From the NCBI RefSeq assembly GCF_020382885.2, contig NC_058510.1:10598862-10662861 (forward strand): a DNA stretch of 64,000 nt. The letters run 5' to 3'. The notes beneath the pieces were generated by a model. It searched no databases. It was not told where the DNA came from and saw only the letters and a program-made list of their open reading frames with translations. The DNA comes from Scatophagus argus (lineage: Eukaryota > Chordata > Actinopteri > Scatophagidae). This document shows positions 1 through 64,000 of this stretch, in pieces (within the stretch, counting starts at the first letter, position 1; every line of letters starts with the position of its first letter). The position numbers were made by a program, and so were the translations under genes.

Positions 1-493
1 ACACATGAGTCTATATAAGCCCTCACAGTTGACAGCTCATGTAAGAGCACAAACCAAGCCATGAAGTCAAAAGAATTGTCTGTAGACCTCTGAGAGGAGG
101 TACAGATCTGGGGAGGGGTACAAAATTTCAAAAGATTTCTGCCACATTGAAGTAGCACATAGTAGCTTCCATAATCTGTAGGTGGAAGAAGTTTGGAACC
201 ATCAGGACTCTTGCTAGAGCTGGCGGCCAAACTAAACTGAGTGATAGGTGTAGAAGGGCCTTAATCAGGGAGGTGACCAAGAACCCTATGGTCACCCTGA
301 CAGAGCTCCAGTGTTTTGCAAAAAACATTTTGCAAAAGAATTCAAGCAAACTTGTTTCACTTTGTCATTATGGGGTATCTTGTGAAGAACTTTGAGGGGA
401 AAAAAATGAATTTAATCCATTTTGGAATGAGACATAACATAACAAATTGTGCAAAAAAGCAAAGTGGTGTGAATACTTTGCGCATGCGCTGTA
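1..493 (+). mobile_element. Internally deleted Tc1-like transposon, copy A (cut by window edge)
   Basis: The sequence carries pieces of a fish Tc1/mariner element: the segment just upstream of and encoding the transposase N-terminus (the 'accaagccatgaagtc' start region at about 50-70, then the DNA-binding part to about 310), joined directly to the 3' subterminal and terminal repeat (about 310-493, ending in the 'gaatactttgcgcatgcg' type end). The catalytic DDE part is missing, so it cannot encode a transposase; short open frames here are relics. The 5' end lies outside the window. It matches copy B at 896-1689 almost base for base. Recognition is from memory of the fish Tc1 consensus. Confidence 0.8.
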
Positions 494-895
494 CGTCATA
501 CACTGACAATTCACACTGATTTTGCTCTTCTACAAGTCGATGCAGCAGCCAATCTGTGAAATGCTTTCAAAAGTCTACATACCGTTGAAATATTTTCAAG
601 CCCTATCAGAAGAAAGCAGTTAAAATTTAATGATTACAGCAAGAGGGATTACAAATTTCAACATTGTTGAAACAGAACCACACAGGATTCAAGGAGCTTT
701 ATTGTCATTTCACACATGTAGACCATGAGCAGAACGAAGTTAGTTTCCCCGGTCCCGGTATAAGCCCAATTACCTAACAAAATAAATATAAACAACGCTA
801 TATAATATAAAAAAGCAATCAGAATAGAAGATATAAACATCAGTATAAAAAGTAGTGCAAATGACATAAAAAGTTTCGTACATGGATAAAACATT
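494..895. repeat. Second dispersed repeat between the two Tc1 copies
   Basis: This stretch is repeated after copy B (from about 1690), nearly identical up to about 775 (1972 in the second copy), after which both run into AT-rich sequence that diverges. It contains an 'aaggagctttattgtcattt' segment and an 'agtttccccggtcccggt' segment that I associate with a common dispersed fish repeat of uncertain class. The A/T-rich stretch 770-895 looks like its variable tail. No coding sequence is visible. Confidence 0.6.
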
Positions 896-1689
896 TACTG
901 TGCTTTTTCCACATTTTGTTATCTTACAGTCTCATTCCAAAATGGATTACATTAAATTTTTCTCTCAAAATTCTACACAAAATACCTCATAATGACAAAG
1001 TGAAACAAGTTTGTTTGAATTTTTTGCAAATTTATTAAAAATGAAAAAGGATTAGGGTTAGGGTTAGGGTTAGGGTTGGAGGGGGGAAATGACACTCAGA
1101 ATTGAGCTCAGGTGCATCCTGTTTCCACTGATTATCCTTCAGTTGAGTTGAGTCCACCTGTGGTAAGTTCAGTTGATTGGGCATGAGTTGGAAAGGCACA
1201 CATGAGTCTATATAAGCCCTCACAGTTGACAGCTCATGTAAGAGCACAAACCAAGCCATGAAGTCAAAAGAATTGTCTGTAGACCTCTGAGACGAGGCAC
1301 AGATCTGGGGAGGGGTACAAAATTTCAAAAGATTTCTGCCACATTGAAGTAGCACAGAGTAGCTTCCATAATCTGTAGGTGGAAGAAGTTTGGAACCATC
1401 AGGACTCTTGCTAGAGCTGGCGGCCAAACTAAACTGAGTGATAGGTGTAGAAGGGCCTTAATCAGGGAGGTGACCAAGAACCCTATGGTCACCCTGACAG
1501 AGCTCCAGTGTTTTGCAAAAAACATTTTGCAAAAGAATTCAAGCAAACTTATTTCACTTTGTAATTATGGGGTATCTTGTGAAGAATTTTGAGGGGAAAA
1601 AATGAATTTAATCCATTTTGGAATGAGACATAACATAACAAATTGTGCAAAAAAGCAAAGTGGTGTGAATACTTTGCGCATGCGCTGTA
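896..1689 (+). mobile_element. Internally deleted Tc1-like transposon, copy B (complete derivative)
   Basis: This is a non-autonomous Tc1/mariner derivative of about 0.8 kb. Its left terminal region (about 898-1045) is the inverted complement of its right terminal region (about 1545-1689): both contain the 'cacattttgttat' / 'acataacaaattgtg' and 'cattttggaatgaga' blocks. Between them lies the transposase N-terminal region with the catalytic part deleted. About 25 bases seem to be missing at the extreme left end compared with the right end. Four tandem TTAGGG units sit at 1052-1078, beside the left terminal repeat. Flanks are shared with copy A, so the element was duplicated with its surroundings rather than inserting twice. 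Confidence 0.8.
1052..1078 (+). repeat. Short interstitial telomere-type (TTAGGG) run
   Basis: About four and a half tandem TTAGGG units lie just inside the left terminal repeat of the Tc1 derivative. The vertebrate telomere repeat is the same hexamer. The run is short and sits within a transposon, so it is more likely an insertion or slippage product than a relic of a chromosome end. Confidence 0.9.
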
Positions 1690-2180
1690 CGTCATACACT
1701 GACAATTCACACTGATTTTGCTCTTCTACAAGTCGATGCAGCAGCCAATCTGTGAAATGCTTTCAAAAGTCTACATACCGTTGAAATATTTTCAAGCCCT
1801 ATCAGAAGAAAGCAGTTAAAATTTAATGATTACAGCAAGAGGGATTACAAATTTCAACATTGTTGAAACAGAACCACACAGGATTCAAGGAGCTTTATTG
1901 TCATTTCACACATGTAGACCATGAGCAGAACGAAGTTAGTTTCCCCGGTCCCGGTATAAGCCCAATAACCTACAAATACATAATACTATAAATATAAAAA
2001 TATATAAAACAACACTGTATAAATATAAAAATAACCAGGATAAAAAAAAGATATAAACAGTGGCAGGGGTGGCAACATTATTTACAGCAATATTGCGGTA
2101 TTGTGCAAATATGAACGAGTAGTGCAAGTCTGAAATGAGTATGCATTTTGTAATGCTGTAAAAAGTGTATATTTGCACTG
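1690..2180. repeat. Second copy of the dispersed repeat downstream of Tc1 copy B
   Basis: The first 280 bases copy 494-775. The following AT-rich part (to about 2180) extends further than in the first copy and contains 'gtagtgcaa'-type words also seen before copy B, which suggests a repeat with a variable A/T-rich tail. No gene is visible. Confidence 0.55.
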
Positions 2181-5100
2181 TGGTATTACTGCTTTGAACT
2201 CTTCTTCGTGTGTGTGTGTGCTCACATGGATTTGAAAAACAAAAAGACAGTCAGACAGATGGAGGCAGGAATAAGTGTGCTGTGTGTTTAGAAAGCCCTG
2301 TTTTTAGACGGTGACATCTGACGGAGAAGGAGGAGGCGGAGGGGATGAACAGATGTACTTTGTTCATGCGCTCTGACAGGTGTACCAGAAAGCTCTCTCC
2401 TGTCTCCACTTCAGTGACAAGCAAGCATGCGCTCCTCTCCACATCCCCTCTGAGCCGTACACCTCTCTCCTCCTCCCCTCTGCCGTCTCTCAGCCACGAG
2501 CTCGTCCCACAGTACCTGCAGGTGGGACCACACGGGCGACTCCAGCAATGTGCCCGAGATCCTATTAGAAAAGCAACTCTGTTCGCCGTGTTCTCTCAAG
2601 TGTAAAGCCTATTTCATTCCCTGCGTGCCAAACAGCTTGCAGTCGCTTGACGCTCTGGTGATTTGTTGCAGATGGAAAATAGAGCTGCAGAGGCTCGGGT
2701 TTGTTTGTTTTGGTTGTGGTCCAGATACAGTCTTGGGAATGGAGTCGGGGTGCTCGACATGGCTGAGCATCTAGACCTGTACCTACAAGCTCTTAGTGGT
2801 CAGGTCCAAGCTGTGCCCCGTCGTAATTCCAAGAGATTTTTTTTTTTTAAATAAGTGGATGAGCTCTTTTAATGAGGAAAAACTTTCGATAAATTACGAT
2901 AATTTGGGGGGTAACTGTAAGTGTCTGTAAGTTATTTTTCCAGCAAAAAGGAAAATGAATTATTATAGGGCCTGCTTATTTTAAATATTATAATTTTTAT
3001 TTAATATTATTTATGTTATGACCTGTCATAGGGAGCAGAAAAGGAAAAATATTTTAACATTGGAGAACAAATATTTAACATTTTGACCTGATTTGTCTTC
3101 TATATGACATTCATTAAAGTTACCATTTAGTAAATCATAAGCTTTACAGCAGCAGCGATGTTACTGGTGTTTCTGGGCGTAGGCTTTAATCTGAACCTAT
3201 GAACAAAGCAGAGAGGAGGTGGCACCAGTGAGGGCACAGCAGCAGCAAAAACCCATCCCTCTAACAGTGAAAAGTGAAGCGAAACATACAGCTTTACGTG
3301 AGATAAGTCAGCAGGTGTGATAGCATGAGGAGAATTTTTAGCACAGTGAGACATCGCTCAACTGAACTCTGCTCTGAAGAGCAAACTTTAATCATAATTT
3401 GGCTGCTTAACTTGCTGGCAAAACGCCTGCAAAGAAATTAAAGGGAGATTGAAATGACAAGGAAAAAGGCTCCACTTATGAATGGGAGTCTCAGTTTCCT
3501 GGCAATGACAGTCAAGTCAATGACAGAAAGTTATGAATAAACAGAGTAATAAATATACATTAGCATTTATGTTTTTCAGGCAGATTTATCTGATTTGCAT
3601 CCTCTGCTGCAGAGGGAGTCATTAGAGTTTTTTTTTTAACCTTCATGATAACATTTCATATTTTATTATGACTATAAACTTAATTTGAATGGCATTTTGA
3701 CCTTTCAAATACCATAATTGTACCAGTTAATTCAATATCTCTTTTTTACATCTCAGCAGTGCTTTTGCTTGGAATAGTTTGCTCTTGACAGTTCGAGACC
3801 AAGCTGCCAGAGACCCATTAATCGTGAAAAGCATATTTCAATTGGACATTCAAGCTGGTAGCGTATGTCCTTGATACCTAAGACAATGAAATAGTGGAAT
3901 GGCGAGAAGTTAAGTGAAGTAAAGCTTTATATGCAAGTATATGGCAGATGTATTGCCAGACTTTGAGAAACAGTGATGTCTGAGCTGTGACGAGCGCTGC
4001 TATCTGAGATGGCTGTGAGAAGCAAAAGCAAATCTGCGTAGGCAAACACTTGCTGTGTGCTTGCTGTGTCTGTCTGTGTTGCGCAGACAAACATGCTGAT
4101 TGTTATTTCTGTCACAGGGAGGAGTGCAGGTGCTGTAACCTTTTGCTGCTTGTCCTGTCGGAGTGAAAAACCCAGCTGTGCAGTGGGAATGACATACTGC
4201 AAATAGGCCTTCAGCTTCTTATTGGCATTCAGCAAGCCTAAGACCCCTCTCTTTCTCTTTCTGTCTGTGCCCTCAACTCCCTCTCTCTCTTTCTCTTACA
4301 CTCACACACACACACACACACACACAGTGATCCACTTCCTCGCTTGTCACCATGCATATTGATAAGCCCATCCAGAGCACCATCTTGTGGACATTTCCAG
4401 CTCTGGTGGTTGTCTAAAATGTCACTTCTAATTACATTCAATTAAGCAACTGACTAATCCGTTTCAATCAAAAGATCCTGGACTGTTTTTTTTTTTCTCC
4501 TCTGTCTTTTTGTTCTTTTTCAAAATTATAAAACTAATTAATGACAATCGGTTCCCTTTTATAAAATACAGCCTCATGAGCTTTGTCTGTATCTCCTTGG
4601 CATTTGGCTCAGTCACGCTGAGCCAAGTTTTTGGGTTTTTTTTTTTTCTTAAGTTTGTGACATCAAAGTTTAAAAGCAGCAAGCAGAATATTTTTTGCAT
4701 GACAAGCAGCGACAAAACTCAGTCCTTCCCCACAGTTCCAGCTACCCTCCTACCAGCTCGTGTAGATTACGCTGGAAATGCAGTGGGTGCATGTTCTGGC
4801 ATGGCATCTCCCTCCCCAGGGTGTGCAGCAGAGCAAGCCCACTGCCTGTGTTGTGCTGCAGCCATCTGGATCACAGTGGGGGGGGAGCACCTGACACCTT
4901 AACACCGCATCTGCTTCACTCTCCTCGCAAATGGTTTCCAGCTGAAGACCTCTTTCTCAATATTACAAATAAATGTTTCCGCCCCGAAGGTGTTGATCTC
5001 ATGCGTTTCAGACCAAATCGTTCATATTTGTTGAAATTTCCTGTGATTCTGCTGTCCTTTTTTTTTTTTTTTTTAATTGATACTAAAATGGATTTACTGC

Positions 5101-6303
5101 CTTTTTTAGCAGCATCCTTCTTCAGTTACATATCTTTAAACCTGCTTTAATTATTTTTTTTATATGAACAATCACTTAAGGTGAGAGGAGTCCCATATAA
5201 ACATGAACCCACAGAGTTCCTACAGTCCTTGCTGAGATTTATTGACCAACTAAGTCAGTCAGAGATCTCCACGGGACGAGCAATCAGACTGGCACCATGC
5301 ACACCCATGACCTCTGATGTCAAGCTGCTACTGCAGCAGGATACGGCAGCATCACCAGCATACTAATGACAGCTCGCTGCTACACTGCGTCTTCAGGTGC
5401 ACTCCTAATAGAAATGACAGCGTGAAGCCCTGAAATAGAGCTTATGCATGCAGAGCTGAATGAAATATCAGATACAACTGACAATATGAGTCAGTCCAGA
5501 CTACAGCTGCAAAATGAGCTCAGTCCACACCTCCTGAGTGAAGATATCACAACCATCACGATGATCTGTGCAGATTTAATGACGCTACACCTGCGACTCA
5601 CTCATTTAAATTCTGTGATGGTTCTACGATGACAATTTCTGCATGACATTTAAATGTTTGGTAACTAACTGAAGCAAACACTTTCATCATTACAAACTGC
5701 TGTCGGCATGATCTCCTTTCTGACTTCACCGACACTAAATCTTAGCCATGAACAGCATGAAATTAAAAGATGTGGACGTCTTTAACCGTCTGGCAAAGCA
5801 AAACTCAAAGCGGGTGTGAGAAATGGCCTGTGGTTAGATTGTATAATCCTTTTTGAAACACATAACCTTCTAAACCTGCATACAAGAGTCAAGACAATGA
5901 AGGACAAGGCATCAATATTTGTTTTTCCTATTGTCTGATATTTTATAATCAAAATGACTCATAACCATTTGTTGTAGTCCAAACAAAAGCAAACATTTTT
6001 ACACAAAAGAATATTTGTCAGTGGAAGCAAAAAATATCTCATTTTCCTGAAACAATATTACAACTGGCAGTGTACAAGTCTGTCAAGTTACATTTCTTGG
6101 TGCTGAATATAAAGTATGCTTAAATTAAAGACAAGTTTTTAATATGCAATAACCGTAACCTCTTCTAATTTTCAACCTATCTGCAGTCCTCATTTTGGAG
6201 GAGAAATGTCAAAATGCATTGAGAGTATAAAGACTTTCATATCTTCAACAGCTGGCCATTGTGTTTGTCCTCAGACTTTATGACAGTTCACTTTCATGAT
6301 CCA
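2181..6303. other. Intergenic stretch, no gene recognised
   Basis: No exon-like frame with supporting splice sites and a recognisable protein was found on either strand. The stretch is mostly AT-rich, with a more GC-rich patch at about 2270-2560, a CA dinucleotide microsatellite at about 4304-4326 and several T homopolymers (for example about 5059-5074). A variant poly(A) signal ATTAAA for the minus-strand RBIS transcript could lie at 6138-6143. Open frames here are short and lack recognisable family features. Confidence 0.5.
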
Positions 6304-6800
6304 TTATAGCTGAGAGAAGAGCTGAGCAGCATTGTCAACATTAACGGCTTCCTTTGGTGGCTCTCTGACAACCTAAAAAACACAAAATATTAATATTATT
6401 ATTAGTATAATTAGTCACAGCAAGAGACTTCAGACGTGACAGGATCAATGCGAGAGAGTTTTGCACCTCTACCTGAGTTTGTTTCTTTGGTTCAGGAGCA
6501 ACAGACTTTGAAACGCTCTTAACATCCCTCTGGACTTCTGTGAAGACTTGATTGAGGTTTTCCACCTTCTCATTTTTAACCGCATTGATCTGTGAAGACG
6601 CAAATTATGCCAGACTTATGTGCAACAAACACGACAAACAAAAGAGAATCCAAAATATGTGTGAGATACAAAAAGGGAAGAGATCTTACGTGTTTGAGTG
6701 TTGTTGTGACAGGCTTCGCTTTGTTCTTGGGCTTCAGCTGCTTGTTTGCAACTTGAAAGACGTTCTTCTGTCTTTTTCCTTTTTGTTTATTCTTCGCCAT
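6304..6800 (-). CDS. rbis: Ribosomal biogenesis factor (C8orf59 orthologue), three coding exons
   Basis: RBIS is a small basic nucleolar protein needed for making the large ribosomal subunit. Coding exons on the minus strand are 6800-6690 (37 codons), 6589-6473 (39 codons) and 6372-6304 (22 codons plus stop). All junctions are phase 0 with GT/AG sites (gtaag, gtaga donors; ttcacag, tttttag acceptors), giving 98 aa against 100 in human. The N-terminus MAKNKQKGKRQKNVF and the KNKAKPVTTTLK block match the human protein closely from memory, as does the C-terminal VNVD motif. The charged, lysine-rich composition fits nucleolar localisation. A probable acceptor (ctgtag) lies five bases before the ATG, so a non-coding first exon is expected upstream near 7751-7800. 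RBIS lies beside cytosolic carbonic anhydrase genes in human, as here. Confidence is high for both identity and structure. Confidence 0.93.
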
Positions 6801-7750
6801 GTTACCTACAGAGAGAACGGCAATAAGTGGGGAGAGATTTCATTTCAATAGCCTCTGGTTTTTTGGTGTTTTTTTCCCCTGTTTTCAAACCCACAACTGC
6901 TGTATTTGTGTGCTCTAAAGCGGTAGTTACCGCACTGATCACACCTGCTCACTGCTCTTTGGGGAAAAAAACAATAAAAAAAACATTGATTGTTCCAGGT
7001 TCTCCATACGCCTCCTATACACTCAGCTGCCACCTGATTAGCAGCACATCTGCTTACTCCAAAACCTCACCTCCACAGACAGAGAGTCACAAAACCTGAA
7101 CGGCATCAAAAGGTTCAGACGATACATGAAAATAAAGAAAAGCGACGTGATTGTGAATGTGGCACAAATGGAGGATAAGAACCCCAATTCAAGCATTTTA
7201 CAATTTTGCAGCTGACCCACTTCCAACTTCATGTCTATAAGTGTCTGGACTCCTACTGAGGGTTGCATAAACAATTACTTACAAGAAAACTGATCATTAC
7301 AAGAATATTAACCCAAAAGCATGAAAGCAAGATTGAAGTGAGCAACTAGACAGCCTGACGAAACTACTCAGCAGATACTGTCGTGTACTTTGTACCAGTG
7401 TATTCTTTACTTTAAGTTCATGTTGATCCTTCCCAGCCTTGGGGGGGGGGGGGGTGAGTCCCTCTAATAGCTAATTGTAATAAATACAAAGCATCTAGCC
7501 TGCTGGGGAAACACCCAAGTGCCCCTTAAACTTTATCCGCAAACTTCGTATTAATTCAACTATAGTAATTCACAAACGTCCAAACGTTGACAGCTTGTCA
7601 TCTGCCTTCCTCACTGTGCATGTGAGGCTTTGTCGCAGAGTTATTTTCATCGTTTTCTGATGGAGTTAATCAATGTTGCTAAACGGGGTTGTTTAGAGAA
7701 AAGAGTGCGCACACAGACTGGCTTAACAACAAACAACTTATCAGACAAAC

Positions 7751-8000
7751 CTTGTTCGAGCTGTTAGTTGGTGTTGATATCCTCATGTACTCGTACAAAC
7801 GTGCTCTCTCTGTTACGTCATTGCTATGAGACAACTCTCGGCTATCACAACAAGGAGGCGACGTTTATTTATTTTTTTCCCAAAATGGCGAAGGCATGAC
7901 CCGCCTCACTCTGACTCTGATTGGCTTACTGTAATATTCTTAACGTAGAATTAACCAATCTTATGCCTCACACAGAAACCTAACCAGAGACAACCAATGA
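7751..8000 (-). promoter_or_regulatory. Probable promoter and non-coding first exon of rbis
   Basis: A minus-strand donor-like site (AAG then GTTTGT) at about 7750 could end a 5' non-coding exon spliced to the acceptor before the rbis ATG. Upstream lie three CCAAT-type boxes (7919-7924 on one strand, 7955-7959 and 7994-7998 on the other) and an AAAATGGCG word at 7882-7890 that resembles a YY1 site. There is no TATA box. CCAAT and YY1 sites without TATA are usual for housekeeping ribosome-biogenesis genes. The transcription start is inferred. Confidence 0.5.
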
Positions 8001-8009
8001 AGGCAACGA

Positions 8010-10380
8010 GTCAATCACATATAGAATAGGGCGGGTCATGACTTCACCAACCTAGCGAAAAAAAATTGGCCATTATTTTGAAAGCGAAATCATTTGAGGA
8101 AACTGAATTGCATCCTTTTAAAATATCCGGTTACATTGTGTAAATGTTAGTTCAAACATCTTATCTTAAGAAAAATGCAGTTTTCGATTATAGTCGCAAG
8201 ACAAAAATATATACCCTGAATATTTGATTTCCTAGGAGGAAAGCTGCGTTAAGTTAGCCGAATGAAATTTAATCAGCATTTCCGTTTTTTTCAAAATAAA
8301 AGTTTGGAATTTCTGCAAATAGGCCTTACATATTTTAAACGAAGTAATAATGACTAAATGGACACAAACTGCCCCAGATCCTTGTGATTCTACTACTAAA
8401 AGTCATGGCATGTTAGCATTTTGGAGGCTAACTCTAAGTTACAATAATCTTAATGATACCACACAGAAATATTCTCAGTCGAAAATGTTGGCTACTTGTA
8501 AGCAGTAGGAAAATGTACTTAAAATATTAGAAGTGATTTACTGGCATTATTCAGTGCAGAAAAACTGATCCCTGTGACATTTGTTCTGTTATATGTAGAT
8601 TATTCATGAGCCTGTTAAGGTCGAAGCAGGATTTTACTGCTGGTTAAGGTGGAGATAATTTTGCATAGAACCGCAACTAATGGTTATTTTAATTCTGGAT
8701 TAATCTGCTGGTTATTTTCACAATGAGACGTCTAATTGTTTGGTTTGTTTAAAAAATGAATAAAAGAACAAAGAGAAGGCTTGAAAATAGTGAGAAACAC
8801 TGTCACAATTCCCCATAGCCCTATGTGATACTTTCACGGCGTTGTTTTGTACAACCTGTAGCCAAAATAGTTGAAAACTGCAAAATAAAAATGCTAAAAA
8901 CTATAGTTGATTCAATGTGTATATATAAGCTTGTTGGGCAGTTTTATTTCTAACAAAACAACTGATTTTCTAAGTTCATATTTTTATAAGCGAATCAATC
9001 TCATTGTACAATAACAATAAAGGCATTCTATTAAAAATCTTAATTTGGGGAAGAAAAATCTTTCAAATATTTGTAGTAAAATGCACAATATTTCCCCCTG
9101 GAATATGGTGGATTAGCCTAAAAGTAGGAACTGGCACAAAAAGAAAATTAGCCTCAAACATGCCTCAAATTTCTGCTTATGTAGGCCTGAACTACCTTTG
9201 TAAATGCAGCTTCCTTTGTTTCACCACTGAATATGACTTTTTAAACAGGCTCTAAAATGCTCTTGATTTACTTGTTTTTAACTATTTTGTCTCTGTGGTT
9301 TTTGTTTGTTTGCCTGTCAAAGTGGGGAAAAAAAGAAAAGACATAATAATGTAAAACATTTCCAAGCCTTGTAGTCCCCTTGATCAACAGCAGGTGGCAC
9401 CGTGTTACCACCACAGCTGTGTTTCACTACAGGTGCTGATTTTCTGAAAAACTACTGAGCTATTGTACACTGAGCTGCGCTGATCACTTGGATGCAACCA
9501 CACCATCCGGTGAGAGATGTGGGTTTGCTGCATTTTGGAAGCACAAGCCTGTTTTCACTTTTATTATGTTAATTATGTCACGTTAATAGCAGACGTAACT
9601 AAAGCATAACTAAAGCACCAAAGCTTTTCTATCTAAGCATTAAATTATATATGTGGGTTACATTTACTGTTCAGATGTGCTTTCTGCGGCACCATCACTG
9701 ACATATCAGGTACAGCAGACCTTCGGTTAGTTATCTGTTTTGCTGAGCTGTGCAAGAACAAGACAACTCTCCTGTCCAAAGTCCGAAAATAGGCCTACAT
9801 ATTTATCATTTAACGAGTGTTTGATTTTCCTCTAATCTATGGAGTAATCGGCCTAATGAATTTTATTGTCCTTAGGCTACTACTTCGGAAAACCAACTTG
9901 AGGTCTTCTGAAACCCTACCCTGAACCAAGGACTGGCAGTCTGTGCAAGAGCTGAGTCCAGTCTTTTTGGATAAAAATCCATAACCCACAATGTTCCACC
10001 CAAACGACCATTACTATCTCTGTTGTTTCACTGTTATCAGATTTATGGCCCATGTTTGTTCACACTGATCTCTCCTGTTCAATCAGACACCTTCAATCCA
10101 GCAAGTAGACCAACCAGCCCACCTGCTTTGCATTTTTCGATTTTTGAACGCTGTTGCTGTTATGATTTAGTTTCTACAGCATTTCTCTCTGTGATGTCAC
10201 AGCTGAAGCCGGCTTTCAGTTTTGAAGGTGACTCTGCCGTTACTTCCTGACATGACAACCAAGTTAAAGCCGTTAGGTGAAAATGCGCTCGGCACGTTGA
10301 TCGGAGAATAGGATCCAGTTGATCACAGTATGGCTCGTCAATGAAGATCTTACCACCAACACCACCACAGAAGCAGCAGC
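8010..10380. other. Intergenic spacer between rbis and ca2
   Basis: This AT-rich spacer separates the divergent rbis and ca2 promoters. No exon, RNA gene or repeat family was recognised. The longest frames are under 90 codons and resemble no protein family known to me. Confidence 0.5.
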
Positions 10381-10550
10381 AGAGAGAGAGAGAGAGAGAA
10401 AGGCAGAGAGAGACTCATTGATCCACTGTGTTGCAGCGTTGCGGTGCATCTAAACTCCTCCCGGTCATTGCGCGGACATCATGTGGCCAACAACAGCCTG
10501 ATAGCTCACAGGGGGGACCCTATATAAGCTCTGCAGCTGTCAAGTGGAGG
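10381..10550 (+). promoter_or_regulatory. ca2 core promoter with TATA box
   Basis: A good TATA box, TATATAAG, lies at 10521-10528, about 100 bases before the ca2 start codon, placing the transcription start near 10550. A GA dinucleotide run at about 10382-10401 lies 120 bases upstream and could be a GAGA-type or merely slippage-prone sequence. A TATA-driven promoter fits a tissue-specific, highly expressed carbonic anhydrase. Confidence 0.7.
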
Positions 10551-10629
10551 ACACTGGCTGCTTTGCGCTGGGGGACGACTCGCTTTAGGAGATTACGGCT
10601 CTTGATAACCACAAATCCAAATTGTAACA

Positions 10630-13600
10630 ATGTCTCATTCCTGGGGATACGGAGCAGACAACGGTGAGGCGCTCACTGCACGCACACGCTACAATATAAG
10701 GTTGACATGACTGAGAAGGGTGTCAAAACCAGCCACACCAGCATGCACTGTGCTGAATGAACGGGAGCACGGGTCACTGCAGTGATTTTCATTCTGCGCA
10801 TTTGGGGGCTTTTTATTTATTTCTTTTTTTTTACGCGTGTTTTAAGCATCTCACAATCCCCGAATGCGCAATTTGTTTCATTCCAGATGTACATATACTG
10901 CACAGATTCGATGAAAATTCTAACAATCACAATTTTATTATTATTATTATTATATCCTTTTAGGACCCGAACAATGGGCTGATAACTTTCCTATTGCCAA
11001 TGGACCCCGCCAGTCTCCCATTGACATCGTACCTGGCGATGCATCATACGACGCGGGGCTGAAGCCGCTCAACCTGAAGTACGATCCCTCCACCTGCCTC
11101 GATATTCTCAACAACGGACATTCCTTCCAAGTGACCTTCATAGATGACTCCGACATCTCAAGTTAGTGTGCCATCAATATTGCATGATTGTAGCAGCTCA
11201 GTGGAGGCGACGTTGCTCGGTATCAACGCCGCATAATTTGATTAAAAAATCTGCATTATTAACATTTCGTCTTAACCTGGAGGGGGGTGGGGGAACTAGC
11301 CTGCTTCTATATTTCCGATTATTACTACAGCGTTTCACACAATAGAGGAGCCAGCCGACCTGTAGGTTTGAAAACAAACACAATCGATGATGGTGATGGG
11401 GGGCCTGTTGGATGGAGAAACCCCCCCCAAAATGCGGCTTTCAGGTTCAGTTCAGTGGTTGTGTGTTAACTCTGCAGCTCTAATGGTCTCCATCTTATAC
11501 ACAACTCGGACATGTTAATATTAAGCTTAATATTTATGGATGCATGAGTCACCCGTCCCAGTTTCTCTGGGGCTCTCAGCAAACAATGATCATAGAATTT
11601 TATTTTATTTCATTGGACTGGTTTCTTGTTTGCTTTTTTTTTTTAATAAAAGAAATACTGACTAGGCTGCAGGGGTTTCATTCAAAGGCGAAGCACAAAG
11701 CACGCAGATACTAATTGAATTGGTAATGTAACCTCTGCTAAACCTTTCCCACGCCGACTCTTTTCTACTCTCAATGAGGTCAAAGGCGCAAAAAACGGAG
11801 GCTACAGGCCAACTCTGCAAACAAACCCTGGCTTAACTATTGGTGTGCTAAACGTGCATGTTAAAGTTAGCAAAAAGATGCCTGATTATTTCCCCCAGAA
11901 TATAAAAAATAGATTGCATTATTATTTTTTTCCACATTTCATCCGATTTCATAGAGAAACAATCATTTGTGCCTCTTTTAAATGTAGGATTTTGAGGATT
12001 TGGGATTGCTTGTCCTTAAGCTGATCTGAGAGTAATGAAGAATATTACATAATCGACACAATCACATGGATTATTTCTAGTGGACAATCATCCTGATGAT
12101 GAAAACACAAAAGCGGTTTTGCAGAATGAGGGCTAGATGAGTTACAGCCTCTTTATTCTGCCTCGCACTGCACTTATTTTCCACACTGTTCCTTCTAAAT
12201 AAGGACATGTTAGGTCTGCGTGTCATCGTCCGTCATGCATCATGTGCGGCCAAGGTGGAAAAGATGAACATCACATTAGTTTTGTAAGTCCTCTACACAT
12301 CAACATTTCTTCAAGACCGGTTCTGCTGCACCTTCTCGTCATTTAAGGATGACTACTGAGAAATGAATATCCTGTGTGGGTGTGTGTGTGTGTCAACATA
12401 GCACCACAAATAGAGCAATATGCAGGATTATCTGCTACTGCTTCAGCCACTTTGTACACTGCAAATAGATACATGATGTAACAATGGAAGGAGGTTTGAT
12501 GTTAACAATACCTGGACATCGTTTCACGCTGAATGTAACCCTCAGCTTGACCAGAGCTTACACAACAGGAACTGAGTCTGTTCCCATGAAATAGGAAGTC
12601 TGCATGTGTGTGTGTGTTTGTTATCTTGTTGATGTGTTTCTTGTGTTTTCATATTTATCAATGTTGCACACTCACACTGACTGCAGCACCACCCACGCTC
12701 AATTGTAGGACGAACTGATGGCAGATGTGTGTTTGTTCTGCAGCTCTGAGAGATGGACCGATCTCAGGGATCTACAGGCTCAAGCAGTTTCATTTCCACT
12801 GGGGAGCTTCAGATGACAGGGGCTCTGAGCACACTGTGGCCGGGACCAAGTATCCTGCTGAGGTAAAGATGTCTCCGTGCTATTAGGGTGATCACAATAT
12901 TCAGATGGGCAGTAACAAGGAGGAAAAGGCAGATTAGAATTTGTTTTGGTTCATGGGTTGGTTGGGTTAAAACGTAATGGGTGGAGACAAAACATTCTCT
13001 GATGCTCAGATTAAAGTTAGGCCCGAGCAGAGAAGAAATTTTCTCTGATTTTTATGTTTAATGTCACATTCACCAGGTCAAAGTGTAGTATCACGAATGG
13101 ATTTCAATATTTCTGGAAATGTATCATATGAATATTATGACTTTTAAAGGGCATTGATTTTGATTGTTCTGTTTCCTGTATTCACAGCTCCATCTGGTGC
13201 ACTGGAATACCAAATACGCAAGTTTTGGTGAGGCTGCTAGCCAGCCTGATGGGCTCGCTGTTGTTGGAGTATTCCTGCAGGTCAATAGCATACTTTTCCT
13301 TTCATTTACCACAAAGCTGCAGTGAATAGTACTGTTTGCTGATGATCGTATGATGACCCTTCAACATTATGTGTATTATTGCTTTTCAGATTGGTGCTGC
13401 AAATGCCAGTCTCCAGAAAGTTCTGGACAGCTTTGATCTCATCAAGGGCAAAGTATGTTTCCATGAAAGGCAAATTATTTTACATTTGATTACTTATGAT
13501 AAAGTATGACTGACCTGCTCCTCATTTTCTGTTACTTTCTTTATTGTTTACAGGGCAAGCAGACCACTTTCGCTGACTTTGACCCGTCTACCTTGCTCCC

Positions 13601-15009
13601 CAGCTGCTTAGACTACTGGACATATGATGGCTCTCTGACCACACCTCCTCTGCTGGAGAGCGTCACCTGGATTGTGTGCAAAGAGCCAATCAGCGTCAGC
13701 TCTGAGCAGGTATGGTCTCTCGTGGAGCTAATTGAGCGGTAGCAGACCGACTGGCTGCGTGCCCACAGTCTCAAATAGCCCTCTCTACAAATCCTCTCTT
13801 ACTCTAGGAACTAAATCAAGGGCTTAATTGTTCAGAATAGCTGCGCTGCTGAAACACGATGAAGAAACCTCTTGTAGTGGGAGGAAAGGCCTGAGTGTTT
13901 TTGAGTCAATATGTGGGGAGTCAACAGGAAATGTTCGTCCTACACGCACAACACATCCTGTAGGTGAAGAGACGCAGCCTCAGTGAGCGTTTGATTACGC
14001 ACATAAAGGCCCACAGTCAACACTTGCTGTGTTTACTCCTAAAATTACACATAATTCCACCACTGCAATGGACATTGGACATCTAACCAACCATTAATCT
14101 AAAATAACAGCCTCTCTCAGCAGCTTTGTCCTTGCGGTCGGAGTGTTTAGGCCATGTGAAAATTAACACTGCTTGGTCAAATGTTTATTTCATGGTGGCG
14201 AGTGTGTGTCTCAAGGGTAAACATGTGAGACATGTGGACATAACCTTTAGACTTTAAGGCTAGTCAAGCAAATAATGACAAAGCAGTGACTCATAAATCT
14301 GAAAAAAGAATAAAGTAATAAATACATCCCATTAGTTATCAGCTAATTGTGAGAGGATACACCCACTTGTTGAATTCATTTGCCACAGAGATGAATAGCA
14401 ACCCACTGTGTCAGTGACACATTAACCCAGAGTAAATGACAAATCTCTTAAATATCAAATATCTTGCGTTCCTTGCCGTGACAGACTCAAACAAAACATT
14501 GTTTGTCTTTTCAGGAAATACTCATAGTATACTCCTCTTTCTTGAGTTACCTCTCTCTCTCCACATCTCCACACATATATGTGGATATATATATATATAT
14601 ATATATGTACGTTTAGGGCAAGAAATAGCGAGATGAGCTAATGGCTGCTAACTGCTAGTTGCGCCTCTATATTTAGACTTGAAAGTGGTAATAAACCTCT
14701 CATCTATCTCGAAGCAAGAAAGTGATTCCTTTCAGCATCAGCAGCACAACTTCCAAACTCAGTTCCTAATAACAAAGCTTTGACCTCGAAGGCTCTTGGC
14801 TCAGTGGCGCAGCTAGTGATGTGTTCTGAGTGACAGTCACAGGAGGTCAGTAGGAATGCCTAATGTGACCATCTTCTCCCTTTTCACAGATGGCCAAATT
14901 CCGCAGCCTGCTCTTCTCTGCTGAGGGTGAGGCCGAGTGCTGCATGGTGGACAACTATCGTCCTCCCCAGCCGCTCAAGGGTCGTTGCGTCCGTGCTTCC
15001 TTCCAGTAA
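10630..15009 (+). CDS. ca2: Cytosolic alpha-carbonic anhydrase, CA2-like, seven exons, 260 aa
   Basis: The enzyme catalyses reversible CO2 hydration in the cytosol, supplying bicarbonate and protons for gas transport, ion regulation and mineralisation. Exons: 10630-10663, 10964-11161, 12744-12862, 13188-13280, 13390-13452, 13554-13709, 14890-15009. Their lengths (34, 198, 119, 93, 63, 156, 120) are the classic cytosolic CA pattern and close to exactly 260 codons plus stop. Zinc ligands His94, His96 (in QFHFHW) and His119 (in ELHLVHW) are present, as are the proton-shuttle His64, Glu106 and Thr198-Thr199 in SLTTPP, so a fast, active enzyme is expected. There is no signal peptide. The WIVCKEP block and the C-terminus resemble teleost ca2 more than the cahz branch, but paralogue naming is from memory. 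A non-standard Cys254 gives GRCVRASF where most relatives have Lys; Cys56, 187, 211, 238 and 239 are further cysteines. The gene is divergent to rbis. Confidence 0.95.
14571..14608. repeat. TA dinucleotide microsatellite in ca2 intron 6
   Basis: An imperfect TA run with a short GTGG interruption, inside the last ca2 intron (13710-14889). No coding or splicing role is evident. Confidence 0.9.
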
Positions 15010-16430
15010 TACCCCCCCCCCCACCCCCCACCCCCCCTTGCCCTTTCTGCCCTGTTGCCCTCTCCCTTCCCCCTCCCTTTAGTTAGACACCCAGAGTTAC
15101 CTCTTTAGCAATGAGCAACAAAGCACACATATCTCTCCGTCCAATTTTTGAAATAAATGAAATTCCTGTGGCCCATTGCTTTTACCACTGGGCAGTCTAA
15201 CTGTGAGATGAAGCACTTGCAAGAATTGCATCTCAATGTATGTATTAAGCCAGCAAAGATGCTCTGTCATCATTTATTTAAGACACTTCTTGGTGGTAGC
15301 TGCACATTTACTTGGAATTACTATCTGGTGCCAATGTTTTCAGAGACGTTTCAGCCGGTGTGTGAGCAGGTCTTCCTTATGTTGCCCAGCAAACACCACA
15401 GGGATGGAAAATGAACATGATTTACAATCAAAATGGTGCTCTCAAGCCTACGGGAAGCAGGAGACACAAGCTAGTTGCAGTCGGTAGGGGGAGGAGGGAA
15501 ATACATAACCATCTGTGAGGAGGGTAAGGTGCAGATAAAAAGATGCACACACTCCCGCTGCCAGTCTGTCTGTAATCTCTGACTGACTGCCAGCCTCTGC
15601 ATCACAGCAGCTTAATGAAACGCTGCAACCGCCTCCATCACAACCAATTGATGCAGAAAATCCCCCTCTGGCACAGGCACAACCACAACATCGCACACAC
15701 AGTCTCATGCAGGCACGATGCCTATAGGCACTGACCTGCTTATTGATTTAAATTCATTGTACAGCAACTGCTGCTTGCTGCCCAACAGTGTGACAATGGC
15801 TTATTTCTTTGGGGGTTTTTTTTTTAGCCTAATCTTAAACTCATTCATGTGTTTGTTATCCCATGTTGTCTTTTTTAAGCCTGAAAGCTTATGCAAAATG
15901 AGTCTTAAGTGATTCCTAAATTATATTTTAGAATCAAAAGGTCATGTGCATTTGTGACGCCCTGATAATATAGCAATAGAAAGGAATGATGCTCCTTTCC
16001 AAACTGAAATGTAATGTGTAAAGAAAAACCCTTCATGTGTTGTTTTGAAAACCCCAATGTGTCAAGTGCTAAAGCTTAAAACGCACAATCGCCTTGTGGG
16101 CGATGCCATAGTTGCTAATGCACAAAGCCAAGAATGATTACCCTGCTAAGAAAGCCAAGGAAGAAAAGAACCTGCCAGTAGATACCACAATAATGTCAGC
16201 CTGATGTCAGGCCCTGGGATGGACAATAAATAACAAAAGAGCTTTTGTTAACCCTTTATGCATTTCTGAAACAATAAAGAAGTTTAAGAAAAGTTGTGTG
16301 TTTCCAGAAAGATTGTAGTTAAAATAGTTTTTAAAAAAAATGCCTTATGCCAGTCATTGTTAGTGTTGTCCCATGAGTATGTGTTGTTGTCATTCTATTT
16401 TGGAAGTGGATGTTTTACTAGTTGAATAAA
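15010..16430 (+). promoter_or_regulatory. ca2 3' UTR with C-rich tract and candidate poly(A) signals
   Basis: Directly after the stop codon, 15012-15082 is almost pure pyrimidine and dominated by C runs. AATAAA hexamers follow at 15152-15157 (nearest), and at 16425-16430 near 'ttttatgact', with others near 16225 and 16270, so a short (about 150 base) and a long (about 1.4 kb) 3' UTR are both possible. No frame in this stretch resembles a protein. C-rich elements right after the stop are known from alpha-globin mRNA, where poly(C)-binding proteins stabilise the message; the parallel here is inference. Confidence 0.55.
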
Positions 16431-16439
16431 TATATTTTA

Positions 16440-19400
16440 TGACTAACAAGTGTCAAGTGTTTCATCTGTTTTGCTTCTTTAAATATAATTGAGCAAGTTC
16501 TCCACATGACTTGTTGAATTGGTTTTTAACCTTAACTTTTTAAGTTTCCTGCTACATGCAGCCTGTCAGCTCGTCTTGTAAATGAACCTGAGTCTCTCAG
16601 TTTTCCCCCCTCAATAGGTGAAGCCCAGTGGATAAAGATTACACAATCCCAAATGATATGCTGGTCAAACACTAATGTGGCTTTATGATATGGTATCAAC
16701 CAACATGATTTAATGGCATGCCTTATAGTTAACATACCACTTGCAACGACAAGTCGCGTGCTAGGCCTATGCATTTAAAGCTTTGTGAATGTCAATGACG
16801 GTGTCCCCATTCCATGGACTTTGGAATGGCAGGAAAGGACAAAGTCAAATAATTTGTTGTCACAGTCATGTGACTTTCATCAAGTGACCTTTGTTGTAAT
16901 GATAACTACAATAACCACAAGATTAACATGAAATGGATATAGCTTGCTTACAATTTGGCAACAGAAGTACTTGGTTTGGTTTAAGAAAAGATCAGGGTTT
17001 GGGTGCATGATGAACGTTAAATATTTAGTTAAGAACATAATTCCAAATAGGTTGTGGTTGGACTGCTTCCAGCCTTTAGGTTAAGCTATTCTTGTAGTAC
17101 TGTGAAGACCAACTGATAGTTGTATCGAAATTCTTTCAAGAAAGAGTGATTCAATTTTCAAAAGTATCTTTTTTTTCAAAGTAACATAAAGCCACTTTAG
17201 TGTGTGTAGTGAAATATGTAATATTATATGGAAGTATGTAAAAGTATCTCATAATCTATTACTGGTTATAATCCAAAACACTGCGCCTTCAGCACTGGGG
17301 AAGCTGTATATTAATTCATAGGAGCAGGAAACTGATATCTAATCCTGTAGTTATACATAATTGATCTTATTTTAGCTTATCAATAATCTTTCCACTGCAA
17401 ACTTAGACAGTGAAAAAAATACATAAAAAAACCCCACAATGTCCTGTCACTATATATATTTGTTTTATTTCCTTTATAAGTGATAGAGAATTATGACGGC
17501 ACACTCAATTCAAATGGTGGTCGATGGGTGTTGACAATTTATTATCATGTGTGGGCGAGAAGACACTGCTAGCTGCCGTTCAACAGTTTAATCAGCAATG
17601 GCATTTCACTCTCTGTGAAATGTGAGCAGCACTTGACTTCTCACCTCTCCTATGAACTCCTGACAGGAAGATGAGATAGGTTTTAATCAATGGGGCTTTC
17701 CTACCAGCTCTGTTTGAGGCTGGGTGTTACCAAATTTTTTCAGCTGGTCTTGAGGACATGAGAAGAAGTGAATGTTTCTCTTATGTACAGTAAACACTGG
17801 CTTGACCACACAGAGCTCTCAATAGAGTTGGACTTGTCCCCAGCGCGTCCTCAGTGTGCCCTCATCACGCCAGCGCAGAATGTGCCCTCCAAAATGTCAA
17901 TAAAAATAAAAGCTATCGACTGCTCCAATGTCTGTCTGACTACATCAGTCACAATCAATAACGAGCTGTATAATAAAATAACTCTTTGATACAAATCAAA
18001 ATGGAAAAGTTTGGTTTAGGTGCACATGTGACTGCTAGTGAGAGCACTTTATGACCAGTAATCCCAAAATGTAGGCAGCAAGAGACAACAGGAGATGAAA
18101 CCAGTGATGTCTGGATTTGTGATAACAGTGACAGACTTAATACTTAAAATTCTATGCAATCTTTTAAACAATAAGACCTTGATTTGGAGCTGAACTAACA
18201 GCAGTCGCTAACAGATTTCTTTAGCAGTAACTAGCCATTAAGCTAACATTAACTCCATGTTGGTTGAAACTAACTAATATTTCCAGTATGTATAAAAATT
18301 ACCCGGCATTCAGGTAACCATAACAAAAGTAATCATGACCACAAAGTATGGGAGTATAGTTCGTATTACTTAATTCATCTTGGAATCTGAAAATAAATAA
18401 ATAATAATAATCATAATGATAATAATAAATTAATTAAATCATTTTTGTTATGCCGAGTGAATTCATCATGTTATCAAACATCATCACATGTTGACTTAGG
18501 TGGGTGTATGCACAGCTCCATACACACTGGTTCAAAAGGTGGAGAAATCCGATCCTGACACGTTGAGGCTGTCGTGGCTGCTTTGGCTGGACAAACACTG
18601 TTCACAAGAGGAAAACATCAGTTGCTTGACATTCTCTGCACAAATTCACTTAAGCATATCATTAATAAACTCATGAATGAGTAAAACCGATTGGTCACTT
18701 TATCATGCTGGATTGTTTAATAAACACTGCCATTGATCACCTGTATTCCTTACTGGTACTTCACTACACCCTCACATTTGCACAGTCTTGTTATCTCACC
18801 AGTGCTGCCTTTGTGTTGCATCTTTTCATCTCACTTGGTGTTGTGACAGCTGGGTGAGAGGAAGCATCCTGCTGGGTACCATCATGTAATACAGATGTGG
18901 CCACGCTTATTTGCATGTTTTGTCTCCCTGAACGCATGCTTTCATAAACTGATGAGAATATAACACAAGACCTGGTCATCGTCTGCAGCAGTGTTTGTCA
19001 AGGTCAAAAACTTCAGTGTCATATCAGATTGTGAATTAGTTACACCGGGCTGAGTTCCATGTGAAATACAGGAGATAGTAATGACTCATTGGTGTTTAAA
19101 TGGGCTTTATTGAACATGTAGGGTGAGGGGAAAAAAAAAAAATCTGGGGCTAGTCTTTATGGTCAACGCATAACAACAGATTTGTCACACATTTTTCCCA
19201 CAGGCTTCTGACTAGTGGTGCAGCATGTTGCATAATCAAGTGTGGCAGGCGGGTGACTTATATTAAGGAGACAGGAACTATACGCACACATCTGTGATCA
19301 GAGAGAATACAGAGTGTGGGAATCTGAAGAGGATGCACGCCACTGCAGTATGCACTCAGCAGATCTGACGTTGCACTTCTGTGTGAGTAACAACCAGGGT

Positions 19401-20440
19401 GTAGAGGATGCATCAACTTAATGTAGAGACACAATGTTACTTAATCTCATTCAGTCAGGAGGGTAAATACTTGTTTATTCTGTGTAATGATTACTATATT
19501 TATCCCATGAGCTTCATCAGTAAATGAAGTGGAAAACTGGCATGGTTGTTCAAATTTTCATTTTTTCTAAGGTTAGGGTTAGGGGTAAAAATAGATATTA
19601 AAGGACCTTGTGGGGATATTATATTCTCCTTTGTTCTATGGTTGATGATTAAAATTAAAACTCAGAAAAACCCTCGATTTGAACTGGAGGCTGACTAGTA
19701 ATGGAAACTAGTAGCTGGAAAGATGCCAGTTTATCTCCTGAGTATTTGCCCTTGAGCAAGACAATGAACCCCTAACTGCTCAGAGCACCAGTTTGTGTGG
19801 TAGTACCATTGTTCTAACATCTCTCCCCGACAACTCTGTGAAAACGCTGTCCTTTTAACACTGTGAAAAATTGATTTTACCCTACTGGCTGGGTGAGACA
19901 CCCCTCCCCCACCCCTGTTCTGTATACCCCTGATTCTGCTGAATTATTTTTATCCTCTGTGGGGACAAAATGTATCTTCCCTTGTAGTGATTAACACTAC
20001 TTCATGAACAGACCATATAAAAGAACTAAAATAAAATCTATGCTTAAAACATACCCAAGTAAAGCTCTGTCTATAAGGCAAATAACAATGAAATCAGAGG
20101 CCACACGAGATAACACCAGCATCTAGTCCTCTATATGATAGATCTGGATTTGTAATTGGACAATGCTCAAAGAGTTTGAGAAAGGCTGGATAGCTTTCCT
20201 GGAGAGCCGTTTCAGATGTGCAGGATAAAGACAGCCAGCGTACATCAAACAGTCTTTCTATCCTGTAAGGCTGGAACCCCAGACTCAAACTCCCTCATAT
20301 GTTTTATACCTTGAGAGAAAAAAGTCTCAGTATAAACAATGAACATCTACAAAAGGTGACTTGCCTCTCTAATAGGTTTCATAACATAATTCTAAAAAAC
20401 AGAATAGAATATTATTATTTTAAATAATAGATGATGGACT
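16440..20440. other. Intergenic stretch downstream of ca2, nothing recognised
   Basis: AT-rich sequence without a supported exon on either strand. Frames are short, and none shows a domain motif or phased splice sites. An A homopolymer occurs near 19131-19141, and a single GGTTAGGGTTAGGG-like word near 19571. Confidence 0.45.
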
Positions 20441-20444
20441 TGCA

Positions 20445-20779
20445 TTTATGAAGAAGAAGAAGAATCAGCTTTATTGGCAGTATATATATTTTTACATACA
20501 CGCACTGAATTTGTCTTCTGTATTTAACCCATCCTTAGTTGAACACACATGCAACACCCAGCAAATTACATGCACTGAAACACACACAGGAGCACAGGAG
20601 CAGTGGGCAGCATCAAGCACCCGGGGAACAAATTGTGGGTTAAGTGCCTTGCTCAAGGGCACATCAGCCGGCTAATTGAGGGGGAGGGGGGCATTTGTCA
20701 CATTAATCACTCCACCACATCGAACCGGTGACCCTCCGATCACAAGCCGCTTCTCCAACCTCTAGGCTACAGCTGCCCT
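20445..20779 (-). mobile_element. tRNA-derived SINE, copy 1
   Basis: Read on the minus strand, the element starts with a tRNA-like head (about 20779-20710) and ends in a tail containing the complement of 'gaatcagctttattggcag'. It matches the copy at 27814-28161 over most of its length, including the 'gtgccttgctcaagggcaca' block. Compared with that copy, about 30 bases are missing next to the B-box position, so the promoter is damaged here. Confidence 0.75.
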
Positions 20780-20905
20780 TTATGTAGCACTTTGCTAGTC
20801 TAACAACTACTCAAAGCACTTTACAACACATTCACCCATTTGCACACATATTCATACACTGACAGCAGAGGCTGCCATGCAAGGTGCCAACGTGCTCAAC
20901 ATACG
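20780..20905. repeat. Dispersed fish repeat fragment adjoining SINE copy 1
   Basis: The words 'tactcaaagcactttacaac', 'cattcacccatttgcacaca' and 'ggctgccatgcaaggtgcca' match a very common teleost dispersed repeat that I recognise from memory but cannot assign to a named family. It is not present next to SINE copy 2. Confidence 0.55.
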
Positions 20906-23900
20906 CCATCATCATGCAACAATCTCTGTCCAAAGCACCCCACGATACTTCCATCTCATGCTCAGCCAATCACGCATACACTCACTCACTTTTGTTCCTT
21001 GACTTGAATGCAGTGTCTTTAAATATCACCACAAATCTATGTTGCTTCCTGCTATTCACTGCTGTAGCTTTTGAAAACATATTTTGAATGATAGAATACA
21101 AAGACATACATGAATGACATATTCATTTCATATCTGCTTCGGCACCAAACTCTTCATGGCCACATGTGAATCTAGTCATCAGTTTAAAGATAGTATTCAG
21201 GAAGCCCTCCAGTTAAGACTAAGCATTATGAGCAAGAATGGCCTCACGTAAACATCTCACAAACAAATTTCCTCTGCAATTTCCTGTCTTCAGTCTTCTT
21301 TGCCATTTCATGTAAACATTTACTTCTCAAGAAGTGAGAAGTAGTTTCACTCACATATCTGGAAGATCTGAAATGCAGTGTGACACTTGTAATCCCCCCC
21401 CGCCGCCAGCCAAAATGACACCTAAGACCGGCCTAACCCTTTATATAAATCAAACACTAGAGTGTGCTTGACTTTCTGGCCTTTAAATATTAACAAATGC
21501 TGACCCTGTGTGTGATTCTGAAACCTGTACAGGCAACACTCCTGGTGTAATTCAGTCAATAAGTTAGAGTTAAAAGGAATTATTTTGTATTGTGCTATAT
21601 TGATTATTGGGTATTCTTGAAAAACTGTATAGATTCATTAAAAAAAAAATCTTTTGGACAACAGGAACTTAGTCTCAAACATCTGCAGCAGTGTTTTCAC
21701 ATGTTGATAGATGGGGATGAAGCTGATCTCTCAGCAAACAAAGTAAAAGTAAAAATACTCATGAAGTGCAACCTCTATTTAGTTTTCCATGAGGAAAAGT
21801 AAATAGACGCACATCTTGTCCAAATGAATCATCTCCCATTGGGACCTCAATATTTTCTCTTATCTCACTATATTTAAATGTCAAGTGTGTCTGCTGTTTT
21901 CTTAAAAATAGTACCTTAAATTGATTCCAATTAAAGGTAAATGGTGCAAGAAAAGCATAAGGGGACAAAAACAGTTTGACACTTTGTATGTGTCATTGCA
22001 TGTGTAGCTTTTTTTCTGAATATAAATAGATATAATAGATATAAAATGTCTGTTTTCGTGCTGCTCCATAAACCATCAGTATTATGATTCACCATAAAGT
22101 ATGACACAGCTAAATACTGTAGCTGTAACCTAATGAGATCATGAGATAATCCCTGTTAACTGCAGGGTCATGCTACTGCTGAACCAGTAGCAGTAAGTCT
22201 CTGATAATTACACTACGGGTCCTTACCGACTGTTGAGACATATGGGGCCTTCACTGACACACAGTGTTCAATATCTGTTCCTATTATGAACTGATCATCC
22301 CTGTGTTCATCTGGCTACAAAATTATGAAGATGCTGCTGTATTCTCTTTTAAACCCATAATTCATTTTGGTGACACTGTTGGACATGGCATGTCACTTTT
22401 CCATCCAACTATGTTTTAAGTGTTTTAAGTTTAGTTGTTGCTCAGGGCTTTCCTGTGGAGAACATGCACATGTTTCCTGTGAGTGTTAAACCTGTTGTTC
22501 TTTCTTTCTTTAGTGCTTTTACTTTTCAGCCATGGTTGCTATTGCTGCCCACTCCCCACTTCTTCTTTGTATTTATTCCAAATAAACTATAATGAGCAAT
22601 AGATGAGGTACACTAGCATTCTGATGAACTGTGTAAGCCGCTGCAGTTCTTCAAAGCAATCCTATGCAATACGACCACAGCTTTTATCACCTGCCGTGCC
22701 TTTCATAGTGAAAACACTATTCAGTAGTACCTCTGGCTTGGTTGCACATTCCACTAAATGCAATTAGCAGAATGGGAAGCCAGTGAGGGATCATGTTCTT
22801 GCATTAACTCATACTGGTCTGCTGGGGCACCTGCATTGTGTGGGTAAGATCTGGGAGAATTATTGCGGACTGTCCTGAACCGCACACGCTCTCAGTGAAT
22901 CTAAGGGGAAATGTAGCGGTTGCATCTCTTTTGATACCCATGGTGGTACACTACCCAGGCCAACAAGGTACGCAATGTGGGGGAACTTGTCTCGGATGAT
23001 ACAATTGTGCTGCCACTGGTTTTCCTCAAAGACGTTGAACTCGTGCCACTGCATGCTGTGGCTCTGTAACGAGGATGCTGTATTTCTATCTGCAAAGGTG
23101 AAACTCATTGCTTCCTGTTCACCATTAAACTGAACTTACTTAAAACTTGACTTCAGCATTCCAAGCAACAGGATTAACCAGTCTACCATGGACCCATCTG
23201 TTTCTGACGCAGTAGTACTTCCTCTTAAATGTCTGGCTTTGTGAAGCCATGAATGTGAAACACTTTCCTTTCTACATTAACTGGATTTTCAAGTTGAATT
23301 GTCACTGTAGGGATACAAATAATGACTATAACCCCCTAATCAGAGATCTCAGTCACTGAGTCTGAGATTCTGCAGCAGACGAAGTTCATGCGGAAGCCAT
23401 ATAACGTGAAGTATTGGCTGTTTGCTGTTTGGCATGAGGTCCCTCTTGCTGATATCCCCTGACTATCATGTCAGTAATTTCTACTGATAGCAGAGAGAAG
23501 GGAGGGTTGATAGTGGAGGGGTGTGTCACCTTCAGAGGCCACCCCACAAGCCTAATAGAGCTAAGGAATAACCTTATCTAGGTCACCTACACAGAACCTC
23601 ACCACCCCCTCCTCCTCCCCCCTGCTCTGCTGGCCACACAGATAAGAAGAATGAGTCTATTCACTGAGGCTATCAGGCCTGCTGATTTGCTTAGCGAAAC
23701 TGTACAAAACCTGTACCAGTTCCAGCCATTTCTTTGTCCGTTTGATTGTTCGTTCTTGACTCTCTCTTTTTCTCTCTTTGTCCCTCACTTTTTCTCACAC
23801 ACACTAGGAGAGAGACTTTCTGAAGTGGAGAGATGTTTCGCCTGAATAGATTACAACAGTGAGCCATTCACTTTCTCATTTCTTCTTTCCTCTGTTCCTT

Positions 23901-26900
23901 TTTCCTGGTCACCAAGCTGAAAGAATCTTGTCTTCTTCCTCTTCTTCGTGTCACCACCGTTATCCACCAATTCCCCACTTGCTCCTGTGCTCCGCTGGTG
24001 GTATGCTGGCTAGTATTACCCATGGGAGTAGGATTTCCTGTGGAGCTGTTGGAGGTCATGTCTCTCATGTTACCTCCTGTTGGCAAGTGCTGGTGAAGGA
24101 GTGCAGTAATAGAAGGACTTTGAGGCAATACTCGCTGTTCAGCTGTTCATTTTAACAAATACATGCTCAATGCAAATGATTTTACTTTGTCCTCGATGAT
24201 GTCAGAGCTCCATACTGTTTTATTATTATTTTAAGAGGGAGTGGTCAGTGAGTTTTCTTGCATAACAGTAATTAAATTGAAGTGGTTGGACCATGACCAC
24301 AATTAGAATTCAAAGGTGTGTATGTGTTTGTTTTGGATTATGTATTAAATATCTAATGTTTGGTTTATTTCTCTCTTTTATCAAGAGGTTACTGTAATCT
24401 AATCTGTAAATAATTTGGCAGCACTTGGTTTAAAGATTATGTGACTATTAACTACAGTATTAACATTAAATTAATACACTTTTCTTAAAACATCTGAAAC
24501 AGGTTCCTTTTAACTCACACAAGCATAAGTGTAATTGCTGACTGTTTACATCCAGCATGTCACCTAAAGTTCATTATGAAAACTGGCTATATTCATTTTC
24601 TTAGTGTTAGGCTGTTGTGACATGCCTACGTATGTACAAAGTGTGAGTGCACACACGCTGCTTACATACTGTAATCATGTATGTATATACTGTATGTAAG
24701 CAGCTTTCATCACTCATGCACAAAAGTCAATAAAGAAGTCAGATTTGATTTTCACAAAAAGACTGAGGAAACCAAAATGGCGGCCCTACGATGCTGGTGA
24801 ATATGATGGTGGTGACATGACATGTTACATAATGTTACACCGATTGCACATTTAAAATGCTGTGCGTTTCTATAAGCACATCAAAAGCAGTGTGTAATGA
24901 AACTTTGCACATTGTTACATACACAATACACAAAGATAAAGACAACTAAAGGAAACAGAAAAACTCAAAGCCTCAGACTCAGTTATCGCAGAATGCTAAA
25001 ACATCTGTCAACACACCACCTTTGGCAAAACATCACAACAACTGTTGATATTTCTATACAGTCTGCTCCATTTCAAAGGAATACTTGTCTGGCGCCACAT
25101 AAGTAGGGAAGGAAATTCCCTCAGTGTAAACAGCAGTGTATAGAAAGATCACGCCAATGATAGAGCGACATAGCCTAAATATCTTTAGAGAGGCCCACTA
25201 AAGGCAAGGAAGTGTTTGCTGCCATATGGAGTGATGAGGTGATAAAGTTCAGCAGAAGCGAAGCAGACTTATACTGCACAGAAGTCATAGAGATAAGGCT
25301 GTGGGATGGTTGGTTGGGTGTACGAAGCACAAGACTTTGGCATCTAAGACTGAGATTTATAACCTGTATGTTATGTGTTGTGCGCTGGAGGCTACTAAAC
25401 CACTTGGTAAAGTATGGGCCAAGATGGTGGTTTTGTGTGAGTATTGAAAAGGTCAATCCATGCCATCTACTAAGACCATGATTATACCATAATATTTATA
25501 TTGAGCTTTGAGAGGCCTAAATATATAAACTAATTAATAAAATATTAAGTCATCAGGAGCAGACAAAGTGAGGACTGCTCCAACAGATATATGATCACTG
25601 TGTGGTTTGTGATAATTTGAACAACTGCAGTTTCCTTGTTTAATACTTACCAATAAAGCATAAATTATCCTGAACTGAAATGTTGGGCCGCCTTCTGTCC
25701 TCTCAGGCTAAATCACACACAAATAATTCATAACAAAGCAGCTATATGCTGTCCCCTGTGCAGTGCACCTGATGCGTATTAAAAGACAACACAGCACATA
25801 CAAAGAGACTGGAACCAAAGGGTTGGGTGGGGTGGGGGGTGGGCAAAAGGGGTCCACAGCTCATCTTTGGGCTTGGGGCCCCTTAAGAAATGAATTCAAC
25901 CGTGACTACCTCATTGAGTGGGAAAGTAATACCCTCTGACCCAGTTAAATATTGCAGTATGTATTTATGCATTCAAATCAGTGCTTGGTTGTCAGGTCAA
26001 GGCCATGCAGTTATCTCAAAAATATGCTGACACAATGGCTGGTAAATGTAAAATGTATGAAGACTGCTTTAATCAATTAAATTCTTAGCTCTGCTTACTA
26101 GCTTTGTCTGTATACTGTAAGGATTTTCGTGATAAACTACACACATTTTATCAGCCTAAGAACATGAGAAAGCTATTACTCTGAGTGGAAGCAACAAAAC
26201 AAAATTTCAGTGTTTGTGAGCCAATAATAGATGTTAAAATACCAAACATGAAGCCATAAGGTCAAGAAAAAGCCCACAAAAATAAAAGAATTTACAGATT
26301 AATTTTAAAAATGAGCCCTGACTTCATTTTATACTCCCTAAACCTGAGCTAACATCATCACCCTCTTTTTCTTCTGCCATCACTTCTGTTTATCTGCATA
26401 ATCGCTTCTGCAACACTCGCGTTCATCAGCACCACACATAAACCGAAACCTTGGAGGAAGTTGGGTATTTGCTCTCAGACATGTGGGCACAGTGGGTTTC
26501 ACACTATCTGTGACAACAGCAGAGATAAGGGTTATTAAATGCACTGAAACTGACATTCACCCTAATTCCCACGGATTATGAGGAAGATGGAGGGGAATTT
26601 GACATGTGAAATATTGCCTAAATTCTTGCAGCCAATTACGCAATTCAATGAGCGGCCAACCACTCAGAGACGGGTCACTAGAGATACACCAGCTAAAATA
26701 TTTTCTTTCCTATAGTATGTCTGCAGTGCATTTTTCTAGCAATTTTTGCATAAAAATTATAATATTCTCAGCATTTTTCACTCCCAGGTCTTCCATGCAG
26801 CCGGCACTGCACACACCGTTGTTTGTGTGGCATGTATTTTGCCTGGCATGTTTTCCAAAGCATTTTTGTAGGGACGACAAGCCTTGGTGTGATCAGGCCC

Positions 26901-27680
26901 TGAGAGGTCGGTGCATCTCTTAATTGCATTTCTATTGTGGTAAGCCAACAAGCAGAATCTGCTGTCATCAAACTGAAAGCGATGAGAGAGAATGAGAACA
27001 GTTACATGAACATTGTGTTGATTGTAGGATAGATAGTTTGGACTTGCGGAAGAATAAATGAAAGAACTTTAAAAGGGATTAAAGGTAAAACTTTGTCACA
27101 AGAAGTAAAAGCGGCATGAACATGTCTCCATGGACAGTTAATGTATTAAATTGACAAAATAAGCTCATAAACCAAATTTACACTGATAGTTGCACTCTAT
27201 TTGTGTCACACCTGAGATGAACTTATAAGAAGAGTATACATGTGTACTGCATGTTGTTATTATCATGTAAGACGACTCACAACTCAGTGCTTCTGTGTAG
27301 TCACATAATAGTTAATGGTTTACCAGGGTTATCCTTGTTCAGACCACTAAAGAAAGTTAATATGTAAAAGCAACAATGGTGACAGCCTGAGCTTGGGTCA
27401 AAATTTCAATTTAATGTTTTTTGAATGAACAACATTCAATTTGTTCCCAAAGCTGTTTGTAAACTGCTGAAAAAAGCATCAGATATGAGGCCTCACAGGG
27501 TGCGGTTGTCTTTTGTGTGCTCCAGACCTCTGGCACCATGTGTTGGTATTCTGATAACATACAGTCACTCTGATATCGTACTGTATGTTCTTTTTAAAGA
27601 GACACTGAGAGAGTAAAAGATCAGACCTACACTAGCCTATAGGTGAACTGTTCAAAAAAAATGAGTGACCACTGTCCCCA
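20906..27680. other. Gene-poor intergenic stretch
   Basis: No supported gene. One near-perfect inverted repeat lies at 24657-24704. A minus-strand frame at 22860-23108 has protein-like composition but no recognised family and no splice support. A C run lies at about 21393-21401 and a G-rich tract at about 25822-25852. Otherwise this is AT-rich sequence. Confidence 0.45.
24657..24704. repeat. Near-perfect inverted repeat (hairpin)
   Basis: Arms at 24657-24673 and 24688-24704 pair over 17 bases with one mismatch, around a 14-base loop. The arm reads 'gctgcttacatac' outward to inward. The loop is itself AT-rich and partly palindromic. It could be a cruciform-forming site, a relic of a small inverted-repeat transposon or the stem of a short RNA hairpin. 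The stem is shorter than that of a typical microRNA precursor. Confidence 0.7.
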
Positions 27681-27686
27681 AATGTT

Positions 27687-27730
27687 TTTATTTTACTTTA
27701 TTTTATTTTATTTTATTTTATTTTATTTGA
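27687..27730. repeat. (TTTTA)n pentanucleotide microsatellite
   Basis: About eight tandem TTTTA units with one substituted unit near the start. Confidence 0.9.
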
Positions 27731-27813
27731 CATTAAATTTTTCATCTAATACTACTACTCTAATACTTTCATCTAATACCTGTTCCTGAGCCGCATACAC
27801 AGAAAATAACATG

Positions 27814-28161
27814 CGAAGAATCAGCTTTATTGACAGTATATATATTTTTACATACACACACTGAATTCGTCTTCTGCATTTGACCCATCCTTAGTTGAAC
27901 ACACACATGCACCACCCAGCAAATTACATGCAGTGAAACACACACAGGAGCAGTGGGCAGCATCAAGCGCCCAGGGAGCATATTGATGGGGTTAAGTGCC
28001 TTGCTCAAGGGCACATCAGCCAGCTAATGGAGGGGGGGGGGCATTTTTCGCATTAATCACTCCACCACACCCAAACTTTTCCTGCCCGTCCGGTGGGGGA
28101 ATCGAACCGGTGACCCTCCGATCACAAGCTGCTTCTCCAACCTTTAGGCCACGGCTGCCCC
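27814..28161 (-). mobile_element. tRNA-derived SINE, copy 2, with intact A and B boxes
   Basis: On the minus strand the head reads like a tRNA: an A-box-like TGGCCTAAAGG (complement of 28141-28151) and a B box GGTTCGATTCC (complement of 28098-28108), about 33 bases apart, the arrangement used by RNA polymerase III. The body and tail match copy 1 at 20445-20779. The tail includes a short TA run and the complement of 'gaatcagctttatt'. The source tRNA cannot be assigned with confidence. Confidence 0.8.
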
Positions 28162-31100
28162 CATGCACTCTAAGAAATGGATGAAAGAACACAACTGCTG
28201 TTTTGGACCTTTCATACATACAGAAGCAGATGGAGTTTAGCAAATTATCATGGAATTTCACCTTTAAATTTAATCTTAACAAGAAGTCCTTTAAGGTCAA
28301 ATATATAAGACTGAACATTAATATAACACATATTAATATAACAGCTAAAAAGTATTTGTTAGCTATCGATATGGTAGAATAATGGTGTCCTGAACGAGTC
28401 ATCAACTTTCTCAATATTTAGTTACAGTGAATGTATAAATTTAACCTGTAAAGTGCAGACAAAAATGGAAATCTAAACATCTGCAATTCCACGCAGCTTT
28501 CCGAGCATCATTTACTGAGGAAGTTCACGTGTTACAACTGAAAGTTCCAACACAGATGAGTTCTGGTTCTCGATTCCGTTTCCCGTTTCACAGAATAAAA
28601 ACTCTATATTAAATAAGTCACTTTTTTTTTATCACGCTGGTTGATATTTTGAGAGTAAATGTACTTTCACAATGTTTGAATTTATTTATACACGTGAGGC
28701 AACTCAAGCATTTAGTGTTTTTAGAGTCAGTATTTGTATTCTTTCACAATTAATGCAAATATCCTCCTATGCTCCAAACATTGCTCATAAAACAGCAAAG
28801 ATCTACTCACAGCACCAGAGATACTGCAGCACATCTGTGCAGTCTAGTGAAAACTGAGTGCAACTGAAGTGTCATCTACCACAGTGGCTCGTCTCCAGGC
28901 CCAGTGGCTGTACAAGAGTACACGAAATGGCAGTTTCATTGTGAATGTGACAAATACACACAACGAAGACCTTGGGGGGGTCAAAGCTACAAATCTGCGA
29001 GGAGTTGATGCACGTATGTTTGCATGGATGTGTGTGTGGATGGTAGAAGCAAAGAGGCAGGAGGACAGAGACGGATAAACAAAGATTGCTCACAAAGTAT
29101 GCATGGACACGTTCCAAAGTGAGCGTTGCTGACTACAGCTGTTTCACCAGATGGACATGACCTCTCTCGCTGTCTTGAGCAGGTGTAATGTTAAATTTAT
29201 TCACTGACATTCTGCACAGCAGCCTGATACAGTGATTTATTGTTGACACCAAGCAAGCATATTTCTCCAAATATTATGCTTTAATTTCTCCAGTAGAATT
29301 TGCTTTAAAAGTTTTTTTTTGCAAAACCTGCATCAACAAGTTAGCTAAATGCTAGCACTCAAGTTTCTACCATTTAAGCAAGAGTTCATAAGGATGCATC
29401 TGTGAGGCACCAGAGAAACATGAGAAACACTGAATTTTTGTGCCAAACTTGCAAGGATACAGTTTATTAATAATGATGCTTATTTCTACTTTTCAGCTTC
29501 GTTCTTTGATCTCCTAATTTTCGCAGTTTGGTTAGGTTTGGGAAAACATCATGATTTGAGTTAAAATATGTACAGAGTTACATAAATGTTTTCGTACTTT
29601 GTGTTCATAAGTTAAAATGACTCTTGCTTGACTTTTGGTTTCACACAGGACAGGGACAGCAACCTCCTGTGTTTCTCTGACCCACCTATCCACACAAATG
29701 TCCTCCGTCTGTGGACTTGCTCTTATACTACGTCACCTGACTTCCTTCTTTGCTACCGTCATAACTATAAGGCCACTAGAGGTCACTGCCTAGCAATGAG
29801 CGTAAATATGAGTCAATCTATTTGGCCGTTTTTCTTATGAAGACGGGCTACATATTATTTCTAATTCAAAATATTAATCTCGCTTCCTTACATGTAATGT
29901 GGCTACAGTACATTCATGAGGTTACTACCCTGCTCGTATGCCATGGAAAAAAACTCACTTGGGCGAATATGCAAGAAGTGATGTTTAAAAATGGGTTCAT
30001 CAAACATTATGTAACAGCAGCACTGTGTGATTGCCCCTTTGCTGCTTTGATGAGTTGCTCTGATCTCTGCGCAGATAATGGTAATTGCAGTTAATTATCG
30101 TGCTGTAATACACAGAGGCATCAGGGAACTGCTTGGGCTGGGTGTTGTTTTCTGTTACCACATGTGAGATGCTGCTCCTAAATCTGATGCATAAGCCTTC
30201 TGACCTGAATTCAGTATTTGGATGCTTGTTTTTAAGACACACGCACACACACGTTGCTCCAGGGTTCTCAGTAGGAAACAAAACATTAGATTTCGGCTCA
30301 AGCTAGAGCATTTATGTCAGGATGTATTTAATATTCACTTCAGTAATTCATGAATAGAAAGCAGACTATTTTTCATGACATTTCTCTGACCTACACATGT
30401 GATTTCATCCACAACAATGGTCTTATCTACCAAGCTCAAAAAACAGATACTGACTGTGTCTTATTGTTGGCAAAGCAAACACGAATGCCTTCGTCATTTG
30501 AAGTAAAAACAGACAGAGCAATATGCCAGCTGACTGACATCCCCACCAGTGAGCATGAGGAGGTCATCGACCGACCTCCTTATGCAACCAGGCACACAAT
30601 CTGTCTGGCACCACCATATCAGTGCAAACTGATGTACAAATACTGAAAGAGATGAGGGAACGGGTTTGTCCAAAAAAGACAGCTATTTATGGACGGTGAT
30701 CACAGGTTTATGTGTTTGTACATCACACATGGAGTGACCATCAGAGTTTGTAGGTTCGTGGGACATGGAGGGGGGGGGGGTGACAAAATAAAAGAAAATC
30801 CAAAAACAGCATTTAAGGGATAAAGCTGAAAGCGTCTAGATTTTGCAAGTAAGGCTTAACAGATCATAATTCGATAGTTCTGTTTTTCCTCTAAAGACAA
30901 AGGTCACTTGTGTGAGTCCTTCAGGACTTTTCTTTGATCTGTACCTTGTAATTTCTTTGTAATTAACTCTAAAAATGCTTATGCATTTCAAACCATGGAG
31001 TACTTTTCTGTGTTATAATTTAAAATGAGGTGAAGTGCAGTCAAGCATCGTTTTCTACTGCATGTCAATAAAGGTGGAAAAACATAGCGAGCATCCACTA

Positions 31101-34100
31101 AATAAGGGAAAACTTGCTCTTATCCCTGACGAGCAAATGGTTGTTTCAGTGGCTAATATTTTGAGTCACAACAAAACATTGTTTTCAGGTTCACAGGGAT
31201 TATATCAGACCATTTCCTTCTTCTACTCAAACCATCGACATGTTCTATAAGGTGATTATAAATGAACAAAGGTCTGCATTTATCAATAATTAAGACAGTG
31301 TTAATTATGTTCATTCGTGGGTGGTTTACACCTGAGGCTTAGTCATGTTCCTTGGGAATTTAACCTGATCCTACATAGCACTGCTGAACATTTCTTTGGG
31401 AAACAGTGAAAACCACTGTAAATTAAAAAAAAGAAAAAGAAAAAAAACGTCGGGAGCTGAGAGTCTCAGCTTTGGGTCAAGGTCGTTCTTAATATCCTTA
31501 GAAAGTAGATCTCATTATCTTAATATAGCACACAACAGCTTTAATCCAAAGCCTCTCTGCAAACACAATCACAGACTGTGAGACTGCATGTTCACTGACC
31601 ATTAAATATCTTGAAGGAGACAGGTTTAATACGATTTCAGTTTTCATCTTAGACTTTAACCTAATTCTGTTGGTGAAACAGGACTTTGACTTGTATGTTT
31701 CCCAAAGACCTCTGACCGGAGCCTCTCAGCACGTACGTATGTTGGACTGATCAAATGGGAAAACACGGCTCAAGTGTTTGGGGTGGCTGGAACAAATTTG
31801 TACATTAATGCATGTAGGTCTCCTTGCAAATCGCACATCCATATGGGGCCAGATTTTACAGGTCAAAGTCCATTTAACTGTCTGCTTGTTTTTTTCTTTT
31901 TAAACTGTGGATTGTGAGTGTAATAATGTTAGGAGTGCAAAGCTAAAACAATGGGTCTCTCTTTTAAGTAACAATAGTGATATCAACATATGACAGTGAA
32001 TGAATGTTATTTCACTTGAATTATAAGTTACTGGCCAACATGTTATAGATATATTTGATTTGATTTGTCGCTGTCTTAACAAGGCAACAGTGGCTTTAAT
32101 GCACTGTTTCTAATTGCACAAAGAGGATTAGCAAATCCGAGTATTGCAGGGTTCAGTGGGGCCAACAATCATTCATGATCTTATGCATCAACAACATCTG
32201 AGGTGGACTTGGTACAGTTGTTAGCAGGTTAGTAGTTGTTAGCAGAACATAAACCAGGCAGGATTTCTGCCAGATTTATGTCCTTTCACCACAATGTTCC
32301 TTTTGCCACACTATGCTACACCCAAATGAGTCATTTCTAGTGATGGTTACCAGGTATGGTAAAAAGCCCTGTGAAGATAAGAGACAGAGAAACATTATCG
32401 ATCTGTCAGGATATGAGCTCGTTGTAGCAGTAAGGGTTCAGGTTTCAGTAGCAATGAAACTTAAGTACACAGTGAGCATAACAGGCAATAAAATGAGAAA
32501 AAAAATCCTATAAATAGCATCTTGTGTGTTGGGATTATGGAAAGAGCAGAAAGAGGCAGCCTCAACCTACTGCCAAATTAATCATTGTTGGTACAAATTG
32601 TGGAAAACTGTGAATTTCCATTGAATTCAGTGAATTTCCAAGCTTAAGCTTAAGATATCATAAGATCATTGTACAAGAGCACAACACAGAGCTGCTAATG
32701 TATGTGTTGTCCATTTGATTGCAGAGAGCCAGTCTGTGAGAGATGCACACTGACAACTTTGGGCCCAACAATCACTAAACTAAACTGCAGAAAAAAAATT
32801 CTTTTCCAACAGATGGACTTCCTAAGAGATGAAAAGTCTCCCGCCTCACCTGAGAAAGACCATCTGTTACTAGCATTGTCAGTCATGTCCATAAACAATA
32901 AGATAATCATGGGAATGAACAAGACAGGATGTTGCTGTTATTTCTTCTCTGTTTAGTCCCCCTAAGAAATCCTGCACACAGATACACTTTTGTGGCTCTT
33001 GACTCTTATAGGACTAAGAATGGTTTCTTGCCAGCAAACCAGGGGGAGACGGGCAGCTGGGAGCCAGAAATAACGGGTGTGCTGGATTCAGCGTACACAT
33101 TGCACGTGTCAAGTCTCCCTTCGGATAACACTGTTGTGTGCCCTGTAATGGGGAGACACAGAAACAAGGCCAGCTCCCAACTGTGCTGAAGCCTAAGTGA
33201 CTGAAAGCACAGAAGACGCCTGCAGTGACACACAATTCTCTCAACTCTGCATGGTATGCGATAATAAAATGTGAATATGGCAAGTGGCAATCTAGAGCCT
33301 TGAGTATGGATTTAGTAAGCTGGCAGCATCTTTCCTTTTCGCTTTTTATCACCAGATGTCATCCATTCATCACCTGCTGGGTGACAAAGGCAAAAATCAC
33401 ACACTTCATACACTGTAAAACACCATGCAGAAATTAAATAAATGGAATCAACTAATCTTTTATTATTAATTTAAATATATGTGTCAGTGTAACTAAAAAA
33501 AACTAACCTCTATATTCAACTCACATTTTCGTGGTCGAACCAGCTCAAGATGTCACAGCATAGTCGAAAGCGTCATCACGTATGGTAACTTGACCATTCT
33601 GTGAAACTTACAATTGATAGGACGGCAACATATCGATCCTATGCCGGTGCTTATGTTTCTCTTGTCATGTGGACTCTTTCCAGCCAGTCATGCTTGGTTT
33701 AGGTTGTGATGAATGTGACTCACAAGCCTGGTTTGAAGTGACGTGGAGGTGGGGCTTTCTCACAAAGGTATATGTTGTGTTCAGTTCAAGTTGTTTTGAA
33801 TGCACCAGTAATTTATCTAATTAGCTTAGCTTATGGTTTCATGGACCTTCTGTTTTCATGTAGAACATGAGCACTGTTCATGTCCTTTTCATATTTCAGC
33901 AAAATGCTGTTTTATAGGTTTAATTTTGTCCTGACTTGTGTCGATAATTTTCCTCAAACTACGATCAATTTAAGCCTCTGCTACGATGGTTAAACTTTTC
34001 CCATCTGGTAACGCTGCAGGGCCTTGCTTGTTGCTGGTGATGGTCAGGAAGCTGTAAGTGTTTATACAATAGCTTTCATGGAAATGGTGTGCATTAAGCA

Positions 34101-37100
34101 TCTGCTGCAACCTGAAATTCCCTCAGGGGCACACACTGAAACGGACATGAATGAATATCAATAGTCCAAGGCTTGAAGGTTGTTTTTTTTCTCTCTCTCT
34201 CTCTCTCTCTCTCTGGCAGAATAAAATGAAGTGCCAAGAATCAGCTGAAATCCTGTTCGTTAGGGGCTCATTCAGATGCATATGAACCCTGCGAGTTTCT
34301 CTCTCAGCCTCGCGCTCCCGCTCGGTTTTCTTTTGAAAGGCCAGTTTTCTCTCCCTCCAGCTCTGCGGCTTGTGTTCTGTGAGCGTGTCCTGTGAATAGC
34401 AAAGAGCTTCTGGCATTCCTTTTACAGATGACCACTTCTCCCTTTGTTACACTGATGACAAACTTTTGCAGAGGAGACGTGCTTCTCTTGGTGACACTGA
34501 GGACTGAAGATACCGTATTTGAGTCTGTCCATAGTAGTCACATTTCAGCTTTTGGACTATTAAAAAAGTAGAGGAGAGTAAAGAAGAAGATTTTGGTAGC
34601 AAATGTTTTTGCCTTCGTTTGACAGTAGAAAAATGCATGGAACCTAATGAGCACTGTAGATGCATATGTGTGCATATGTGTCGGTCTGTGTGTGTGTGAT
34701 AATGTATCTCCACTTTACGAGCAGCAGCAGTTGTACATACTTGTCTGGCATACTGTATGGTGCAGTGTTTAACATAACACCTCCTGGTGGACTCACTGCA
34801 GTGGACAAGTATGGCAAATTTCCAGGTTTTTGAAAACGAGGCTGCAGACAGTACAAGAACAGTGCCGCAATCAGCCTGTCCTCCAGTAAAACTTTATCAA
34901 AATTCATAGATGAATTAATAAAGAAAATATTCAGTAACTGTGACACAAACCTACACAGACAAGATACAGAAGGCACTGCAACTCCACAGCTTTGTTCGCC
35001 ACTGTTGTTTCTGGCTCTGGTCCATCTGTGAGCACTTTTTAATTCATTTGATCAGTGCTGAAATCTAATTTGAATAAAAATAGCGATTACGTGAAGTCTT
35101 ACATAATGTAATCCCTGTAGAGCAAACAGATTCAATCAAATCTGTGCCATGGTGGAGTTCTTCGGAATTTCATTTAACTGGTAGTGAGAGTCTCACACTG
35201 GGATGAAGTGCCTAAGAAAGGTTTTAAGGAACATGTGCGAACCGCCATCATTTATGCAGTTAGCCAGCTGTCAGCGAACATACACTGACCAGATGTATAA
35301 GGCCCGTACCTTAGTGTATTTCCTCCATATGTCAACTTCCTCAAGTATACACAAGAGAATCCAAAAGAAAACAAAACACTCAACTTAAACATTTACCAGA
35401 CCATTCTTATCATTCTTCCTCTGTACATATTGCGGTCTAAAGTTTCACTGCACTCTTTCTGACTTATTAGACCTAAGATCCTTAATGAATATGTGAATGA
35501 ATGAAATGTTTAAACAACTCAGATTGGGACTTGGTACTGTCATCATTTGCGTCTGTAATGTAACACACTCGGATTACATAAAACTGTGTCCCCAATCCAG
35601 TTGGTCCTAATGAATCATCTGGACTCAGTTTGTGTATTTTTGGACCCCGTCTGTCTGAGAAAAAGGACAGAGGAGGTCAGAGTCGTTTGCTGTTGTATGA
35701 GGGAGCTGCACTGTGATTACTCCCCCTTCGAATGTTTTTCCATGCCACTCATCCATCACAGTCCCTGCCCTCAGACCAAATGTGCTGTGCATGTGCAACT
35801 GCTAAGATTTCCACCAAAGGTACAGGGTGTACTTGTTTCTGCATAATGACGTAATTATTGTAAGTTAGTAACATAATTACAGTCTAAAATGTAGCAGGGG
35901 GGTAAAGTGTAGGTACACAATATGAACATCATGAAGGAATCTTTGCAATCTTTTACATCAAATAACCCCATCGGTCCAGTCACCAGAATACATTCATACA
36001 GATGCAGTCGATTTGTAACATTCATGCCTATCATGCATTTTGCCATGTAATATCATGTTTCGATTATTTGTATTTGAGCTAACTTTCTGATCAGGAGGAG
36101 TAGGAGGAGGAGGGTGTGACAGCATAACACTAAGGAAAGAAACCAAACATTTAGCAGTCATGTTTGTGGCAACAAAACCAAGTATTGTACATGATCTGGT
36201 TCATGTGCCTAAATCTAAGCAGATCCTAAGTCCGCTGCTGTCAAAACATAAAACTGCAACATGAAGAAGTGTAAAGTTTCAACAAATGTGTTGTTTCCAG
36301 AAGCATACAATGCCAACATTTAATCTGGTAATCAGGCTGACCGAGCAGAACAAGATTTTTTCATATCCACCGTCTGCATCCACTGACTGCATGTGTGTCC
36401 TCTGCTGCTGGGTCATCATTTCATCCAGTTTATAGGGAACTATCTCTAGACCCTGAAGTCCTCCTCCTTTAGTGTATTTCGTCTCAGTGCCTTGGCGTCA
36501 TTACTCTCACCAACCTCATTTCCATCTCTGCAGCAGACAGCTGAATGTTACCTGCCCAGCACAACATGGCAGAAATAGCTGACAGACACAGGAGGATTTA
36601 GCAGCTGGAGAAAACAGGTGCCAGGTGGAGGGTGGAGGGAAACACTCCAAATGGACAGCTATTTGCTAACACATTGACCATATCAACTCATAAAGACTAA
36701 GATAATAACATGTCAGTGTTGCTTTTACAACATGTTCCTCTTCGATTCTGAGATACCCCTGATTGCTCATATGTGTGTTTAATGAAACGTGTTTCCTCCA
36801 CATGAGCTATGCATGACATAATGAAGAACAGGAATATAACTTTAAGTAACATCACTTTCCCGGATTTTGCACATCTCCTGAGTTTACAAAACTGTGCGAT
36901 CAATTGTGTGAAGTCTTCATACATATCGTGCGTATGCAGGACTATTCCTTATGACAGATACAGACAAATGAGGGTACAGATCAAGGGTGAAGTTTGGTAT
37001 TATTAGTTAGCATACCAACTAAAGCCTCAATACTAACCAGGCCATGCAAAATCATCCAAACCCAATAGATACTAATTTGCTTAGTGGGACATTCTGGTCA

Positions 37101-40100
37101 GCATTTAAATGCCTTTTGATCAGCCATGAATAAAGGCAGGCAGGGATTCATTTTTCAGGGTCATTCATCATAAAGCTTCCAGTTGTTATTTCCCTGAGCT
37201 ACAGCTGGAGTCTCCATCACAACCGTCCCACCTGACTCTGATGAATTATGAATCACACTATAAATGTCAAATCATGAGAGCAGCAAGTGTGGGAACAACA
37301 GACACAACAAACAACTGGGGTATAAATAATTCTCTCCAGCAGATTTTCTCACATTTAAGCTTATAAAAGCATCATAAACTTCAGGTCGACACACAGAGAA
37401 CATATTAACAAACTGATCCAGTGTTTCCTACAAGCAGAGAAAACTTTCTGGCCCTGCCTGTGGAAATAAAAGGGCAAATGGTAGCCTCAGCATCATCGGT
37501 TATGATTATCAAAAAAAATCTCAAAATATTCAGACTGTTCTGTGGGGATACTAAAGCTTTCATTATACCTAATTGCTGAAACAGAATCTGGTTCAGGCAC
37601 ATTTTGCTTTCCATGCATTTTCATTTGTTCATCACCAACTGAATTAAAAACCTGCAACATGATCAGTCAGCCACAGGCTTCAGATTTTCTTTAGATTTTC
37701 TTTTTAAGAATGGAAATTGCCAAAATAGTAGAGGGTGTGGGGAAAAAAATGTCATAAGGGTGTTGTGTGAAAATTGAGGCCAATGTATGTATAGTCAGAT
37801 TCTGAATCCATTCTCACACCCAGTCAACATCTAAACACATACATAGGTTCACCTGCTGCATGATAAAAAAAAGATTTTTATCCCATGAGACACATCCCAT
37901 GGCTCAAATAGTCTGCCCTAAACAAATACATAAATAATCAAGAATTTTTGGTTTCTGACATGAACAGCGGGAAAATTCATTGTAACCTTCATTCATTCAG
38001 GTATTCATTGTATTCACTGGGGGGGAGGTTGTGCAGAAATCTTGGCAAGGTGACCGACACATTGCAGGGATCAAAAGATTCAGTCTGGTTATTTTACTGT
38101 GGCAGACACCAGTTGCTCAACTGCTGATGGGTGAGTGTGATGGACTGTTGTGGAACATTTAGCACTGGATAAAGTTCATACTTAGTGGAGCCTCACCTGA
38201 AATGTCTGCAGGGAGAGGAAGCTGACACTGGATCCAGTTCAGAGTGCTGCTAAAGGTTATACAACAGCAATTCCTTAGCAATAAAAGTAAAGAGCATCAC
38301 TGAAACTGACACAGGTCTATGCTGGTTGCTTGTGTAAAATATTTGATGGCTGAATGATATAATGAGTGTGCTGCTCCGATGAAAAGTATATGGCAAAGGT
38401 GGCATCTGGGATGACAAGGGAAATAAATGTCATGGGGTGAAGGTATACGTTACAGCACATAAAGCTGTGATGTGATGGGATACAAGTAAAAAAAAAAAAG
38501 TTGTTTTTTTTTCCCACTGTAGAAGGATCATAAAACAATGAGTGGATAAGGAAGTCACTTAGGGTACGAAAAGGAAGATGCTTACAGCCAGACTGCACAA
38601 AATTATGATAAGGACTTTGAAATGAGAACACTTTAGGAAGAGGCATTTCAAACGTTCCCAACTCTCCATGACCCACTTCCACTTTGAGCAGCTCAAAGAT
38701 GGAGAGCAGCAACATGAGCAAGGGACAATGAGGAAAGAACATGTAGAATTGTTCAAATGTCGATGTATTATTTATGTAATACATACTCACAGAGACTTGA
38801 TGACATTCTGGCAATTCCCAGTAGCCACCAGCAGAGGTCTGTAGAAGTCACAGTCACTAAGCATAATCTATGCAAGTGCAGTTTATTCTATTGGTACAGT
38901 CCACTAAATCACATTCATCCCATATCCATGATTTTAAATAACACTCATAGAATTTTACACTAAAATAAGATATTATAGCTCATACTGTAGTAAATGTCAT
39001 AAAGCAGCCATTAAAGCAGGCCCCCCTTGAGGGCTCTGAACTATAGTATTTGCTCCTTGAGACGGCTCTATAAATAGCACTGAACGCCTGTTTCCCTTCA
39101 GGGGCTCTGAGCAGGGCCCTAATGACTGTCTGCTCACCCTCACAGAGCAACATCACTTAAATTCACCACATCTCACAACAATCCTCCATTATCTCTTTTG
39201 ATGGACACAGCAGAACACATTAATGTCTGTAGACTGGTGCTGAAACACACCCTTGACACTAACGCTGCTCTTTGTTTTCTGAGACAGCAATGACGCACAT
39301 GATGCATGATGCCACCAAGACGACACTGCGAAGATCAAAAGCTCAATATTAAATGAAGGAACTGAAACATGGCTAAACAACAAAATCTAGAATAAAGGAT
39401 GCTTATCAATTTCAGGTTTAAGACAAATGAAACAATGTTTAAGAAGTCTCTTTGTGTGAAACTTATAGAAATTTTGGCACTCGGTATGCAGGGTCCAGCG
39501 CAAGAACATTTGAGCCCATAATGTTGAGCTGTTGCATAACATAAGCCATGTTTTTTCAAAAACATGCTGTACGATTCAGATATAGGAGGGAGGAAACACT
39601 TTACATTCCTCAGAAAATTAGACGGGAAAACCTTTACATGACCTTTTTTTTTTTTTTCTTTTGCAATGGTTGCGCTGATTTCTCCAGAGACAATTCAAAC
39701 TGGTGAGAAAAGGGATTTAGCCCAATTACGAAATAATGCAGCAGAGCTAAATGCTGCAGTGTGCTTCAGCCAACAGAGCAGCCGACGAGATGAAGGGATC
39801 TGTCATCTGGTGTCCAACGAGACCGCTCTTTAAAGTAAGACTGTAATTATGAAAGCATAGATTGCTGTCTCAGGGAAATGTTGCAGCAGTTGAAAAAGCC
39901 ATCACAGGTCGGAGATTTAGATCAGTACACAGACTGATGAATGGCATTCTGTGTGTGTTATGTAACCGCACAAGAAAGGTGAGAAACTATATGTGCTGGT
40001 GTGTGTTTGTGTGTGTGTGTGTGGTGATGGGGGGCAGACAAAACAGACTATGAGTGTAAAGTAAAGGTTTATCTGTGTGGTGAAAGTGATGCCAGGGGAT

Positions 40101-40194
40101 GAGGACACTGGGAGATGTTTATCATGTCCCATAGCTTCAGATAAATTAAGAATTTGTAGATGAGAGCTCACTGTACAAGCCAGACTGCTGGTCG

Positions 40195-40240
<46 letters not shown>

Positions 40241-42690
40241 AGGGGAGGCAGTGAGAGATGTGACCTTGGGAAGATATTGTTATAATGTAAACAGCAGGGC
40301 GGTTCGCTCTGCCAGCTTTGCTACTGACCAGTTTTAAAGGACAAGAAAATTAGTAGCCTTTTCTTTTAAACACATATCTTCCAAATCACAGTGTTCTGAA
40401 TGATTTCATGGAAATTTCAGCCTGAGTATAAACTTATCTTGCTCAGAAACTCCTTAAAAGTTTTCACAAAAATTATCACTACATTTATTTGTTGAAACAT
40501 TTACAGTCCCCCTCCACCCAAAATTCAACTTATTGTTCATTTAGATGCTCGATCGACTGTCAGCGTACAGACTGATGGACGTGCAGAGGCTGACACTGGA
40601 AGACCGTTTTCACATTCATCTGCTCACCTTAAATCTCTTAAAGCCTAAGGCCTGTACATTCAAACATTATTTTGTGACATCACAACAGCTCTATACATGT
40701 CTTTTTTTTAATATATCATTTATGTTTTCTTATTTGAACACATTTCTTATTTAAGCACATTTCGCAAAGTGAGAGAGGCGACACATCTCGCCAAGCAGCA
40801 CAGTGACTCACTAGCTCTCCTTTAGCTCTCATCAGTTTATTTGTGTATGTGTGTGTGTGTGCGCGCGCGTGTGTCTGTGTAAAAATAAGAAACCACAGCA
40901 TCCTCTCGTTCTCCATCTGCCAAAGTAAAGTTAATATTCCCATTATAGCTAATGGATTGTTCCCGCAGTTTATTCAGTACATCCTCTCGCCTCCCCATTG
41001 TCTTTGACCTCTGGGAAGCTGCTAATGTGGCGCCAGTAATAGCTTAGGTAAACTGTCATGTCTGATGTTTTTTGCCACTATTGACGAAACAGTAGCCCAT
41101 CGATAGTAGCAAACATAAACATAAGTGGGAAAGATGAGATGCAAATGGCAGACAAATAAACACAGATTGTTATTGTGTCCCATAACAAAATCTAAATTAA
41201 TAAATATTCACTTACATAACATAACCTCAGTAGTTTTTGTTTGGTTACCTGTTTAACCACAGACCATCTGTTCTGTTGAGATAAACAGATATTCAGATAT
41301 TTAAAGTGATCACAATAAGTCAAGCTGTCACACAGTAGATGAGATAATGATATATGAAAAATTAATCAACAGCCACTTACAACCCCTTCCTGTCCCACTT
41401 GCCACCACTTGTTGCTTAAATAAACATGGAAAAGGAAGTCCAAGAGGTTTGGTGGAGGGTCAAAGAGATACAATCAGCATCAGTGCACACAAACTTGATC
41501 TGGACTCCTGGGTGTTCTCTAATCAGAGTAGATCCAGTTATGTCTCAACACACCGCTGCCTCTCTTTGTTCTCTGACAAATTTGCACACACACGTGCACG
41601 TGCGCATGCACAGCACACACTCGCAACGCAACACACTCATACACTTCTCTGCAGACTGATACTGCAAAGAAACGGGAAGGAAACCTTTGCTTATGCACAG
41701 TCAGCTGATGCCCAGCACAGTGTTTCCTGCTCTAATGACCCTTCTGTCCACAGTGTAATCCCACTGTATGCTGTAGCAATGTCTCTTAATGTATGAATGA
41801 ACCATTGATGGGTTTTTTTGCTGAGCTTTGGAGAAGCATGACAGTGTTAGGTCCTTTCTGTTTCCTGCTAATTATTTGCCAGCAGAGTCTCAGGCCTCAG
41901 CCAAGGACAAGATCTACCCAAATACCAACCTGTTAATCTGTCTCCAGACATAACACAGAAGCACAATGCTGGTGTCAAAGTATAACAGGCCCCCACAGCT
42001 GATTCATGGTGGTTGATGTGCATTGACTGCCATCTGCTGGAGAGAGTGCGAAAAATGAAAAATGATGGAGTGGTCTCGTATCTACAGAGCAAGTACGTCC
42101 TCTTGCTTTTGTGGGGGGCATTTTTAATTTAGCTTTGTTTTCATAGAAAGGAAGCAAGCTTTTTTTATATATATACTTGTTGCAAATTGGATGCAAAACA
42201 ACAGGTGTTTTTAAAGAGGCTATGCACTAATACATATACCAGCACTGTGTACTGTGACACATGCACTGTGCATATTACACTGTGGGTATATTTCTGAAGA
42301 CTATAAAGTGAATATCCCCCCCGAAATGCTATGTTGAGATACTTCTTTGTCAATATTAAAACATTTTAAAAAAAACAAAATATAGTGCAGCTTTTTAATT
42401 TGCAGAGTTATTTATTATTTACTATGCTTAAATAGCTAACATCTACACAAATAAAATATACATGCTGTAGTTTCTTTGGTTCAGTCAGGAGAAACTAATA
42501 AGAACGAAAAGTGAATGAGATAGCTGAAGTAAAATAAATGTGAGAAGAAGAAATAGACTTTGGTAAGATGTAAACGACCTCCGGGAACTCCATGTGAAGG
42601 AGTCTTCCCACCAGTGTTCAGACAGTGGGGGTGTTGATGAGAAAGTTATTAGGTTTATGAGCTGTAATGACTGAGTGTTTGGAAATTCCT
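28162..42690. other. Large gene-poor stretch with microsatellites
   Basis: No exon with supporting splice phases or recognisable protein was found on either strand. Simple repeats are visible at about 34191-34215 (CT), 40196-40239 (GT) and 40843-40880 (GT with GC interruptions), plus a G run at about 30770-30780. Distal enhancers of ca2 or the SDR/PKS genes could lie here but cannot be read from one sequence. Confidence 0.45.
40196..40239. repeat. (GT)n microsatellite
   Basis: About 22 uninterrupted GT units, the longest perfect dinucleotide run in the window; likely polymorphic. Confidence 0.95.
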
Positions 42691-42695
42691 TTACA

Positions 42696-42736
42696 AATAA
42701 AGCTTATTTTTTTAAAAAAAAAAAAAAAAAAAAAAA
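42696..42736 (+). repeat. AATAAA followed by long A run
   Basis: An AATAAA at 42696-42701 is followed 12 bases later by about 23 A residues at 42714-42736, the layout of a retroposed mRNA 3' end. No reading frame in the preceding 300 bases is recognisable, so the source is unknown. A GA microsatellite (about 42751-42770) follows. It lies about 500 bases before the first SDR gene. Confidence 0.5.
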
Positions 42737-42779
42737 GACAGTGGAGCGGGGAGAGAGAGAGAGAGAGAGAGCGACAGCT

Positions 42780-43238
42780 TGCAAGCGATTGGCTAGAGGA
42801 GAACACGACGTGTTGCGATTGGAAGAAGGGTAGAATGAGATAGTGGAGCTGAAAACGCTCGTGATTTAAAGGGCATGCGCAAAGACATAGTCTTTCTGAC
42901 TGAACTTAAGCTTTATATAGTATTAACTGTCCACGCTTCTGGCGATGGCCGTAGTAATAATCGAACACACATACTACAAAGGATGGACCCAAATTTAAAG
43001 TACCAATAATGTAAAGTACCAATACACCCAGTAACCAATCAGTGTTATCCGAAAGCGATGAGTCACAGATGATTAACTGAAATTCCAGCCTATCAAGTGT
43101 TAATATTTGCGACACATCCGCACCACCAATTTTCAACACACCGACGCCTTTACGGAAGTTCGGTGCTGTTGAACGTGAGACCAGAAGTTTGTATTCAGAT
43201 TTTGAGTACAGCCAGCCTGGCTGCTGTGGGAAAGTGAG
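42780..43238 (+). promoter_or_regulatory. Promoter and 5' UTR region of the first rdh12-like gene
   Basis: The 200-300 bases before the ATG share blocks with the region before the second copy (46665-46941), including 'taatcgaacacaca' and 'taaccaatcagtg' with a CCAAT box at 43035-43039 (46738-46742 in the second copy). Additional inverted CCAAT words (gcgattgg) occur at about 42785 and 42816. No TATA box is convincing. The promoter was duplicated with the gene. Confidence 0.5.
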
Positions 43239-45575
43239 ATGCAAGCTATAAGGTGAGACTGTTAACGTTCATAGAAATAAATATGTAGTTTCAGTTGTGC
43301 TCCAACTGTGATAAGTCAATGTCAGATAACTTTTTAACGTCTTAATTGCTAATCATTAATACAAAACAAATATAATTGTATGCAGTACGTGTGTTTGCCT
43401 TGTCTTTGTTCGTGTCACACCCATTCTATTGTTTGAGTTAGTTAAGTAAGCGTGATTTCTCAATATCCCAGAAGTTTCTTTCGGGCTCCCTGGTCCTCTG
43501 CTCAAAGGTTAGATGGCAAAACTGTGGTCATCACTGGTGCCAACGCTGGTATTGGCAAAGAGACCGCCATCGACTTGGCGAAGAGAGGTTGGTTTAGTTT
43601 TAATTAAAATTTCTGAAGTTGCAGATCCCTCTAAGTCCTACGCAATGGACAGTTCTTCAGCTGCTTAATAAGAATATCCCGCCTCACCCAATATACTGAC
43701 AAGGCACCACAAATTTCAATTTGTTTTTATTTATTTATTCATTTAAAAAAATATTAGTAATAGTAATATTATTAAAGTACTGCTCCCATTTTCTTTTGTC
43801 CTGTCTAAATTCCACTTATTGATGCACTTTGCCCATATTATGTGCGTGGTGTTCGTGCTGATGTATTTACTGCTGTTTAATTTATTGCTTTAGGGGCAAG
43901 GGTCATCATGGCATGCCGCGACATGGGGAGAGCACAGGCCGCCGCAAAAGATGTCACTGAGAGTTCAGGCAACAAAGACGTTGTCTGCATGAAACTAGAC
44001 TTGGCAGATAGCAAGTCGATAAGAGAATTCGCTGAAGCCATCAACCAAGGTTAACCAATTTGTTCCTCAGAAAACTCAACACATGAAGAGATTTTACAGC
44101 CGCATTAATATACCTCTGAATGTTCTTACTCGCAGAAGAGCCCAAACTCAACATCCTCATCAACAATGCTGGTGTAATGGCTTGTCCTTATGGGAAAACC
44201 GCAGATGGCTTCGAGATGCAGATCGGTGTCAATCACATGGGTAATAAAACCATGTCGTTATATGGTGCTGTGTTCATATACAATCTATTTTAGATGAACT
44301 TCTGCAGATATTTGGTTCTTTCTGTAAATGGACCTGAGTTTTCTGGACCTTTATACATATATAGGCATCGCTTTAACAGGGATTTTCATCTAATCCTTTC
44401 ACAGTCACCTGTATGTAGTCTTCTATTATACGCCGCTATTTAGCAGTAATGTCCTTTTGCTGTTAAATATTTATTGATGGATTAGAGCTTTCCAAGCAAA
44501 CCCTCACCTGAGTGTCCAGAACACATTCTTCCTTAAATATTACTTATTCAGTGAGATACTGTGCTCTCAAACACTTAATTTGAAAATGAAGGTAATTCCC
44601 TTTTTGCTCCAGGTCACTTCCTGTTGACATATTTGTTGACTGACCTGATTAAGAAATCGGCACCAGCCAGGATCGTCACAGTGTCTTCCATGGCTCACTC
44701 CTGGGGTCCCATCAACCTCGAAGACATTAACAGTGAGAAGAGATATGACAAATGGAAAGCCTACTACCAGAGCAAGCTAGCCAATGTCCTCTTCAGTCGC
44801 TCTTTGGCTAAGAGACTAGAAGGTATGCAGTATATTTATATCTCATATTTGGTGAGGAAGACTGTCAGATAAGGTGGAAATGGCCTTTTGTTCTATTATT
44901 CGTACACTGTTTCATTCACGTTGTACAGTTATCACATACTGATTGGTCTTTCAGGCACAGGTGTGACGACATATTCCCTCCACCCTGGAGTCATCCAGAC
45001 TGATTTATGGCATCATCTGAGTGGCATTGAACAGTTTTTCATAAAGATGGCCAGACCCTTCACCAAAAACTCTGTGCAGGGAGCTCAGACCACCATTTAC
45101 TGTGCAGTGGAACCATCATTGGAGAAAGAGAGCGGTGGATACTACAGGTACACTAAACATTTAGACAGTACCTTGCAGCCTACCCATCAGCAACATCTGA
45201 TGCCATTTGAGGTCAAGTTGAACTTTTTCACTGCAGATTGGTTTCCGTAAATAATAATGAAGAAGCCTTGATCAATTTGCAGCTTCTTGGTGGCATCCTG
45301 ACCCCAAAATCGGAACCACTGGGGTGTTATTCAATATAGCAATTAAACTGTCTAAAGAATGATACTTAGAACAACATAAAATACTCAAATATATATGAAT
45401 CTTGCAGGACCAGACTGAGCATATGAAAGAGATCTCTTATGAGCTGCTCATCACACATGTCTTTCATTACAGTGACTGTGCTCCTGCCGATTGCTCAGCG
45501 GCCGGTAAAGACGACGACCTGGCGCAGAAGTTGTGGGAGCTGAGCTGTCAGCAGCTGTCGATAACGTGGGAATGA
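43239..45575 (+). CDS. rdh12l: Retinol dehydrogenase 12-like SDR, tandem copy 1, 298 aa
   Basis: This is a short-chain dehydrogenase/reductase of the RDH11-14 type, which interconverts retinal and retinol, and lipid aldehydes, with NADP(H). Exons: 43239-43252, 43472-43587, 43894-44049, 44136-44240, 44613-44822, 44955-45147, 45473-45575 (14, 116, 156, 105, 210, 193, 103 bases; 897 in total). Visible motifs are the cofactor-binding TGANAGIG at 26-33, NNAG at 105-108, catalytic Ser at 155-156, and Tyr181/Lys185 in YYQSK; LHPG at 209-212 leads into the substrate-binding segment. The C-terminus LSITWE resembles the GIRWE end of human RDH12. The N-terminus is shorter than in human RDH12 and has no obvious transmembrane anchor, so membrane attachment is uncertain. 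It starts MQAIR, as I recall for zebrafish rdh12l. A copy in the same orientation lies 1.4 kb downstream. Family assignment is firm; the true substrate is unknown. Confidence 0.92.
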
Positions 45576-46350
45576 AGCATTTAAAATGAAATGCATCACA
45601 GTCTGTTGTGTTTGTTTACTAACTGGTATAATACATCTAATCTCTCTACTGACTGCCAAGAAATAATGTGCAAAAGATTATCAATAACAGTAGTTTTCTT
45701 ATTGTCATGTACTTTGCCAACACTTCCTGTATGCATTTGTTTTACACACTACCATACATATGTATTTGTATATGGCACTATTTTTAATTAAGGGAATAAT
45801 AATGGATATTGGATATTTGGCTCAAAAGAAAACCCTTTCCAATGAGTCACACTACTGTTATGTACAAGTTAAATGTTTCAAATTTTTTTCCTCCACCTCT
45901 GACATTAAACTCAGTGTTGCACTCTATGTTTTTGCTATTGCCTTGAACATTATGGATATTTCAATCAATTGGGTGCAAAGAATCTATCAAGCAATCAGTC
46001 AAAATTACGCATTATAATGTTATGAATACATTGTGATAGATTATTGTATCGTTTCTCCACTGATTTTGGTTTATTATCTACTGCAGTTCCCCGAGTTCGT
46101 CATTTTTACTATGAGATAATGTCATAGTGATAATTATTTTTGCATCTGATTTGGGCAGAGAATGTACCATATTGATTTTCGAGAATAAAGGTCTGAACAA
46201 ATTGCTACCAGTGAGTCAGACTACTGTTATCTACAAGTTAAATATTTCAAAATGTTTTCCTCCACTTCTGTTTTCTGACACTAAACACAGTGTTGCATTC
46301 TATGTTTCTGCTTTTGCCTTGAACATTATGGATATTTCAATCAATTTAAT
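45576..46350 (+). repeat. 3' UTR/flank of SDR copy 1 with internal tandem duplication
   Basis: A segment of about 130 bases at 45840-45970 (from 'gagtcacactactgttatg' to 'atttcaatcaatt') recurs at 46208-46345 with scattered differences. The flank of SDR copy 2 has one equivalent at 51607-51725, which resembles the second unit more. An AATAAA lies at 46184-46189. Part of the downstream flank (46430-46560) also matches 51830-51985 near copy 2. Confidence 0.75.
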
Positions 46351-46649
46351 CAATTGTGGAATGATAACGACATGGTTTGAATGATAATGAATGATGGAGC
46401 ATCTAGTCAGTGATTTTGAAAAGGTATGATGGAGGTGTTTGGCACAAGCCCTGCAAAACAAGTTCTTCCTGACCTTGGAATACAGTATAAACATTTTCGC
46501 CCGCATCTTACTTCTGTGGTCTCTCTGAGAAAGCATAATAAAGTCAGCCACAGTTAATGCCACTATTTTAATCATTGAGTTAATCATGATTTAATCGTTT
46601 TAAATAAGTAATGTCTGCACAAATAACGACATAAATGTAGTTTCTTTAC

Positions 46650-46941
46650 TTACAGTTATCTTGCCACGCCCCCGTCTATGCCCGTACTACTAATCGAACA
46701 CACAAACACACGTGACGGGCCCATACATAAAGTTTAACCAATCAGTGCTGTGCGACAGCGACGGCCTCTTAGCTGATTGGCTAAGTAGAGAATTAGCTCC
46801 CACTACGTCGCCTCCCAGTTTATCAAACATCAGTAATAGCGGCACTTCCGCATCACTAGTTTGTTGCTGTTGAGTGTGAGATTGAAAGTTTGTTTTCAGA
46901 ATTTGGGTACAGCCATTCTCTGACTTCTGTGGAAAAACGAG
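46650..46941 (+). promoter_or_regulatory. Promoter and 5' UTR region of the second rdh12-like gene
   Basis: This shares the 'taatcgaacacaca' and 'taaccaatcagtg' (CCAAT at 46738-46742) blocks with the first copy's upstream region, but with many substitutions and small indels. A second inverted CCAAT ('gattggct') occurs at about 46774. The start codon context and exon 1 donor are conserved. Confidence 0.5.
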
Positions 46942-49900
46942 ATGTCGGGTACAAGGTGAGAACACCTTCCGTTCATAGAAATATCCCTACTCTAAATTAT
47001 GTACTTTTAGTTGAGCTCCAATGGTACGTCTAATTTAAGATAGCTTTTTAACCAGTTATTTGCTACCTAAGCAAATCATCAAAGAAAGTTTTCTTTGTTT
47101 TAGCTGAGACCAAACTAGTACATGTTTTTGTAATAAGTGTGTTTGTTTTGTCGTTGTTCATGTTACACCCATTTTGTTGATTGAGTAAGCGTGATTTCTC
47201 AATATCCCAGAAGTTTCTTTCGGGCTCCCTGGTCCTCTGCTGAAAAGTTAGATGGCAAAACTGTGGTCATCACTGGTGCCAACGCTGGTATTGGCAAAGA
47301 GACCGCCATCGACTTGGCGAAGAGAGGTTGGTTTGTCTGAAATATAAAGCTACAGTTTAAATTAAATCTTCTGAAGTTACACCTCATCCTCACATAAACA
47401 ACACAGAACTTTTTTTTTTTTTTTTTGCTTTTTTTTTTTTTTTGCTTAGTCATAGTGACTTGAGCCAACTTTCTTGTAGGCCAAATGTAATATTTTTGGA
47501 TATGTTGCTAATGTAGTAATAATAATGATAATAACAATAATAATAATATTAATAACAATAGTACTTTGAGTTTTGTACTGCAGTCACAACAATACTGCAT
47601 CAGATGAGGGAGTATAGAAATATCACATTCAGCTCCTCAGGTAATTCAATCTATTGTACTCACTGTCATCTTAACATTTGTTTTGCATTAAATTGTGAAC
47701 CAGTAAATGCACACATAAAAAGGGAACACAAATATTAATGTGTATTGTATTTCACTTTATTTTTATGTCTGATTTGTTTGTCAATTTAGGTCTTCTGTGA
47801 TACAAAACTGTGGTTAAATAAAATACAGCCTAAAATTGACAAAGGTTTTATTAAAATCTTGACATATTCAATGAAAAAGGGGCACTTGTTACATTAGAGT
47901 CATAATGCAAATAGTATCAGACTTCAACAACACCCAGCTCTATTAAAGTTTCCAAAGTTTAAAGAAAATGCAACAACAACAACAACAATAAATATTTTAT
48001 TGTTTTGATTTTAGACATGCAGGAGAAACAAAGAAATGCATGTCTAATTTGAATCTACTTGAACCTATTTCTCGACCTGAACAACCTGCAGTGCAGTGAA
48101 GGTGCAGTTGAAGGTCCAGTATGCAGGATTTAAGGGATCTATTGACAGAAACACATGAAAATGATAACTTGTGCTATCTTAACTGCTAAGACATATACAT
48201 GCTATAAAACAATACACAAATATTTCTACATAATTGTTGATATTGTAAGGTACCCCCAATGTACCCCCCCGCCGATTAGCAGCCATGCGGTGTACTGATG
48301 TGTCTAGGGTTTTTGTAGTGAAGGGTAGAAAGCTGAAAGGAGTCTGTCTGTGTACATAGCAGTTGAAACATTAGAAGAATAAAGTTTGCTTCCTTGGTTC
48401 AAATTATGGAGCCTTACATTTTTATTTTATTATTTTCATAAATATTGGCTTAACTTCTAATCTTCTGCTACAGTTTTTATCAACATGAAGATGTCATTTG
48501 AGGTCTCTTCTGTGACCTTCCTTCACGTTCATCCTTTACATTTGTGCTGTGGGTGTCCAGTTCACCATGTGGCATTGCCTTGTTTCTGATGAGCAGAACG
48601 AACGAACCAAACAGAGAGGGCCTTTCTTGTTTTTCACATCTTTAGCAGCTCTTGTAGGTTCTCCTGAGGCAAGTGGCGTTCAAATGGTTGCAGTTCACAA
48701 CCTCACCGCTAGATGACAATAAATCCTGTACATTAGATAATTCTATAGCTGCTTCATATCATTTTAGATTTTATAAAACAATTCACTTTTGAAACTCCTG
48801 CTTCACACAGTATACTGACATGACATAACAGATTTGAGGGTTGAAATCTGCATGCAACACCTTGTTTAAACCCTAAACTGGTCACTGTAATATTATAAAA
48901 ACAGTGACGATTCAATTTGTCCAGGTATGAACATCCTCTCTGAATTCTCTTTTCTGAAATACGGTGCAGAGCATCACATACACATTTTGATGATGGGGTG
49001 CTCTTTGCCCATATGACGTGCGTGTCTGCGAGTGCACACACAACACCGGTTTAGTAAGACATTGTTCGTGCTGTTGTATTTCACCGCTGTTTATTTTTCT
49101 GCTTTAGGGGCAAGGGTCATCATGGCATGCCGCGACATGGAGAGAGCACAGGCCGCCGCAAAAGATGTCATTGAGAGTTCAGGCAACAAAGACGTTGTCT
49201 GCATGAAACTAGACTTGTCAGATAGCAAGTCGATAAGAGAATTCGCTGAAGCCATCAACCAAGGTTAACCAATTTGTTCCTCAGAAAACTCAACACATGA
49301 AGAGATTTTACAGTCGCATTAATATACCTCTGAATGTTCTTACTCGCAGAAGAGCCCAAACTCAACATCCTCATCAACAATGCTGGTGTAATGGCTTGTC
49401 CTTATGGGAAAACCGCAGATGGCTTCGAGATGCAGATCGGTGTCAATCACATGGGTAATAAAACCATGTCGTTATATGGTGCTGTGTTCATATACAATCT
49501 ATTTTAGATGAACTTCTGCAGATATTTGGTTCTTTCTGTAAATGGGCCTAATTGTATCGAAGTAATCGTTTCGATTTTCGGTCATGTTAGACTGTGAACA
49601 TCAGTAAATTACTGCTGGTCTAAGGTTTGCTTTTATGTCTCAAGACTGAGGTCTCAGGGCATTCAAAACAGTCCCCATACCTGCACGTAAATGTCCACTA
49701 GGAGGCAGAAGTATATTGTTTTTCCCCTTGCAAGTGCCAACTTGCACTTAATTTTGTTGTAACATTTTTAATACTTAATTTGAAAATTGTTTTTGGTCAT
49801 TTGGGACTAACTTGCTTCAACTGTAATTATTTTATAATTATATGGTATAATTAGAATTCAATTTATACATACATAGCCCTCACTTTAACAGGGATTTTCA

Positions 49901-51344
49901 TTTAATCCTTTCACAGTCACCTGTATGTAGTCCTCTATTATACGCCGCTATTTAGCAGTAATATCCTTTTGCTGTTAAATATTTATTGATGAATTCAAGC
50001 TTGTTGTACTGATATCGCATAAGGCAAATTTGTAAGATAAAGACAAGTCTTTATCACCCTGCCATCAGAACATTTGTCCCTGCCAAGGTTACGATGTACC
50101 ACACATATCTTTCCCCCAATGTAAATTTAGTCACTGAAAATCCATGCTGTTTATCTTTTTGATGAACATAAAGACAGCCTGGTTACCATAAACAAGTCTC
50201 ACACTGCAAGCCCAAAGGTTTTTTAAATACCCTATGAGTAGGTAATGCTTGAACTTAAAATTAAGAAAAAAATATTCATTTGCGAAGAAATAGATCTGAT
50301 TGACCACTGAATGATTGATTGAATCATTGAGTGATTAAATGGACACTGACCACTGTAAAACTTGCTCCAATTTGTAGCTGTCTAGTTATTATGCTTCTTA
50401 GTCCAAGCAACCATTATATCTGGATGAAAGTTCTAGTGTTTTTAGCATCCCATTCTTCTGAAACAGCTGTTGACTTCCACCCAGAATCTTACTTATATTT
50501 AACAGTTCATTCTGTTTTTAAGTTGGTTTTTTGTTTTTTACGTTTACTTTTTGCTCCAGGTCACTTCCTGTTGACATATTTGTTGATTGACCTGATTAAG
50601 AAATCGGCACCAGCCAGGATCGTCACAGTGTCTTCCATGGCTCACTCCTGGGGCTCCATCAACCTCGAAGACATTAACAGTGAGAAGAGATATGACAAAT
50701 GGAAAGCCTACTCCCAGAGCAAGCTAGCCAATGTCCTCTTCACTCGCTCTTTGGCTAAGAGACTAGAAGGTATGCAGTATATTTATATCTCATATTTGGT
50801 GAGGAAGACTGTCAGATAAGGTGGAAATGGCTTTTTGTTCTATTATTCGTACACTGTTTCATTCATGAGCATTAATCACATACTGATTGGTCTTTCAGGC
50901 ACAGGTGTGACGACATATTCCCTCCACCCTGGAATCGTTAAAACAGAATTATCGCGTCATATGAGTGGCGTTCAAATGTTTCTCTTAACGATGCTCAAGC
51001 CCATTAGCAAAAACTCTGTGCAGGGAGCTCAGACCACCATTTACTGTGCAGTGGAACCATCATTGGAGAAAGAGAGCGGTGGATACTACAGGTACACTAA
51101 ACACTGGCCTCCTGACCTCAGAATCGGAACCACTGGGGTGTTATTCAATATAGCAATTAAACAGTCTAAAGAATGATACTAGACTGAGCATGTGAAAGAG
51201 ATCTCTTATGAGCTGCTCATCACACATGTCTTTCATTACAGTGACTGTGCTCCTGCCAATTGCTCAGCGGCCGGTAAAGACGACGACCTGGCGCAGAAGT
51301 TGTGGGAGCTGACCTGTCAGCAGCTGTCGATAACATGGGAATGA
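46942..51344 (+). CDS. rdh12l: Retinol dehydrogenase 12-like SDR, tandem copy 2, 298 aa
   Basis: Exons: 46942-46955, 47211-47326, 49108-49263, 49350-49454, 50560-50769, 50899-51091, 51242-51344, with the same lengths as in copy 1. The protein has the same [12 protein letters not shown], Ser and Tyr/Lys (YSQSK) catalytic set, so it should be active. By hand count it differs from copy 1 at about 31 of 298 residues, 17 of them within residues 213-237. Exon 4 is identical and introns 3 and 5 nearly so, which points to recent duplication or gene conversion. Introns 2 (1781 bases) and 4 (1105 bases) are much longer than in copy 1 (306 and 372) because of insertions. The N-terminus begins MSGTR instead of MQAIR. 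The downstream neighbour is a LINE and then the polyketide synthase gene, same strand. Confidence 0.92.
47409..47570. repeat. Poly(T) tracts and AAT-rich simple repeat in SDR copy 2 intron 2
   Basis: Two long T runs between about 47409 and 47445 and an imperfect AAT/AAC run at about 47516-47565, absent from the matching intron of copy 1. They account for part of the intron's extra length. Confidence 0.8.
48114..48736. mobile_element. Non-autonomous inverted-repeat DNA element (MITE-like) in SDR copy 2 intron 2
   Basis: The left end ('tatgcaggatttaagg') and right end ('caataaatcctgtacatta') are imperfect inverted complements. The right part carries the blocks 'acaacctcaccgctagatga' and 'cttgtaggttctcctgag', which I recognise from a very common teleost dispersed element. 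It has no coding capacity. It is absent from SDR copy 1, so it inserted after the duplication or was removed from copy 1 by conversion. Confidence 0.6.
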
Positions 51345-52059
51345 GGCATTTAAAATGAAATGCTTCACAGTCTGTTGTGTCTGTTTACTAACTGGTATAA
51401 TACATCTAATCTCTCTACTGACTGCCAAGAAATAATGTGCAAAAGATTATCATTAACGATAGTTTTCTTATTGTCATGTACTTTGCCAACACTTCCTGTA
51501 TGCATTTGTTTTACACACTACCATACATATGTATTTGTATATGGCACTATTTTTAATTAAGGGAATAATAATGGATATTGGATATTTGGCTCAAAAGAAA
51601 ACCCTTACCAGTTACAAGTTAAATGTTTCAAAATGTTTTCCTCCACTTCTGTTTTCTGACACTAAACACAGTGTTGCATTCTATGTTTTTGCTTTTGCCT
51701 TGAACATTATGGATATTTCAATTAATTGAATCAATTGTGGGTAAAGGACTGAACTGAATGTTTTACTGATTGATTATCCTTGTGACAATTCATTTTGTCC
51801 CTTATAATTAATGTTGCAGCATCGAATCAGTGATGAAAAGCTATGATGGAGGTTTTTGGCACAGGCTCTGCAAAATAAGTGCTTCCTGCCCTTGGAATAC
51901 AGTATAAACATTTTTGCCTGCATCTTACTTCTGGTCTTTCTGAGGAACTGAAATGAAATCATTTCATGACTTAAATGCCATTGGTCCAAAGGTAACTTTG
52001 TCACAATTGTCATTTATAGTCATCATTTAATTTAATTTTATTATTCATTTTATTATTTT

Positions 52060-52125
52060 TTTTATTTCATTGTAACAAACCCAATTTACCCCAGTGATCA
52101 ATAAAGTATTCTGATTCTGATTTAT
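52060..52125 (+). repeat. Retroposon 3' tail fragment
   Basis: The block 'gatcaataaagtattctgat' followed by a short TTCTGAT-type repeat is a typical 3' terminus of fish LINE/SINE retroposons. Only the tail is recognisable. Confidence 0.45.
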
Positions 52126-52384
52126 GTGAAAAGAAGCAGAGAATTTATTGAATGTTGTGAAGACATCTGAAGCAGTTTTTCCAGTGCTTTATTGAAGGTT
52201 AGTTTCAACCTCTTTGACCTCAACATATCTAATCAAAACATAAAGTTGAGAAGGTTTTTTTTTTAATTATTACTCATAAGAATATTTTAAACCTGATTTC
52301 AAGGGTCAATGAGTTGATTGCTGGTTAGGGTGTAAGACTGATCCAGAGTCACCCACTGTGTGACATATTCATTTGCTCATCAAA

Positions 52385-55300
52385 TTTCAATTTTCAATTT
52401 CAATTTATTTATATAGCACCTTATACAATCAAAATTGTCTCTAGATGCTTTACAGAGACCCAGAGCTTTACAGAAACCCAGAGAGGATGAAAGAGAGAGA
52501 GAGAGAGAAACATACATGCAGTAAACATCATAAATTACAAGGACAGACATGACAGGTTGTTATAATTGTAATTCTGAAGACTATATATTGTATGTATTTG
52601 TTTTTTAGCTGATATGTTGTTTAAGTTAGTTACAATAGCACTACATAGAAGAACAACATAGGCAGATGTTGATAGTAGACAATGGGTTTGTCAGGCAGCC
52701 GGATGCAGTTCAACATGTAGATCTGGATGGAGAGAGACCCGCAGAGAGATATATAGAGAGAGAAAGGGAGGGAGAGACACAAAACTACGAGGAGAACTGG
52801 ACACACAGTTAGTGACATAACATAATGATTTATATATTGATCTGATGAGGGGAGAGGAAGAAGAGGAGAGGAGGTGGGGGAGTAGAGATGGTGGTGGTGG
52901 TATTGGGGAGGTGGGGGAACTGTTCGGTGGATCATGTCTGTGTCCCCCGGCAGCATAGGCCAATAGCAGCGTAGCTATGATAGAGATTAAAGATTAACAG
53001 TTAGTCAGACCTATTCTACCTGTGGGAACCTGTACCAGCCGTACACACTTTGTTTGAGGCTACTATTGTTTGAGGCTAGCTTTACTAAACAGAAAGGTTT
53101 TAAGTCTAGTCTTAAAAGTGGAGGTGGTGTCTGCCTGTCGAACCCAAATTGGCAACTGGTTCCACAGCAGGGGTGCCTGATGGCTAAAGGCTCATCCTCC
53201 CATTCTACTTTTATGAATTCTGGGACCTGCAAGTAAACCTGCACTCTGTGATCTGAGTGTTCTATTGGGAATATATGGGACTATTAGATCCTGCAGGTAT
53301 GATGGGGCTAGTCAATTTAGGGCCTTATATGTAAGTAGGAGAATTTTAAAATCTATTCTAAATTTTATTGGAAGCCAGTGAAGAAAAGTTAAGATGGAGG
53401 AGATATGATCCCTTTTACTGATTCCTGTCAAAACTTTAGCTGCTGCATTCTGGATCAGCTGCAGGCTATTAATAGAGTGATTTGGACATCCTGATAATAG
53501 TGAGTTGAAGTAGTCCAGCCTGAAAGTAACAAAAGCATGGATAAGTTTTTCAGCATCACTCTGAGAGTGATGACACTCCTAATCTTAGCAATTTACGGAG
53601 GTGGAAGAAGGCGATCTTAGAGATCTGTTTAATGTGATGGATAAATGACACATCCTGATAAGATAATGCCGAGGTTCCTCGCAGTCATACTGGGGGCCAG
53701 AGTAATGCAATCCAGAGAGAGAATATTATCAGCTATTCTAGTTCTAAGATGTTTGGGGCCTAGAACCATGACCTCAGTTTTGTCTGAGTTCAATAATAAA
53801 AAATTGGAGGTCATACAGTCCTTTATGTCCTTAAGACATGGAGCCTGGTTAACGGCTCCGTTTCTTCAGGCTTTAAGGATAAATACAGCTGAGTGTCATC
53901 AGCATAACAATGAAAGTTTATGCCATGTTTCTGAATAATATTTCCTAGAGGGAGCATGTATAAGGTGAACAGGATCGGCCCAAGGACTGAACCCTGTGGA
54001 ACACCGAGGTTAACCCTTAAATATGAAGAGGAAACATCATTAACGTGAACAAAGTGAAATCTATCGGATAAATATGATTTAAACCAGCCTAGTGCTGTCC
54101 CTGTGATCCTAGTCTCATGTTCTAATCTGTGTAATAAAATGCTGTGATCTACAGTAGGTCAATTGTAACTTTAACCAGTGCTGTTTTTTGTGCTGTGATG
54201 GGCTCTGAAACCAGACTGAAACACTTCAAACAGACTGTTTCTGTGCAGTTGATCAGTTAACTGATTAGCAACCACTCTTTCAAGTATTTTAGACAAAAAT
54301 AGGAGGTTGGATATCGGCAGAAGGAAACGCCAATGAAGGGAAAGACGTCCTTGAGGAGCTTAGTTGGGATGGGGTCTAAGAGACATGTAGTTGGGTTAGA
54401 TTTATTAATGCTGGAGGTCAGCTCAGGGAGGTCTATGGGCAGGAAGCTGTCCAGAGATGGAGCAGGACTAAAACAAGTTTCTGGCAGTATGTTGGCTATT
54501 GTGGGGAGATCTTTATTGATTTTTTCTCTAATGTTAGTGATTTTATTAGTGAAGAAACTCATGAAGTCTTCACTACTAAGAGCTGCAGGAATACAAGGCT
54601 CAACAGAGCTGTGACTCTTTGTCAGCCTGGCTACAGTGTTAAAGAAAAAACATGGGTTGTTCTTCTTTTGTTCTATTAATGATGAATACTAAACTGTTCT
54701 GACTTTATGACGGGCCTTTTTATATGTCAATAGACTATATTTCAAGGTCCTCTGGGATTCAACTGATTTGTACCACTTCCTCTCCATTCATCTTGATTTT
54801 TGCTTCAGTGTTCGTATATTTGAATTATACCAAGGAGCTAGCCTCCTATGATTTTTAACCTTCTTTCTCAGTGGGGCAACCATATATAAAACTGTGTAAT
54901 GCTGCAGTGTTGTTGACAAGGCAATCAATTTCTGCAGGAGTAATATTTAAGTCAGTACGCTCTGTTGTATTGGTATATGGTGCTGAAGGGAGCTGTGATG
55001 GGATTGTATCCCTAAATCTGTCTACAGTATTCTCAGAGAGGCATCTGGTATAGTAGACCTTTTTGTTGTGTGCTGTAAAGTCTGTTAGAGTTAGCTCAAA
55101 AGTTAAAAGTGAATGGTCTGGAATGGGAAGGTTTTGAGGGACAACTAACAGGTTCTTAGTTTCTAGGCCGTAGGTGAGAACCAGATCAAGGTGTGGTTAT
55201 GACAGTGTGTTGGTTGATTTACTGTCTGAAGGAAACCTATTGAATCTGAGAGTGAGTTAAAGGCTGACTTAAGACTGAGTCAATATCCATGTGAATGTTG

Positions 55301-55640
55301 AAGTCACCCACTATAATTACTTTATCTGTACTCAGCACTAAACTAGATAAGAAGTCTGAATCAAACTGGGTATAATCATTTCCAGGGTGCCATAAATGTG
55401 TGCACTGAAGTCCTACATCCCCATGCCCACGTATACAAATAATCATTAATGTTTAATGAGGAAAAGAAGCTGGCTATAAGAATCAATAGCATGTGCAGCC
55501 ATGATACCATCATCAAGGGAGAAGGTAGACGGTGAGGATCTATGGATGCACAGGTGCATGACAAACCTGGACTAATTACACAATTTTAAATACACCAGTG
55601 TCTGGATGGGATGGCTGGAAGAAAGAAATGCTGACATAAT
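52385..55640 (-). mobile_element. Degenerate, 5'-truncated L2/CR1-like LINE
   Basis: On the minus strand, 5' to 3', relics appear in the expected order: an APE-type endonuclease part with the GDFNIH motif (within 55237-55446) and a DHSLLTFEL-like endonuclease C-terminus (about 55100-55135); a linker and early reverse transcriptase part with CLLDPIPTKLLK (within 54257-54562); the [11 protein letters not shown] block; and the catalytic YADD (complement of 53895-53906) followed by TQLYL. Further relics include LNSDKTEVMVLGPKHL (53629-53814) and an RT C-terminal region down to about 53010. Frameshifts and stops separate these pieces, so it is inactive. The low-coordinate end at about 52385-52540 ('atttatttatatagcacctt') is probably its 3' end. 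Clade naming (L2/CR1/Jockey superfamily) is from memory of related sequences. It ends within about 50 bases of the polyketide synthase exon 1 acceptor. Confidence 0.85.
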
Positions 55641-55682
55641 GATTCAGTAAAGATTTTTCTTTCTCAGTGATGTTCAGTCAGA

Positions 55683-58600
55683 ATGGAAGAAGATGAAGAT
55701 GGTATTGCAGTGGTAGGCATTGGATGCAATTTTCCAGGCGGTGAGACATTTGAATTCAGGAACTTATGCATTGGTTTGGTTTGTTTCACGTTTGTCTATG
55801 TGTGAGTGTTAATAGTCAGATTTGCCATTTCAGTTTTCTCTTTCACAGCATGCAATAAGATAAATGAAAAGTTTCTCTGAAAGTGTAGAAAACTGAAATA
55901 CAAAAAAAAAAAAAAGACAAACTGTATCATTTCAACATTATCACATCAATAGATTAAAACGAGTTCACTTTAGACCTGGAAACTTAACGACCATCAAGGT
56001 TTGAAAAAAATCAGTCCTCGCTGATTTTATCAAGGATGTTGTTCTTAATTAAATTATTAAAGTTCCTGCGGCCAAATTACGCATTTCATTTCATAAAATA
56101 AGCTCGACCCTTTTAACAATCATTTTGTGTTTGCAAATGCAGGGAATCATGTATTTACAAATATCTTAATGCAAACTGCAGGCGTTTCTTTTCTGATCTA
56201 CCGACTAAAGTTTATAGAACCACAATTGTGCTTTAACCCTTTCCAACCAGGAGAAGGACTTGACAATTTCTGGAAAGTTCTGATAGATGGAAGAAACTGC
56301 ACTGTGCCAATTCCCAGAAAGCGATTTGATTTAGCCAGCTGGTATGATCCTGATGACAACAAAGCGGGTAAATCCCGCACAGCCAAGGCTGCTCTCATTG
56401 ATGGGTATGTTCTTTAAACCGTATTCTGCAACCTATTTAATTAAGTACTTAATTGGCTTGGGCCTCTAACTATGCATTGTTTTATTAGGGGTAAAAGAAA
56501 ACTGGGTTATTGAGACATCTGAACATTTTTGGGACATATTCTTGATGACAATAAATATATGAATAGAAATGTTGATGCTCTCTTCTTTTCAACATACGGA
56601 TTTTCAAAGCAACACAAGGTTAAAAAAAGACAAGGATAAATATGAGAAAATACAGAAAAACCATGTAACTCATGATATAAAGACTTTCCTCACAATATAA
56701 ACTCAGCTCTGGACTAGCTTAAAAGTGGTGTACAGGAAGCATCTTCTTCATTTTTTAATCCTCTCACATTGTCAGTACTTAACCCACAACCAACTGAATT
56801 ATGCTGCCATGCAGAGCACTTTTGATTGTCTCAGTTTAAACTATGGTTATCACCAGATTAAGTAATTTCACTTTAGTCAAAGTTTTAAATTATGATGTAT
56901 TCATATGTCGCTAAATTTGATCTTATCTAATCTATTTGAATACTTTCAGGTTCAATGAATTTGACCACAAGTTTTTCGGCATCACTGACAATGAAGTGGA
57001 GCAAATGGATCCTCAACAGAAACAGCTCCTTCAGTGTGTTTACAGGGCTTTGGAGAATGCCGGAATACCAATGGAGGAAGCCAGTGGAACTAGGACAGGA
57101 GTGTTTTTTGGTTAGACAGCGAAAAAGTGTTGTTGTTGCTGTTTTGTGTAACAGTAGAAATAATGCCCCCATTCTGACTAAAGTCCATAGACTTCCAGCT
57201 GATTTTAATTCTTCTATACAATAGTTGTAAATTCCAACTCTGAATAATCTGTATGCAGTAACAGCTGAGTGTACTTTTCTTACCAGTTTTTATGGTGCTT
57301 TTATTACAGGCCTAATGAATAGAGATTATGAAACTAATGCTGTACACTTGCACCCAAGTGTAATCAACCACTGGACTGGTACAGGACTTGCCATGAGTAT
57401 TGCAGCAAACAGAGTCTCCTACATCTTCAACTTCACTGGGCCCTCACTAACCATAGACTGTGCCTGTTCATCATCTCTTGTGACTCTTCATCTTGCCTGT
57501 CAAGCCATTAAACAAGGTCTGTACAGTCTTCAGTATATCTAACTAAACTCAAAGACAACCTCTAAGGTAACCCTGATGGAAAGCCATGCCCCAATATTGT
57601 GGTTTTATTTACAGAGCTAGATGTTAAAAACAACAAAAATATACCTAAATATATTCATGAAATATGTTTTACCTTATTAGGTGATTGTGACATGGCTGTT
57701 TGTGGAGGAGTCAGCTGTATAATAGAACCAAGAGTGTTTGTTGCTCTCAGCAAGGCCAAGATGATCTCACCTGACGGGACCAGCAAACCTTTCTCCAGCA
57801 GAGCAGATGGTTATGGTAGAGGGGAGGGCTGTGGAGTTGTTCTCCTGAAGCCTCTAAAAAAGGTCAGAATATCCAGAGCAATAAAAATGAAAAATAAAAA
57901 TAATTTCCTTTTTTCATTTTAATTAATATCCAACACTATCAGCTGTTGGACCAACATCAACTCATAACAGAAACTCTTAAAAGAAAATAAAGGAACTAAA
58001 GCAGTCTGTTTCTTTCAGACATCTAAGACTTTAAGACTTTCTGAGCAGTACCCATAGATGTTATATTAGTCAGTAGCATCCTTGTTCTTGTCATCCCTGT
58101 TTCTCTATAGATGAACAAGCCTATAACATTTTCTGGCATTGTTTGGACTGGGGCTAAATAACATAATATTCCATTTCTATGTCACTATGACACATTATTC
58201 AGTGTTAAAAACCTAATCCTTTCATTGTTGCTACATTTTACACTTGCTTTTGCTTCACAGGCTATACAAGACCATGACCATATATGGGGTATCATCACTA
58301 AAACAGCAGTCAACCAAGATGGTCACTCGGTCACTCCGATCACCAAACCTTCTATGACACAACAAGAGAAACTCTTGCAAATAATCTATTCGGCATCTGA
58401 TCTTGCCAATGTCCAGTACATAGAAGCACACGGCACTGGAACCCCAGTTGGAGACCCAATAGAGGCAAGAAGCATCTCCAACGTTATTGCTAAAGCCAAA
58501 CCTCCAGGTTCAGAGACACTCTGGATTGGGTCTGTGAAGAGCAACATTGGACATACAGAATCTGCAGCTGGAGTGGCCGGACTCATTAAGGTACTCTTAA

Positions 58601-61600
58601 TGATGAAGCATGAGACCATTGTTCCCTCAGTTTTCTACTCTGAAGAGACTGCCAGTGTAGATGCCAAAGCTCTGAACATTAAAATTCCCAAGAAAGCAGA
58701 AAAGTGGGAAACCTCTGGTGCAAGAATTGCAGGAGTGAACAACTTTGGCTTTGGGGGTACCAATGCACACGCCATTGTCAGACAGCACAAACAGTCACAC
58801 ATGAAGCAAAAGAGCGATGGCAAACGGAAAAAATATTTTGTTGTGTCAGCTAATTCAACAAAATCTCTTACTATGATGTTGGAACACTCCATAAAACAGT
58901 TAGAAAGCAAAGTTGATCTAGATTCTCTGTTGTACACATCAGCTTGTAAGAGGAGCCATCTAAAGCATAAGTACAGAAAAGCCTTTGTAGTTTCATCTGT
59001 AGTTGATCTTAGACAGAACTTAAGTGCCACTGTAGGCAAAAATATTAGCCAGGCCTACTCAGATCCAAGGTTAGTGTTTGTCTTTTGTGGAAATGGTGTC
59101 ACTTACCATGGCATGTGCAAAGAGCTACTAAAATACGAGCCTGTATTCAGGGATAAGATCAAAGAGATTGCACAACTTTTCCAAAGCCAGAGTACACTGA
59201 ACATTTTGGACACACTTGAGAGTGAGTTTGAGGGTAGTGACTTCAAAAGTCCACATGTTGTCCAACCACTCCTTTTTGCTCTTCAAGTTGGCATTACCAC
59301 CCTACTCTGTCATTGGGGTGTCAAGCCCAATGCAATGCTTGGACACTCCGTTGGTGAAGTTGCAGCTGCTCACTGTTCAGGCCTCTTGTCTCTTGCGGAT
59401 GCAGTAAAAGTGATTTATTTCCGCAGCACTCTCCAAAGCAAAGTCACTGGGGGGAAGATGCTTGTGATCAGCAACATAGATGTATCAAAGGTAACTTCTC
59501 TTCTCTCTCATTACTCTGGTAGAATTTGCTTTGCTGCTTTCAACAGCCCACAGTCCTGCACCCTCACAGGTGATGCAGATGCAATTGAAAGCCTCTATAA
59601 GGAGTTAAGTACCTCAGCCAATGGTCAGAATCTGTTCCTTCGTGTACTGGATGTCCCCGCTGCTTACCACAGCCCCATGATGGACCCAATTCTTCCAGAA
59701 ATCAAGGAGACAATTGGCTCTTTACAGGTGAATGACTTTGACACAGAGCTGTTCTCAACAGTGACAGGCAAGAAAGTCCAGCAGGGTGATTTCTGCACAG
59801 GGGAGTACTGGGCTAGGAACATTCGTGAGCCAGTATTCTTTGAGCATGCTGTAAAGTCAGCAACTAAAGGAAAGAAGAACACAGTCTTTGTAGAGATAGG
59901 GCCAAGAAGGGCACTGCAGAGAAACATCATGGAATCTCTGGGAAATGACACCATTGTCCTTGCATCAGCTCAGCCAGAAAAAGATCATGAATCAATAATG
60001 TCTGTTGTTTGTAAGCTGTTTGAACTGGGTGTCCATGTAAATTGGAAGAGCCTCTACAGAGGGCACGAGACAATGCCACTACCAATTCCGCAATATCAGT
60101 TTGATTTCTCAGACAGAGATGTTATCATTGGAGCAGCACACAAAAACACAGGAAGTAATCATCCTGTGCTTTGCCAGACCGGAAGTGGAAGCAATGTGTT
60201 CAGCTGTGATCTGAAGTCTGACTCATCTTTCTACCTTAAAGAGCACAAGCACAATGATATACCCATCATCCCAGGTGCCTTCTTTGCCGAGTTGGGTCTA
60301 GCCGCATTCATGGCCAGTGCAAAACCAAAGGTACCACTCAACTTCCTAGAGCTTAGTGTCAGTTTTCATAGTCCATTTGTTTTAACTCAGAATGCACCTG
60401 AAATGAAAGTGCAGCTAGAACAAACAGAGGAAGAAACTAGGTTCACGGTACTCTCCACATCTGCAACGTATGCGTCTGGCACAGTGGTTTCAAAAAAAGA
60501 GAGACAGATTGAGGAGCAGTGTATTTCACTCAGCTCCATCTACAGAAGATGCAAATCTGTAATGAGCTCTCATGAGTTCTATGTGAATCTCTCTCAAGGA
60601 GGCTTTCAGTATGGAGATGTCTTCCAGAATAAGGGAGATGTGTATTATGGAAAAGATCTCAAGGAGGCTTTTGCAGTTGTCACAGTGCCAGATGAACTAC
60701 AGTCTCAGTTGCATGACTACTGTATTCATCCTGTTATGCTGGATTTTCTGATGCAGCTTCTCCCAGTGACTGTAGAAAACACCTTTGCTGGCAGACCTGG
60801 ATTTCCTGCCAAAATAGGAAGTCTGACAGTGTTTGAACCCTTGCAGCATCAGATGATTGTCTATCTGAGAGCAACTGATGTGGGTCTTGACCACTTTGAG
60901 GTTTGTGGCTGCTTTGCAGATAAAGAAGGAAGAGTATTGGTTGAGGTAAAGCATGTGATGATCAAGTACCTTGGTAATCACTCTCATGTGGTGGAGGAGT
61001 ATTTCTATCATAATGCCTACAGTGTCATCCCTGATGGCATCGCATCTTCTCATCCTCCTAAGGCCTTGGTCTTCTCTGACTGTATAGGGATCTCTGAAGG
61101 CCTTCAGCAATATTTGGACTCAATGTCTACATATATTTCCTTCACACATGCAGAAGACATCTTGAGCCATGGGTTTCCTTCCCTCTTGTCAAATCTCAAT
61201 ATAACAAATATTGAGAGAAAGTTTGACGAGGTCTTGTTTTTGTGGGGCAAAGAAAACCTCACTTCACTGGAAGCTGAAGTTGTCCTGCAGAATTTGGCGA
61301 GCTGTTGTGAGATTTTCCGCCAAATAGTCCTTGAGCTGAAGCGAATTCACTTTCCAAACTCCATCAGAGCAATCACTTACTGTTCATCTGAAATTACAGT
61401 GAACCGCATAAGTCCAGGTTTTGTTCTTGCTGGCATGACAAGGTCATTTGCTGCAGAGATACCAGATCTTTTATTTCAGCTAATTGATATAAGCACTATC
61501 TCTGCTAAGGACATTGCATCTTTGTCTGAGATTCTAAGATCATGTCCTTGCAGCAAGTACCCAGAGTTGGTGGTAAAAGATGGACTGATTCTGAAACCTT

Positions 61601-63807
61601 CCATTATCCGTACTCAACCCCAAATCATTGACAATTCAGTAGGAAATTTTACCTCTACAATGTTTGAGCCCTGCATCCTTCAGACAGCTGACGCATGTAG
61701 GATGACACAACTGAGTGCCATTCACTTTGACAAGGAAGTCCAGTCAATAAGTGACAAATCAGTTGAACTTTGTGTCACGAAAGTATGTGTTCATTCATCT
61801 GATTACTTCCCTGTCAGTGCATCACATCTGAAATTTGGCCAGACACTGTACTGGGACAAACACTCATCACAGAACCATGAGCTACTGGCTCTTGATTTCT
61901 GTGGTACTATTACAGCAGTCGGAAAAGATGTCAGGAAATTAAAAGTGGGAGACCACGTTGCTTCGTGTTATCCCGTAGTGACAGCCAGCAAGATCAGTGT
62001 TCCAGAGGATGTGTGCTACAGCACCAAGCGGTTCCCATTCCTTCAACAAACACCCTGTGTTTCCTACTTTGTGCTAGCATGGGAGATCCTGCATCGAGCT
62101 TTGCCTAGGACAAAACATAATCTAGGAATTGTTTCCACTGTCCCTGATTCTGCTCTGATGAAAGTCTTGAAACTCACCTCTTACAAGTCAGGTTGGAACG
62201 TGATTGTTGAGACACACTGCAAGGGGTCTTTTGGAGATGTTGATAAAATACATGCATTTGTCATCCTGCCTCCATTTGATGAATCTCTGATTGCTAAAGT
62301 CTGCAACTTTCCAGGCGTCCAACATATTGTCTTGATCTGTCAAACTCAGATTCAGTGTTTGCTTGCTCAGGATATGTTACAAATTGTAGAGGGAAGTGTT
62401 CATGTGAAGACAATTCAGATGCCTGTCATCTTGCAAAAGGGAGCATTGATTGCAGAAAGACCCCACATTTATCACTGGCTGAAGTCCATGAACTTGAGCA
62501 GGAAATTTGCTCTTGAAAGCTTTACCTTTCAGAGTGTGAAATCTAAAAGCATCAAGTGCCTTCATTCAGAGAAAGAACCATCATATTTCAACTCAAAGAA
62601 GCTAGCTGTTGTGGCTCTGGAAAAGGATGTCACCGGTATGCTGACTAACATTCCATTGCTGCCAACAAAAAAGCAGCTTTTCAGAAAAAAAGCAGTGTAC
62701 ATAGTGACAGGTGGTCTTTCTGGTCTGGGCTTTGAAACTGTCAGGTTCATCTCACAAAGAGGGGGTGAGTACATTGTAATACTCTCCAGGAGCAAACCTA
62801 CACCAGATATGCAGCAAAAAATATGTAATGTGGAGAAACAGTGTGGAAACTACATCACTGCCATGGAGTGTGACATATCTGTGTCTGAGTCTGTGCACAA
62901 GGCTATCAGTGTAATTGGCCAGAAATTTCCTGGGTGTCCAATCAGAGGAGTATTTCACAGTGCAGTTGTCTTGCATGACAGGCTGATTGAGAAGCTTGAC
63001 AGATCTCTTTATGAGGAAGTTCTCAAACCCAAAGTAAATGGCGCACTGAATTTGCACAATGCAACACAGCACTGTCAGTTGGATTACTTTGTGTGCTACT
63101 CATCTATCTCAGCTTTTCTGGGAAATGCATCACAAACAAACTATGCAGCAGCCAATGCATTTCTCGACATGTTCTGTCACTACCGGTGCAAATTCGGGCT
63201 GCCTGGACAGTCTATCAACTGGGGAGCTCTAAATCTTGGCCTCCTTTTGAACAAGGAACATTTGCACCGGTTTTTGGAGGCAAAGGGGATGATGGTGTTG
63301 GATGTGGCTGAGATTCATAAAAGTCTGGAGCAATGCCTTGTGCTCAATCGACCCCAACAGGCCGTTTGCAGGTTTAATTTCAGAAACATCAGGTACAACA
63401 TACTCTCTCAAAATGTGGCCTTGACCATGCGCCTCTCCGCACTGGTAGAGGAGGCTTTCGAAAAATCCAGAGAGACAGAGTGTCATACTAAACAAACTGA
63501 GTATGTCTCACCGAAAGAGTATGTTGTCTCTCTGCTTAGTGAGACAACCGGCATGGATGAGAGTGAGCTAAAAGATGAATCACCTTTGTTATCATTAGGT
63601 ATTGACTCCATGCAGGCCATGACTCTGCAGAATCTCATCTTTCAGGAGAGAGGTGTGAATGTGCCTTTGGTGAAGTTGTTGGATCCCAATGCGACACTAT
63701 TAACAGTAGTTGCAATACTGAGTGAAGGAGATGAAGGGAAACATTTCAGTGATAACCCAGAGCCTCATCCAGCTGGAGATAGGAATGATGTTTCTACTAG
63801 ACTGTAA
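55683..63807 (+). CDS. pks1: Animal type I iterative polyketide synthase, six coding exons, 2102 aa
   Basis: A large multi-domain enzyme that builds a polyketide from (methyl)malonyl-CoA units. Exons: 55683-55740, 56251-56404, 56950-57110, 57310-57516, 57681-57862, 58261-63807; splice phases close to 2102 codons plus stop. Domains: ketosynthase about 5-425 with Cys177 (DCACSSS), His311 (EAHGTG) and His352 (SNIGHTE); acyltransferase about 520-840 with Ser617 (GHSVGE) and His724 (AAYHS); dehydratase about 885-1160 with His916 and Asp1082 (DFLMQ); structural KR part about 1180-1370; ER-like region about 1390-1700 without a clear NADPH glycine motif; ketoreductase about 1730-1930 with TGGLSGLG (1737-1744), Ser1868/1869, Tyr1882 and Asn1886; acyl carrier protein about 2005-2075 with Ser2037 (LGIDSMQ). 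There is no thioesterase. An acceptor at 55666-55667 (ttctcag), 15 bases before the ATG, implies an upstream non-coding exon. Fatty-acid synthase is excluded by the missing thioesterase and by PKS-like KS and AT motifs. The product is unknown. Confidence 0.93.
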
Positions 63808-64000
63808 AAATGACAAATGCACATATGGAAATATAAAAATCAACTGTCAGAACACCATATTATTATGATATACTATGATTGGCCACTGCTCTACAACTGC
63901 ATTCTTGTTTTAACACACATGTTCTTATTGCATTTTGTTTATTTTGTTGTCCTTATTGTAAATGTATGGCTCTGTTTATTGTTTTGATTCATTTTGGTAC
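63808..64000 (+). other. Start of the PKS 3' UTR
   Basis: AT-rich sequence follows the stop codon to the window edge. No AATAAA is seen, so polyadenylation is probably beyond the window. Confidence 0.4.

Follow-up and report, generated by a model that had tools for sequence, protein, structure and literature searches.

A probable pks1-type polyketide synthase gene with an enoylreductase remnant and two neighbouring dehydrogenase genes in Scatophagus argus

The window analysed here, a stretch of 64,000 nucleotides from the teleost Scatophagus argus, contains an intact gene for a type I polyketide synthase (PKS). The gene is probably of the pks1 type (medaka OlPKS, zebrafish wu:fc01d11), with a product route that would lead to otolith nucleation. 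According to Pfam and alignment, the enzyme is a single module on one chain with the domain order KS-AT-DH-(dead ER)-KR-ACP. As such, it is a further copy of a known animal PKS and in itself matches the picture already established for medaka and zebrafish. It adds two handles, namely an ER without a recognisable cofactor domain and a neighbouring reductase-like pair for co-expression.

The gene model (Table 1) comprises 6309 coding nucleotides, corresponding to 2102 amino acids and a single terminal stop, with no internal stops and with GT-AG borders at all five introns; the putative splicing is derived from consensus sites, reading frame and homology. Given its base composition, exon 6 would remain open over its length with a chance of about 10^-48. 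Stops number 116 and 122 in its two other forward frames. After exon 6, the longest open frame of the window measures 176 amino acids. The limits proposed in an earlier sequence-only reading coincide exactly with the start and stop codons, and its description of a complete animal type I PKS is borne out by the spliced model, in which KS, AT, DH, KR and ACP are intact. The catalytic residues it had named for these domains were all recovered: positions 177, 311, 352, 617, 916, 1082, 1882 and 2037 are C, H, H, S, H, D, Y and S, each in the expected motif (8/8). The same reading had the enzyme end at the ACP, and no release domain was found with Pfam. Neither a thioesterase nor a methyltransferase gave a Pfam match in the protein, and 30 residues are left after the ACP. 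Its domain list was correct for these five domains and missed the ER remnant in the DH-KR interval.

Table 1. Features of the window, with coordinates counted from its first nucleotide.
Feature	Coordinates	Strand	Basis or remark
Short-chain dehydrogenase gene a, 7 coding exons, 298 aa	43239-45575	+	Pfam adh_short 3.5e-35
Short-chain dehydrogenase gene b, 7 coding exons, 298 aa	46942-51344	+	Pfam adh_short 2e-37
Reverse transcriptase remnant	53823-54158	-	matched stretch only
PKS gene	55683-63807	+	start codon at 55683, stop ending 63807, six exons
PKS coding exon 1	55683-55740	+	gene model; start codon, KS begins
PKS exon 2 (KS)	56251-56404	+	gene model; Pfam ketoacyl-synt on spliced KS
PKS exon 3 (KS)	56950-57110	+	gene model; Pfam
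PKS exon 4 (KS, active Cys177)	57310-57516	+	gene model; residue check
PKS exon 5 (KS)	57681-57862	+	gene model; Pfam
PKS exon 6, 5547 nt, remaining KS through stop	58261-63807	+	gene model; 1848 open codons
Acyltransferase (AT), active Ser617 (GHSVGE)	59074-59946	+	Pfam Acyl_transf_1 1.4e-52; residue check
Dehydratase (DH), His916 and Asp1082	60178-60981	+	Pfam PKS_DH_N and PS-DH; residue check
Pseudo-enoylreductase (ER), both ends approximate	61606-62650	+	Pfam ADH_N only
VSTVPDSAL, at the aligned position of the glycine-rich cofactor motif in ERs	62131-62157	+	alignment
Ketoreductase (KR), Tyr1882, GGLSGLG cofactor motif	62692-63231	+	Pfam KR 4.2e-58; residue check
Acyl carrier protein (ACP), phosphopantetheine Ser2037	63517-63714	+	Pfam PP-binding 7.9e-10; residue check

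Seven of the eight catalytic positions are identical across all seven aligned bacterial synthases, the exception being KR Tyr1882, which is His in two of them (L013 and L033); KS Cys177 is invariant in 7/7 KS rows. The AT specificity motif reads AAYHS, compared with HAFH in five of the seven synthases, and is not clearly of the other type either. At the corresponding site the KR reads LHD, with LDD in 6/7 of the compared synthases and LAD in one.

In the pseudo-ER, the N-terminal ER subdomain is recognisable with Pfam, while the nucleotide-binding subdomain is not. Two ADH_zinc_N models match seven of the eight rows scanned, and the fish PKS is the row without a match. The other rows are bacterial synthases (L001, L004, L009, L013, L014, L030, L033) chosen from those eight loci, out of 35, that had shown an ER motif; the eighth, L025, was left unused. 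Since they were selected for the motif, its presence in all seven does not represent a sample; what they establish is that ordinary ERs are picked up by the Pfam test. The predicted structure of the pseudo-ER has a mean pLDDT of 31.6, which is too low for use. Because the ER has no recognisable cofactor domain, the pseudo-ER predicts a product narrowed to an unsaturated chain, as in birds. The bird MuPKS, whose ER is judged inactive, is described as forming polyunsaturated chains of C14-C18; MuPKS and ApPKS share with the present gene the order KS-AT-DH-ER-KR-ACP and the lack of a release domain, and in some of them the ER is suggested to be inactive (PMC6334511, PMC7036892). Unlike pks1 with its otolith role, MuPKS serves feather pigment. 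The best whole-protein hit of exon 6 was a mycobacterial mycocerosic acid synthase (PDB 9d2z, 357 bits), likewise single-module and without a release domain. When bacterial genomes were first scanned with exon 6, five pattern matches came up, of which none was a relative. Mycocerosic acid synthase has a working ER and uses methylmalonyl.

The probable orthology to pks1, as opposed to another teleost PKS, rests on published facts, a neighbouring gene of presumed RDH12-like type and motif positions. Medaka OlPKS, the product of the ha locus, has 2051 amino acids (2102 here), six exons and the same five Pfam domains, KS, AT, DH, KR and ACP (Hojo 2015, PMC4604110). The 11 N-terminal residues encoded by exon 1 match the MEDGIAVV deduced from the medaka start-codon morpholino. 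The ha allele is a deletion of the KPS triplet at residues 279-281 of OlPKS (PMC4604110); the triplet is found here at 283-285, a shift of +4 that is the same as for Cys177 versus 173, and the intervals between active sites differ by at most 21 residues. At the nucleotide level the sequences differ: the best match to the morpholino target in 55601-63850 has nine mismatches of 25, and all eight published zebrafish pks1 primers differ here by at least four bases of 20-25. Whereas the gene described here has an ER remnant, the accessible text on OlPKS gives no ER (PMC4604110).

The literature documents the associations that the sequence-only reading made with otoliths, the sea-urchin skeleton and bird pigment. 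OlPKS is required for otoliths: mRNAs with point mutations in KS, AT, DH, KR or ACP fail to rescue, apart from a partial rescue of 2 percent with the AT mutant (n=57), while extracts of an OlPKS-expressing fungus do rescue (PMC4604110). In zebrafish, pks1 (wu:fc01d11) adjoins rdh12l, and the nco, csr and vns mutants are without otoliths (Thiessen 2019, PMC6531356).

It is rather unlikely that the gene is instead another teleost PKS, of the OlPKS-2/-3 or si:dkey-61p9.11 type, that is, a tandem or dispersed paralogue with a non-otolith role. The earlier remark that vertebrates rarely keep a PKS was mistaken, as such enzymes are relatively widespread among vertebrates (Lin 2024; Hojo 2015 Table 2), and the teleosts in Table 2 have two to three PKS genes (medaka three, zebrafish two, fugu two; PMC4604110). 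In that table the accessions run consecutively for two medaka proteins and for the fugu pair (PMC4604110), which makes neighbouring copies likely; the window reaches just 193 bases past the stop codon, short of any downstream copy. Moreover, zebrafish si:dkey-61p9.11 is listed there with all five domains unmarked. However, OlPKS-2 and OlPKS-3 are each without a DH active-site residue (PMC4604110), whereas the two DH residues checked are present here, and the dehydrogenase neighbours, presumably RDH12-like, would fit zebrafish pks1. A recently dead pseudogene is very improbable. The reverse transcriptase remnant, which lies 1.5 kb upstream of coding exon 1, would be in keeping with it, but the 6.3 kb of coding sequence are free of stops and frameshifts, and the splice sites, active sites and length of exon 6 disfavour it too.

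Least of all is the gene to be expected to encode a fatty acid synthase (FAS) or a FAS-like animal PKS (AFPK). Among the best 60 of the 108 chains listed, the KS scores 369 bits with CurL, 340 with LovB and 336 with DEBS versus 233-241 with FAS, and most PKS chains outscore animal FAS, although a few do no better (e.g., fungal CTB1, 227 bits). With a FAS KS as query, EcPKS1/2 reach 442 and 406 bits; with the fish KS as query, both fall outside the best 60 of the 108 chains. The FAS traits of a working ER and a thioesterase were both absent from the Pfam matches, the cofactor domain of the ER not being recognisable, and Lin 2024 found no vertebrate AFPK. Clustering of the KS with FAS, which the sequence-only reading had named as contrary evidence, does not occur in the best trees, where the fish KS is joined to fungal LovB (support 83/87 and 76/79.8, both unstarred), but a clade with mammalian FAS is not statistically rejected (p-AU 0.28). 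Both trees also hold FAS in a five-row group with the fish KS, LovB and Nostoc KS (93/93 and 93/94). For these trees, 3/35 loci were dropped because of short KS matches (L025, L026, L034), and the second tree omitted six more, with long branches (L031, L032, L035) or as near-copies (L012, L016, L033). The KS tree alone is not decisive, and it is the scores and domains that disfavour FAS and AFPK.

For the preferred pks1-type enzyme, a route can be proposed in which one PKS protein would act in repeated rounds: the AT would load the extender, probably malonyl-CoA, the KS would condense, the KR would reduce the keto group and the DH would remove water. Because the ER is without a recognisable NADPH domain, double bonds would be retained and, as with the bird PKS, the ACP would carry a conjugated polyenoyl chain. 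An outside partner would then release the chain. Judging by homology to the medaka and zebrafish genes, this lipid-like compound may be secreted into the otic vesicle, where it would start the calcium carbonate nucleation of the otolith. The OlPKS product was sought without success in 2015 (Hojo 2015, PMC4604110), the fish PKS product was still unknown to Lin 2024, and no later report of a fish pks1 product appeared in the literature searched.

In the window, an Rfam search gave no matches at gathering scores, and a script search for other coding exons (segments of at least 75 nt between splice signals with a codon score above 9) in 1-42800 and 51400-55600 returned only one weak candidate, on the minus strand at 11050-11156. 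The two dehydrogenase genes, which the sequence-only reading had missed, lie 10.1 and 4.3 kb upstream of the PKS. Both are intact and are presumably RDH12-like (rdh12l type) by family; the PDB neighbour tested for the dehydrogenase was bacterial only. Known relatives of RDH12-like enzymes handle retinal, a polyene aldehyde. The pair is comparable with the rdh12l beside zebrafish pks1 (PMC6531356); here, two dehydrogenase copies lie upstream. Speculatively, and with low probability, the PKS and the two reductases might form a small vertebrate biosynthetic unit in which the PKS would make a polyenoyl chain and the RDH12-like enzymes would determine the oxidation level of the released, otolith-nucleating aldehyde or alcohol; the copies would differ in substrate range through a 25-codon block. 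This PKS-reductase pairing is the only aspect here that merits a test. In this divergent block, the values for the two dehydrogenase copies (dN 0.41 vs dS 0.45) do not support positive selection. The block itself, 25 codons in which the copies differ, has escaped homogenisation.

The gene model of the polyketide synthase (PKS) gene is identical in span to that proposed in a sequence-only reading, with six coding exons and five GT-AG introns in a window of 40 percent GC. The coding sequence of 6309 nt translates into 2102 aa with one stop, the terminal one, and the large last exon runs for 1848 codons without a stop. All eight catalytic residues named in that reading were present in the protein on a residue check. 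In a Pfam scan of the spliced KS plus exon 6, ketoacyl synthase N and C, acyltransferase, two PKS dehydratase models, KR, and PP-binding scored above their cut-offs, while thioesterase and methyltransferase gave no match; the enzyme was rightly said to end at the ACP, as 30 residues lie beyond the ACP match. A good splice acceptor ends 15 bases 5′ of the start codon, and an upstream 5′ non-coding exon is therefore likely.

Coordinates of the features in the window
Feature	Position	Strand	Remark
PKS gene	55683-63807	+	
PKS exon 6	58261-63807	+	
Short-chain dehydrogenase gene a	43239-45575	+	gene model, upstream of PKS
Short-chain dehydrogenase gene b	46942-51344	+	gene model, upstream of PKS
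Region of the splice acceptor	55653-55682	+	tttctttctcag
Reverse transcriptase remnant	53823-54158	-	RVT_1 7.9e-13 (Pfam), 1.5 kb 5′ of first PKS coding exon
Open frame	54257-54688	-	resembles the remnant by eye; no Pfam match
Open frame	54855-55196	-	resembles the remnant by eye; no Pfam match
Open frame	2251-2595	-	Mcm10 zinc motif, sub-threshold (Pfam E 1.7e-4, 21.8 bits vs cut-off 26.8)

The closest parallel is the medaka PKS of the ha locus, OlPKS, described as a KS-AT-DH-KR-ACP protein of 2051 aa encoded, as here, by six exons (Hojo 2015, PMC4604110). Its active sites at 173, 608, 914, 1859, and 2010 correspond to 177, 617, 916, 1882, and 2037, the residues K, P, and S (279-281) deleted in the ha mutant are KPS at 283-285, and the N-terminus aligns with MEDGIAVV as deduced from the medaka start morpholino (PMC4604110). 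According to the same source, OlPKS is produced transiently in the otic vesicle with an apical location, every active site is required for function, and extracts of an OlPKS-expressing fungus rescue the mutant, yet a product peak is reported as absent. In zebrafish, rdh12l adjoins pks1 (Thiessen 2019, PMC6531356), and here two same-strand short-chain dehydrogenase genes lie upstream. Published zebrafish and medaka primers or morpholinos showed at least four mismatches to 55601-63850 in 10 of 10 cases, one of these oligonucleotides perhaps deriving from untranslated sequence and one carrying a designed change; the window thus belongs to neither of these two species.

Between the Pfam matches to DH and KR lies a gap of about 570 residues, an interval to which the accessible text of the medaka paper assigns no domain (PMC4604110). 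Alignment with seven bacterial synthases, picked because an ER is present, made an ER N-terminal subdomain recognizable in this stretch. ADH_N matched in all eight rows (for the PKS, 23.1 bits against a cut-off of 23.5 in the full scan and 26.3 when the stretch was scanned alone), whereas two nucleotide-binding models matched in every row except that of the window, where the cofactor loop reads VSTVPDSAL instead of the glycine-rich motif. Some bird PKSs are likewise reported to lack the NADPH motif, which has served to account for their polyunsaturated product (PMC6334511). A putatively inactive ER is thus that idea extended to fish rather than a new one, and by this analogy the fish PKS most likely leaves double bonds in place. 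The enzyme would then act as OlPKS does, in an iterative cycle without enoyl reduction, and, since just 30 residues follow the ACP match, would release its product via a partner.

The remaining motifs are suggestive only, and are read by the rules of the PKS field. The AT carries GHSVG with AAYHS (HAFH in five of the seven compared synthases, VASH and VPYH in one each), and its extender is perhaps malonyl-CoA; the KR, with LHD (LDD in six, LAD in one), is perhaps B-type. In the DH motif, Asp920 occupies the position of the textbook Gly, which is found in 3/7 compared synthases; Asp also occurs in one bacterial locus (L004).

Among the best 60 of 108 PDB matches, the window KS scored 369 bits with CurL, 340 with LovB, and 336 with DEBS, against 233-241 for mammalian FAS, although some PKS chains score no higher than FAS (e.g., CTB1, 227). 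With the FAS KS as query, EcPKS1 and EcPKS2 reached 442 and 406 bits, exceeded among the PKSs listed only by 7zma (482), a two-KS chain whose score adds two domains. In a 39-row tree, LovB is the partner of the window KS (support 83/87), FAS (branch 1.75) falls within the same five-row group (93/93), and the row closest to the window KS comes from Nostoc (48 percent identity). The penalty for forcing the window KS and FAS together in a 33-row tree is 2.8 log units (p-AU 0.28); the KS trees thus do not decide between placement with PKS and with FAS. Published trees with animal PKSs set these apart from FAS (PMC4604110, PMC6334511). In the 39-row tree, the KS domains of loci L015 and L016, one on a contig from a Legionellaceae bin and the other on a cyanobacterial one, are near-identical (branch lengths about 0.01), which may reflect recent transfer or a misbinned contig.

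The two dehydrogenase genes, presumably RDH12-like, are both intact at 298 aa, with the bacterial dehydrogenase 3rd5 as top PDB match (193 bits). Of their 31 residue differences, 17 fall within the 25 codons 213-237 of exon 6, where dS is 0.45 compared with 0.014 in codons 1-211. Identity between the copies is 97-100 percent for exons 2-5 and 7, against 169/193 for exon 6 and just 9/14 for the 14-base exon 1. This pattern fits gene conversion sparing the block, or its replacement from a third copy; selection in the block is not shown, because dN about equals dS. The block lies where the conserved SDR core ends on its C-terminal side (adh_short match up to residue 221), a region that serves substrate binding in this family. 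A redox enzyme acting at a step after a vertebrate PKS is plausible, since parrots turn PKS-derived aldehydes into acids with a separate aldehyde dehydrogenase (PMC13405874). Zebrafish embryos with the nco mutation show down-regulation of rdh12l, from which the authors infer local transcription control (PMC6531356). No title among the papers listed in a literature search concerned such a PKS-dehydrogenase pair.

The sequence-only view that vertebrates rarely keep a PKS is contradicted by two surveys, as far as their available text goes: PKSs are relatively widespread among vertebrates, with none seen in placental mammals (Lin 2024, PMC10764717), and are listed for fish, reptiles, birds, and marsupials but for neither frog nor lamprey (Hojo 2015, PMC4604110). 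Elsewhere in the window, the open frame with the Mcm10 zinc-motif match is possibly an exon or a chance frame.
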